A DNA stretch of 64,000 nt. It comes from Rhodamnia argentea. Its lineage: Eukaryota > Streptophyta > Magnoliopsida > Myrtales > Myrtaceae. The notes under the pieces are model-generated. The model had not been told where the DNA came from, did not search any database, and worked only from the letters and a program-made list of their open reading frames with translations. The position numbers and the translations under genes are program-made. Below are positions 1 through 64,000 of this stretch, piece by piece. The stretch is from NCBI RefSeq assembly GCF_020921035.1, contig NC_063151.1:6386001-6450000 (forward strand), given 5' to 3'. Numbering within the stretch: position 1 is the stretch's first letter; the number at the start of each line of letters is the position of its first letter.

Positions 1-579
1 CAGGCATTAGGAACTGAAGAATCCCATTTTAATTTCCATATACCGATACATTATAAGGACAGCAAAGTCAGAAATGAAACTGCTAATCTCGCCGAGACAG
101 ATTAATCCAATTCTCTAAAAACCAGACCATGCCCCCAAAAGCATGGTCTCGCAAACGCTACCCATCTCTAGGAGTCCATAGGGAACACGGTTAGATTAGT
201 CGCGTCCCCGAAGAAACCTTAACACCTGATACATGAAATGTAGAAATCGGAGTTTCCTAAACTCCGAATTCTGTATTGGAGATGAAACTAGTTGCAAAGG
301 CAATAAACTACAAGTACAAAGAAAGCAAATGAACATTCCTAATCACATAATTGATTTTCAACAAAAAGGGGAGCAGGAAGTCCGATATACCAAAACATCT
401 CGATCAATTTAACAACGAGGGGGTACAATAATCAAATGGCATGCCGAACAAAACACCTCGAGTTGATTTATCCAATGAAACATCCCAATTGGCATGCTAA
501 ACAAAACGCCTGAGTGATCGGGGTGACCGACAATTGAGAGACACCAAACTGTCACATTTTGATAGGATTTATTTCATGC
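1..579. other. Intergenic, no feature recognised
   Basis: I see no open reading frame of gene quality, no RNA gene and no clear repeat boundary here. It lies beyond the 3' end of the minus-strand UBC gene and left of the transposon at 588. Confidence 0.5.
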
Positions 580-587
580 GGTCCAAA

Positions 588-1668
588 TCTAAGTAGCATC
601 GATACGGACACGCGATATGCGACACGACACGATACGACACGTCATTTTCAAAAAATAGGAATTTCCGACACGTTAGGACACGTTGTATATTAAATATATA
701 TTTTTATATATACAAAGATAATTTATTGTTTTTATGACATTTTATAAAAATAGATAATTTATAAAAAAAAAAAAATTAAATTTCTATCGTGATTCATCCC
801 GTAATTTAAGCTCAGCCAACCAAGGAAAAGAAGAAGATAAAATGAAAAATGAAAAATGAATCACTCGACCGAAAGGTGATCCCGGAAATGTCTTGATGAG
901 ACACAGACTGAACTCTCTGTCTCTCTCTCTCTCTCTCTCTCCTGTCATCTTTCGTCTTCCCCACGCTAATGCCTCTCTCATCTTTCATCTTCTCATCTTG
1001 CGTTGTCCCAACGATCTCTCTCCTCTCTCTGATTTTGTGCCGCCCCCCCCCCTCCCCACTCTCTTTTTACTCAGAGTTTTACTCCCTTTTTACTCCCCAT
1101 TTTCGGAAAAATTTTGGAAAAAGATCGTCCTCTTTTACTTTTTGGAAAAAGATCGTCCCCCCTCCCCCAACTCTCTCTTTACTTTTGGAAAAGGATCGTC
1201 CCCTCGTTTCCCACGCTAACACTCTCTCTCCTCGCTCATCTTCTCATCTCATCCTGTGTCTTCCCAGCGCTCTCTCTCATCTTGCGTCACCCCCCTCCTC
1301 TCTGTCTCGCGAAGCAAGCGACGGCGACGACGACCTCCGTGATTTTAGCTGCCTCGTCTCCCCTCCGGCCTTCGCTCTCTGCTCGCTCTGGCGCTAGCTC
1401 GCTTTCTACTCGTCGCTGCCTCTGCTTCTACCTACTACAACTCTGCACTCTGTCTTCTACTCCAGATCCGCGCTTTCCCCGCACTCCTTCCTCACCGACT
1501 TGCGATCGCCAGCTCTCTCCGTCATCTGTCTCATGGCTCTAGATTTGCACTTTTCATGCCCTCCTTCCTCTCCGACTCGCGTGTCCCCGAGCGTGTCGGA
1601 TGCGTGTCCCTCTCCGATACGTGTCCGACACTGACGCGGTTGCCTTTTTCACGTGTCGGTGCTTCAGA
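588..1668. mobile_element. 1.08-kb non-autonomous TIR transposon with 8-bp target-site duplication
   Basis: The octamer GGTCCAAA occurs immediately outside both ends, at 580-587 and 1669-1676. The ends are imperfect inverted repeats: the left begins TCTAAGTAGCATCGATACGG and the right, read inward on the other strand, begins TCTGAAGCACCGACACGTG. Both subterminal regions are packed with GACACG/CGTGTC motifs in opposite orientation. The interior holds a CT-dinucleotide run (about 919-941), pyrimidine-rich sequence and several copies of a GGAAAAAGATCGTCC-like motif. The ORFs inside are low complexity and no transposase is visible. An 8-bp duplication fits the hAT superfamily, but the terminal bases are not classical hAT, so the superfamily is left open. 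Confidence 0.75.
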
Positions 1669-1676
1669 GGTCCAAA

Positions 1677-2034
1677 CTCTTTTACCGCTAATACCACAGT
1701 AACATCAGAAACATAAAGGATTAATAGCAGTCGCGACCCCAGTCCAGGGAAAGAAATAGCATGGGCTGGGCAAAGCTATCAAACAGCACAATAATTTAGA
1801 AGCGATAGGGAGGATTAATGAGCAGCATCCCAGCAACGGCGGAACAGAACATCTTCTATATATATGTTATCATCAAAGGTGAATTCTATAACTCGTCCAT
1901 ATCTACACCTATGTACATTATCCAAAATCATCCGCAAAAAACATCCAGCAGGTTACTGATCCCTATTCAAGAAGAACCTTAATCTGTGTTGCTATCGAAA
2001 AAAGTTGGTCTCAATCAAGAAGTTATTTGGATAT
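1677..2034. other. 3' flank / probable 3' UTR of the UBC gene
   Basis: This AT-rich sequence lies directly downstream of the TGA at 2037-2035 of the minus-strand UBC gene. It probably contains that gene's 3' UTR and polyadenylation site. No other feature is seen. Confidence 0.5.
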
Positions 2035-5000
2035 TCACTTCATCGCCGGAGCTGGAGCTGGAGCTGGAGCCGGAGGCATAAATTTCTCCAAGTCCTTGAC
2101 CCCGAGTCTACTGAAATCTTTCACCAGGATGCGAATATACGAAGACACGGTTTCCTTAAAGGCACGGGAGGTGGTGCGGGAGCCGCTCCTATGATCTGCA
2201 TCGACATCTTGTATACCACCTTTAAGGAGGCATCCAACCTGAGCACCTTCTACGTATGCTTTACAAGCCATCAGAATGTCTGGAGCGCACTTGAAGAAAT
2301 GACCCACAATAAGGTCCTCGAAATGCTGCAGCCAGAAATGAGAATCATAATGCAGCTAGATTTAAGAGGGTCGCATGCATCTCATCGTTAGCCAAAAGAA
2401 TGTCTAGAATCCTAATACAAAATCCAAAGACCCACTCAATACGAATCGCTAAAGATTTTGCATTTCAACGCAAAAATATGAAAAAGGAACAGGGAATAAA
2501 TGCAGAACATCAAAATAACATCAGACGAACTTAAACATGCAAAAGATTTCAGGGTTATCCAACTCCAAAATTTCTTCCAAAATTTAGTAGACTTCAGAGA
2601 AGAAATTGGGGAAGGGACTCCCAGGATTGTTTGACCAGATAAATAGCTTGCCTACTTTGGAAGTTAGTGGAGTTAGAAACCGAATTACCCAATGCCTTTA
2701 TCGCAAACTAACACCAATAGCTGTAGAACTGCAAAAAGAACCAGCAAACATCCCCAATATCACTCCACAGTCATCTTCAACTTGACCTTTTATTAGTTCG
2801 TTAAAACACCAGAGTAAGAGATATTTCAGAAAAAGCAAGACCTGCTGCATCTCTAGATTAAACTTCTTACGAGAAAATAGAAACAAGACTCCACAGCAAG
2901 ATGCCCCTTGCAGCCAAGAAAGGGAAAACTAGTATACAACCCGATATTGCTAAATGAAAGATGCCAACTAACTTGAATAAACCATCAAGCACCTAACCAT
3001 GATTGAAAAAAGAACGAATGCTACATTGCTGAAGGCACTTCAATTAGTCTGCTACGAGAAGAAATATGGTGTAGTATTCGATAAATTCAAATATACACCT
3101 AAAGGTTTGTCCAACAACATTTTAACCTATTGCTCTTCTTTAAAGGAAAAAAAGAAAAAAGAAAAAAAAAACCACTCCCCATACTCATCAAGAAATCTGA
3201 TTTCTAAACCGCAGATGTTGAGGATCACTCCCAACAGTCCATAACCACAAAACCACGCAATTATAACCAGTTGTTTCCATCTATATGTTTTCTCATTTGA
3301 AGAAGACACATGCAGGAATCTTACCATGTCATCTGTCTTATTAAGTTGGTGGCCAAAAAACAAAGGCTTTGCCACTGCAAAATCGCTGGCTTCAGCCTCT
3401 AATGGTGACAAAAACAATAAAGACAATGTAACTACTGCTATCAGGCAGATATGCCTTCGCACATCAAAGGTCTAACGCAAGATCATTTCATTAGAAAAGC
3501 ACACCAAAAACAGTATGGTGCCAAATAAACTCGAGGACTCACATGCAGACTTCCTCACCATATACAACTTGGAATTTCATAGACCTAGAAGTCAAGCAAT
3601 TTAAACAAACACCGTGTTACAGAAATATTATCATGAAACTTTGGCAACTCCCAACATCATATTTGGAAATCCACAATGATAGAAGTAAACAAGTACCATA
3701 TTTGGGCCCTGTAGTCAAACACAAATCTGCGGAATATGCAAATAAACAAGTATTACCTTAGGAGGTTTCTTCAATGTATAGGTCATTGTTCTCAGGGAAA
3801 GGATGAATGTATCTTCATTATATCTCATGGATGTCGTTTCTCCCTGATCTGTGTTCATTGTCCTCTCATATCCAGGCTCATTAAAATAGGGTTTTGAGTT
3901 TAATATAAGCCCCTGTATGGATACCAGAACTTGCAGTGCGGTAGAAACGCCAGGAAGCCACCTCTCATTCTTGTGATGACCAGACCAAGTGCCCAGGAGG
4001 CTGAGGCACACCTTGCCGCAGTTATACAGATTTGGATTGATGCGAAGCCCACCAGAATGATAGTAAACTTTCTGAAATTGAGATCCTTAGAATCAGTGCA
4101 CAGTACACACGAAACAATTGCATAAATATATAACGATTCATTCAAACACATACTGGAGGTACATTAGGATAACCGGAAGGAAAGGAAACATCAAAGAAGA
4201 AAAGACCGTCATGGTAAGGGGTGCCTTCAGCTCCAATGATGACAGCCCTCAAGAGATCCATTCGTGTTTCATAAACCCTTACAAAAATGGTATCTGTGAA
4301 GGTAATAACATGCAAGGAAAAGAGTCAGAACATGGCCTCCACTGCTGCTAAGGCAGCTAAAAGCCAATAAGTCCCATATAGTTTACCCACCTTCATTCTT
4401 TTTTCCTTTGTTTGATAAGTCACACAGAGAACTTTGTTAAAACTATTCAGGTATATCAGTTCCCCAACTTACAACTTACATTTTTACCATAGGCTTGGCC
4501 TTTGCCAAAAGTAAATATAGAAGATGCTAATCGATATTATGCTCAATCATGAAAATAATATGAGCATCAAGAACATTGAGGATATTTATTTTAGAGAGTC
4601 TTCACCCTCAAAGGGACAACTAACCACAAAGATCCCAAGAAAGAGGCAATCACAACAGTGAGAGGCACAAACCCAAACCTGGCAAATCCTTCTCAAGAAT
4701 CTTCCACTCCTCCTGTATTCTCTTCGCCCAGTTCTTCGAAGGCTGTGAGGCTGATGGAGTTAGAGAACTGTATGACTTACAAAATTTCATCAAAAGAGGT
4801 ACTGAAAATATTTTTTAGAGTACTCACTTGCTTTGCTCCACAACTATCACTTTTATAATGATGATCAGAAAAATCTTGAACAGTGTCGAATTGTTTAAAA
4901 AGCTTGAACTTTCTCATAACATCCTCTTCAACACCATTACCTTGAACTTCTGTCAAATTATCAGGCCACTTGCCGTCTTCCTCTTCCGCCGGAAGAATAT

Positions 5001-8000
5001 GTACAGTGGGATGCAAAGGTGACACATAACTAGAATAAGCAGAATGATGTTTATACGATTGACCCTTGATATTCTTAGGATGGCCCAACACCCATGAGCT
5101 AAATGCTTCTGATCCAGGAGTAGGGGTGTGCGTGCCTGCTTGAACTGGAAATGCAGGGCCAAAAGAAAAGCCACCACCGGGATTGTTTCCACTGTTGTTG
5201 ATAACTTCGCCCCATAGAGGAGCCTCAACTCCAGGAGGAGGCTTTATAAGATCAAATTTATTTACAGCACTGGGTTTAGAAGAACTGCCGGATGCATCTG
5301 GTGTCTTCTTATTTCGAAAAGGCTCAAAAAAGCGCCGAGGCTTAAACGATTCCAATCCAAATGCAAAGCTCTTGGAATTGCCACTACGTTGTGAAGAAGC
5401 ACGATTCTTTTTACTTTGGCCAGCCTGTGTGAATAAATAAGGGGTTGATGTATCCATCAAAGTAGGATGACTTGCTGCATCGACGAGGCCTGACAGACCA
5501 TGGCTACTAACTGAAGTATGGTTCGCCTGAGTTTGCACAGGCTCCGTCAAGCCAGTATGCTCCATCTCCTGGAGGTTCAATGAGGCCTCAGTATTTATCA
5601 GAGAGCTTGAACCATTCGCACTACTTCCACCACCAGCCTCATTTTTATACTTGGGGAGATCCGACAACCAAGGTATAGGTGCTTCCACACCTGGAGGTAT
5701 ATCCATGTTATCAAAATGAGCTTGTAGTGTATCGTATTGATCAACATCCAGTACATCTTCAAAAATGTCCATGTAGTCTTCGTCATAAGGAGATGGATCA
5801 TAAATTTGGCCATCCAGATGTACAAAGGCATGTGAATCCTGTGCTAAACCGTCAAGTGGAATGCCCCCGTTAATTGATCCATCAGCACTACCATTGACAC
5901 CATCATCCTGTTGAATCAAATATTAAATGAAACAGAGACATAAGCCAAAGAATTTTTACAGACATCGAGCTTTCGGAAGGGTCAATTTCACAATTGACTA
6001 AATAAAATTATCACTTAGGATCCCCCAATCACTAAGCTTTAAGATATTCTGAGAATATCACTCAAGTTCATTATTTCATTCTAATCATTGCATCCAGCTT
6101 TACTGAGTTTCAAATGACGAACACAAGGCATAATCTTGGACTGAACAAGGCATTCATGTGTTGATGAGGCAAACTTAAGCCCTAAGAACAAAAAGTAAGT
6201 CACAGCCACCCAAATCCACCTGCCAACTGTAGATCGGTGTTGGGGTACTGTCAAAGGAGATCAAGTCTGATTAACAACCAGATTTAGGGAAGATTTGGTC
6301 CAAACCTTTGTCCATTTGGTATAGAAATGAAATATGAAGTCCGTGGACTAATAGGATCAAATTAAAATTCAGCAATCAATCCAAGTGAGAACTGAACAGT
6401 TCAATAACCCAAACTGCAATTTGACAGAGGCAGAAAGAAAACAATTTCATATGCTATAGAAAGAGTAAGAAACTAAATGACAAGAATCACGTACCCCTAT
6501 TTGACCATTGCAGTAATCATCAACATCGATCACTGCTTTGCCTTTCCTCATCGCATCAACTTTTTTATCAATGACCATAAGATCAGCACAATCATCATCA
6601 TTGTCAATATCAATTACTTCATGGAAAACGACCTGCACAGCGGTTTATGCAAGTGTAATATGTCCATACTTAAAGATAAGAGCAGCATAAAATAGCAGTA
6701 CAAAAAAAAAAGCTGCCATAAAAAGCTGCCATAAATACTATGTTACTAGAAAGACAAGCAACTTAATGTTGTTTTAAAAAGAGTGACCAAGTACCCCTAG
6801 TAAGTTTCTTCGAGCAGCTTCAATATAGAAAGATAACTGGATAGATGCAACTTCATTGACATAAAGGATTTAAGGTGAAGCACTTTAATACTTCGATAAA
6901 ATGAGGCAGCCATGTTACAGGAGCTAGAGCCTAATGCACATCATTAAATGACAAAATCTTGGTTGTAATTCCTTTCTGACAAGCTTCACAGCTTTCTTAC
7001 AAATGTATATATCAATAGTGCCATGGGAGTGTCGCATGTTGGAAAGATGATGCTTCCTGCGTTTGGCTTTATGTTAGAAAACATAAGAAAAAAATGTTCC
7101 CTTTGCCTAGAAGTCACACTAAACCTCACTTTGGTTTAAAAGGATAAACAATTCGTTTCGATGGAAACTTAAATAACAAGTATTTAGGTCTATGCATTCA
7201 CCGACATGCTGCTTATATTGACCCACAGATATTAATCGACAATTTGATTAACCCTCCCCATTCCCAGGCTAAGTGTAAGACCTTGGTACTCAAAGATATT
7301 CAACATCTCAATCCAATTTCAAGAATAGGCGTAAGTACAAAGGAAATCACATGATCAAAGGAAAACGAACTTCAAATAGTCCAGCAGATAAAATAATAGC
7401 CAGAGTTATTTCCCATAAAAATCTGAAGCAGGAAAAGCTCAATAGAAGTTTTCTTGAAGAGTTCTTGACGGGCTCGACAATTCCACGTCCCTGTTTATCT
7501 GATCTGGACAATAATCTGGTCACCACAAAGTGATTCACACCGAAAACTTTCCCAGTACTGAAATCTAGCATTTGATTGGACCCATTACATCAAGTTCCAC
7601 AACAAAGGCGAATACTGAGAAGGGCGGTTTCAAAGTTTAGACCCTACAACATAATCTCCACCTAACATCCATTCTACGTTGGAAGACCGAAAATTAACAT
7701 CTAGTATCCCTCAAAATATTGCTAACTCAAATTTTACTGAACAGGACATATACGGAACAAGGAACAAAGATGAACGCAAATTTCAAACAATGTCCAATAT
7801 ATGCTTAGACCACAAACCAAGAAACTGAAGAGAAAACAAGGTTTATCCAATGAACCACTCAATACCGATAATATAAGACTCCACAGCAACCGAAGCCAAA
7901 ACAAACGGCATCGAAATAGACAATCGAGTCAATCTCGATGATTAATGTGAATTCACACTCTTCTTTACTTTTTAACAGCATTTTATGAATCTCCTCTTTC

Positions 8001-8413
8001 CAAGGTGATGACTGATATCTTCCAGTGAGAAAACCCAAAATTACCAGACCCATATTTCAATCAACCAGGCATAAAAGAAACACAGATTGACGCAAATTTC
8101 GATCATTTTACAGCATCTAGTTCGTCCAGCAGCTGGAAAACAAGCTAGAGGGGAAAAACGAGGTTCCACTCTATGGTTGCGACCCCAGCCCGCTCGATAC
8201 AGGTCACACAACACTCTCGGAGTGTTAGAAGCGACCAAAATCGAGTAAAAGAACGACGATCAAGTGAATAATCCCGCTGATCGAAGCAAATTCACACTCT
8301 AAAGGACGAAAAGGAAAAGACTTTTTTCTCAATTTGAATCAAACCTCTTTTTGCTTAGGCTCCTTGGAGGAGCGACGAACGGGAGGCGCGATTTCGACGA
8401 CGTCGGAGTCCAT
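2035..8413 (-). CDS. Ubiquitin-conjugating enzyme E2, PFU / UBC25-26 type (7 exons, 698 aa)
   Basis: Exons on the minus strand: 8413-8345, 6632-6495, 5907-4828, 4742-4679, 4293-4154, 4071-3757 and 2325-2035. Every junction is GT-AG and the phases close to 698 codons plus stop. The long, low-complexity N-terminal half (about 430 residues) has an acidic patch in exon 2, two PPGVEAP motifs and a Ser-rich stretch. The E2 fold begins at KNWAKRIQEEWKILEKDLP and contains the motif GYPNVPP, followed by NLYNCGKVCLSLLGTW with the predicted catalytic cysteine at residue 519. The C-terminus is a helical extension ending in a Pro-Ala repeat. The family (large plant E2s, annotated as UBC25/26, E2 38 or PFU) transfers ubiquitin from E1 to substrates or E3s. 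Specific substrates cannot be read here. The start is the first ATG in frame with the conserved MDSDVVEIAPP-like N-terminus; the in-frame reading upstream lies in the GA-rich leader. Confidence 0.9.
3325..3471 (-). other. Possible in-frame cassette exon inside UBC intron 6
   Basis: Within the last UBC intron there is a 147-nt open stretch bounded by an acceptor-like GCGTTAG and a donor-like ATG|GTAAGA. It reads 49 codons without a stop and is in phase 0 with both neighbouring exons. The translation has a hydrophobic segment (CLIAVVTLSLLFL) followed by LEAEASD, like a signal peptide or membrane anchor. It has no ATG of its own, since the frame opens with GTG. Inclusion would place a membrane-like segment inside the E2 domain, so it may only be a chance open frame. 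I do not recognise it. Confidence 0.2.
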
Positions 8414-9164
8414 GAACGCACCTGGCCTCGAGAACGCTCGCTTCCTGTTCGGGCAGACACAGAGAGAGAGACAGAGACAGACGAAATTGATCAGACACTG
8501 AAGCGAGCGAGAGTGTCTGTGGGTGTGTGCGCGCGCTTGCTGGCGTGCGGGTGTTAGATTAGCGCAGAGAGAAAGAGAGAGACTTGGAATTGTGGGGAAT
8601 GAGGGCATCAAGCGGCGGCGGCTGCATGAACGGCTCGGCGATCGGCGGCCCGACTGGGCGGAGAGGGGGCGGCGCCGCGGAGGGAGAGGGGAGGCTCGGC
8701 TCGCCCACGAAGCGTCTTCAAGGAAATTTGATTCGGGGAATAATTCCGTTCCAGAGTCTAGAGAGAGAGAGAGAGAGAGAGAGAGGGTGAGAGGCTTTTC
8801 GGCTTCGCGCGTGTTCGGGTCGTTTGGGTTTTCGGAGAGGAGAGGAGAGGAGAGAAGAGAAGAGAGATCAAAGAGAGAAGAAAGACTCCCCGAGTAGAGA
8901 GAGAGACTCCCAATTTTTGCTGAAACCCACTGCGCCTCTCTCCCCCAATCTGTATTTCGCTCTGCTTCCTGGTTTTGTAGGGCCCCGATCGCCTGCGGTC
9001 GCGCCTACGCGAGTGACCCCTCCTGGAGCGGTCGATCGGAGTACATGGAGTCCCGCCCGAGCCGTCGATTTGGCGGACTCGGACGCACCTCGCTGTTGAC
9101 AAATTCGGTAAAGTTGTGCGGGTTTTCGTCAAAATTTTGATGGGATGAGGTGATCTTTTCCTGT
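8414..9164 (-). promoter_or_regulatory. 5' leader and proximal promoter region of the UBC gene
   Basis: The DNA upstream of the UBC ATG is purine-rich on the plus strand, so the minus-strand transcript leader would be pyrimidine-rich (CT). It contains a GA dinucleotide run at about 8760-8787 and GGAGA-type repeats at about 8835-8895. Such CT-rich leaders are common near plant transcription starts. No TATA box can be assigned confidently. Confidence 0.4.
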
Positions 9165-9171
9165 ACTAGCG

Positions 9172-9201
9172 TTTCCTTTTCCTTTTCCTTTTCCTTTTCC
9201 T
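9172..9201. repeat. Hexanucleotide microsatellite (CCTTTT)n
   Basis: About five tandem copies of CCTTTT are visible. The stretch from here to about 9560 is AT-rich with T homopolymer runs and no gene-like feature. Confidence 0.8.
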
Positions 9202-9564
9202 TAAAGGCACGTGGATTTTTTTTTATGGTCAGAAAGCCACGTGGATTTATTGGAAAGGATATCTTATTGCAGAAACATTTTTTTTATTTTTTTTTTTTTT
9301 TTTTTTTCTTACAATAACGTGATTGTCTATAAAATTTCTCGAGGAAGCAAAACTGTGGGGACACACGAATGTTCTAATTATAAGAATTTTTTTTATAATT
9401 TAGTGTTTAAGATATGATTACTCATATAAAATCAGGAGAAAATAAAAAAAATAACTCAAAATTTTTTTTCTTTTTTCCATTAAAAATTCTCTTTCGATAT
9501 TTTGTCCCTCGAAAAAATTAAAAGATAATTAAAGAAAGGAACCGTGCGTTGGGTGGGTTGCAGT

Positions 9565-12230
9565 TGCGCTCTGCTGTGGGTGAATGCAGTGGAGCGCGCC
9601 CCAGGCTTGGCAGCCAAGCTTTGTGATAATCCTATGTCATATGAATATACACCCATTTTCCGCTTATTTTTTTCTCTGCGGAAAATAAAAGGCGATGTGT
9701 ATCTCGCTTTGCCGACCGTCGGATGCGCTCGGCACCCTCGCTCACGCAAATCGCATCGACGGACGCAATTGCAACTGAAGGTGGGCCCCGGCGCGGGCTG
9801 ATCGAACGTTGAAAAAAAGGAAAAAGAAAATTGACCGAATTTTTTTTTTTTTCCCCACGCGAAGGAAAGGACTGTGGTGGGACCCGCCGAGGTTTTCGCA
9901 GAATACTATGAAGCTTTTCCCTTCTGGGAAAAAAACACAAATCTTTTTTTTTCCGAAGTATCCCCCGGTTTTTTCTCCAGAAAAGGGGTTTGATCCCGAT
10001 TTTCAAAAATCCGAAACGAAGCTGGGGAGGAAACACTCGCATGATTTCCCTTCAAATCTCCCTCCTCGACCAAATTCGCGTTGAGCCAAACAATCTCACA
10101 AGGAAATGTTGGCGTGATTTCTAAAGGATCGATTCGATCCTGTTTATTTTTCCGATCCGACGATCGGATATTGATCCAACCCCCTCGAAAGGAGATTAAA
10201 AAGTTTTACGATTCTAAATAGATGTCAATCCCTCGTTCAAATCGCGAGAATCTTGAATACGTCTGGGAGCATCAAACTGTCTTCAGTCTAGGAAGGGGAA
10301 GAAGGATTTCTCTGAATATGAAGGGGAATGCGGTGATTGTGATTTGGGGTTTTTGGATTGTTTTGATAGAGCCCCCGTCGTTTTTTCGTATTGGCACGTG
10401 GGAATGGTTCTTGCAAACTTTTCGGTTTTGGGTCAATGCAAAATTTAGAGGGCTGACATTGGAGTGACTCCAAGCCCATTTTTCCAGCTGAAAGACAAAC
10501 CTTAGGCCCAAAAAAGTGATTGGACGACATGAAGTTTTGGCCCATTAAGAGTTAAAGTTGAGATGAATTGTTAGAAATCTGGGATCCAGATTCATGGACA
10601 TGATAGCCAACCCAAACCCAATTTTTAGATTTGCTCCTACAGTTGAAATTTAGAAAGAAAAAAAATTCAGTATTATATGGGTGTAGCAGCCAATACTTCA
10701 AGATGACCACGAGATCAGTAAGTATATTGATCTTGTGCATCTGCATACACTCTTATAAATATGTGCGTGATTGAACGGTTGGCGTGATTGAACAGTTTGT
10801 GTTATATATTGATCTTGTGCATTTGCATACCCTCTTATAAATATGTTCTTTTAAGGGACATGATTGAACAGTTTGCATTATTACAAGGATGTCCAATGCC
10901 TCCATCTTATCCTTGAATTGAAGTCATAACTATTTAGTGAACGGAAAAATCCATTAGATAATGAACTGTTGGTTCTTTTTTAGTTTTCGATATATAGATA
11001 GTGAACGGCCTTTTTAAAACAAAACGAGTTCTTTCCCGTCACTTTGAATGGAAATGAAAAAGAAAAATATTGAATTGACTCCTTCAATCTCGATGATTAA
11101 AATGAAATAATAATAATATACTATTATTTCGGTGGAGCGGTTCTTTTATGCAAACTAAGCTTGTGATAGGACCGTGGAACATAATTAATTGAGTGGTAGA
11201 GTTGTGGAAACATCTCTTTCTTCCCTATTTTGGACATTAGCTCCACGGAACAATTCAATTCTATTACTTTTGCTATTATCAATAATATTTTATTACCTAA
11301 TTAAATTAACTGCTTTTTTAGTAGGTACACTTTCTCTTTGTGGTATTCCTCCACTTGACACCAAGCCCTTATTGTAGCCCGCTCTTCTGAATCAGCTGCT
11401 TTATTCTTGGTACCAACAATTAAAAATTGTTTTCCCCTACTAATAGCAGTTTCTAAATATCAAAAACTTATTACGCGAATGGTCGATTAGTGAGTATCAC
11501 ATCTCAGCCAATCAATCGGTCCATTGATCCATCTTGAATATATCCAAAGAAAAAAAGGGGTTTGTCTATTCTGTCCAAAAAAAGCCTTGTATCAAGTACT
11601 CTCTTTACATTGCAAACATGACATGTTGAACCTACCCCAACCTAAAAAGACCTATTTACCATCATGCAGGCTTGAAACCTGCATTAATAAAGTGAAATAT
11701 AATGATAAGGATGTGGCATGTTGAAAAGAAGGACGACAACCTGTTATTTTATGGATGACCGTGAGATGCGATTTGAAAACTCCAATACCAAAAGTGAATA
11801 TGTTGTAATTGTAAATTTCTAAAAGGGAAGAGGATATTCAATACGGAGAGAGGTTGCATTCGTAAGTTTCCCTTCGTAAAATATGTTTGTATTCAAATAC
11901 AAGTATATAATTGGAGTGTGAGCGACATAATGAAATTATGAGGAACAGTACTAGAAGGGAATCTCCCTCGATCTTTCTCTGTTGCACCAGCATGTTCATA
12001 TTTCACTCACTGCGCGAGAGTGATGAAGACCAGAGAAAAGGAAGACATTGTTCAAACCACTGGACTTGGGAGATCTTATCTGTACTTATTGATCCCACTA
12101 GTCCTAAATTGCCATGCTTAGTCTCCAGCCTGTGGTCTCTATTGGCAAATGAATCACATCACGAGAAAAGAAAAGCTTTGCCTCCATTGCTTTTTAGAAC
12201 CAATCGCCATCGAAAATAAAGCTTTTCCCA
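9565..12230. other. Unit A, left non-coding part
   Basis: No intact gene is seen. The stretch matches 18278-20290 in unit B apart from the 678-bp plastid-containing block. An imperfect tandem repeat of about 85 bp around ATTGATCTTGTGCAT lies at about 10720-10890. The ORFs here are short and not conserved in frame between the two copies, which argues against coding. Confidence 0.6.
11300..11455. pseudogene. Plastid-DNA insertion: ndhF-like and rps2-like fragments
   Basis: On the plus strand, about 11303-11357 translates to [16 protein letters not shown], the conserved motif of the plastid NADH dehydrogenase subunit NdhF. Directly beside it, on the minus strand (about 11450-11365), the translation [16 protein letters not shown] matches plastid ribosomal protein S2. 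These two genes are not adjacent in plastid genomes in this arrangement, so the insertion is a rearranged mosaic. Neither fragment can encode a functional protein. The fragments sit in the 678-bp block missing from unit B. Confidence 0.75.
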
Positions 12231-12239
12231 TTTCGGGCA

Positions 12240-12965
12240 GAGCTTTCATGGAGGAAGAAAGAGATCCCTCAGGGTCAGACCACCTTCTATTTCCAGTAAA
12301 TCTCAAGGGTACGTTTTGAACTGTTCAATCTATCTGATTGAGGGAATTCTTGGTGGTTAAACTCTACTGCAGCAATGATTTTGCAGGGGCATTCACCGAC
12401 CGGTCGAGCATTTTCGGGGCCGATGTCTAAGTGGGGTGTTCTCGAAACGCAGCAATACGAAAAGATAGTATAGTTCAAAGATGGGGGCACGAAGATAAGA
12501 GTGGAAGATGCTCAAATGCCTGGGATTATCTATGCTTTCTTGGCAGAAAACGGAGGTTTTCCTTAGAAAGAAAGGGATCGAGACATAGTCATCTGTATAC
12601 ACAACATCTGTCTCAGATTCCATTGGTTGTCCACTCGGACATCTTTTCATGTCGTAGAAGAGCAAAAGTAATAGTATCGAAGCCACGGATGGATGGATGG
12701 AACAGAACTCAACTAGAAATTTATGCTTTATGTAGGTAAACACCAGCAGTATGGCATCTGGAACCCATGGAATCTGTGGTGTTTGATTTAGGCTTCAGTT
12801 CAAAAGGACAAAGACGTTGAGAAAAAACACTTTTCACCTTTCGAATGGCTCGTGCATACGAAGACAATGATATTTCATGGCACTGTGAACTATCCAAGGG
12901 TCGGCGAACTTTCGAGGTCATTGACATGCAGAATAACTTGTTCTGTGACTGATGTACCCAGTACA
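12240..12965 (+). pseudogene. Unrecognised decayed gene fragment, unit A copy
   Basis: A coding-like stretch begins with ATG near 12249 (MEEERDPSGSDHLLFPVNLK) and is followed by a donor-like GGTACG at about 12308 and an acceptor-like TTTTGCAG near 12386. After that a readable frame (AFTDRSSIFG, then SKWGVLETQQYEK) continues but is broken by stops and frame changes. The paralogue at about 20300-20990 preserves some of the same frame better (for example FKDWGTKIRVEDAQ), suggesting remnants of an old exon structure. I do not recognise the family. Confidence 0.35.
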
Positions 12966-13108
12966 AGTCCTCCGTAAAGCATCTTTCTTTTCAGGCGGCA
13001 GCACTGAAAAAGATTTTTGTGGGACCTGTGACTGATGTGCGCAGTACAAGTCCTACGTAAAGCATCTTTCTTTTCATGCGGCAGCACTCAAAAAGATTTT
13101 TGTGGGAC
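12943..13108. repeat. 83-bp local tandem duplication (unit A only)
   Basis: The segment beginning CTGTGACTGATGT at about 12943 is repeated at about 13026 with an 83-bp offset, both copies ending in AAAAAGATTTTTGTGGGAC. Unit B has one copy (about 21000-21060). The following stretch to about 13320 is also absent from B and contains no gene. Confidence 0.8.
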
Positions 13109-13762
13109 TCAGACCAGGACTAACTGGTCTAAAAGACTAAGCTTATAGATTTTTATGAAAATATTTTATTGAGGAGGTAAATAGAAGTCTGGAAAAATTT
13201 GAACTTAGGACCTCCTATTCTTATAGCATGAAAGATTTTTGTGGGACCACGACCAACTGCTTTAAAAGTTTAAAATGTTAAAAAAATGCGTGATTTAATA
13301 TTTAATTACTCTAACAAGTACCACCCATTCACACAATGGGTTTAGCCTGTTAGGATGATCTTGTTCTACGAAGCTACGTAATACAATATCGATCCAAGTC
13401 GACCCATATTCACGATGGTTCTACAGTGTGTGGACAGGGAATGAGTCTTCTTCTTCCATGGAAAAATCCAGACCATGACAAAATCAAGCTGGCTGTTTGC
13501 TGCTTTTGACAGAGTGTAGCCAAAAAAAAAAAAAAAAACGATATCCTTAAAAATAAGAGAAGAGCAACAGTCCATGTCTGATCTCTCATCCCCTAAAGAA
13601 TTCTGAAGTGGACATGAGAGGAGGAAATGAGGCCAAGCCCTCCATTATTAAGATTCCTTTGGATGGATCTGCAATGGCGTGTGCTGCTCTCATGCCTAGT
13701 TTGGGTCCCACACCGGCCATTCCCGTGGCCCCGCATCGACATGAACCTCCACCGGGGCCCCT

Positions 13763-13782
13763 TGACGTCTCATCTATAAATA
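13763..13782 (+). promoter_or_regulatory. Core promoter of MT3 copy 1: TGACGT and TATA box
   Basis: TATAAATA at 13775-13782 lies 102 bp upstream of the ATG at 13884, a plausible TATA position with a leader of roughly 70-80 nt. A TGACGT element (bZIP/as-1 half-site type) lies at 13763-13768. The equivalent position in copy 2 reads TGATCT, so this site is intact only in copy 1. Confidence 0.6.
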
Positions 13783-13883
13783 CCGAGGCATAGCAGAGGT
13801 TGGAGATATAGCAAGTCACATAGCAAAACAGAAACCTTCACATACAAGTCTCCAGGCTCATCTCGTGTTCAAACTCGATCACC

Positions 13884-14923
13884 ATGTCGGACAAGTGCGG
13901 CAACTGCGACTGCGCTGACAAGAGCCAGTGCACGTAAGTGTTCACTATACTCTCAAAAAACTGAAATCAGTAGGCCTACTCATCATATAGCGAACGTGGT
14001 GCACTCGGCTTTGACAATCCATGAAACAAATGAAACGTGTTTTTGTCTGAGGCTGTGATGCACATGGTTCTGCTTCCAAATATCTGTACTTTGTGTTTCA
14101 GCAGTATAGAATTGGTTATTAAGGTGGAAATAGGAGGCATGTTAATGGTATTTACATATCTTTTGTGTTTCCACTTGCAATAAAAACATTGTGCTTCTTG
14201 ATTACAGGAAGAAGGGAAGTAGCTATGCTGCTGATTTCGTGGAGACTGAGAAGAGGTAACTGTTCCGTTTTGCGGAGTAAAAAGTTTATAAGGGGTTATT
14301 AGAAATGCAATCTCCAATACCTGGACTAAGTTGCACAAGTCCTCGTTGAAATTCCTAGCCAGTAAGAACTTGCTCTTATGGAGGACACGAGGAGTCATCC
14401 AATACGGAAACGGATTGAATTCATGATTTCTAACCCCCAAATTGACAAATCAATCTTATCGAGGAGTAGGTAAGATGTATCTGGCACTTTTGTGGATGGA
14501 GACCCATAATTATGAGAACGAACCCTTGTAAAACACAGTAACAATAAAGGAGCAATATGAATGACACCGGAACTCAATCCGAGCAAGACAATGATTCATG
14601 TGAAACATCTGCTTCTACTCAGATCTGACAAAGAAAACCTGAGATTTCAGACTTGATGCCAAAGAAAGGATTCAAACTTTTTTCAATTTCCTCCCGAAAG
14701 CCAATTTGTTACATGGTATAAGTGCCCTGCAAATGATGACTTTCCTCTTCACCCCATGAAGTATCGAGATAGGTCTTCAGTTGTGTTCAGTTTTTGATGG
14801 TTTCCTTACTGATGCAGCTATGTAGAGACTGTTTTCGTGGATGCTCCAGCAGCTGAGCATGAAGGCCAGTGCAAGTGCAGCACCAGCTGCGCCTGCATTA
14901 ATTGCATCTGTGGAAGTTACTAA
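13884..14923 (+). CDS. MT3: Type 3 metallothionein-like protein, copy 1 (3 exons, 67 aa)
   Basis: Exons 13884-13933, 14208-14255 and 14818-14923 have GT-AG junctions. The 67-residue product opens MSDKCGNCDCADKSQC with the four-cysteine N-terminal cluster typical of plant type 3 metallothioneins. A cysteine-free spacer follows (SSYAADFVETEKSYVETVF), then a six-cysteine C-terminal cluster CKCSTSCACINCIC. These cytosolic proteins bind Cu(I) and Zn(II) through thiolates and buffer metal and redox state; plant type 3 genes are often highly expressed in fruit and leaves. The tail CGSY is unusual. Compared with copy 2, a 42-bp segment containing the original stop is missing after 14906, so former 3' UTR is now translated. 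All ten cysteines remain. Confidence 0.93.
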
Positions 14924-16743
14924 TAGGTAATAATGTTGCTGGGGTGTGATTTCAATATTGTCTTGTACTGTCCTTTGGCTGCTTCAGTGGCATCAGCATC
15001 ATGGTGCAGATGCTTCACTTATAATGTCGTGTATCCCATCTTTATGGCTCAATGAACTAATATTTAGTATAAGCTCGAGTTCTGCCATTAATTGATTATT
15101 CAGTATGATGACCTCTCGATTTGTTAATGCAATATTTATGCCTGCATGATGAGTGAGCATCTACGGTGATGTGAAGGGTGCTAAAATTCAAAACCTTAAA
15201 GGAATTTCACAGAAAGAAGATAAAATCATCTAGATCATACTGTCAAATATTATTATCAAAGCATGAGATGCCAGTGATCGATGAGCAAGAATCAGGAGCA
15301 ATAGATGATAGTTTTGAAAATTTTGGATGCTTCATCTTAAGCTTTTCACGGCCGCATAAAGACAGTTGAATAATCTGCAAAACAACTAAATATTTTGTGG
15401 CTACACAAGCTAGAATTCAATTAAGAGAAGGACAAAGAGAGGAAAAAGAAACAAAAGAAAGAAAAGGAAAGAGATATTTGTTAGCATATCCTCATTACAG
15501 GTTAAACAGGTCAGACATGTCAATAAGAAAGACAGAGAGGACACATTGTTATTATTAGCCAATCAAAATCTCGTCGATTGCGATGGAAGGTGAAACAGGT
15601 ATTAATGTCCCGTTTAATGATGCCTCATCTCGCATTACAAGTAAATCCACCCACAAAATTCGTGGGAACATGTGAAGCCAGCCATGATAACTGAATCCGC
15701 AACAAGAAAAAAGGATAATAATCAAAAGCAAAGCAATAGTTCTCATGGAAAAAGCAGAACGCAAATTGATACATGAAAGAAAATAGTCTGGATCTGAAGT
15801 TCGTGATCAGGCAATCAACTGTATCATTCCATTAGGAAACTCATACTGACAAAATGATATCCTATCAAACTAACAAATGCTCAAACCTGCATATAAAATG
15901 CATTTGCACTCCATCAATATATTTTAAATAATATCAGCTCATTCCATTCGGCTTCAGCTTAGCTGCTTTAAGACATGAAAGCCCTCCATTTGAAAGCATT
16001 TGAGATGAGACTCAAATACTTTCTGCGTCTTCTTCACCGTGCTGCAAATTACATTTGTCTCGTAGCTTTTTAAGTGCCGGGACAAGATCAGAATATCTCT
16101 TTCTTCACTAGATGCTCGTGGCTGCTGAAACTTGGTCATGTTTTGACCCCGCAAGGCTGAGGCGGACGAAATACTCCATAAGGGAACTGCATCCATCATT
16201 GAACTTGAGAAACCGAAAAGCAATGATGGAAACCATACGTAGATTTCAATGTGAATAACGAAAAGAAAGTAAAATATGTGCTGGCTATACTAGCTACTAG
16301 TTTACAATTCCACACAAAGAGCAGGATATATCAGAAATTGAAACCACTGACTTAAGAAAGGGGTACGCTTGTCCTCAAGAGATTAGGATTATTTAAGCGA
16401 ACTTTCCTAATACGATATGTTTTGCCCCATAAAAGAGATTATAGTACTCGGGAAAAAATTTGTTGCTGAGCAACTGTTAGCATCAGAATTAACATCTTCT
16501 ACCCCTAGAAACCATTCAAAACTTACTGCTAATAGAACAGCTGATGAAAGATTGCATAATCGAGGTAAATGGAACTTAATGATCATCCAAGGTGAATTCA
16601 GGCTTAGGACTTCTTGTAGTAGTCAGGATATAGCAAAAAGAAAGTGGATGACTGCATCCTCGGATGGATATATTAAATGGATCAGTCTTTTTTTCCTTCT
16701 TAGCCTTCTTCCCTCTTTACTAAGTACGAGGATGCTAGATGAT
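14924..16743. other. MT3 copy 1 3' flank and non-coding spacer
   Basis: The first 200 bp is the probable 3' UTR of the metallothionein gene, with TAATAAT and AATATT motifs. The remainder matches 22730-24539 of unit B. Short minus-strand frames at 16223-15954 and 15764-15555 are kept nearly intact in both copies but I cannot assign them to a family. The plus-strand frame at 16417-16794 runs across the deletion junction and changes after it. Confidence 0.5.
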
Positions 16744-16986
16744 TCAGATTGTACTCTGGAACACTCTGTCCTTAACAAATCCCACCATGATTAGCAGGAA
16801 GCCGACAGCCACAAGCAGCAAACCCGAAAAGGAATAGGAGGTTCTGATTAAGAGTTGATCATGGGGCGTAGATCCTTGAAGCTTCTTTGCTGAAACCTCA
16901 GAGGAGTAGAACATCATAAGGCCTCCACAAGCTATGGCTACCAGAGAATGGAGTGTACAGATCAAGAAAAACCCAGAAGAACCCAT
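16744..16986 (-). pseudogene. Truncated DUF7865-type membrane-protein gene (unit A)
   Basis: The reading frame begins MGSSGFFLICTLHSLVAIAC and keeps the first two predicted membrane helices, up to the motif GFVKDRVFQS. It then stops after two foreign codons, for 80 residues in all. The intact paralogue at 26135-25725 continues to 136 residues. The break coincides with the 1363-bp deletion: downstream sequence switches to what lies at 24539 in unit B. Promoter and 5' leader sequence upstream remain, so a short two-helix protein could still be made, but loss of function is likelier. Confidence 0.85.
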
Positions 16987-18162
16987 CACTGGATAAGCAC
17001 TCCCAAGTCACGATTCACGAACAACCCCGTATCTCCTCAGACACCAACACAAACTAATGAAAGTGGCAGGAGAAACCAACAAACCACATAAACCCTATTC
17101 ATCCAAAACAAGAAAGGCCATAAAGATCCCAACTTTCAGTCCAGAATTTAAGCACCAGCCGTTCACTGCCTCAATTCTCCACACGGCCAATGTTCCTGTA
17201 ACAAGAATAAGAAGCTCAAACAAAAAACAAACATCATATGAACATCGAGCTTGCGAGCATCGGTCAACAACCTACAATGACATACAGGTGAACAAAATCC
17301 CATAAATTTCATGAAAACAGATGGACGACTCCACATACAAGAGCTGACACAACGACCTTAGATACGGACCATGATCATCACCTCAAAACCGAATCTTTAA
17401 GAGGAGAGAGCAACGAATGATCAAACTTTCTTTTGAAATTCAGACTCCAAGTGGCAAGTCGTTCTAAACTCATGATGATTATGAGAGAGAGAGAGAGAGA
17501 GAGAGATTACCCAGATGATTATATCCTAATGCATTGCCTTCCTAACCGGACCCTGAATTCTCTTTTCTAGAGGATGAGCAACAAAAGCTTAAGCATTAAG
17601 AAAAATACAAATTCCTTCTCGATGACAAGGAGATTGCTTTTTCCTTCTTGATGCCTCCCCCGCGCAAAAAAGGAAAATGCCTTTCTTTACCCGGTCACTT
17701 CTTTGCTTGTCCTGCTAAGGAAGTTCAGAAGAACTTCTTTGCTTGTCCTGCTAAGGAAGTTCAGAAGGAAAATGCCTTTCTTTACCCGGTCACTTCTTTG
17801 CTTGTCCTGCTAAGGAAGTTCAGGGCTGCTGCATCATGTCATGCCAGACTAATAAAGTAAGAGCTAAGGATAAAAACCTTGGCTTAATAAAGAAAGCAAC
17901 GATGGCACAAGACAAGGGAAGCTGCTGAGAAATTAAAAAGAATTTGCCAATTTAGGATAGATTATCAACAACCGAATCGAAAAAAATTGAACTTTCATAT
18001 TTTATGAGAGACATGAAGTTTATGGGTGGGGTTCGGACCTTTTCGATCTGTTCAATAGATAAAACAGTATTCATCAATGGAGTATTGAAGCGTTGAGATC
18101 ATGTAGGCGACCAGTCATCGTCGGTATACTTTAACAATGATTTTGCAATGTGTGAATTTTTC
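16987..18162. other. 5' flank of the truncated gene; minisatellite and GA repeat
   Basis: The stretch is homologous to 26136-27232. It contains a GA run at about 17484-17505, longer in B (26633-26666). A tandem array at 17665-17822 repeats the motif TTCTTTGCTTGTCCTGCTAA three times, where unit B has one copy (95 bp extra in A). No gene is recognised. Confidence 0.6.
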
Positions 18163-18277
18163 TAATAGAGAAAAATTGTCCAAAAAATGTCAAAGTTATT
18201 TCACTTTTGTCAATTCAACTATAAATTTTTTAATCGTGTTAATTAAGTCCTAAATCTTTTCACGTTTTACCAATTAC
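18163..18277. mobile_element. Truncated left end of a long-TIR transposon at the duplication joint
   Basis: The sequence GAAAAATTGTCCAAAAAATG and the following 95 bp match the left end of the complete element at 27233-27992. Here similarity stops abruptly and the start of unit B follows. The junction of the two tandem units therefore lies inside this element. Confidence 0.8.
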
Positions 18278-20290
18278 GCTCAGCTGCGTGTGAATGCAGT
18301 GGAGCGCGCCTCAGACTTGGCAACCAAGATTGTGATAATCCTATGATATATAAATATATGCCGATTTTCCACTTGTTTTTTCTCTGTGGAAAATAAAAAG
18401 GCGATGTGTATCTCGCTTTGCCGACCGTCGGATGCGCTCGGCATCCTCTCTCACGCAAATCGCATCGACGGACGTAATTGCAACTGAAGGTGGGCCCCGG
18501 CGCCGGCTGATCGAATGTTGAAAAAAAGAAAAGAGAAAGTTGACCGATCCCACTCGAAAGAAAGGACTGTGATGGGACCCGCCGAGGTTTTCGCAGAATA
18601 CTATGAATCGGATAAAACTTTTCGCTTCTGGGAAAAAAAACAAATCTTTTTTTTCCCGAAGTATCCCTCGGTTTTTTCTCCGGAAAAGGGATTTGATCCC
18701 TATTTTCAAAAATCCGAAACGAAGCTGGGGAGGAAACACTCACATAATTTCCCTTCAAATCTCCCTCGTCGGCCAAATCCACATCGAGCCAAACATTCTT
18801 ACAAGGAAATATTGACGTGATTTCTAATGAATCGATGCCAATTTTGATTCGATCGTTTTATTTTTCTGATCCGACGATCAGTTATTGATCCAATTTTTTT
18901 AAAAGAAGATCAAAAGGTTTCGCGATTCTAAATAGATGTTATCCCTCATTCGAATCACGATTTCTTTAGCAGAGAATCTTGAATAGGCCTCGGAGCATCA
19001 ATCTATCTTCAGTTTAGGAAGGGGAAGAAGAATTTCTTTGAATATGAAGGGGAATGCGGTGATTGTGATTTGGGGTTTTGGATTGTTTTGATAGAGCCCT
19101 CGTCGTTTTTTTGTATTGGCACGTGGGAATGGTTCTTGCAAATCTTTCGGTTTTGGGTCAATGCAAAATTTGGAGGGGTGGCATTGGAGTGACTCAAGCC
19201 CATTTGTCCAGCTTAAAGACAAACCTTAGGCCCAAAAAAGTGATTGGACGACATGAAGTTTTGGCCCATTAAGAGTTAAAGTTGAGATGAATTGCTAGAA
19301 ATCTGGGATCCAAATTCATGGACATGATAGCCAACCCAAACCCAATTTTTAGCTTGCTCCTACAGTTGAAATTTAAAAAAAAAAAAAATCAGTATTATGT
19401 GGGTGTAGCAGCCAATGCTTCAAGATGACCACGAGATCAGTAAGTATATTGATCTTGTGCATCTGCATACACTCTTATAAATATGTTCGTTTAAGGTATG
19501 TGATTGAACAATTGGTGTGATTGAATAGTTTGTGTTATATATTGATCTTGTGCATTCGCATACGCTCTTATAAATATGTTCTTTTAAGGGATATGATTGA
19601 ATTGTTTGCACTATTATGAGGACCTCCAATGCCTCCATCCCTTGTATCAAGTACTCTCTTTACATTTCAAACCCGGCACTTTGAACCTCCCCCAACCTAA
19701 AAAGACCTATTTACCATCATGCAGGCTCGAAACCTGCATTAATAAAGTGAAATATAACGATAAGGATGAGGTACGTTGAAATGAAGGACGACAACCCGTT
19801 ATTTTATGAATGATCTTTAGATGCGATTTGAGAAATCCAATACCAAAAGTGAAGATGGTAATTGTAAATTTCTAAAAGGGAAGAGGATATTCAATACGGA
19901 GAGAGGTTGTATTTGTAAGTTTCCCTTCGTAAAATATCTTTGTATTCAAATACAAGTATATAATTGGAGTGTGAGCGACATGATGAAATTATGAGGAACG
20001 GTACTAGAAGGGAACCTCCCTCGATCTTTCTCTGTCGCACCGGCATGTTCATATTTCGCTCTCTGTGCGAGAGTGATGAAGACCAGAGAAAAGGAAGACA
20101 TTGTTCAAACCACTGGACTTGGGCGATCTTATCTGTACTTATTGATCCCACTAGTCCTAAATTGCCATGCTTAGTCTCCACTCTGTGGTCTCTATTGGCA
20201 AATGAATCACATCACAAGAAAAGAAAAGCTTTGCCTCCATTTCTTTTTAGAACCAATCGCCATCGAAAATAAAGCTTTCCCCCATTTCGG
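18278..20290. other. Unit B, left non-coding part
   Basis: The stretch is homologous to 9565-12230 without the 678-bp plastid-containing block; the corresponding junction is near 19640. It includes an approximately 85-bp imperfect tandem repeat at about 19440-19590. No intact gene is seen. Confidence 0.6.
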
Positions 20291-20299
20291 GCAGAGCTT

Positions 20300-20990
20300 T
20301 CATGGAGGAAGAAAGCGATCCCTCGGGGCCAGACCACCTTCTATTTCCACTAAATCTCAAGGGTAAGTTTTCAACTGTTCAATCTATCTGATTGAGGGAA
20401 TTCTTGGTGGTTAACCTCTACTGCAGCGATGATTTTGCAGGGGCGTTCACTGACCGGTCGAGTATTTTCGGGCCCATGTCTAAGTGGGGTATTCTCGAAA
20501 CGCAGCAATACGAAAAGATAGTATAGTTCAAAGATTGGGGCACGAAGATAAGAGTGGAAGATGCTCAAACGACTGGGATTATCTATGCTTTCTTGGCAGG
20601 CAGCAGAGTTTTTCCTTAGAAAGAAATGGATCGAAACAGTCATGGGTATACACAACATCTGTCTTTCTCAGATTCCATTAGTTGTCCACTCGGACATCTT
20701 TTCATGGCGTCGAAGAGCAAAAGTAATAGTATCAAAGCCACGAATGGATAGATGGAACAGAACTCAACTAGAAATTTATGCTTTACGTACGTAAAACACC
20801 AGCACTACGGCGTCTGGAATCCATGGAATCTGTGGCGTTTGATTTAGGCTTCAGTTCAAAAGGACAGACATTGAAAAAAAAAAAACACTTGTCACCGTTT
20901 GAATGGCTTATAGATACCAAGACAGTGATATTTCATTGCACTGTGGACTATCCAAGGGTCGACGAACTTTCGAGGTCATTGACATGCACA
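20300..20990 (+). pseudogene. Unrecognised decayed gene fragment, unit B copy
   Basis: This is the paralogue of the fragment at 12240-12965. Here the ATG-linked frame (MEEESDPSGPDHLLFPLNLK) and the later stretch SKWGILETQQYEK are still readable, separated by a GT..AG-like interval, but stops interrupt it. I do not recognise the family. Shared lesions with unit A would mean it was dead before the duplication. Confidence 0.35.
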
Positions 20991-21514
20991 ATAACTTGTT
21001 CTGTGACTGATGTGCCCATTACAGGTCCTACGTAAAGCTTCTTTCTTTTCATGCGGTAGCACCACCCATTCATACAATGAGTTTAACCTGTTAGGATGAT
21101 CTTGTTCCACGAAGCTACGTAATACAAGATCGATCCGAGTCTATCCATATTCACGACCGTTCTACAGTGTGTGGACAGGGAATGAGTCTTCTTCCTCCGT
21201 GGAAAAATCCAGACCAAGCCAAAATCAAGCTGGTTGTTTGCTGGTTTTGACATAGTGCATAGCCAAAAAAGAAAAAAACGATATCCTTAAAAATAAGAGA
21301 AGAGCAACAGTCCATGTCTGATCTCTCAACCCCAAACGAATTCTGAAGTGGACATGAGAGGAGGAAATGAGGCCAAGCCCTCCATTATTAAGATTCCTTT
21401 GGATGGATCTTCAATGGCGTGTGCTGCTCTCATGCCTAGTTTGGGTCCCACACCGGCCATTGCCGTGGCCCCGCATCGACATGAACCTCCACCGGAGCCT
21501 CTTGATCTCTCATC

Positions 21515-21522
21515 TATAAATA
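21515..21522 (+). promoter_or_regulatory. TATA box of MT3 copy 2
   Basis: TATAAATA lies 102 bp upstream of the ATG at 21624. The surrounding promoter is almost identical to copy 1 for several hundred bases, but the TGACGT element just upstream in copy 1 reads TGATCT here. Confidence 0.6.
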
Positions 21523-21623
21523 CCGAGGCATAGCAGAGCTTGGAGATATAGCAAGTCACAAAGCAAAACAGAAAACTTCACATACAAGTCTCCAGGCTCA
21601 TCTCGTGTTCAAACTCGATCACC

Positions 21624-22663
21624 ATGTCGGACAAGTGCGGCAACTGCGACTGCGCTGACAAGAGCCAGTGCACGTAAGTGTTCACTATACTCTCAAAAAA
21701 CTGAAATCAGTAGGCATACTCATCATATAGCGAACGTGGTGCACTCGGCTTTGACAATCCATGAAACAAATGAAACGTGTTTTTGTCTGAGGCTGTGATG
21801 CACATGGTTCTGCTTCCAAATATCTGTACTTTGTGTTTCAGCAGTATAGAATTGGTTATTAAGGTGGAAATAGGAGGCATGTTAATGGTATTTACATATC
21901 TTTTGTGTTTCCACTTGCAATAAAAACATTGTGCTTCTTGATTACAGGAAGAAGGGAAGCAGCTATGCTGCTGATTTCGTGGAGACTCAGAAGAGGTAAC
22001 TGTTCCGTTTTGTGGAGTAAAAGTTTATAAGGGGTTATTAGAAATGCAATCTCCAATACCTGGACTAAGTTGCACAAGTCCTCGTTGAAATTCCTAGCCA
22101 GTAAGAACTTGCTCTTGTGGAGGACACGAGGAGTCATCCAATACGGAAACGGATTGAATTCATGATTTCTAACCCCCAAATTGACAAATCAATCTTATCG
22201 AGGAGTAGGTAAGATGTATCTGGCACTTTTGTGGATGGAGACCCATAATTATGAGAACGAACCCTTGTAAAACACAGTAACAATAAAGGAGCAATATGAA
22301 TGACACCGGAACTCAATCCGAGCAAGACAATGATTCATGTGAAACATCTGCTTCTACTCAGATCTGACAAAGAAAACCGGAGATTTCAGACTTGATGCCA
22401 AAGAAAGGATTCAAACTTTTTTCAATTTTTTTCCTCCCAAAAGCCAATTTGTTACCTGGTATAAGTGCCCTGCAAATGATGACTTTCCTCTTCACCTCAT
22501 GAAGCATCGAGATAGGTCTTCAGTTGTGTTCAGTTTTTGATGGTTTCCTTACTGATGCAGCTATGTAGAGACTGTTTTCGTGGATGCTCCAGCAGCTGAG
22601 CATGAAGGCCAGTGCAAGTGCGGCACCAGCTGCGCGTGCATTAATTGCACCTGTGATCAGTGA
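21624..22663 (+). CDS. MT3: Type 3 metallothionein-like protein, copy 2 (3 exons, 66 aa)
   Basis: Exons are 21624-21673, 21948-21995 and 22561-22663. The protein matches copy 1 through the N-terminal cluster and spacer except ETQK for ETEK. The C-terminal cluster CKCGTSCACINCTCDQ is closer to the usual plant type 3 ending (CKCGTSCACxNCTCG). Its TGA lies in a 42-bp segment (22650-22691) absent from copy 1. Ten cysteines in the standard CxxCxC...C and CxC...CxC..CxC spacing support metal binding. Introns are nearly identical to copy 1, so the pair is young. Both copies have complete splice sites and TATA boxes, so both are probably expressed. Confidence 0.93.
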
Positions 22664-25600
22664 GCACAGAGACCCCGTGCTCTATGCATGTTCTGTGGAA
22701 GTTACTGATAAGTAATAATGTTGTTGTGGTGTGATTTCATTATTGTCTTGTACTGTCCTTTGGCTGCTCCAGTGGCATCTGCATCATGGTGCAGATGCTT
22801 CACTAATAATGTCGTGTATCCCATCTTTAAGGCTCAATGAACTAATATTTAGTATAAGCTCGAGTTCTGCCGTTAATTGATTATTCAGTATGATGACCTC
22901 TCGATTTGTTATTGCAATATTTATGCCTGCATGATGAGTGAGCATCTACGGTGATGTGAAGGGTGCTAAAATTCAAATCCTTAAAAGGAATTTCACAGAC
23001 AGAAGATAAAATCATCTAGATCATACTGTCAAATATTATTACCAAAGCATAAGATGCCAGTGATCGATGAGCGAGAATCAGGAGAAATAGATGATAGTTT
23101 CAAAAATTTTGGATGCTTCATCTTAAGCTTTTCACGGCCCGCATAAAGACAGTTGAATAATCTGCAAAACAACTAAATATTTTGTGGCTGGAGAAGCTTG
23201 AATTCAATTAAGAGGAGGACACAGAGAGGAAACAGAAACAAAAGAAAGAAAAGGACAGAGATATTTGTTAGCATATCCTCATTACAGGTTAAACAGGTCA
23301 GACATGTCGATAAGAAAGACACAGGACACATTGTTATTATTAGCCAATCAAAATCCCGTTGATTGCGATGGAAGGTGAAACAGGTATTAATGTCCCGTTT
23401 AATGATGCCTCATCTCGCATTACAAGTAAATCCACCCACAAAATTCGTGGGAACATGTGAAGTCTGCCACGACAACTGAATCCGCAACACGAAAAGAGGA
23501 TAACAATCAAAAGCAAAGCAATAGTTCTCATGGAAAAAGCAGAACGCAAATTGATCCATGAAAGAAAACAGTCTGGATCTGAACATGATCAGGCAATCAA
23601 CTGTATCATTCCATTACGAAACTCATACTGACAAAATGATATCCCATCAAACCAACAAATGCTCAAACCTGCATATAAAATGCATTTGCACTCCATCAAT
23701 ATATTTTAAATAATATCAGCTCATTCCGTTCGGCTTCAGCTTAGCTGCTTTAAGACATGAAAGCCCTCCATTTGAAAGCATTTGAGATGAGACTCAAATA
23801 CTTTCTGCGTCTTCTTCACCGTGCTGCAAATTGCATTTGTCTCGTAGCTTTTTAAGTGCCAGGACAAGAACAGAATATCTCTTTCTTCACTAGATGCTCG
23901 TGGCTGCTGAAACTTGGTCATGTTTTGACCCTGCAAGGCTGAGGCGGACGAAATACTCCATAAGGGAACTCCATCCATCATCGAACTTGAGAAACCGAAA
24001 AGCAATGATGGAAACCATATGTAGATTTCAATGTTAACAACGAAAAGAAAGTAAAATATGTGCTGGCTATACTAGCTACCAGTTTACAATTCCAGACAAA
24101 GAGCAGGATATATCAGAAATTGAAGCCACTGACTTAAGAAAGGGGTATGCTTGTCCTCAAGAGATTAGGATTATTTAAGCGAACTTTCCTAATACAAGAT
24201 GTTTTGCCCCATAAAAGAGATTATGGTACTCGGGAAAAAATTTGTTGCTGAGCAACTGTTAGCATCAGAATTAACATCTTCTACCCCTAGAAACCATTCA
24301 AAACTTACTGCTAATAGAACTGCTGATGAAAGATTGCATAATCGAGGTAAATGGAACTTAATGATCATCCAAAGTGAATTCAGGCTTAGGACTTTTTGTA
24401 GTAGTCTGGATATAGCAAAAAGAAAGTGGATGACTGCATCCTTGGATGGATAAATTTAATGAATCAGTCTTTTTTTCCTTCTTAGCCAAGCCTTCTTTCC
24501 TCTTTACTAAGGACGAGGATGCTAGATGATTCAGATTGTCGCCTGGGAAATGCACAATCCTATGAACCCAGATGAATGGTATCTAACCTGTTATTTTAAT
24601 CCCTCGTTATTTCTTCTTTGGATCTTATGGATCAAAACAACTGAAGAACGTCCATGATAAACCTAACTTACTTCGCCTGATGAAGACAACATAAAGGCCA
24701 CATCAAGGGCTCAAATGAGACAACACATACGTTGGTTTGTCCTCCACAAGTAATAACTCTAAACATAACTTACCATCCCCAACATCTGCAATTCTCCTGG
24801 ATAAGAATGGGCTAGTTCGACTGCAATTGTAAGCATTTCCATGTGAAGGTCAATCATAGCATTCAGTATTTTGGAACTGTGTCAACGGATTAATGAACTT
24901 CGCCTTCCTGAGTGAAGAAGCTAAATTCCTAGTTCCCGACCGCTTCATCCACCATGTTAAGTCCAAGAAAGAGCATATAGCAGCACCAAAACACATGGAA
25001 AACACAAGCTTTGCACGTAATTGGCTAATTTTGTATTGAAGTGGACAAAGGTGACAGAGAATGTTTTGACAAAGAAGTCGATCTGAATGTACAAGAACTT
25101 CAATTGAGGAAACGAGCTTCATCCTCTTGGATGACTTAAAAAGCAAACAGGCAGAACTGCACAGGTTTCCCTTATCTCCACTTCTAAGATTCAAGCACTA
25201 TATGCTAAAACATGAATTCACCAACAGCTGGCGGGTCATGACAACATCCACTCGTTGCTATTATCTGTAAATAAAATCTACAAAACAATTTCTCAACGTG
25301 AAGCAAATGATGGCAGCACTCCAAACTCCGACCTTTGACCCATCTTCAATATAGCGACAATTAATCGATCCCTGAGATTTTCGAAACACCTGCGAACAAG
25401 ATGAAAACATGGGCATCCTCCAGCTTGTGCGGAATTCCAGTAGAAATAATTGCCTTGATGAAAATTACATAACCAAACTATCCAGGAATTACAGGCGCAT
25501 CATATCCTACTTTTTGCTCTTTTGGCTGCAGCTCCACCACCCAAGACCAGAGACACCAGATTGACAAACCTACAGTCCATACTTTTCCAGCTCCAATGTA

Positions 25601-25724
25601 TTGTTTCATGCCAAAAGAAGCATAACTGGGCAATTGCATAAGCATTTTGCAATCGCAGTCAATGCCTACCAGGGAAATTTTCGGAGTCCCTATCATCACA
25701 GCACAGACAATCCAGTTTTCCAAG
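22664..25724. other. Spacer between MT3 copy 2 and DUF7865 gene; possible unrecognised minus-strand exons
   Basis: The metallothionein 3' UTR is followed by sequence with several minus-strand frames: 25194-24850; an open stretch ending at a good donor (LAHSYPGELQML then GTAAGTT, near 24773); 24005-23736; and 23549-23340. They could be exons of an unrecognised gene, because the two shared with unit A keep their frames there, but the frames could also be neutral in such a young duplication. The 24540-25902 part is missing from unit A, so any such gene is broken there. Part of the right end is the 3' UTR of the DUF7865 gene. Confidence 0.3.
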
Positions 25725-26135
25725 CTAATCATACTTTTCCCTCCATGAGTACACCAAAAAGAGGATCCAGGAAACTGCTAATGCAATATCGCCAACAACC
25801 TTCCTTGGCCACTCATCGGCAAGTTCATCCACCTTCCTCTCAAAGTAAAACCTCCAAATGGCAGTCGCGACATGGAGGAGCACACAACCTTTTGCGAAGA
25901 AGCTCTGGAACACCCTGTCCCTAACAAATCCCACCATGATTAGCAGGAAGCCGACAGCCACAAGCAGCAAACCCGAAAAGGAATCTGAGGTTCTGATTAA
26001 GAGTTGATCATGGGGCGTAGATCCTTGAAGCTTCATTGATGAAACCTCAGAGGAGTAGAACATCATTAGGCCTCCACAAGCTATGGCTACCAGAGAATGG
26101 AGTGCACAGATCAAGAAAAACCCAGAAGAACCCAT
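25725..26135 (-). CDS. DUF7865-type small membrane protein (136 aa)
   Basis: A single open frame begins MGSSGFFLICALHSLVAIAC and ends VYSWREKYD. Four hydrophobic segments are visible at about residues 5-25, 50-70, 80-98 and 114-132, with an acidic/basic loop (FERKVDELADEWPRKVVGD) before the last. Length, helix layout and the motifs TPHDQLLI, FFAKGCVLLH and SWREKYD match a conserved plant family of unknown function that I know as DUF7865. The ATG at 26135 is chosen; the codon before it is GTG. The truncated paralogue lies at 16986-16744. The molecular role is not known. Confidence 0.8.
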   Translation of the reverse strand: MGSSGFFLICALHSLVAIACGGLMMFYSSEVSSMKLQGSTPHDQLLIRTSDSFSGLLLVAVGFLLIMVGFVRDRVFQSFFAKGCVLLHVATAIWRFYFERKVDELADEWPRKVVGDIALAVSWILFLVYSWREKYD

Positions 26136-26627
26136 CACTGGATAAACACTCCCAAGTCACGATTCACGAACAACCCCGTATCTCCTCAGACACCAACACA
26201 AACTAATGAAAGTGGCAGGAGAAACCCACAAACCACATAAACCCTATTCATCCAAAACAAGAAAGGCCATAAAGATCCCAACTTTCAGTCCAGAATTTAA
26301 GCACCAGCCGTTCACTGCCTCAAATCTCCACACCGCCAATGTTCCTGTAACAAGAATAAGAAGCTCAAACGAAAAACAAACATCATATGAACATCGTGTT
26401 TGCGAGCATCGGTCAACAACCTACAATGACATACAGATGAACAAAATCCCATAAATTTCATGAAAACAGATGGACGACTCCATATACAAGAGCTGACACA
26501 ACGACCTTAGATACGGACCATGATCATCACCTCAAAACCGAATCTTTAAGAGGAGAGAGCAACGAATGATCAAACTTTCTTTTGAAATTCAGACTCCAAG
26601 TGGCAAGTCGTTCTAAGCTCATGATGA

Positions 26628-26667
<40 letters not shown>

Positions 26668-27232
26668 ACCCAGATGATTATATCCTAATGTATTGCCTTC
26701 CTAACCGGACCCTGAATTCTCTTTTCTAGAGGATGAGCAACAAAAGCTTAAGCATTAAGAAAAATACAAATTCCTTCTCGATGACAAGGAGATTGCTTTT
26801 TCCTTCTTGATGCCTCCCCCGCGCAAAAAAGGAAAATGCCTTTCTTTACCCGGTCACTTCTTTGCTTGTCCTGCTAAGGAAGTTCAGGGCTGCTGCATCA
26901 TGTCATGCCAGACTTATAAAGTAAGAACTAAGGATAAAAACCTTGGCTAAATAAAGAAAGCAACGATTGCACAAGACAAGGGAAGCTGCTGAGAAATTAA
27001 AAAGAATTTGCCAATTTAGGATAGATTATCAACAACCGAAGCGAAAAAAATTGAACTTTTATATTTTATGAGAGACATGAAGTTGATGGGGTGGGTTCAG
27101 ATCTTTCCGATCTGTTCCGTAGATAAAATAGTATTCATCGGTGGAGTATTGAAGCGTTGGGATTATGTAGGCGACCAGTCATCGTCAGTATACTTTAACA
27201 ATGATTATGCAATGTGTGATTTTTTTAATAGA
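26136..27232. other. 5' flank of the DUF7865 gene
   Basis: Probable leader and promoter of the minus-strand gene, including a GA/CT dinucleotide run at about 26633-26666. The plus-strand frame at 26206-26454 lies antisense in the leader and is not taken as a gene. No TATA box is assigned with confidence. Confidence 0.45.
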
Positions 27233-27992
27233 GAAAAATTATCTAAAAAGTCTCAAAATTATTTCAGTTTTGTCAATTCAACTATAAATTTTTTAATTGC
27301 GCTAATTTAATCCTAAACATTTTCACGTTTTGTCAATTGAGTCTATCCGGTCACTTTTGACATGAAATCACTAACGTAGATGCCGGCCGTCTTACGTGGC
27401 ATTGTTTGCGATGCCGTCAACAATCTTTAATATTTTATTGATTTTTTTATTCTACAATCTTCTTTTCTTTTCTTTTTATTTTTTTCTTTTCTTTCCTTTA
27501 TTTTTTTTTACTATGGCGAACGAGCACAGCAAACGTCCTAGGCCATCGCCAGGCCTCATGAATGGCTTGTAGAGGTCGTCAACTTCGGAGGAGGGCCACT
27601 CTCGCAAGCCTCAAGCAAGAGCCGAGATTGCAGCCTGCCCTCGCCCAAGGCCAAGGCTGGGGAGAGCAGCCCTCACTCGATGCCGATAGAGTGAAATTGG
27701 AAAAAAGAAAAGACTTGAAAAGGAAAAAAAGAAAAAGAGTAAAAAAGGAAAACGAAAAGAAAAAAATTAAAAATTATTCACATCAATATCAGCCGCATCA
27801 CTTAGGACTTCCGGTGTCCACGTCGGCGATTTTCAATCAGAATTGCCCGGATAGAGTCAATTGACAAAACTTGAAAAAGTTTAAAACTCATTGGCATAAT
27901 TAAAATTCGATAAAAAAAATTGATCGAACTAAAAAATTTAGGTTGAATTGATAAAAGTGCAATTAATTTAGAATTTGTTGTATAATTTTCCC
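27233..27992. mobile_element. Long-TIR non-autonomous transposon (complete)
   Basis: The left end GAGAAAAATTATCTAAAAAG and the right end, inverted, GGGGGAAAATTATACAACAA, open imperfect inverted repeats of about 170 bp. Both arms share TTTTGTCAATTCAA and TTTTGTCAATTGAgTCTATCCGG-type blocks. The core has GC-rich sequence (about 27520-27680). No transposase is present. Related arms occur at 50630, 53776 and about 54650. No convincing target-site duplication is visible. Confidence 0.7.
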
Positions 27993-28417
27993 CCAATTGA
28001 TTCCTTTGGAAACTTCAACAGCTCAGTGTAGGGCGTTTCGTTGGTCATTCATTGATTATTCGATCCTTAATCCTCAGGTGGAGGAACTTCGATTTTTCTG
28101 ATAAACAACAAATTATGCAGATCCAGAGAGGGCCCCTTGCTTCTGGCTTTCACTTCCCACATGGCTACCGTCGGTACCGATTCAGCAGAACCATTTGTTT
28201 GCGGTGACAATCCTTATATGAGAATGAGAACAGCGCTAGGCAGAAGATGGTATAATTATTGGGAATCAAATGTATGTACAAAAAAATATGAATAGATATC
28301 AACACTTTCAAAAATTTTGAGCTTTTCCTAGCTCCGCAATCAGCCTATGCCCTCTTAAACAAATCCTCCTCTCCCAGAATGTATAAATGAACGAATGAAT
28401 CAGAATATACATGAAGT

Positions 28418-31400
28418 TCAAAAGGAACTTCTGTCCCTAGTGCCTGCAGTGACTTTCCGGTGCCGCCTCGAGCCTGGCTTTCTATCGCTCCTCGGACGCT
28501 TGCTGCTAATACCCTTTTTCACAGGAGCTCTTCTTCCAGATGTATTGATGATGGTGGAAGCCGGTTGAGCTCGTATCGCGGGACTTGCTGGAGGCGGCAT
28601 GTGCTCCAGCAGATCTCTGTGGTATGCCTGCAAAAGAAAGTTGCCATGTTAAGATGTCAGGGACAGGAGAAGTTACTACAAAGAGCATAAAGATTCCAAA
28701 TGAGGAGATCCAACAGACAGGGATAGCATGACTGTCTTTATCATCTATGCAGTTATTGTTAGCCCACTTATCGACTAGACCTTCCAATGAAACATAAACG
28801 CGGTCAGAAGAGCTTCAAAACTCTTCAGACACAATAGGAGTATCACTGTAAACCTTAAATTACATAGGGTGGGAGTGGAGAATGGTGAAACTGAAATTGA
28901 AACATAATTTGTGAGGAAGATCGAGCTCTCTCAGACTTTGGCCCACCGTTGTCCTCCTATTAGCGCAAATTCTCCATACAGATGTAAAGCCCTCACCAGC
29001 AAAATACAGAGAGCAGAAGGAGAAGGGCAAAAATTACTATTTCAGTGAAGCTATTGAGTTCATTTGAAAAATGTGGAGTTAATTATACTCGAATCTACAT
29101 TACCCATCATTGCTCATCAATGAAAGCTGCCATGCCAAAAATAATTGGACTAGCTTCCAGAAAGCCCTGAACCATCAATGATGAACCGAGCTATGAGTTC
29201 TCTTATCCTAATTACATAACAATGAGAGCATAAATGGAGGTACCTGAATCACAAAGTTACGCCTCTCACAATCCATAAACATGTTGATGGACCAATTAGC
29301 TTTTGCCATAATCTTGTCCCTCACTGTGGAAAAACTCAATTGATCCCTGGCAGTAAATCTATCGACTTCATTGAACCATAGACAGGTGAACAGATTTGTA
29401 ATAGGAATATGTTCCCTTATGATCACACAGCCCTCAGGAACATCTGCACCAACCCCACCATCCATCAAATCATAAATATGTTGATACAAAATCTTACCAA
29501 AACCATGGTAAAAAAATTTAGGCATTCATCCCAATAGATAAAACGCAACAACACGTACCGCTAGTTATAGGGAGCTTGGCTAAAGAATATGGAGTTAAGC
29601 CCTCGCTTTTATAAAATTCTATCTGAGAATCAATAGAGACATTGTCGTACTTTCCAGCAGCTTTATTAGCCTCAGCCTCTTCAAAGACATCAAAGCGCCT
29701 ATAATGTCTAGAAATTGCAAAACTTGCATTTTCGCGCCATAGGAACCTGAAAAAGAGAAACTTCTACAGATTAAAATAATAATGAAGCAACCAGAATAAC
29801 TTTGACTTCAGAAAACCAAACCAAGTCGTACATAAAAGTAATTGAATCCTCCACGTCACACGCCTACATGCACACTAAGTGAAACTTTATGCCATTCCCT
29901 CAAGTACTTTCAGTAAAAAAAGAATGGCATGTGAACAAAAGATTCACAGATTACTGCCAATTATATATTCAACAAAAATGGCGCAAATCATCCCGAAAGA
30001 ATCAAGCAGCTTTACTCCCACGTCAACACAATTTAGAAAATAATTGAGGAAAGGCAATGCCAAGACAGACAATTGAATTCAGCAGTTTTTGAGGTAAATT
30101 CCTTAACACCCTCCCCCCACCCAAGAAATAAAAACAAAGTAAATAAATGAAGCAGATAGTTGTATTATCATCTCTTCCAGGACTCCAGATATTCCACTAA
30201 CAGAACAATACTTCAATGCTTTCAAATGAACTAGAGGCACTTGCCACTCCAATGCAAATTGTAGCTGACTCATTGCCTGCTCATGACCGAATTGACCTGC
30301 ATGGGCTACAAGATCCCATGATTCTCCATAGGTCTCACTGAATAGGAGATTATTTGCTGTTTTTATTTTTTATTAAGAACCAATATTAATGAGATCAACA
30401 TATCACAGTTCTGATTTAATGAACATAAAAAAACTACGATCACTTGCCAAGGAAAGTACTTAAAAAGGAAAAGGAGGGATTAAGGGACACAAGACAAACG
30501 GAAACAGCCTTAAGATTCTATCGTGACATCCAGTGTTTCACACCTTCGTCACTTTGGGATTGGGACTTATATCCCTTAGGTATAAATGAATTGATTCTTG
30601 CCTTGCTAGCTGCACAAAGAGGCAATCTCCAGCATGACTGTCATTTCCAGATGGTTTTCTTGAATTCATTTAACAAATATATATAGCACGTTAGCTCGAC
30701 AAACTAATATCAATGAAACATCAGAGTGTATGTAATCTTAGCTGCAACAGCATAGTTTTATCTTCCCTAATCCTACTGTTACCAGCAGCAAAGATGTCGA
30801 AAGCAAGAGCAGATAATTCTTATGTTCCTATCACCTTAATGTCTCTCTTGAAACGGCAACCATTGTCGGTAATTGGAGGAAAGGAACAGAACAAAAAGGA
30901 GAAAAATAGGGTTCTTCAACATGTTGAAGCTCAAAATTCCAACCTTCTATTTCTACTGAAAATACAAACCAATACATTCTATGAAAGGAAAATGACACAT
31001 ATAGTCCCTAAACCTTAGCTCAATGTGCAATGTCTTATCTTCCCTAATTCTACTATAACTAGCAGCAAAGATGTTGAAAGCAAGAAGAACAGGTAATTCC
31101 TACGTTCCTATCACCTTAACACTTCTCTTGAAACAGCAACCATAGTCCGTAATTGGAGGAAAGGCGCAGAACAAAGAGGAAAAAAAAATAGAGTTCTCCA
31201 ACATATTGAAGCTGAAAATTCTCCAACTTCTATTTCTAGAAATATACAGACCAAAACATTCTATGAAGGGAAGATGACACAAATAGTCCCTGAACTTTAT
31301 CCCAATGCACAATGTCCTCTTTGAACTTCTAATGTGTTCAATGTGGTCCCCAAACTATTGGCAAATGTTCAAGGTAGTCTTTCCGTCTGCTTAAACGACA

Positions 31401-34400
31401 AATCAGACATTGTGTTGACTTGGATTATTACATGCTGAGTTTGATTTTAGAAATGATGAGTCAACATGTCCATCTTTTTATCCATCTCCTTTAGGAAAGG
31501 GAAAAAAAAAAAACTAGCGCATTAACATGTTCATCGTTATTCGATAATGTCGATTAGTATATCATAATTTAAGATGAATATCTTACTCAGATGATCCACT
31601 AATTTTTTTTTTTGTGCACCATTCAAATCAACAGAGTGAGAGCTACATGAGCAGATTCCATAAATTTGAATTAATGGAATGACGATATTGAACATTTCCA
31701 TTCAATCTAGAAACTAGATGAACATTTACCAATAGTTCACGAACCACATTGAACAAATTAAAAGTGCAAGGATGACATTGCAAATTGAGCTAAAATTCAA
31801 AGACTATTTGTGTTATTTTCCCTTCCAAAAAATTCTAGCGTCAAACCTACAGTCATATGAGCTCTAAGGCTTGGACTTGCTTAAGCTAGCAATTTCATTT
31901 GCTATAAAAAGTTTCAGGAACGTTTTTGTATAGGAGCGGTGCCCCCTTGGTAACTTCTTAACAAAATCTTAATTACTGTTCCCCCCCAAAAAAAAAAAAA
32001 GGAAATTCCTTAGATCCAACCAGTACAAAGAGCATTTTTCCTAAAAAATTAGAAAAATCCTATAGCGAGGAAATTTATGAGAATTTACATATTAAACTAG
32101 AAAACTTAAGATAGTGTGATGACCTCAAATGTCCTTTACTGCTTTAAATGTCAAAAATATCCATCAAGCACCACAAATGGCGCCAAGGAAAAACCAAAGC
32201 CATATTCGTACATGGAATTGGGCCACAATAGAATTACAACTCCAGCCCCCGTGCCCCTTCTCTAGTTTGGCAAAAGCTTTCAATAGAAATGGGCAGTCCA
32301 AGGAAATGCCAATTCTAGTCTCGTTAAAAGCACATGCACGATGTACATCCATCTCCCAAGTGAGTGCTCAATTTATCTCTTGCGCATATTTAAAGACACC
32401 TCTGACATTTGTCTCTAATAACTTTCCTGTTCCAAGTTATCATTATCACAACCAAGCATAGGAAGCGGAATATCAATTCCATCGGTCCACTGTAATTTCT
32501 TCCTCCATTCTGTTTGCATCCAGTTCCATTTGTTTATACTAGACGTGTTGAACTTAATTCATGAGGTTCATAGCATGTGGAGTCCAAAGAAATTCAGTCG
32601 GTGTACGTTATGGATCAGAAAGTGGAACTGTTCTTAGATCTCTATTCGCACCATACAGACACAAATTAGAAACCGTACGACGGGCATTAAAAATTAGCAC
32701 CATTTATACCCCTGAGGACCTCGATATTAAGAAATCATGGAAAGAAAACACAAAGATAAGCTGGGATTACCTCTCAAGAATTTGATAGGGATCCACAACA
32801 AGCTGGAGCTTTCCATCAACCCAAATGGAATAGCGAATGTTAGGGAAGATCCTATGCAATAGAAGCTTTGGGACCTGCCAACTTACATGCCAGGTCAAAT
32901 TTAGCATCCTGAATTTTAGTATGTTCAATGTAAGCAACAAAAGCATCCCAAAATTACTTCTCTCGAGCAGATCGCTTATTTCCAATTGGAAGACCATGTC
33001 ACACTAGATAGCATGACAAGCCCCAAGATCAAATCCAGCTTCATCCATGATATTAACCACTGCCTTGAACAATGACGTGAGGCGACTTTTGCATGAACAA
33101 CGATGCTTTCAAAATTGAGAAGAGAACTAACCTAGAAAGAGAAAGACTTCATAACAGACTAAAGCTAATAGTCAAGCTGACAGAATAGCACTCTGACCTT
33201 TCCATTACGCCTCGCATCAGCATAAGGGATGTTGTGAACCACTATGATTTTCCACAATCCAACCCTCATGCTATTGTTGAGCACACTAGAATTTTGCATG
33301 AATGCCTCCGTTTCTTCATCAATGAACATAAAGAAAGGAATATTGTTCTTTGCAGCTTTGCTAATATTTCGAGGTTGTTGGATTATGTCATAATTTCCTA
33401 GGACAAGGTAAAAGATCCAAGAATATGAGATGGTTGACGTATAAAGTATGGAAGTTTCAATGACTACTACGCAGGACAATACCAAATATAGCTGATGCAA
33501 CAATAACATCATGATATTGCTCCATCTCCTCCAAGTCAGCTTCATCAATATCAAATCCGGTTTGACGACCAGGCTTATGTCCTTTGACGAATCTAAGCAT
33601 CAGTGGAGGTCGCTTTAGCAACAAAATGCCACCATGCTGATGATAATTTAAAGGATGTACTAGCAGTCCTATAAAACTTTTACAGATATTCAAAGCAGCA
33701 AAAATGAAGAGCAGTAAGACAACCTACCCACAATGCACTCTCATAGACTCCTTTATATCGAAGGAATCATCCCTTTCCGTTAGAGATGGATATCCTCCAA
33801 AATCTGAACCTCCGTACTGTTCAGATTGGACTGGATTTTCATCATGAACATATGTGAGTTTGTGAAGTACCGGAGATATTGCTGGGGAACTTGGCATGCT
33901 AGCTATTGCCTGCTCCACAGGGAGGTAACATACTGGACATGCTGACATTATTGAGCAAGAAAAGAGAATTCGTATAGTTAAAACATGCACTAAAGTGAGA
34001 GTCTATTGCTTCAAAAAAGAAACAGAAAAAAGATACGGTAGCTACAATGTTCTAAAGGGGGTCCACTCCAATTCATAAAGACAGAGAGGAACAGGAAAAG
34101 GATTAGGACTTACGCCGGGGTCCAATCCGTCTTGCACCAGCAGGAGGTGGCGGAGGAAAAGCAAAGTTTTTGCACTGATGGCCCACAGGGACAGCACCAG
34201 TGAAGCCAGAATTAGATGAAGTCAAATCAGAGTGAGAAAGAGGATGAGGACGAGCACGCTGACGAAGTGAATGAGCAGGTACCGGAGGAGTTCGAGCTCT
34301 ACTTCGCCCACTTCTGGGTACAGTCTTCCGTCCAATGGACCCTCTGTGCTTTTGTCTATCTTCTACCCCGGGGAAATGCCTTACAACAGCATGGCCGGAT

Positions 34401-35171
34401 GCCTTCTCGGTGAAAGGTATCATGCTCTCCGTATGTGAAACTATTATAGGACCGTTGCCTTCTGTACTTCACAAAGTAAACAGCGAACCGTGTGAAAACG
34501 AATGTAAGTTAAAGGTGTGAACGTATTACGAGTGAAGAGGAGTCGAGTAATGGAAATAGCAAAGAGAAGGCAAAAGGCCAAGAGAATAGGCAGGATCATG
34601 GCATAATGAAGGAGCCATAAAGAACAATGTCCCTTGTTGGGAAGAATTGGGATGCACCACGAGAACTGGCCAAACAATTATCAAGCACGTCGAGTCTCCG
34701 GAAGACCCATAAGAACCCACCGCGCAACGTAGAGAAGAAAGACAGCCATCAATTTCAAACAACAATCACAGAACAAGAGGTAAGAACAAGACTCAACTCA
34801 CTGAACCCTCATCATGGAATTGTAAGAGTAACTAAACAGCGGACATGAATTAAAAAATTCATGCTCAAATTGAAGATGCAAGCCGTGATCTCTGGAAAGG
34901 AGGTGAGGAGCGAACCTTTATTGACCGTAAAGGAACCGAAGACAAAAACAAAGAGGGCGAGAGCGACCAGGAGCATCATCGCGACCCTCTTCCGACCTAA
35001 GTACCGGCAGATGAAAGGGAGAAACTTTTCCTTCTCCCGGGAACCAGACAAGCCCAGCTTCGAAGGCTTTCGCAGGAGAACTGGCGCAGCTTGGTTCTGC
35101 AATGCGCCATTGGATAACTGCTGCAGCGATCCATAACTCCCGGTGCGAAGACCAAATGGCACTCCAGTCAT
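28418..35171 (-). CDS. MUCI70: MUCI70-like DUF616 glycosyltransferase (9 exons, 609 aa)
   Basis: Minus-strand exons are 35171-34916, 34461-34114, 33941-33728, 33592-33483, 33397-33198, 32874-32771, 29746-29559, 29443-29244 and 28627-28418. All have GT-AG junctions and the sum is 1830 nt. The protein has a short cytosolic N-terminus, one membrane anchor (about residues 63-81), a Pro-rich stem, CPVCYLPVEQA, then the DUF616 domain with GGSDFGGYPSL, TGFDIDEADL, FMFIDEET, RYSIWVDGKL, VPEGCVIIREH and FSTVRDK. A basic tail (KRPRSDRKPGSRRHRK) follows. This layout is a type II Golgi glycosyltransferase. Arabidopsis MUCI70 is needed for seed-mucilage pectin (RG-I) production, so a pectin-related role is inferred. 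Intron 6 is about 3 kb and holds repeats. Confidence 0.92.
30754..31305. repeat. 277-bp tandem duplication within MUCI70 intron 6
   Basis: Two adjacent direct copies (about 30754-301030 in the sense 30754-31030, and 31031-31305) share TCTTCCCTAA, GCAGCAAAGATGT and GTAATTGGAGGAAAGG at a constant offset of 277. The first copy ends with about 60 bp of the transposon end that continues in full after the second copy. The duplication therefore included the edge of that element. Confidence 0.85.
31268..31827. mobile_element. Non-autonomous transposon with ~105-bp TIRs in MUCI70 intron 6
   Basis: The left arm begins GGGAAGATGACACAAATAGT and the right arm, inverted, begins GGGAAAATAACACAAATAGT. Similarity continues for about 105 bp through TGTTCAATGTGGT and AACTATTGG. 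The interior is AT-rich and has no coding capacity. The long inverted arms suggest a Mutator-like or foldback type, but I see no clear target-site duplication. Confidence 0.7.
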
Positions 35172-35429
35172 TTTACCTCTCGATCCACGTATCCGCGATT
35201 CATCTCCCTCTTCGCTTCCAGTGTACTGCCCGATTCAGGGCTGCCAAAATCGCTCGTTGGCCTGCGATTTGCTATCTGGAACGCGCGTTCCAGATCGCCC
35301 GGATGCGGCGATCTTCAGCCGATAGAGGCGAAGCAAGTGATTGGACGACACAGATTCGAATCGAAACCCTAGGCCGAAGCAAAAGGAAGACTACCTCGCG
35401 CTTTCGGGCTCTTTCCTCCTCCTGTTGAC

Positions 35430-38352
35430 GCAAATTGCTCGTTTCCTTTGAAAAGCTGATTTCTTTCTCCTGAGGATTAGTAAATTTGATTTTCATAATT
35501 GTTTTATTTAGCAGCAAAAACTTATTATTTAACTTTTTTTCCTTTTTTTTTTTTTTTGGTATGCTAACTTTTTTTCTTTTTCTTTTTTTTATGTACGTGT
35601 ACATTACATGTATAGCTAGAATTATTAAGATTTACAGTGTGAATTAAAAAAATAAAAAATAAATATTATTATCCGATCGGACAAGAAAACAAGAGCATTA
35701 TATCTTACTTACATTTATTCATGGTATATGATTATCTCGTTCTCTATCAAATTAATGTGCATTATTTTTTACACCAAAAAAACGATCAATTTTAATCTTG
35801 ATCTACGAGTGACGGATTTAGTTGATGAGAGCTCTATGAAAACAAAAATCCATGAATAGAATAATCGGCAACTCAAACTAATCGTGTGGTGACTAGTTCA
35901 ATCCTAAACATTTTTATTATTTCGATTTAGTTATAATCATCTTAACGATTTGTCGATACAGTCTTAAACATTTTTTACGATTTATCAATTTAGTACTTCC
36001 CGCTAATTTTGGCCAAAAATCGCTAACGTCGTGATCTAGACATGATGTGGTTGGCGCTCAAGTCGATTACGGGTTATGGATACCCACGTCATATACTTTT
36101 GAAGGTCGCAGACAATTAATAAAAGAACTTTAGGTACTCTACAATTTATCTTCCAGCAAAATTACTTTTCCTGCAATTTTTATATTGATGGCAACAATTA
36201 TTTTCAGTATTTTGTACTTAAAATTTTTTGTCACTTCCTTTTCAGTCTAAAATTAACAACAACAAAAAAACTCTTCATAACTTTTGTTGATTCATATCAA
36301 TCCATCTATTTTCTAAAAGATATTTCCTCATTTTGGATGAAACATTCTGATTTCTTCCACGTCAATAATTTCTATTTTGTCAAATGCAAATGCACATTTT
36401 GCCATAACACACTCATCAATGGCACGTGCATTGTAGCCCACAAAGTGTTTAGTATACAGATTGGTAAAAGGGGATATATAGAGGGATTATAAGCATAAAA
36501 GAACTGAAGTTGCATCGATAAAACTTTCATAAAATGATATGAATTTTTTTTCGAAATTTGTAGCTTTCAGGTTCACGGCCACAGTGGCCAAATCTGATTT
36601 TGAGGCTTGTGAGCGCCATGGCCGCTCAAACTCGAGGTGAAGCTCGTTGTCATGACTGTTTCATCTTGAAGCTTGTGATCGCTACAGCTAGATCTAGTAT
36701 CATCACTCACGACTATAGCCATTAGCCACTTCAACTCAGAATTTGCAACCATGGTCGATGGCCATTTGAGCTCAAAGTTTACGGTTGATGACCAAATTTG
36801 GCTTTGAAGCTCGCGATCATATTAGAGCTCGGGCTCAAGCTAGAAGGAAGAAGAAGATACTATACCAAGAAAAAAGAAGTAATCACATAAACCTCTCTCT
36901 CATAGAAAAATAACAACGAATGCCACGTCGGTGCCACGTGCTTTAAAGCGGTAATAAAAAAAAGATAACGATCACATTTTCTATTAACCAAACTAGAAGG
37001 AGTTTTCAACAAAAAAATAATAATAATTAGACAGAGTTAAGAGAGGGATTTGATTGTATGTATTTGACAAGTTTTAGAACTTGATTATCCTTATTGAAAG
37101 TTTTATGACTTAATTACACTTCAACAAAAATTTTAAAACTTTTAGTGTATTCGTCCTCAAATAAAATTACGTCTCGAGACCACAAAAGAAATTGAAATAT
37201 ACAAATAAAATATAAATAAATAAAAACAAGAAATTGTCCCTTATTTTTTATTTAGCAGTTTCTTTTTATATTATAATTCATATAAAATTCTATCTTTACT
37301 TATTATTTTAATATCTTTAATTTATGAAATTCGTTATTTAAAAAAACAATTTTAATATCACGGATAGAAAAAATCCCACCGATAGAATAACTTTATTGGA
37401 GTGATATTCTCTTTATATTAGATTTTATTCTATCTTAAAGAGTTTTCAAATGCGAAATGTGATAACTTTTATACTGTCCACCGCCATTCGCAACCCACTG
37501 CCCGCAACCGCTACCGTCCGTCCCCCGCCACCCCTCGTCGCCCGCTGACCGCCCCCGCTTGCCTCCCGCCGCTTGTCGCTGCCGCTTTTTTTTTCAAAAA
37601 GTAAAAATATTTCATAAAATTCATTTTTCACCAAACAACATTTATAGCAAAATTGCTTTTCAAATGTGTTTTTAAAATACACTTTATCAAACATCACTTG
37701 CATTTTGAAAAAGGCTTTTAGCCCAAAGGCATTTGCATTTTCTCAAAGTCCCTTAGCCAAATACTGAACCAAACATAACCTTTATCCTTCCTATCAAAGT
37801 TGGGCTTAAGGTTTGAGTTTGTATAAATTGATAACCTATCTCGATGGCGGTGCTCTTATGACTATTGTTTTCTCCTTTCTCCGTTATCTCTCGATCTTGT
37901 CGAGCCCCAACACGCTATTGCTTGACGACCTATTAGAGAAACCACCCAGGTGATCTTCTCTTCATGCTTCAAGATTTTTCTTGATTCCTTTTCACTTCTT
38001 GCTCATTGGGTCTCGTCAACGCGTTCTTTGTTTGTCTTGCATGCGTCAAAATTTTCAATTTTCTTCTTGGTAGTTTGTGTAATGTTCAGTTTAGCGTTTA
38101 CTCGTCTCATGTTCTTGATGAATTGGTTTGTGGGTGCTTGTTGCAGTGATGCAAGATTGATGGCAGTATGGGTTGCTGTCTGCTCAACTGGAAGAGACGA
38201 AATCAATTTCTGAAAGTTCTGTGATGCTCTACTTCCAAGGGGTTTCTTGTCCCACTGGTATTATAGCCGGAGGGCTTGTGATTGATCAAACCAAGAGTTG
38301 GATTCAGAGTTGGAAGGGCAGTTTGTCATCTTCTTCAGTTTAATCTTCAACG
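35430..38352. other. Intergenic region with transposon fragments
   Basis: The stretch is AT-rich. Around 35890-36060 and again, inverted, around 37030-37150 there are arms of the type found in the long-TIR elements (ATTTAGTTATAATC and ATTACACTTC-like blocks), suggesting an element of about 1.25 kb. From about 37470 to 37770 a C-rich tract is followed by a half-element related to the one at 41500-42234 (shared GACTTT..GAAAATGCAAAT..CTTTGGGCTAA blocks on the minus strand). The last 500 bp may hold the promoter of the F-box locus. No intact gene is seen. Confidence 0.5.
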
Positions 38353-40014
38353 ATGGGAGAGAATGGTGAAGGAACGGATGCAACCGTTCTAGTTTCGAGT
38401 AAGTTCAAGGAATTGATTGGCACTCAAGATTTAAGCTGCAAACGGTGGTGCGATCTGCCTGATGCCATTCTCCTACACGTCCTAGATTTTCTGCCGACAG
38501 GAGCTGCGATGAGAACGAGTGTGTTGTCGAAAAGGTGGAGGCACTTGTCGAGGTCGGTCCCTACTCTCGTCTTCGATGAAGAAGAAAGTTTCTTCGAGAG
38601 GTCGCGGTTCATAAACTCTGCAGAAGGAGCATTGTCGTTTCGCGACCTATCTCCATTGAAAGTTTTTTCTCTTCATGTTATCTGAAAGATGACAAATCTC
38701 GCATAAGTACTTGGATCGGTGCTGCAATAAGACGCAAAGTTCAGGAGCTTAACTTGGGCTTTATTGTAGAAGCTCGTCCTTCTGTTGAGTATACGTTGCC
38801 CTGTTGCATATTGAGGTGTGAGACACTGGTGAAGTTCCATCTTGAATCCCTTCATAATTTCAGAGTTCCTTCTTTAGTCTGTCTTCCAAATCTGAAGGTC
38901 TTAACTCTAGATCATGTGGGATTTCGGGATGGTAATTCATTGGAGAAGCTGCTTTCATGCCCTTCCCTCGAGGAGTTGTCTCTTAAAGGTTGCCGGTTCC
39001 ACGAAATGGAGGTTTCGAACATTGGTGCTCCCAATCTTTTGAAATTCTCAATAGCTGACTTTTTTAAGGGTTTCAATAGGCACGGCCAAGTACGGATTCA
39101 GGGGGCTAGAATCAAATCCTTACACTATTCTGGTCCATATGGTTGTAACCTTGCCATATCATGTCCATCGTCGCTAGTTGAAGCTGCCATTGCAGCATTT
39201 AATCCGGTGGAGGAACAACCTGGTCAATGTGCCGACCATGTATTTAAGCTCCTAAAGGATCTTTCTAACGTAGAACATCTTACTTTATTTTTCGAAGGCC
39301 TTCAGTTATGCTTTCCTGTTTTTATCTTCAATCTCATCTTTATCCTTCATTTCTTTGGAGCAATCTATTATTCTTGAGACTACTATTGGCCTGGAATTCA
39401 CTATATTTCGGGATTTCTTATCAGGTTATAGATAAGAGAAAAGATTTCCTCAACTCTTTTCCAGTCTTTCGTAGCCTTACCCAATTGAAGTGGCACATCT
39501 CTCCGATGTACTTAGGTTTTGGTGTACTTCAGGTCATGCTCAGCCAATGTCCTTGTCTGAGGAGCCTTGTGTTTTCCGGGGTAACTATCCTGTAATTATT
39601 GACTCTCATTCCTTTTATTGTTTCGGCTTGCACTATCGAAATTTCGGAGATTAAGCCGGGGCTGAGTGATCAATATTTCTGATATAGGGCTTGATCGAGG
39701 ACTCTGAAATGGACAGCTAGATACTAGACCCAGTACCTCGGTGTTTTCTATCATTGCTTAAAGAGATCGGGATTTGCATCTTCTCCGTAGTTAACACCGA
39801 ACTCTTAGCTGCGAGAGTTTTACTCGGGACTGTTGAAGTTTTGGAGAAATTGTTTATACATTGTTCTCGGGGTTATAGGAAGAACTTTCGAGGGAAGTTG
39901 ATGAAACGTTTGAGGAAGCTTCCTCAAGTTTCAGACCAATGCTCGATTTCGCTAGATTTTAGGGAGGAATGCAGTGCATGCTCTACTAGGGATTTTGATT
40001 TATTTGGATATTAG
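38353..40014 (+). pseudogene. F-box / LRR / FBD protein pseudogene
   Basis: The ATG at 38353 opens a normal F-box (about residues 33-70; LPDAILLHVLDFLPTG, then TSVLSKRW). LRR-type repeats follow (LKVLTLDHVGF, LEELSLKGC) and a C-terminal FBD-like part (LDPVPRCFLSLLKEI, TVEVLEKLFIHC). At least three lesions break it. One base is missing near 38670-38676, where VFSL should run into SCYLKDD. The expected donor after GLQ at about 39305 has lost its G, so the insert at 39306-39423 cannot be spliced normally. A TAG at 39718-39720 lies in frame just before LDPVPRC. Intact relatives are substrate receptors of SCF ubiquitin ligases. A shortened F-box-only peptide of 110 residues is still possible. Confidence 0.85.
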
Positions 40015-40262
40015 AACATCTTCCTGCAGGAGGACATCCATCATGTGGCTGTAGGTGAAATCAAGCTCTCAGCACTAGTTCTTCAATAATTGCTTTGCAA
40101 TAATTGCTCCAACTTGAAAAAATTATGGAATGTTTATTTTGATGGCACAAATTTTATTGACTAGTACTTTGTAATTCGTAAACTTATTCCAACAAGGATT
40201 TAGTATCAACGAACTTGAAGTCAAAATACTTAGCAATCAAATATTTATTCGTACCTTGCTTC

Positions 40263-40532
40263 TCACTTGTTTTTGAACTTAAGGGCATTCCAAATTTCTC
40301 CGACGGACTTGAGTCCGATAAACAAGTCATAGAGACAATCAAAGAATATGTTCAGCATATGATCTCGACTGAGCAATTCGTCCTCTTCACGTTTCTTCCT
40401 CTCCTTGCCGACCCTTTCAACATTTACATTTTCTACACTAGGTTGTCCTCCTTCAGCGGCAGATTGCGGGTTCTCTATAGGCAACAAATCAAGATTCAGT
40501 ATGTAGGATATCTTCAAGGCCGTCGGAAGAAA
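40263..40532 (-). pseudogene. copia-type gag-like remnant
   Basis: The minus-strand frame contains [32 protein letters not shown] and [19 protein letters not shown], which resemble the gag N-terminal (UBN2) region of plant Ty1-copia retrotransposons. It is continuous in frame with the petA-like fragment to its right (40536-40805). No protease, integrase, reverse transcriptase or LTR is seen nearby, so this is an isolated fragment. Confidence 0.6.
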
Positions 40533-40535
40533 ACC

Positions 40536-40805
40536 TCCCTCGTTACCATTAGCAAGAACTTGTTTAATTTGCAAATCATAAAGAATTCGAACAATTGCTT
40601 CAAATACGGTATCGTAAAGTATCGCTTGTGGAACCTCAATATCCACGAGCTTATTAGCTAAATGGCAATTGGCACATACAATACACCCGGTTGCTTCTTG
40701 TGAATTTTCATAACCCTGCTGTGCAAAAATGCGATATGCATTTGAAATGAATGTCCAAGTTATGATATATATCATCAACAATACAGAAATAAACCGAATA
40801 ATCTC
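40536..40805 (-). pseudogene. petA: Plastid petA (cytochrome f) 5' fragment in nuclear DNA
   Basis: The minus-strand translation [20 protein letters not shown] resembles the cytochrome f transit/signal region, and [26 protein letters not shown] and QVLANG match the start of mature cytochrome f. The heme-binding CANCH motif is preserved. It covers only the first third or so of the gene, has many substitutions and is joined to a retroelement-like frame instead of the rest of petA. It is a nuclear plastid insertion without expected function. Confidence 0.88.
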
Positions 40806-40823
40806 ATCATTTTGTCTCACCAA

Positions 40824-41499
40824 CTTGCGAAAGTGTTGCCGTTGAATCGGTCCAGTTTCACCATATGTTCATGACTTTGATGGATTCTGACTCCATTATT
40901 GAGCGAATAAATTCTTAAATTCTTAAAATTGTTTGAGAACTTGTTCACCTGCTGCTTAACGATGGACTTCTAGTCGAGCTTCCGTGTTGAGGATGGTAAG
41001 CTTTGGCATATCTCTATCGAGAAACGGAAGGGCAACGTTGGATTGTTATGTCAAGACATGGTTTGGATGGTCATTTTATCATTTCTTCATGACGTGTGAC
41101 CAAATTCTTAGTTATTACAGCGAAGAAAAAAATGAGAATTTTGATTTGGCTTTGTAAAGAAAATAATCCATTCTCATTTTTAGTGACATTGCCTCCATAT
41201 TCTTCACAGAGACATGTCAGAGCTTGCCCCTATCGAGACAGAAGCTCGATAGAAGTCCCTTGTGAAAGAGCGGGAGGACGAAACCGCGCAAACCGGCCGC
41301 AGAACTCACCGGAGGCCACGAAAAGAGAGAGGGTGGAAGCAATGGCGTGGAGGCCAGAGGAGAAGGAGAGGGAGAAAGGGGAGTGGGGCGCGGAGGCAGG
41401 AGCGGAGGAGGAGGAGAGGGAGCGAGAGAGGAGGGAGGCAGGGGCTTGCTGAGAGAGAAGGGAGCGAGTGAAAGAATCGATGATTAGAGAGGAAGGCGA
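40824..41499. other. Intergenic; purine-rich tract
   Basis: No gene is recognised. About 41320-41470 is GA-rich low-complexity sequence that creates artificial Glu/Arg-rich reading frames. Confidence 0.5.
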
Positions 41500-42234
41500 G
41501 TTTGGTTCAGCTTTGCAAATGGACTTTCGGGGAATGCAAATATCTTTAGCCTAAGGGGCATTGGAAAAATGCAAACAGCGTTTGGTGAAAAATGCTTTGA
41601 AAAGCCACTTTGGGCTAATTAGTGTTTGGCAAAAAAAATTTGCAAATAGGCTTTCCTACAATATTTCTTTTTAAAAAAATAATTTTAAAAAAGGAAAATC
41701 AAATCTAGAAATAAAGCCCCCAGCTGCCGATGAGCCGGATCTGGCGTTGACAGCCTCGGGCAACCCCCGCGAGACACCCCTCGGCCACACAAGCCCAGGC
41801 AACGGCCACCCGAGATCGCTTGACCCAAGCGGCCCTGCTCGGGGTCGCACGACCCTAGCAACGAGGCTTGAGGTCGCACAACCCGGCGACTGTCACCTAG
41901 GCTCGCGTGGCCCCGGGGAAGATCACCGAGGGTCGCACAACCCCCGACGACCCTAGGCGGGGTCGCCTGGCTCTGGCAACCTAGGGTTTGATTTTATTTT
42001 AATAAAAAAAATAATGTATTAAAAAATTAAAGAAAAAGATAAGGGGCAATATCAAAATTTAAAAGAATAAGTGAGGATAGTTTTGAAAGAAAAAATCTTA
42101 GCTCAGCATTAAGCTTTCAACTTTCCCAAGGCCAACGTTTATCCCAAAGCCCTTTAAAGAAAATGTGGATCATTTGGCGACCCATCACAAGGGGTTTTGG
42201 GACCTCAATGAGCTTTAGGAAAGTTGAACCAAAC
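41500..42234. mobile_element. Non-autonomous TIR element with GC-rich core
   Basis: The ends GTTTGGTTCAGCTTT (left) and, inverted, GTTTGGTTCAACTTTC (right) form short inverted repeats. The AT-rich subterminal parts carry AATGCAAA and TTTGGTGAAAAATG blocks. The core (about 41720-41990) is GC-rich with repeated GGTCGC-CAAC motifs. There is no coding capacity, and no target-site duplication is clear. Confidence 0.55.
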
Positions 42235-42548
42235 ACTCCCTTAAAGGAGACGAGAGTGAATGAACAGAGTCAACATGGTTAGGGTTTTGCCATGAGACGA
42301 CTAACGGGCGAGAAATCTCATTTTGGCCTAATTTCACTCTGTTGAATAACAAATGTTGCTCAAAGAGTAACAAATTAAAAAAAGGAAAATAAAATCTTTG
42401 TAATTTTCTACACAAAAATATTTTCTATCTTATTTTCAGGTCTAATATCGAAAAATACTATCACTTTTTTCTTAAAAAAAAAATGACATTTCAAAAATTA
42501 TTTTTGGAAAAATATGACATAGAAATCTTTTTTTGCCCATGATAAAAC

Positions 42549-42620
42549 AAGAACCCGCAGAGGGTTGAACACCGGCTCTCGGGTAAGAACCGAATATCCC
42601 AACCAACTAGACTATAAGGA
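42549..42620 (-). pseudogene. tRNA-Glu-like pseudogene
   Basis: On the minus strand the stretch TAGTCTAGTTGGTTGGGATA is the D-arm region typical of plant tRNA-Glu. It is followed by an anticodon stem TTCGG/CCGAG with loop TTCTTAC and a T-arm-like GTGTTCAACCC. The loop reads CTT where Glu has CTC/TTC, the acceptor stem does not pair well and the T-loop has lost the GTTCGA consensus. It is judged a decayed tRNA copy or tRNA-derived fragment. Confidence 0.6.
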
Positions 42621-42741
42621 GATGTTTCTTGAGTTTCAAGTCATTATATTCATTCACTAATGGTTGGTAACACCCCATCAAGCAAACCTCCAGCTCATTT
42701 CACTCTTCAATTCTCTCTTTTTCACACTCTCTCCCTCTCTA

Positions 42742-42921
42742 TCCGTGTTCTCGTCGGCCATCTTCTTCGCCGACAATGTTGCCGCCTTCACCAATGACCC
42801 TGCCGACGTCTACATGCAGGCCTAGGCCTAGGCCCTCTTCCTGGGCCGTCACGCCTTTCACTTCCTCGACGCTTCCAAGATTGTCCTCCGCAACCTCCGC
42901 TTCCGCCCGCCAAATGCCTTG
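42742..42921 (+). pseudogene. APC6: APC6 (CDC16) fragment
   Basis: The plus-strand translation SSAIFFADNVAAFTNDPADV, then YMQA, ALFLGRH, FLDASKIVLRNLRFR and, after a frame change, AKCL, follows the N-terminal region of plant anaphase-promoting complex subunit 6. Two in-frame TAG codons (42823-42825, 42829-42831), loss of residues after GRH and the frame change show it is dead. It covers only about 60 codons and ends abruptly. It is probably a gene piece carried by a transposon or a decayed retrocopy. Confidence 0.8.
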
Positions 42922-42930
42922 CAACTTGCA

Positions 42931-43898
42931 AGCCCCCTATTTTAATCCCTCTCTCTTCTTATGTTAGTCGGATTAGGCATTGGCATGTGCGTTAGGTAGT
43001 CTTGGGCTTACCTCTCACAAAAAGCTAACTCAAACGATGAGATTTTCCCTCCATTTATAAATCAACCACTAGCCTCTTCCACTACCGATGTGGGACGACC
43101 TCGACAATCTCACCTCCATACATCGGGCCCCGGGTTGAAGCAGTAATAATCAGTATCTCTCTTGTATGACTATTAGATCCAAACTTGTTGGTAATCTCAG
43201 TTTGATACTAGTGTTAAGATTCGGCGGATAATTACAACGAAATATAGCGTAAAAACGAAAAAGAAAAACCAAAACATAAGTTTTCATACTGATTCACTCT
43301 TAAACTAAGACCCAAGCCCAAACTACTAATAAAAAAAATATGAGCTCAAATCATAAAAGCCCTTAGATGTCCAAAGAGAATGCCTTACTTTCCTATCGAG
43401 GTGGAGTTATGGATCACGCCCTAACAATGTGGACGTTGCGTTGGTTCAGTAATTATGTTCTTCTTAACCGAAGGAAAAAAAAAATAAAACCTTGGAAGCG
43501 TAGACGCTGTTGGTCTGGAAGATGAATGAAGGTAGTAAGGGGCAGCACCCAGAAGAATTGAGCAAAGCAAACTAATCAACAACTCTCACCAAAAGGCACT
43601 TTCTTCCTAAAAGGCTTGTGTCGAAAAACCTTCCCAGTACACGAAGTCGAAGCTTATTTCCATATGCACCCAAGAATGGAATTATGGATCCTAAACCTTT
43701 CCCCCTCTCTACAGCAATAACCAGCCAAAATCACACACAATTTGCTTCCTTCTATAAATCAAACAGCACTGTCTATTCTTTTTCTCAAATATTTATAAGT
43801 TCCTTTACTGGCCAACACGGCTTCTCTGACAGAAAAAATTGGAAAACTGGATTTGAAGCTAAACGGGAGATATGGTTTCCAAACAAGGTCAACTACCC
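42931..43898. other. Intergenic, repeat-like
   Basis: The stretch at about 43000-43260 (phrases such as CCGATGTGGGAC and TTGATACTAGTGTTAAGATTC) resembles sequence common in plant dispersed repeats, but I see no LTR pair. The remainder is AT-rich. The right end probably contains former 3' UTR of the ALG2 pseudogene. Confidence 0.4.
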
Positions 43899-46800
43899 TT
43901 AGTCCACCTTCCTCTGAGCAACGTTGAAAATGTAATGGTTCAATTTTTGGCCAAATATCCTTGTGGAGAATGACTCCGTGACATGCTTATGAGCTTCTTC
44001 ACCCATTCTCTCTGCCGCTTGAGGGTTCTCTATTAGCTTAGCCATTGCTAAAGAGAACTCTTGTGGGTTGGGATCGCATAGAAATCCTGTTTCTTCATGC
44101 TTAACCGTCTCCACAAGTCCCCCACTATTGCACGCAATTACAGGCTTATGAGCCGCCATTGCCTCCAAGGGGACAATTCCAAAATGTTCATCCTGCAAAT
44201 TTGCACCATTATGTCACTATGACGAAATGTAACATTTGTTCCAAATATGGTGCTATTTGTGTAAATGCCAACTTTTTCAACTTAACCTTTGGCATGTAGA
44301 GAACACAAAGGCATTCGGAAAGGAGTTTGTTCCTCTTGGCTGTTGAGCAGGATGTGATGAAGTCAACCCTGCTCAAGATTCCTTCCCTTTCCGCTAAGCT
44401 TTTAAGCTCCTCCAAGTACTCAACGTTTCCCCTTAGACGTTTATCAAAACCATCTAATCCAACATATAAACTTGAACGTACTCCGCAATACAAGAAAAAT
44501 TAAATCTAGTAGGCAAGCGATAATGCAGAGTTGTTTACCTAGTGCTTAACATAAATTACTGATACAGAATGCACAAAATTGAACAGTCCTATAAATCTCT
44601 TCGCTGCATGGCATATGGATATCTTAGTACCAGACGGATCACTTAATCATGTGAGTCAAAAGATAGTCCAAATTCCACTGCTTCATTTGCATGCTTACTT
44701 GACAAAGAGCTACATACTAATCAATCTCGATTAATCAAAACATCAGGAGTTAAGGTCTTCTCTATCTTTACATTGTCATTCAGAGTTCTTTTGGTTATAA
44801 CAGAACTCCTGCTTTTTGCATAATTTGACGTAGACCTCTAAGACCATCATCTCTCTCTTCAAAAGTTCTGTCCTTCCTTTCCAATGCCCTGCTTATACTC
44901 ATGCTACCTATCAGAAACAACAGAACCAAAACTCTCCTTGTGTCCAATTACCAATACCATTACTTCCCGATATTCTTAAACAATGTCCAAATGTTTTGTG
45001 GTCAATCAAATATCTATCTAAACGTTCCTTACAAATCCAAAAACTTTCCATCCCCAAGATGTCTATTCCTGAAGAAAGACATTTTCATCCGCAGATTCCT
45101 ACTCCTGAATGAAGACTTCAGCAAAGACATAAGATTAAGGTGTTTTCCATCATCACAATGTCTGATCCCCTTCAATTACAAGCAGACCATCCCACTTCGA
45201 TCAATTAGCCAAGATTTTGACCGGATACAAAATCACTGGTGCTCGATCTAGTGGTATTTTTATGGGGATTAGGAGCATGGGAGGGGGACGTAACCTCTGT
45301 AAGTTGGGATAAGAGGAAACAAGTTCAACAGTTCCATGCTGTTAAATATATCCCTCACGATCTCAACTCCGAAATGATGAAATCGGGAATCCTTTAATAA
45401 AAATTTTTGAATTGCTAAAATGATTGAACGACATACAACTGGAGAAAAGAAAAAGGCACATATGGGAATCACAAGAGAATAGAGGTTTTCAATTACACAA
45501 GCTAATTGAAGTACAGCACTCCAACATAAACCAAAGTACGTGTAAATTATAGAATAGAGGTTTTCATTTGCACAATCTAAGTGATGTACAGCACTACGTA
45601 AACAAAATTATATGTAAATCATAGAAAACCTTGGTAATAAATATGCAACGTTTCGTGACTTGCCTGCAATGGTCAACGAAGCACCACCCATATTATGACT
45701 GGAAAATTCTCCTTTGAGGTTATAGAGCCTAGCAAAGCTGAAATTGCCAAGTCTATGTTCTTTTTCCTCTCAAAACAATTGATGGACAAGAAGTGAGCCT
45801 GGTTTATGAAGGCGTTAAGGCGCATTTCTGTTACTTAAGAGAACGGGGTTTCTCAAACTGATCAACACTGGCTGCTGGGTAAAGAACAGCTGGCTTAATT
45901 CCTCGTGCACCAAGCCATGTGAATGTTTTTGCGAAAGTAGCAACTGTAAATTCACTGTTGACGAGGATCATATCTGTCATTCCTGCATTCCCGCAACCAT
46001 ACTGAAGTGAAATTTGGAGACTTACATCTATAAAACAGCCTATCACCCAGAAAAGAAAAAAAGAAACGCGAGAAGTCACGCACATGAAACAACCATTAAA
46101 GAAGGCAGCATTAGAACAAACCAGTTGTTATTTCTTAAATAAAATCTATGGGTTTCCTGTACACCTTCCTAAGAACAGTAGCACGTTGGGCAAGCAACAA
46201 ATCCAGAAAATGACAATAGAATACGACCTGAATCAGAAAGGGTAATTAAACTATAACCATGATAGGAAGACATCCATCATTATATGGTAGAGAAGATATA
46301 GATACCTTTGTTGGCTTTTAAGTTTCAACAGTGGAATGACAGCAGAACTTGATCTGCTATAATAATATCGTATGAAGGCCACAAAAGCAGCATGCAAAAT
46401 GCAACAAATATGCACCTCACATATGCAGATACCGCATGGAGACAATGGAAGATGTGTCGAGGCAGAAAAGCACCATACGCAGTAACAGGAAAGGCACCAG
46501 CATATTTGCATTGATCGTATGCTCAGAGCTGAGACTGTGTAATAGGACTAGAATAGGCAATAGAATGAAACAACTAGATAGTTTAGAGCAGCTAATGAAG
46601 ACCTTCCTAATTTTGACAGCTTGTACTTATTTAAGAAAATGGCTCACACAGAGAAAAAGTTTTATAAGCTGAAATTTGAAACTCTGAAGGAGTGATAGTA
46701 GTTAAGTGAACAGTTGAAAAGGAAAGGGACTTCCAATCATGTACAATAATTCCATCCAAAAAAGACGAAATACAAGGTCTGAATTCACTAAGAGAACAAG

Positions 46801-48140
46801 TTGTTATAACCAGAAAGAGAGAGAGGAAGGTATAGAAGACAAACCGGAAAGAGTCCTCAAAATATCTAGTTCTATCATGGTGTGAGGTGAAAACATGAAC
46901 ATCATGCCCATGAGATACCAGCTCAACGGCCGCATCAACAATTAATCTTTCAGCTCCACCTACACATCAAACAAGGTATCTGTTATGTAAAGATATGGCA
47001 ACAGCCATTAAATATTCAAGCACACTATCAATATCAGTTTACTACACACCTCTGAAGCAAATAATGATGAATAACATTACATAAGTGGTCGTATGAGAAG
47101 AGGAGCATACATGAGAAATGATAAATTTAACCAACTCCCCGATTCTCTTGCACTAAGATTTTTAAGTGTTTCTTCATATCGCTTAAATGTAACCAGTCAA
47201 TTGTCAAAGTAGCTATAATTTCCCTCAACAATACCATGCAAGCGCTTACTAGTTACTACCCAGTCCACAAACCAAAGGAACTATGGCATTATCAAAATCT
47301 CCCAAGATTCTACTGTTAGAATGAAGCATTTTAATGAGGATATTGTCATTGAAGCTTCCTATACTTTGAATGTCATTGTAAAACATGAAACTGCTCCTAC
47401 ATTCAGTTGCAGGAATTATAACAATCCCCATGACTCCACCATCAATGAGCATACAACCTTTAAAGTCTAACAAACATTTTTCAGACATTTCAACTAGAAC
47501 TGCACAATGAGCTTAAATTTGAGCCACCAATGAAGTTTAAACTTCTTGGTGACTTCTTTCATTTGACTAAGCTTGGCCAGGCCTGGCCCATGCTTAAAGC
47601 CTGAAACACGATCAAATGCAACCTTCAAGTCAAACACAATACGACAACCCACCAGAGATCTAGCTCTAGCCAGAATGAGTGGAACATCATTAAAAAAACA
47701 CATGTAAGAACCTTCACCAGAATAAACTAAGAAGTACTGAGCTCCATTTCAGTAAGTTCTAAGTAAAACTGTTCATTCAAGATGTGCAAAGAGAACTGTA
47801 GCTAAGTCAAAGAGAGAACTTAAAGCACCCAATGAGTGGAAAACGATTTGTAATGTTGATGCACAACTGATGCAGGCAAAAAGATTTCTCAAATCCCCAA
47901 ATTTGAAAAAAAAAAAATTATACTGAAAACAAGCCCACGATAAACTTAAATCTCTTCTCTTCCATGGGAAAGCCTTCTACACCACCGACATTGTCAACAA
48001 AAAGTAAGAAAAATTTAAAAACATTTTACTGCAACAATAGCAAAGATGGGCAACTCACCTATAACAAGATCGGGATGTATAATGGCTCTCTTCATCTTCT
48101 TTTGACTTCCTTTTGCCTGCAGCTTGTCCTCCTTTGACAT
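43899..48140 (-). pseudogene. ALG2: ALG2 alpha-1,3/1,6-mannosyltransferase pseudogene (8 exons)
   Basis: Recognisable exons on the minus strand: 48140-48059 (ATG, MSKEDKLQAKG, AIIHPDLVIG), 46959-46845 (GGAERLIVDAAVEL, VHVFTSHHD), about 46499-46306, 46227-46122, 45982-45835, 45798-45664, 44453-44287 and 44192-43899 (DEHFGIVPLEAMAAHKPVIA, ends RKVD). Intact ALG2 adds two mannoses to the dolichol-linked N-glycan precursor on the cytosolic ER face. Lesions: no AG at the exon 3 acceptor (about 46500); one base lost in ADQV (about 46346); TAA at 46137-46135 replacing Glu in KPIDFI-EITTG; one base lost near 45793 and another near 45737 in exon 6; and a GC donor after exon 6. The order and spacing of introns show it is a duplicated genomic copy, not a retrocopy. 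Confidence 0.88.
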
Positions 48141-50629
48141 TTAAACACATCGACCGAAGAAATCTCTAATGGCAAATCACAGAAAACGAACCATGTAGTT
48201 GCCAATTGTCAGCAACCCTTTATGTCCCGAATCTTGAAAATGGTTCTCCATAGCCAACCATGGTCCATAGGCCTGCAATGAGGTAAAGGTTGACGTTGCA
48301 CCAACGTTAAGAGAAAAAAGGGCCCGAAGAAGGAACCAGTCCCATGGCAAAGCATGATTCCACCGAAATTGTGAAGAGAGAGCGAGGAACTCGTGAAGTT
48401 GCTTGCAAGCACCCAGAATTTCAATTCCATTTGAAAAGGAAAAAAAATAAAAAAACGAATCGACCACCCAGGCACTAAACAAGAAGGCCACACCCAGCAG
48501 CATATGACGAACCGCAGCAGCAAAGCTCTGGCCTTTTAACCAAGAAACTAGTTTCTGGCGTGTCGGGCATTGTACCGAACACGTTGGTGCATTCAAAACT
48601 CCAGCAGGGGAATACCCGAGAAAAGCAACAACTCTAACCAGGGAACTATGGAAATCGATCGGTGCAAATACGCCAAACAGGACTAGATGCGTGTCTAAGT
48701 CGACCAGTCACCCTGGTCGAAGGGAAAGGAGAGAACAAAAAAAAAACGAGAAGTCGAGACAGAGCGCGCTCACCGGAATCCCGACTGACGCCTGGCGAAT
48801 GACTGAATCGGAGACGAGACGATCAGGGCAAGTCCGTCCGATCTTAAGCAGGAACAGAGAAGAGGAAGCCAATCAGCGGACAGTGCTCAATGCTCAACAT
48901 TCTCAGCTCTCCATGTGATAACTTCTCGTCTTTCTGGTGTTCAGTTTTCAAAAAAAAAATATCAGCTTGTTCGTTACTTGGTTTAAAAAAAAAAAAAGAT
49001 CAATTTTCGTTTCAGTCAATATAAAAATGGAAATAGTCTTTATTTTTATTTTTGTGTTGAAACCAATAAATTTCCAATGCAAAGAAAAAGTTAAAAGACA
49101 ATATGCCCCCGGGGTTTCGAAATTAAAAAGCATTTTCATTTGATTAACATGGCGAATTTACATCGCAAATAATTTGTTTTTAAGCTCATAGTCATAAAAA
49201 GTAAAGATTGTTCCTTCTTATTTTCATGTGGAAACGATTTGTCACAGGCGGCATAGAATTTCAGTGCTAGAACATACGCCTAGATGAGTTCGCTCGTACT
49301 AAACCGCCAATCATATGATCGATCCGGGTGTTAGGTTTTGAGATGGTTGGTCGGAATTGCTTTTTCGGTCGTTAAATCTCATCAATCCCATGACTTTGGA
49401 CCATTCATGAAATTTATACCATTATTTGAGATACTTGATACATGTGAGGGAACAGTTTATGTCGATAGTATCCACTCTTGATATGTATGAGACATTTCAT
49501 ATTCGACGGTTCGGACAAATCAATATGCGCGCATTCTATTCACACGATAATTTTTTTCTCGTGGCCCGACCCCAATTTTGGACCTTGCTCTAAACTCATA
49601 ATTATTCATGCATTACAAATGTATGATCGACTTGTTTAGTTACTCATTGTCCTTTGGAAGTCCTCCTAGGTTAACTTGCGTTGACCTCAATTGCAAGATG
49701 CAAGATAAAAGTCACGGTAAATATTGTTTATATTAAATGACGTACGCTATCACTAACGTGCTCCTATTGTAAATACATGTTTATCTCTTAACACTAAACT
49801 CTCACAATTATGAATTGGGATTGTAAGATAAAGTTTTATGATCCAGTACCGTTTGGTTTTGGCCAACTTTTTGTCGTACAATCCGGGTGGTCCAATGAAA
49901 TTGGACCCCGTTGGCATAACCAAATTAGAGTTCATTCTTCTCTTCCGCAAACCAGGTTTAGCATGCATTCGAAATGCCTAGTTCGAAAATGAATTCAATC
50001 AAATCTAGCTAAGAGTCCGGTTAGCCAAATTTGATTTGCTCGATCGAGACTAATCTCATTGGAGTTGAAAAACCCTAAAGTTCTTCTCACTTGACAAGTC
50101 CCTTGGAGAATGTTAGGTGCTATTGGGTGCACTTAACTGTTGACAAGATTCATCTTCAAAGCCTACGGACAACAAGGAGTGTCATACCTTTTAAGGTAAA
50201 ACGAAGGAAGTACCTCTGTGATTTTTCTAAGAAAAGCATGGAAAGAAGACTAATCGAGCCTAAAAGAGCAGTCATGGCCAAAGGAAAAAAGTTAAAAAGA
50301 GAAATCATCTGGTAAATCTTAAATTGTTGCATTTCTGTTGTCGATTGACGCAATTTTTTTTTGTTTTTTGGGGTCAAAGACTGACGCAATTTATATGTTG
50401 TCGATTTACAGTTGTCAAATTTTTGGCCCGAATTGAATAAAACGGAAGCGGAACATGCGTTTACTAGTCATTTCGGACAGCAATAGACATTATTCTGACA
50501 TAAAATAAAATAAAAATGTCGTAATGAGATATTAGAGAATTAGTCAATGATCGATTAAAGCAAGCAATGCATCGGGAAATAAATGATTTGCATCGAATTA
50601 AAAATATTTGCAAGTTGGATTCCAACTAG
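48141..50629. other. Intergenic; former ALG2 5' flank then AT-rich DNA
   Basis: The first 750 bp would be leader and promoter of the ALG2 pseudogene; the long minus-strand frame at 48596-48177 there is not recognised. From about 48930 to 50629 I see no gene, RNA or bounded repeat. Confidence 0.45.
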
Positions 50630-51190
50630 AGAGAAAATTACCAAAAAATTTATAAATCTATTGTAATTGTGTCAATTCAATCATAAATTTTTATTTTTTG
50701 TTAGTAAAGTCCTAAACCTTTTACAATTATACCAATTTAGTCCACTTTACCGGCCTATATTGACGTGATATCGGTGACGCTGATGTGAATAATTTGTAAT
50801 GATATTTTAATATATTTTAATTTATCTCTTTTCCTTTATTTTCTCTTTTTTTTCCCCTTTCTACTGCTATCATGGCTGGTGAGCTCCAGCGAGGGTCCGC
50901 GGAGCTCATTGGCCACCTTAGCCATGCCTCACGAAACCCTCACAAAGTTGGAAAACAAGAAACCCTCATGCAACCCTCGCCATGACCTCGCGAAACCTTC
51001 GCTCGAGTCCGGCGAGGCCATGTGAGGTTGCCCTCGCCCAGCCTTGGCGAGGCCGATCAAGGGTTGCGAAGCCCTCTTCGGTGGTCGACAAGCTTCAGCC
51101 AAAGTAGCTGTAGAAAGGAAACAACAAATAAAGAAAAAAATGTTATTAAAAATTGTCTACGTCAGCGCCGATCAGTAAAGTAGACTGAAT
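50630..51190. mobile_element. Long-TIR transposon family member, right arm shortened
   Basis: The left arm (AAATTACCAAAAAATTTATA, AATTGTGTCAATTCAA, GTCCTAAACCTTTTACAATT) is related to those of the elements at 27233 and 53776. The GC-rich core (about 50870-51100) repeats GAGG/CCTCGCC motifs. The right side keeps GTCTACGTCAGCGCCGATCA and TAGACTGAATTG, then similarity stops, so the right terminus is missing. Confidence 0.6.
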
Positions 51191-52121
51191 TGTTAAGGCG
51201 GACGACAGTCCTCCCATGTGGCACAATTGCTAGGACGACTAGTACTGATATTGATAATTCCTGCATCAATCAACCTTTGTCATTACACCCCAACATCGAC
51301 CCTACGTGTCTGAAAGCGTTCAGCGAGATAGAACCGAAGCCACGCATCCGTTGGAAATCTAGCGAAGCACCAACATGCAAACCCCACATTGATATGCAGC
51401 CATAAACCAGCAAAAGGGGGACAAGGAAAAATCCTCATCTAAGATGGAGTCTCCAAGTGTACGAATCTACTGAACAGTGAACACCAGCGGGGAAGCTTCA
51501 GCTGCTTCGCCGGCCGCGGAACTGCGTGGAGACACGAACGCTAGATGGGGCCTATCGGGGGCCCAATGACTTGTTCTCTTGTCTCGTGGAGAGAAGACAA
51601 CCCCCATGAACTTCATGCACGGATGATCATGTGGATAATTTGTCCCCAACCTTTAATTGATTTGGACGGCCTAGTGATTGGTCATTGGTCGATGTTGGAT
51701 AACCCCAACCCCCCGTCTAGTACTAGCATAACAATTTTTGTTGACTACGAGGATAATAGTATGGCGCGAGTCACGGATTCTTAAAGGAGTGAACATGTAT
51801 CCCACGATAATTTTCAATTAATTGTTTTTTTTTTTGGCCCAAAAAGACTATTAATCTTTTAGTAACCTAAAAACTGTTACATAACCAATTATCTAAATCT
51901 TTTCCGTGTCCACCTATAATATTGCATGTCATGCCGACGTGTTGTTCATTTAGTTTCGAGTTTACAATACGAGTTCTTTTCGAGACGGGCCTTTCTAAAG
52001 GTAAGGGAAACGCCCTCTCCCATCATTCGTCACTCGATATCCCATCATGGACAATCGCATCGATTGTATTCAAGGCACGCTGTGGATGTAGAGAACTTTT
52101 AGGACGCGTCAATACATTTAG
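51191..52121. other. Intergenic, no feature recognised
   Basis: Short reading frames only; none resembles a known protein and no repeat boundary is clear. Confidence 0.45.
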
Positions 52122-52347
52122 GCTCCGTTTGCTTCGCGAAAAATAAATTATTTGAAAAAGATTTTCCTGAAAATTATCGCATCTTGAATTGGCGAAAAAT
52201 ATTTTCATCGTCAACAAAAATATTCAGGCGTAAATTAGTGTCGATAATGAAAATATCTTTTATTCAGTAATTATTTCAAGCAATGTAAGAGTTTATTTTT
52301 AAGAAAATATCTTTCAAATCATACAATTTTTGTTAAACAAACGGAGC
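52122..52347. mobile_element. 226-bp MITE
   Basis: GCTCCGTTTGCTTCGCGAAAAA at the left and the inverted GCTCCGTTTGTTTAACAAAAAT at the right are matching ends of an AT-rich, non-coding 226-bp element. This is the usual form of a hAT-like MITE. The flanks TTTAG and TTTTA could be remains of a target duplication but are not decisive. Confidence 0.75.
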
Positions 52348-52503
52348 TTTTAATAATCACCGATTAAATATGTACATTCTTAATGAGCACCCGTGGTCAA
52401 TCTAACCACTAGGTGAATTGCATCTCTTAGAAAGAGTTAATTCTCAAGGGAAAATAGTCATCTACTCAATTTCGTTCGTCTTTATTAGATTAAGCATTCT
52501 CTA

Positions 52504-52740
52504 ACAAAGTGTAGGATGACTCACCCATCGGTGGCCGCGATGGTTTGAGCCCAGTTCCTTTCACGAGAGGTCCCGGGTTTGAAACTCGTAGGCGTCGGTG
52601 ATTTAAGCCGGGGGTTGTGGCGGTGGGATGCTGTGCTACCCCCCCCCCGAAGAATAGTCGTGCTCCACCGCTGGTTTGAACCATAGTTCGTGGCCGCGCG
52701 GACATCTCGGTTATAAAAAAAAAAACAAACTGTAGGACGA
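52504..52740 (+). mobile_element. tRNA-derived SINE with 16-bp target-site duplications
   Basis: The flanks ACAAAGTGTAGGATGA (52504-52519) and ACAAACTGTAGGACGA (52725-52740) match at 14 of 16 positions. The body between them starts with tRNA-like sequence: an A-box-like region (GTGGCCGCGATGGTTTGAG) and a B-box-like GGTTTGAAACTC at about 52577-52588. It ends in an A-rich tail (TATAAAAAAAAAAAC). A second partial copy of the head (GCTGGTTTGAACCATAGTTC GTGGCCGCG) lies inside the 3' half, suggesting a composite structure. Confidence 0.82.
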
Positions 52741-52942
52741 AGAACTAATTTTTTGGAGGATCTAAGGCGATCGCTTGCACGAAATTGGTGGGCGGAGCTG
52801 ATTCTTCGTGACATTTAATTCAATGTTCACTTATGATAAGTGCATAAATTAAGGTTTGTTTATCATGCCCTCCTTTTCATACTCTCACTCACTCGTTGAC
52901 TACCTAAACCTTTAGACCTACTGCATGGGGAGACCTACACCA

Positions 52943-53434
52943 GTCAAGAATTGTGTACAACACCTATTTTAATGTCAAAAATTACTTTTTAATCATTTAA
53001 GTGTCAATTTTTTTTTTCTAAAACGATCACTTAAGTACCAACTCCAATCTCTTTGGCTGGAAATTCGAAGTAGCCTTTTCTTTATTACTATCCGATGTTG
53101 ACGTGATTCGCCAAAGGTCCAGTCAGCATCTAAGGCATAAAATGACGCCGTTAAAGCATTTATCCAGCCTTTATATTTATATTTTTTCTTTCTTTCTTTT
53201 CTCCGTTCTTCCTTTGGCCACTAACTAGCCACGTATTTACTGACATGTCGCTTTAAAAAAAATAAAAAAAATTAAATGCCACGTCACTTAAAAGTTCTTA
53301 ATTACAAATGCCACATATGCCATAATTTCTTGTCAGAGGCATTCAAGTAATCTTTTTTTTTTTTTCAATTTGGCACTTAAGTGAGTTGGTAAAATTAATT
53401 GACACTAAAACGAGTGCCGTACACAACTCTTGAC
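52943..53434. mobile_element. 492-bp MITE with ~45-bp TIRs
   Basis: GTCAAGAATTGTGTACAACA at the left and the inverted GTCAAGAGTTGTGTACGGCA at the right continue through TTTTAATGTCAA / TTTTAGTGTCAA, giving ends of about 45 bp. Both arms also contain ACTTAAGT. The interior is non-coding. No sure target duplication is visible. Confidence 0.72.
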
Positions 53435-53489
53435 ATTTCTCGTGTACTTCTCCCTATTGCATGATGTGTAATATATTCAGGGGAAGAAT

Positions 53490-53770
53490 GAAAAAACCCA
53501 CAATAACACCTTAAAATCGTCAAAGTTATCTTGGGATGTACTTGTTTCATTAAAAGTGTTTTTTGCGAATTAATTTTTCTAACTGTCGCATGATTAGTCA
53601 ACGGAAAAACATTTTCAAACGACAAAAATGCCCAGTAAAATAAATTTCCAATTCTAAGTAGGGGAATCATTTGAAGCATACCATCAAAAACGAAAATTGT
53701 TCATTTAGAAATATTTTCTTCTATCATGTAATTTTTAAAGAACAAATACACTCTTCAAGAACACTTTTCC
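53490..53770. mobile_element. Possible AT-rich MITE
   Basis: AT-rich, non-coding, with short imperfect inverted ends (GTACTTGTTTCATTAAAAGTG against inverted GTGTATTTGTTCTTTAAAAAT). This is weaker than the neighbouring elements. Confidence 0.35.
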
Positions 53771-53775
53771 TTGAG

Positions 53776-54264
53776 TAAATTACCAAAAAAAATCATAAAT
53801 CTATTATAATTGTGTCAATTCAATTCTAAATCTTTTTTTTGTCAATTCAGTTCTAAAATTTTTGTATTTATGCTAATTCAATCCATCCGGTCAATTTTGA
53901 CAAGCCGATACTAACGTGGCATTGTCGACGCCGACGTTGACTTTTTTAACAATATTTTAATAATAGTTTTGAAACGCAACCCTAAGTCTAACAAAAAAGG
54001 AAAACCAAAGAAAATAAAAGAAGAGAGAAAAAAATATAAAAAATCCTAAACATTATTAAAAAAATCAACGACAGCGTCTACGGTGCCTCAGTAGCGCCGG
54101 CCGGTCAAAATTGCCCGAATAGACTGAATTGATATAAATGCAGAAGGTTTATAATTGAACTAATAAAAAAGCAAATAGCACAATTTTTTTGGTCAATAAA
54201 AACAATAATACAATTGGATTGCATAATAATAATAAATTTAAGACCTTTTTAAAGTAATTTTTCC
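53776..54264. mobile_element. Long-TIR transposon family member (complete)
   Basis: The left arm (AAATTACCAAAAAAAATCAT, AATTGTGTCAATTCAATTC, CCGGTCAATTTTGAC) is mirrored by an inverted right arm ending near TAATTTTTCCC. Both arms lie around a short core with CGACGCC / CAGCGTC motifs. This is the same family as 27233-27992. It is followed to about 54900 by another half-arm (about 54650-54830). Confidence 0.65.
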
Positions 54265-55002
54265 CTTTTCGTCGAGCAGTCTCCGCAGAGTCAAAAAGGC
54301 AGTCAAATCCCAGTCACTATGCCATCATCGACTGCGCATTTTGAAAACGAAAGCAGTGAGCTCACGGGAAATCACATCTTATAACGTGAGATTACGTCCA
54401 AGGATGATGACCGGTCGTTAAACCATCTACTGTTTTGCTAATTCTCTCCTTTATGTAACGGGGAGTTGACAAATTTATAATTCCAAATCCGCGGGAGAAT
54501 CCGAAGGATAAGCATTCGAGGCGCATTGTCTTCGTCGGATAGCGACAATCTTCCATTTTTAGAAATATTTAATGAGATCATGACTTTTCTCCCGATAGTA
54601 ATGATGGGAAAAACTATCCGAAGAAAAAGTTTTAAGCTTATCGTATGGGTGCTATTCGATTATAAATCTTTCAATTAAAGATCAATTTAGCCCTAAATTT
54701 TTTGACAATTTGCCAACGTGATCCTTTCTTTTCGGTCGAGAATCATTAAGATGGACGTCGACCCTCCTACGTAACACGATCGGCGTCGACATCGACAATC
54801 TCCGTGATTTTAAAAAAAAGTTCATGCGTTTTTATTATTAATTTATTGATTATTTTTCCCGATTTAGCCGCACTGGGTATTTTCTGATGCCATCGACACC
54901 GGTGCTTCCATAATCCCTTGGGAAATCATTTTTTTTTTCTTTTTCTTTTTCGAGAGTCGATGATCATCGAATCGAAAAACAATAAATTTATCCCCGCTAA
55001 TT

Positions 55003-56151
55003 TTGATTTTTGGGAAAATGTCAAAAAAGGGCCTCAAGTGCACTTAGTTTCTCAAAAAAGGGCCCAATGTGAAACTTGTTTCAAAGGAGGGTCTCAAGTG
55101 CCTTTTTTGTTTCAAAGAAGGACATCAATAGGGATACTTTCGTCTTTTTACATTTTGTGATTTTTTCCTTTTTTCCTTCTCTTTTTTTCCTATTTTTTCT
55201 TTCCTCTTTCCCTTCCACCAGCGGTGGCCGTGGGTTGGGCGGCCTTGCCCGCCACACCTAAGGGTCCGCCTTGCGGCCGCCGGCGAGGGCGACCCTCTCC
55301 AGATCGGGCAAGGGTGGCCCTCGCTTTGCCCGGGCAAGGGCACGCCTCGCGGCCGCCGGCGAGGGGAGCCCTCACCGGATCGCACAAGGCAAGCCCTCCC
55401 TCCGCCTGGGCGAGGCCCCGCCTTGCGGCGGCCGATGAGGGGAACGGCTGCGAGGGCTCACTTCGCTCCGCCCAGGCGAGGACCGACCTCGCGGCCGCCG
55501 GTGAGGGCGGCCCTCGCTCTCGCCCTGCCCATGTCTCTCCTTCTTTGATTGTAGTTGTGTTAAGAGGAGCTTGGGACGCGTGACAACAGAAGCTCCCGAC
55601 AAGGCCGCAGAGAAAGCAGAGACCGATTCTTTTTCGCGTGAAGTGACTCGGGTTCCGCCCCTCCTCTACCGATCTTCTTCATTTTTGCCCATGTCAAACC
55701 GCAAGAAATTGAAATTTCACGATGGAAGCTCCTGATAATGGAAGATCTTCTTCGTTTCTTTTTTTCCTTCAAACGAATAGACAAAGATATCTGCACAATC
55801 AAGTATCACCACCGATTTTTGATCGGACGGGGTAAGCGTTCCCCTCGCCGACCGCCGTGAGGTCGGCCCTCGCCCGGGCCGAGGGAGGCAAGCCCTCGCG
55901 GCCGCTCGGCCCACGGCCACCGGCGACGAGGAAGAGAACAAAAGGAAACAGGGAAGAAAAAAGGAAAAAAAAGAAGAAGGAAAAAGGGAAAAAATCACAA
56001 AATATAAAAAGAGGCAAGTGTCCTGTTCAGGTCCTTCTTTGAAACAAAAAAGGCACTTGAGGCCCTTCTTTGAAACAAGTTCCACATTGAGCCCTTGTTT
56101 GAGAAACTAAGTGCACTTGAGGCCCTTTTTTGGCATTTTCCCTTGATTTTT
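55003..56151. mobile_element. Mutator-like foldback element, 1131 bp, with 9-bp target-site duplication
   Basis: TTGATTTTT occurs directly outside both ends (55003-55011 and 56143-56151). The element at 55012-56142 starts GGGAAAATGTCAAAAAAGGG and its inverted right end starts GGGAAAATGCCAAAAAAGGG. The inverted arms remain highly similar for about 190 bp (GCACTTAGTTTCTCAAA, AACTTGTTTCAAAG, TTTTTTGTTTCAAAGAAGG). The interior has GC-rich CCGGCGAGGG-type repeats (about 55260-55520 and 55830-55930) and no transposase. A 9-bp duplication with long arms is typical of Mutator-like elements. Confidence 0.85.
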
Positions 56152-57229
56152 CGTTCGCGCAAGGCTCGTGAGAAACTATCAAGTCGGCTAAGATTAGCGA
56201 AGTTGCTAGTTTCGGTGCAAATCCGCCTTTGGAAATTGCCATTAATGATGAGCTTTGATGACCACACGATACCACCAGGGGGGGAGTTAATGATCGGGGG
56301 CCCACCGCGAGGCCCCATCCTCACCGTCCGAGCGGATTGGATCGGGATAATTTTGTTGGATCGGGTAATTTTTTTCACCCACCTAACTCCATTTATGCAG
56401 CGAGCTGCCAAAACGGATTAAAAAAAGAAAAGAAAAGAAGAAGGGGTAGGTAAAAGTGGAGAAAGTGTAAAAAAGTTGAGCAGGAGAAAGAAACGCAAAC
56501 GACCTCCGTTTTTCGTTGAAGCTTTTGGGAGGCCCCTGCCCGAGGGGGTGGGAAGCAGTGACGGCTCACGCGCCTTGCAGGTTCGTGAACTCCACCGGCC
56601 GGATCGGCAGCCTTCGGTTGGCTCCTCGCCCCTCCTCTCTGCGACATGATTATGAATGCGTAGTACGCTTCGAAAGGAAACGTCGATTTTGATGATTCGA
56701 GTTAACTTTTCCGCAGCAATTTAAGTTATTCTTTGATGAGAATAGTTTGACAACTATTCTTGATAGTCGAGGTGGGATCCCAAGTCGAAATAGTAGAGCA
56801 CCCATTGCCGGATCGATGTCAATTGGCAAAAAAATTCAGATTATTGAGCCATGCGACTGTTAAACTTAATTTTTGACAAAAAAAAAACTATTAAACTTAA
56901 TGTCCACGCTATGAGAAAGTTACCAGATGCGCTCTATGTTAGAAATGTCAATTGGGCAAACACCAAGACTAGCATTTTGATTTTGCTTGAGCCTGTCCGG
57001 ACCAGTCGGGCCTATTTTATGGGTGAGATGTAACATCGTCTAATTATAGATAGTCCCGGGTGAGGATTCTTATGCCCATATCGAGATCAGTGAACGCGAA
57101 ATGTGACTGAGTGTTGCGGCAAATCGTAAAAGCCACGAGAGAGAAAGATGTCCGGAGGCAACAAAGAGGTGGGCGAATGATGGCCACTCTCGGTTAACCG
57201 CGCGTGGCGGTGGTGAGCGCGGAAGGAGA
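56152..57229. other. Intergenic upstream of the CDK-like kinase
   Basis: No gene or repeat is recognised. The distal promoter of the kinase gene probably lies in the last few hundred bases. Confidence 0.4.
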
Positions 57230-58325
57230 ATGTCTTGGGAGGGAGACATTGGGGGCTTCCCACTTTATTACACTACTCTCTTCCCTGTCTCTCTGTCTCT
57301 CTCCGTGTGTCCGCTGAGAAAGCTGCTGCCTCTCAGTCACTCCGTTGTTATTAATCGCCGCGACATTAGTGTAATGTTGGTTTTTCGTAATTACATGCAT
57401 CAGACGTCCGACCTCTTAGAAAATCTCTTCTCCTTCCCGAGTTTTTTTTTTTTTTTCAGATTTATTCAACTCCATCACCTTCTCTATTACAAAAGTACAC
57501 TTACTCATCGGTTACTCTTCAACAACGGGTCTGTCTCTGTCTGTCTGTCTCTCTCCACACCTAGATCCATGCCTTCTCCTCCCAATCCTCAAAACCCTAG
57601 GGCAGTACCTCTCCTGGGCTTTGCTCAAAATCCAGTCTTTCGGTCGCACGCGCGCTCTCTCCGTTTGGCGAGTTGATGGGTTGGACGGACAGCTGCGCTG
57701 GAATGCGAGTAGCCACCGTCGAGGTGCGGGGTTTGTTTTGTGCTCGTTTCTTGCGATTTTTTTTTTTTTTTTGTGACCCTCTGGAGATTCTGAGAATTTC
57801 TGTTTTCTTTCGTCTGGTTGCGATTTGGATGGATGGAGCAGTCGCGGTCCTACTGCTCTGGAATGTCTGTTTCCAGCTGAGGCGTTCATTTTAGTCGTCA
57901 CAGTGATTGTTTTCGGATTTTGGGTTGGGCGCTTCGTAGTTTGATTCGGGTGATATTGCAAGTCTTGTAGCAAAGTGCGGTTCGTTTTACTGGATATGCA
58001 TTGGTCATTTTGCGCGGCTCTCCTGCAATTCAGCCGAATTCCGTAAACTGGTAGCACAGATTTAAGGCTTCGGGGTTCCGTTACTTCGATTTGGAGGTCT
58101 TGATTTTCAGCGGAAGGGTGCATTGTCATGTTAGTTTGGCGACAGATGGTCCTGAAATGCGACCAGGTAGATAATTGTTTATAGCTGGTGCATTCACTTC
58201 GCCAGCTCCTGTACAATTTTACTTGAGTGAAATTGTGTTTGTAACAGAAGATGATTTAAATTGCCACTTCGGGGCTAACTATTGATTGGGAAGAGGGGTG
58301 CTGTTGGGGGTGCTTTTGGTGCGTA
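57230..58325 (+). promoter_or_regulatory. Probable 5' leader and promoter of the CDK-like kinase gene
   Basis: CT-rich tracts (about 57275-57305 and 57530-57560) resemble plant transcription-start regions. A pyrimidine tract and acceptor-like TGTAACAG at about 58241-58248 followed by the ATG at 58326 suggest an intron in the leader, with a donor possibly near 57723. Short upstream ORFs exist but are not conserved-looking. Confidence 0.4.
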
Positions 58326-61300
58326 ATGGGTTGCATTTGCGGCAAGCCATCTTCCATTGATGATAGTAAGGAGAGCCCTCGGGAACGGTTATCCGGCAAA
58401 ACATCATCGGACTTGCGGGTGTCGAGGACAGTTTTGCCAAGGAGGGAGGAAGGTTATCATCGAGTAAAGGACAGATACAGTAGTGGCGATGATGGCAGAG
58501 CAATATCAGTTGACAAGCAAATAAATGGGTCTTTGAGGCTGCAGGCTCATAATCTCGAGAGAAGCAGGGAGAAGATGGAGCACATCGTTGCTCAACATCC
58601 TTCTACAGGCAGCATTCCAAAGGCTATGGAAGGAGAGCAAGTTGCGGCAGGGTGGCCACCTTGGCTCGCCGCAGTAGCTGGAGAGGCTATCAGGGGCTGG
58701 GTGCCACGAAGGGCTGATTCTTTTGAGAAGCTGGATAAAGTATGCTTCTATCTCTCTATGCTGGTGACGTTATGTTTGCTTCATGTTCTATGTGTTTTTT
58801 GTTTTGGTAAGGACTTCGTGTTCTATGTTTGCAATGGTATATTTTAGTTAGTTTAATCATTATTCATTGTAGTGCTATCTCTTTCTTTGTAAAGCGAGAT
58901 AACCTATTGGTCGAGTTAGCTGCCTTACCTTGACACATGTTATTGTAGATTGGACAAGGAACGTACAGTAATGTTTACCGAGCTCGTGATCTTGATCAGA
59001 GGAAAATTGTGGCACTGAAGAAAGTGAGATTTGATAATCTAGAGCCCGAAAGCGTCCGCTTTATGGCAAGAGAAATCCATATTCTCCGCAGGCTTGATCA
59101 TCCGAATGTGATCAAACTGGAAGGTTTAGTTACGTCAAGGATGTCCTGTAGCTTATACCTTGTCTTTGAGTATATGGAGCATGATTTGGCGGGTTTGGCT
59201 GCCCATCCTGGTTTGAAATTTACAGAAGCACAGGTACACCTGCTAGCAATTTATGCTATGAACTTAATAGTTTAGTAATTTGCTTTTTCTCTGTATACAC
59301 TAAAAAGTTGATGTTTTTTTACTGGTGTTGTGACAATGCCGTACTAGACTGTGACGCGTTAATTTTTCTTTCCTAGTCATATTTTCCTATCCATTACTCG
59401 TGCACAGGTCAAATGTTACATGCAGCAACTGTTACATGGACTTGATCATTGTCATAATCGTGGAGTTTTACACCGAGACATTAAAGGGTCGAACCTTCTT
59501 ATCGATAACAATGGCGTTTTGAAGATTGCGGATTTTGGCCTAGCTAGTTTTTATGATCCTCATCAGAATCAGCCCCTGACGAGCCGTGTGGTGACACTTT
59601 GGTATCGGCCACCTGAGCTTCTGCTTGGAGCCACCTACTATGGGACTGCTGTTGATCTCTGGAGCACTGGCTGTATACTTGCTGAGTTATATGCTGGCAA
59701 GCCTATCATGCCTGGAAGAACAGAGGTACTTGTCTCTATTTTTCTTTATCTGATTTATGATATCGGCAAGAGTTCCTAACGCCATCTACCCTCGGTCGTT
59801 AGGCATTTTAGTTCCTCCTGCATGACAAAAGTCTACGCGAGCTTCATGCTGCCTCTACGGTTTTGGTTGCATCTATAATGTATTGGTAAAAATCAAGAGG
59901 ATGCCCATCTTCGATACTTTCTTGTCTTGATAACTTAGAATTTTTGTAATTGACTTTTGTTGGAAAGAGATTGCTCCAACATGCCTTAATGTTTTTACCT
60001 TTCTATGCTTGTGTGCTACACATTTATTTTTAATTGTTTTGCTCATAGGTGGAGCAGCTGCATAAAATTTTCAAATTGTGTGGCTCACCTTCCGAGGACT
60101 ATTGGAGAAAATCTAAGTTGCCTCATGCAACAATCTTTAAGCCTCAGCAACCTTATAGACGTTGTGTGGCAGAAACATTTAAGGACTTTCCTGAATCAGC
60201 TCTCGACCTTGTGGAGAAGCTACTTTCAATAGATCCTGCTGACCGTGGAAGTGCAGCTTCTGCACTCAAGAATCAGGTAATAGAGTTTCAATTTGTCATA
60301 TCAGATGGATTAACATAATCTCACCATGTCATGATTAACGGGTCTTAATGGTTCGTTAGGAATGGTTTTGAGCTTACTGTTGGCTGCTCCATATTTTCTT
60401 TTCTTTATCTTCTTTGTATTTGTTGCTTGTTGCTTTCCAGTTACTCGTTGTTAATGCTTTCCAGACTGATTTTAAATCAAGAACAAATGCTTGGCTCCAT
60501 GGAATCCCAATAATAAGTACTTTTCCCGCATACAGTATCTTTCTATGTACTCATTCTTTCTTTTTCCCAGTTCTTCACTACGAAACCACTTCCCTGCGAT
60601 CCTTCTAGTTTGCCGAAGTATCCTCCCAGCAAAGAATTTGACGCTAAAATTCGGGATGAGGAAGCAAGAAGGTGAATCTTCTTTTTGTGTCGTTGCACTT
60701 TGTATGGTCATTGTAGTGTGCTCTGCTCTGTGTTATTGATAGATAGTTTTTGTCTATTAATTCATCTGAGATGCTATTGTTGTTTTATGGTTTCTTCCAA
60801 ATGTATCCTCGAATGTGGGTCTGTTGTTGGGAATTAGTAATCTGTGTTTTGATTGGCTGGTTAATTTTCTCTGAAGATTAGGATGAAGAGGCTAATCAAT
60901 TACTGGTACTTCTATTTTGATGGTACTTTAGTGCATGTGGCTGGAGTAAATTGGAGGACTGTCAATATAGGCAGAACATTTGTCTCTAAAGCTGCTTTTT
61001 GGTCTTATAATGAGGGGCTTTCCAAGTAGTAAGTTTGGTCTGACATGCGGTATGGCTAGTAAAGTCTCCAGTGATGAGTTTGTAGCTTTCTTCAATTGTG
61101 TTAGCATCGGTCGTGGAGGCTCCTTAGAGATTTATTTTCTCTGTAATAAAGTTTCTCATTTTATCCAAAACAATCTGGGCTTGCTGAATTGGGACTCACA
61201 TGCTTATGACAGTTTGTGGGATGACGGTTAGTTGTTCTTGTTTGTGCTTCTAACTATTTGAATTTACATGTTTTATGGTTGAGCTACTCTGCATCGAACA

Positions 61301-63373
61301 ACTTTTATGCACTTATCATCCCAATAATTGACTGGATGGAGTTTGGTGGCCATAATTTTTTATATTTGGATTTAGGATTGAAATACCTTGACGAGTGGCT
61401 TTGAGATTTCCTTTTTCTTGTGGGCAATAATCTTCTATTTGAGTTAGTGCCACAAATTTTTGGTTCTCATCATTGCTTATGCACTTTCTGCACCTTCTAT
61501 AAGCAACAGAAGATGTTGCTGATTTTCCAGCTTCCCTTTGTATTGCTAGACAAGGAGCTGCAGGAAATAAGGGCCAAAGACTTGATCACGAAAGAAGGGG
61601 AGGAAGGGAGTCACGAGCTGTCCCAGCACCTGATGCCAATGCTGAGTTAGTGGCGTCGATGCAGGTCACTCCTCTGAAATTTGTTAGCACTTCCATATAT
61701 AGTTGATATGTAATGAAGATGATTCCATTCAACGCATATGCAAACTGAAAGGACAAAACTGGCATAAGGTTCTGAAATTTTAGGGACAAAGCTAGATCTT
61801 AAATTTGACTATTAAAAGATGATATATTACTTGAAAATACCAAAACGGGGGATGTTCAAGATGTTTCGACTTATGATAAACTGAAAATAGGTTTTCTAGA
61901 ATCTTACTATGTAAGAAGGACATATTAGTGCGCCTGTAGGCAGATGAATTTGGTCATAATGTGAGCTGTTTTTATTAATTTGGCATGTACCTTTCTTTCC
62001 ATTTTGCGTGAAAGTCCAATACATCAGAGTAATAAACAAAAACTAGCCTCTAATCTTTCATTAAAACGACCTAGCATCTGAATCTGTGAGAAAAATATGA
62101 TGCCATCACAGCGGCAACTACTACAGTATGGATGGCATAGTCTGTGAACAATAAAAGTCATGCCTATTAATGGCGCTGCCAGTTCAAAGTAACTTGTTTG
62201 CTCTTTTTCTTTTGTTTTTATTTTTTTGTTTGGGGGGCTTTCCCTGCCGCGGGGGGAGGAGGGGAGGAAGGGGTTGGTTGTTAGGGTGACTATTAAATGG
62301 ACTGCTTTCACTCTATGACAATATATCCAGCCATTTTGATGTCTTCCGCACCATCTTATGCTTTCTACAATAATTTCACATCATATGAGATGGTTTTATT
62401 TGCAGAAGAGGCAAGTCCAATCCAATTCTAAGAGCCGAAGTGAGAAGTTCAACCCCCATCCTGAAGAAGTTGCTTCTGGCTTCCCCATCGATCCACCAAG
62501 ACCATCACAAGTAGCAGAAAGTGGCATTGATTCTCAAGGACATCCTCACAAGAGGGCCTCTCATTCTGGGCCATTGTCTCAGAGGGCTGCATGGGCAAAG
62601 GAGGGAAAAAGACATGATGATGCTTCAAAAAGTTTTGCTGGTGCTGACCACCAAGTCGTTGCAGGTATATCAACTGCAAGGAGGAGTTTCCTATCGGAGG
62701 ATCGAAGAGAAAGGTCCGGCCCTTCACGTTCTGAAGTTCCCAAACTGATTGGGAGGTTTCCAGGATCCTTCAAGGAGGCCACTGAGTCCTTGATCCAGCA
62801 GGATCAGAAGAATCACATCCCAGCTTTAACTGGTTCACGCCATAACGAAGATGGAAGAACCAGTGACAAAGATCCCATTATTGTGAGTAGTTGAACTGCT
62901 ATCATGTTCTCTCTATACAATCATTCTGGTTTCACTACACTTCTGGTCTATGATGAATTTTGGTCTTCGTAGCTTCATAATCGAGAAATCCAAATGTTTT
63001 GAACCGACTTTTGTTAATGTATATATTCCAATGTCTAAAGTGGTTTTTGTCGTGTCTTAAAAGTGTAATAATTAGATTGCTTGATGTTCGAAATTTCAGT
63101 TGCCTGCATTCTTATGCAACATTGGTAACTATGTCTTAACTTCTTTTTTTCCCATATTGATAATAGCTCGGCTACGGGTCGAAGGGCCACAAAATTCACT
63201 ACTCTGGGCCATTGCTAGTACCGTCAGGCAATACGGACCAGATGCTGAGAGATCATGATCGCCACATCCAAGAGGCTTCCAGAAGAGCACGTATAGACAA
63301 GGCAAAGGCCAGAAAGATTCAAGTCGATGGGAATCAGATATTGGCCAGTTCGTTATTTGTTTCTGGTCGTTAA
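58326..63373 (+). CDS. CDK-like Ser/Thr kinase, IBS1 / At1g54610 type (8 exons, 714 aa)
   Basis: Exons 58326-58739, 58949-59233, 59408-59725, 60049-60276, 60571-60671, 61550-61664, 62406-62882 and 63167-63373 close in phase. The N-terminus MGCICGKPSS fits myristoylation at Gly2 and palmitoylation, so membrane attachment is likely. The kinase domain starts at IGQGTYSNVY (139-148) and has Lys162 in VALKK, HRDIKGSN with Asp257, DFGLA with Asp275, and TLWYRPPELLLG. The helix that is PSTAIRE in CDKs reads EPESVRFMAREI. The C-terminal 250 residues are basic and Ser-rich (SRSEKFNPHPEE, LGYGSKGHKIHYSGPLLVPS). Related Arabidopsis genes include IBS1, linked to defence priming; the substrate is unknown. 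The start is the only ATG giving the MGC motif. Confidence 0.92.
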
Positions 63374-64000
63374 TTTGGACAGGTTTTAGCAGTCAATAAC
63401 GAGAAGCATTATCTTAGGTTGCTGAAGTATCAGATTAGAAGTTTTTTTGTAAATGTGTTCGTGCATATATGTTCTCGGGCTATTTTTGGTTCGAATAGTA
63501 GCCGAGAAATCTGTATTGCTGTTTAACACGTGTAATCTCATTCTACTCCGTGATTGTAACATCCTCCAGATAATTCATTCTTGTAGAGAGATTGGCAGCC
63601 ATAAGCTGCGTAGCTTTGTATCTATATGGTTCGCAGAACTTGGCCCTCATATGCTGTCTAGGCACAGAATGTTTCTAGTGCTAGCACAAGAGCTGAAAGC
63701 AGAAGTCAGACTGATAATTTTCTCTACTTCTGTTTAGAACCTGATATAAGACTACACCGACTCAAACTAATGTAATGAGGTTCTTTAACAATAAACGCGA
63801 CTCAAGCAATGAGTGACTGTCAGGGTTAGAACAATCCTCACTTCGAGCAATGAGTGAGCAATCAAAACTCTGCATTTAGCAACTGACATTTAGCAATGGC
63901 CTATTCCTAATATGATTATCCTTATCATTGCACCGAAAAGTCCACAGGGGCACAGGTTGCCATCCTGTGATACCGCGTAAACTTTTTTGAACAGGAGATT
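63374..64000. other. 3' UTR and downstream flank of the kinase gene
   Basis: The sequence after the TAA at 63371-63373 is T-rich for some 200 bp, consistent with a 3' UTR. The remainder shows no recognisable feature before the window ends. Confidence 0.5.

Follow-up and report, generated by a model that had tools for sequence, protein, structure and literature searches.

Two tandem type 3 metallothionein genes of Rhodamnia argentea differ in their C-terminal endings across a 42-bp indel at the stop codon

We analysed a window of 64,000 nucleotides from Rhodamnia argentea (contig NC_063151.1, positions 6,386,001 to 6,450,000 of the forward strand); all positions below are counted from its first base. 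Comparison of the window with itself by Blast revealed a tandem duplication (9.6-18.3 kb and 18.3-27.3 kb) interrupted by indels of up to 1362 bp. Each tandem unit carries one intact three-exon gene for a plant type 3 metallothionein (MT3), here called copy 1 and copy 2.

9561..18275, no strand assigned: tandem unit 1, given as the outer limits of the matching pieces
18271..27338, no strand assigned: tandem unit 2, given as the outer limits of the matching pieces
13884..14923, plus strand: MT3 copy 1, exons 13884-13933, 14208-14255 and 14818-14923, 67 amino acids, sequence read directly
21624..22663, plus strand: MT3 copy 2, exons 21624-21673, 21948-21995 and 22561-22663, 66 amino acids, sequence read directly

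Both copies have an intact ATG and intact splice sites, with GT-AG at both introns, and a TATA box lies about 110 bases before the ATG in each. Copy 1 stops at TAA (14921-14923) and copy 2 at TGA (22661-22663). The copy 1 protein ends ...CKCSTSCACINCICGSY (CICGSY) and the copy 2 protein ...CKCGTSCACINCTCDQ (CTCDQ). A preliminary description of this DNA had given the endings as ICGSY and TCDQ; direct reading shows these and their coordinates to be correct and confirms both frames.

What kind of metallothionein do these genes encode? Each copy has ten cysteines, four N-terminal and six C-terminal, the pattern given for plant type 3 metallothioneins in the portions at hand of three accounts (PMC11151532, PMC11529040, PMC10142807). 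Both copies contain the N-terminal four-cysteine cluster of the type, CGNCDCADKSQC, and its C-terminal six-cysteine cluster, CKCxxSCACxxCxC. Moreover, both are divided into three exons, and two introns are described for the type 3 genes of cassava in the available part of that study (PMC10142807). The PF01439 (Metallothio_2) profile scores 13.9 bits on copy 1 and 16.1 bits on copy 2 against a curated cut-off of 23 bits, and a Pfam search at E 0.001 matched it to neither. Since neither copy reaches the cut-off, the type 3 assignment rests on cysteine pattern, gene structure and length. Paper mulberry offers a parallel, its one type 3 protein also lying outside the metallothio_2 domain according to the portion of the source consulted (PMC11151532). 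NCBIfam, searched to E 1, matched neither copy, and copy 1 matched no PDB entry by sequence at E up to 10. We found no convincing third metallothionein-like gene in the window: the next best tblastn match has E 0.68, and a cysteine-motif scan of the window returned two matches, which are the two MT3 copies.

The neighbourhood agrees with the MT3 assignment. Upstream of the MT3 copies, on the minus strand, lie two pieces of the ubiquitin-conjugating-enzyme domain UQ_con (PF00179), at 4145-4324 (37.5 bits) and 3718-4086 (26.2 bits, just below the cut-off of 27). These pieces fall in a large ubiquitin-conjugating-enzyme gene (3718-5922, minus strand) that we take to be possibly UBC24/25-like and syntenic with Arabidopsis MT3; in Arabidopsis, UBC25 (At3g15355) adjoins MT3 (At3g15353). 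Other features of the window are recorded here in their own right. Unit 2 contains a DUF7865 gene (ORF 25725-26156, minus strand; PF25266, 197.2 bits). Unit 1 lacks 1362 bp (16752/16753 against 24540-25901 of unit 2); the first 60% or so of the DUF7865 reading frame is kept in unit 1, and about the last 40% is lost with the 1362 bp. Unit 1 has a perfect 59-bp direct repeat (17670-17728 and 17765-17823), one repeat unit of which (95 bp) is absent from unit 2. Farther along, 55012-55244 and 55900-56142 form an inverted repeat whose arms, each about 230 bp long, match at 85% and stand about 650 bp apart; it is possibly a transposable element. The ORF at 40263-40868 (minus strand), which by eye we take to resemble chloroplast cytochrome f (petA), is perhaps plastid DNA in the nuclear genome. 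No Rfam family matched at its gathering score within the window.

The two units differ unevenly. Their alignment contains 18 indels of at least 4 bp, the large ones being 317, 678 and 1362 bp. Divergence is 0.6% within the MT3 gene and 2.3-7.4% in the other stretches measured, and it reaches 17-21% in windows near the outer edges. The tandem arrangement is known from one assembly, and two diverged haplotypes placed end to end would produce such a picture as an artefact; however, the range of divergence and the three large indels fit old paralogues better than alleles, and we regard an artefact as extremely unlikely.

The low divergence within the gene is concentrated in one tract.

13836..14639, plus strand: near-identical tract covering exons 1 and 2, intron 1 and most of intron 2, aligned with 21576-22378

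Within this tract 5 of 803 aligned sites differ (0.6%), two of them in exon 2, compared with 114 of 2623 sites (about 4%) in the rest of 13320-16752. The introns in the tract differ at 3 of 657 sites, compared with 111 of 2517 non-coding sites outside, a contrast for which Fisher tests are too optimistic because the tract limits were set after inspection. Permutation of the longest stretch with at most 0, 1, 2, 6 or 9 differences needs no boundaries, but assumes an even rate of change outside; it gave p 0.0114, 0.0004, 0.002, 0/5000 and 0/5000, respectively, and none of the 5000 shuffles had a stretch as long as the 859 aligned bases with at most six differences. The contrast is carried by the introns, and the exons alone do not show it: exon 2 belongs to the tract and differs at 2 of 48 sites, one of them a Glu/Gln difference, and the part of exon 3 that precedes the indel, beyond the tract, differs at 2 of 89. 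The simplest cause of this pattern, and a probable one, is a recent gene conversion spanning the tract, a feature that the preliminary description did not mention. The tract reaches neither exon 3 nor the 3' UTR, so the C-terminal ending may predate what the N-terminal similarity suggests; the pre-indel part of exon 3 has too few sites to demonstrate an older ending alone. We also considered that the indel itself blocked gene conversion, and rejected this since some 270 bp separate the end of the tract from the indel.

The endings of the two proteins differ at a single indel. Alignment of the two copies bears out the earlier observation that the 42 bp at 22650-22691 of copy 2 are missing after 14906 in copy 1.

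22650..22691, plus strand: 42-bp block present in copy 2 only, with the last codons, TGA and the first 28 bases of the 3' UTR
14906..14907, plus strand: junction in copy 1, inside the Ile codon ATC (14906-14908)
22651..22655, plus strand: first CTGTG repeat, holding the last Cys codon of copy 2 (TGT, 22652-22654)
22693..22697, plus strand: second CTGTG repeat, in the copy 2 3' UTR, aligned with 14908-14912 of copy 1
22662-22667 and 22677-22682, within the block: inverted repeat GAGCAC/GTGCTC, read directly

The block begins inside a Thr codon, continues with TGT GAT CAG TGA and runs on into the UTR. The last Cys codon of copy 1 (TGT, 14909-14911) aligns with UTR bases of copy 2 (22694-22696). 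The preliminary description had noted that all six C-terminal cysteines survive; both copies do have six, and that account was incomplete in that the sixth codon of copy 1 corresponds to 3' UTR in copy 2.

How might 42 bp have been lost or gained here? The segment had been described as bordered by CTGTG direct repeats, in keeping with deletion by slippage or microhomology. The repeats are present, and they are more than chance for this one indel: at least five matching bases at, or no more than two bases from, the ends of a 42-bp interval occur in 0.87% of the 7610 intervals in unit 2. The mechanism drawn from them did not stand as proposed. Microhomology at the exact breakpoint is 0 bp, because T14907 of copy 1 matches the right flank and a C precedes the first CTGTG. 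Any junction within the repeat leaves ACC (Thr), whereas copy 1 has ATC (Ile), and we therefore rejected simple CTGTG slippage as the whole story. The junction needs either an additional C-to-T change, before or after the event, or repair to T of a mismatch beside the repeat, or homology-free (blunt) end joining. By eye, we also considered a two-step route using the TGCA repeats that lie within the block and at its left edge; it would require an extra loss of 3 bp and would shift the spacing of the last cysteine in the intermediate.

Predicted RNA folding lends modest support to a structure-assisted deletion. Around the copy 2 stop (22640-22720), the predicted energy is -20.5 kcal/mol, where shuffled sequences average -14.82 (z -2.16), and 5 of 200 shuffles were at least as good; the corresponding stretch of copy 1 (14890-14950) folds unremarkably (z 0.11). 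The predicted copy 2 fold is not simply the GAGCAC/GTGCTC inverted repeat. Beside the indel, the first 50 bases contain five substitutions where a rate of 3.7% per site was expected (P 0.036), an excess too weak to use, the stretch having been picked after inspection of the data.

In which copy did the change occur? We clearly favour a deletion in copy 1 over an insertion in copy 2, because of the usual MT3 endings and of weak, mixed profile scores. MT3 proteins usually end about two residues after the last cysteine, as in papaya, apple and banana, and often with Gly plus one residue, so the tail length fits copy 2 and the Gly fits copy 1. Gly straight after the last cysteine is common in MT3, and this mildly favours the copy 1 ending. 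In the PF01439 profile, the Gly of CKCG in copy 2 beats the Ser of copy 1 by 3.9-4.1 bits, and the Thr of copy 2 beats the Ile of copy 1 by 1.3-1.5 bits. The Glu/Gln site is inconsistent, Glu gaining 2.9 bits in copy 1 (13.9 against 11.0) and Gln 0.3 bits in copy 2 (16.1 against 15.8). Once these three inner sites are made equal, a construct with the GSY tail scores 19.3 bits and one with the DQ tail 15.8, although the profile itself ends at the last cysteine.

An insertion would mean that the ancestral protein ended in CGSY and that 42 bp carrying their own stop then shortened the tail of copy 2 to DQ. Several observations point this way. Continuing the reading frame of copy 2 beyond the TGA yields AQRPRALCMFCGSY, which still ends ...CGSY and is followed by two stops. 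These tandem stops (TAATAG in copy 1, TGATAA in copy 2) have been kept despite a substitution in each codon, an outcome also compatible with an ancestor that ended in CGSY. The flanking CTGTG could be a target-site duplication, the GSY tail stands 3.5 bits above DQ once the inner sites are equal, and the final CG resembles the common endings of the type. On the other hand, the best other match to the 42-bp block in the window is 13 bp long (E 6.2) and no second copy was found there, so the block seems not to be an insert of locally repeated sequence. At the junction itself the CTGTG repeats do not match perfectly, copy 2 keeps the profile-preferred Thr before the last cysteine and Gly in CKCG, and its two-residue tail has the usual length. 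On balance, we consider an insertion unlikely. Sequences for comparison were sought in two collections by tblastn; no relative was confirmed in viral_contigs (2 stretches with the pattern) or genome_contigs (24), which comprise viruses, bacteria and archaea and in which plants were not expected. Among the literature matches listed for letter strings, we found no plant MT3 peptide to align as an outgroup, and such endings may be in print. In the portions at hand, the paper mulberry study gives MEME motifs in place of peptides (PMC11151532), and another study describes its 'TaMT3' as type 2 and prints no protein sequence (PMC4100158).

Whichever the direction, no ligand position is lost through the indel, and both proteins retain their four N-terminal and six C-terminal cysteines. 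Apart from the Ile/Thr difference, the residues that differ after the junction fall beyond the last metal ligand. The preliminary description had suggested an altered tail chemistry through an added Tyr and a lost acidic residue. Copy 1 does have one more Tyr than copy 2, and otherwise the suggestion went too far: each protein has a computed net charge of -4.5 at pH 7, because the tail Asp of copy 2 is offset at residue 31, where copy 1 has Glu and copy 2 has Gln. From these features we infer that copy 1 is most likely an expressed, working MT3 paralogue with a near-neutral change of tail, and its metal binding would be predicted to involve the same ten cysteines.

Two other views of copy 1 deserve mention. 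It could be a decaying, unexpressed copy whose frame is still open only through the youth of the duplication. Such decay would be consistent with its Ser for the profile-preferred Gly and its Ile for Thr, and with the absence from unit 1 of the 1362 bp that include about the last 40% of the DUF7865 frame. However, copy 1 has no premature stop, frameshift or loss of a splice site, it keeps its TATA box, and its cysteine pattern is intact across the indel, all of which make decay very unlikely. Alternatively, the new tail could be adaptive, so that copy 1 prefers another metal or has a partner of its own. This idea draws on Noccaea caerulescens, in which, according to the parts of the sources at hand, an extra MT3 copy exists and the gene is implicated in copper homeostasis (PMC4064536), and a change in its MT3 sequence was suggested to enhance the binding of copper (PMC4382971). 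Here, no ligand has been gained or lost, the computed net charge is unchanged, and the coding differences are too few for a test of selection; adaptation is hardly to be expected. The tail difference is most likely ordinary divergence between tandem paralogues.

Altogether, the explanation we prefer is tandem duplication followed by loss of 42 bp in copy 1, leaving a near-neutral tail and conserved metal binding, and we hold it to be reasonably probable as a whole. A type 3 metallothionein gene would first have been duplicated in tandem together with about 9 kb around it. Copy 1 would later have lost 42 bp comprising its last codons, the stop and the start of the 3' UTR, in a deletion probably guided by the two CTGTG repeats and the small inverted repeat between them. 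A mismatch may have been resolved towards the right-hand repeat copy, or a C-to-T change added before or after. The sixth cysteine codon of copy 1 would thus have been replaced by one derived from UTR, because the right-hand repeat has TGT in the same frame. Translation would then have continued for four codons (CGSY, which begins with the last cysteine) until it met pre-existing stops in the UTR.

What follows if the loss from copy 1 is real? A short deletion at a stop codon would have changed the ending of a protein and kept its cysteine pattern, since the UTR repeat happens to supply the missing Cys codon in frame; this would be a small but clear example of such a change. In practice, homology-based annotation may assign the same ending to both MT3 copies. 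A further idea, which we think quite unlikely, is that the microdeletion made 3' UTR coding, replacement ligand cysteine included, while gene conversion keeps exons 1 and 2 near identical (one amino acid differs), so that divergence between the copies is less restrained in the C-terminal domain, where they could be becoming specialised.

These genes have counterparts in other plants. The metallothionein families of rice and cassava include tandem genes and, as here, expand by tandem duplication; the portions of these accounts at hand describe no C-terminal indel between copies, unlike the situation in R. argentea (PMC8431808, PMC10142807). Noccaea caerulescens likewise has a lineage-specific extra MT3 gene, which the available part of that report finds among transcripts (PMC4064536), whereas ours is a tandem copy in genomic DNA with a C-terminal indel. 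Both R. argentea copies share with type 3 proteins like Arabidopsis MT3 (At3g15353) the four and six cysteines, the cysteine-free spacer, two introns and a length of about 65 amino acids. Unlike those proteins, copy 1 has four final codons, that of the last cysteine included, which align with untranslated sequence of its neighbour, copy 2.
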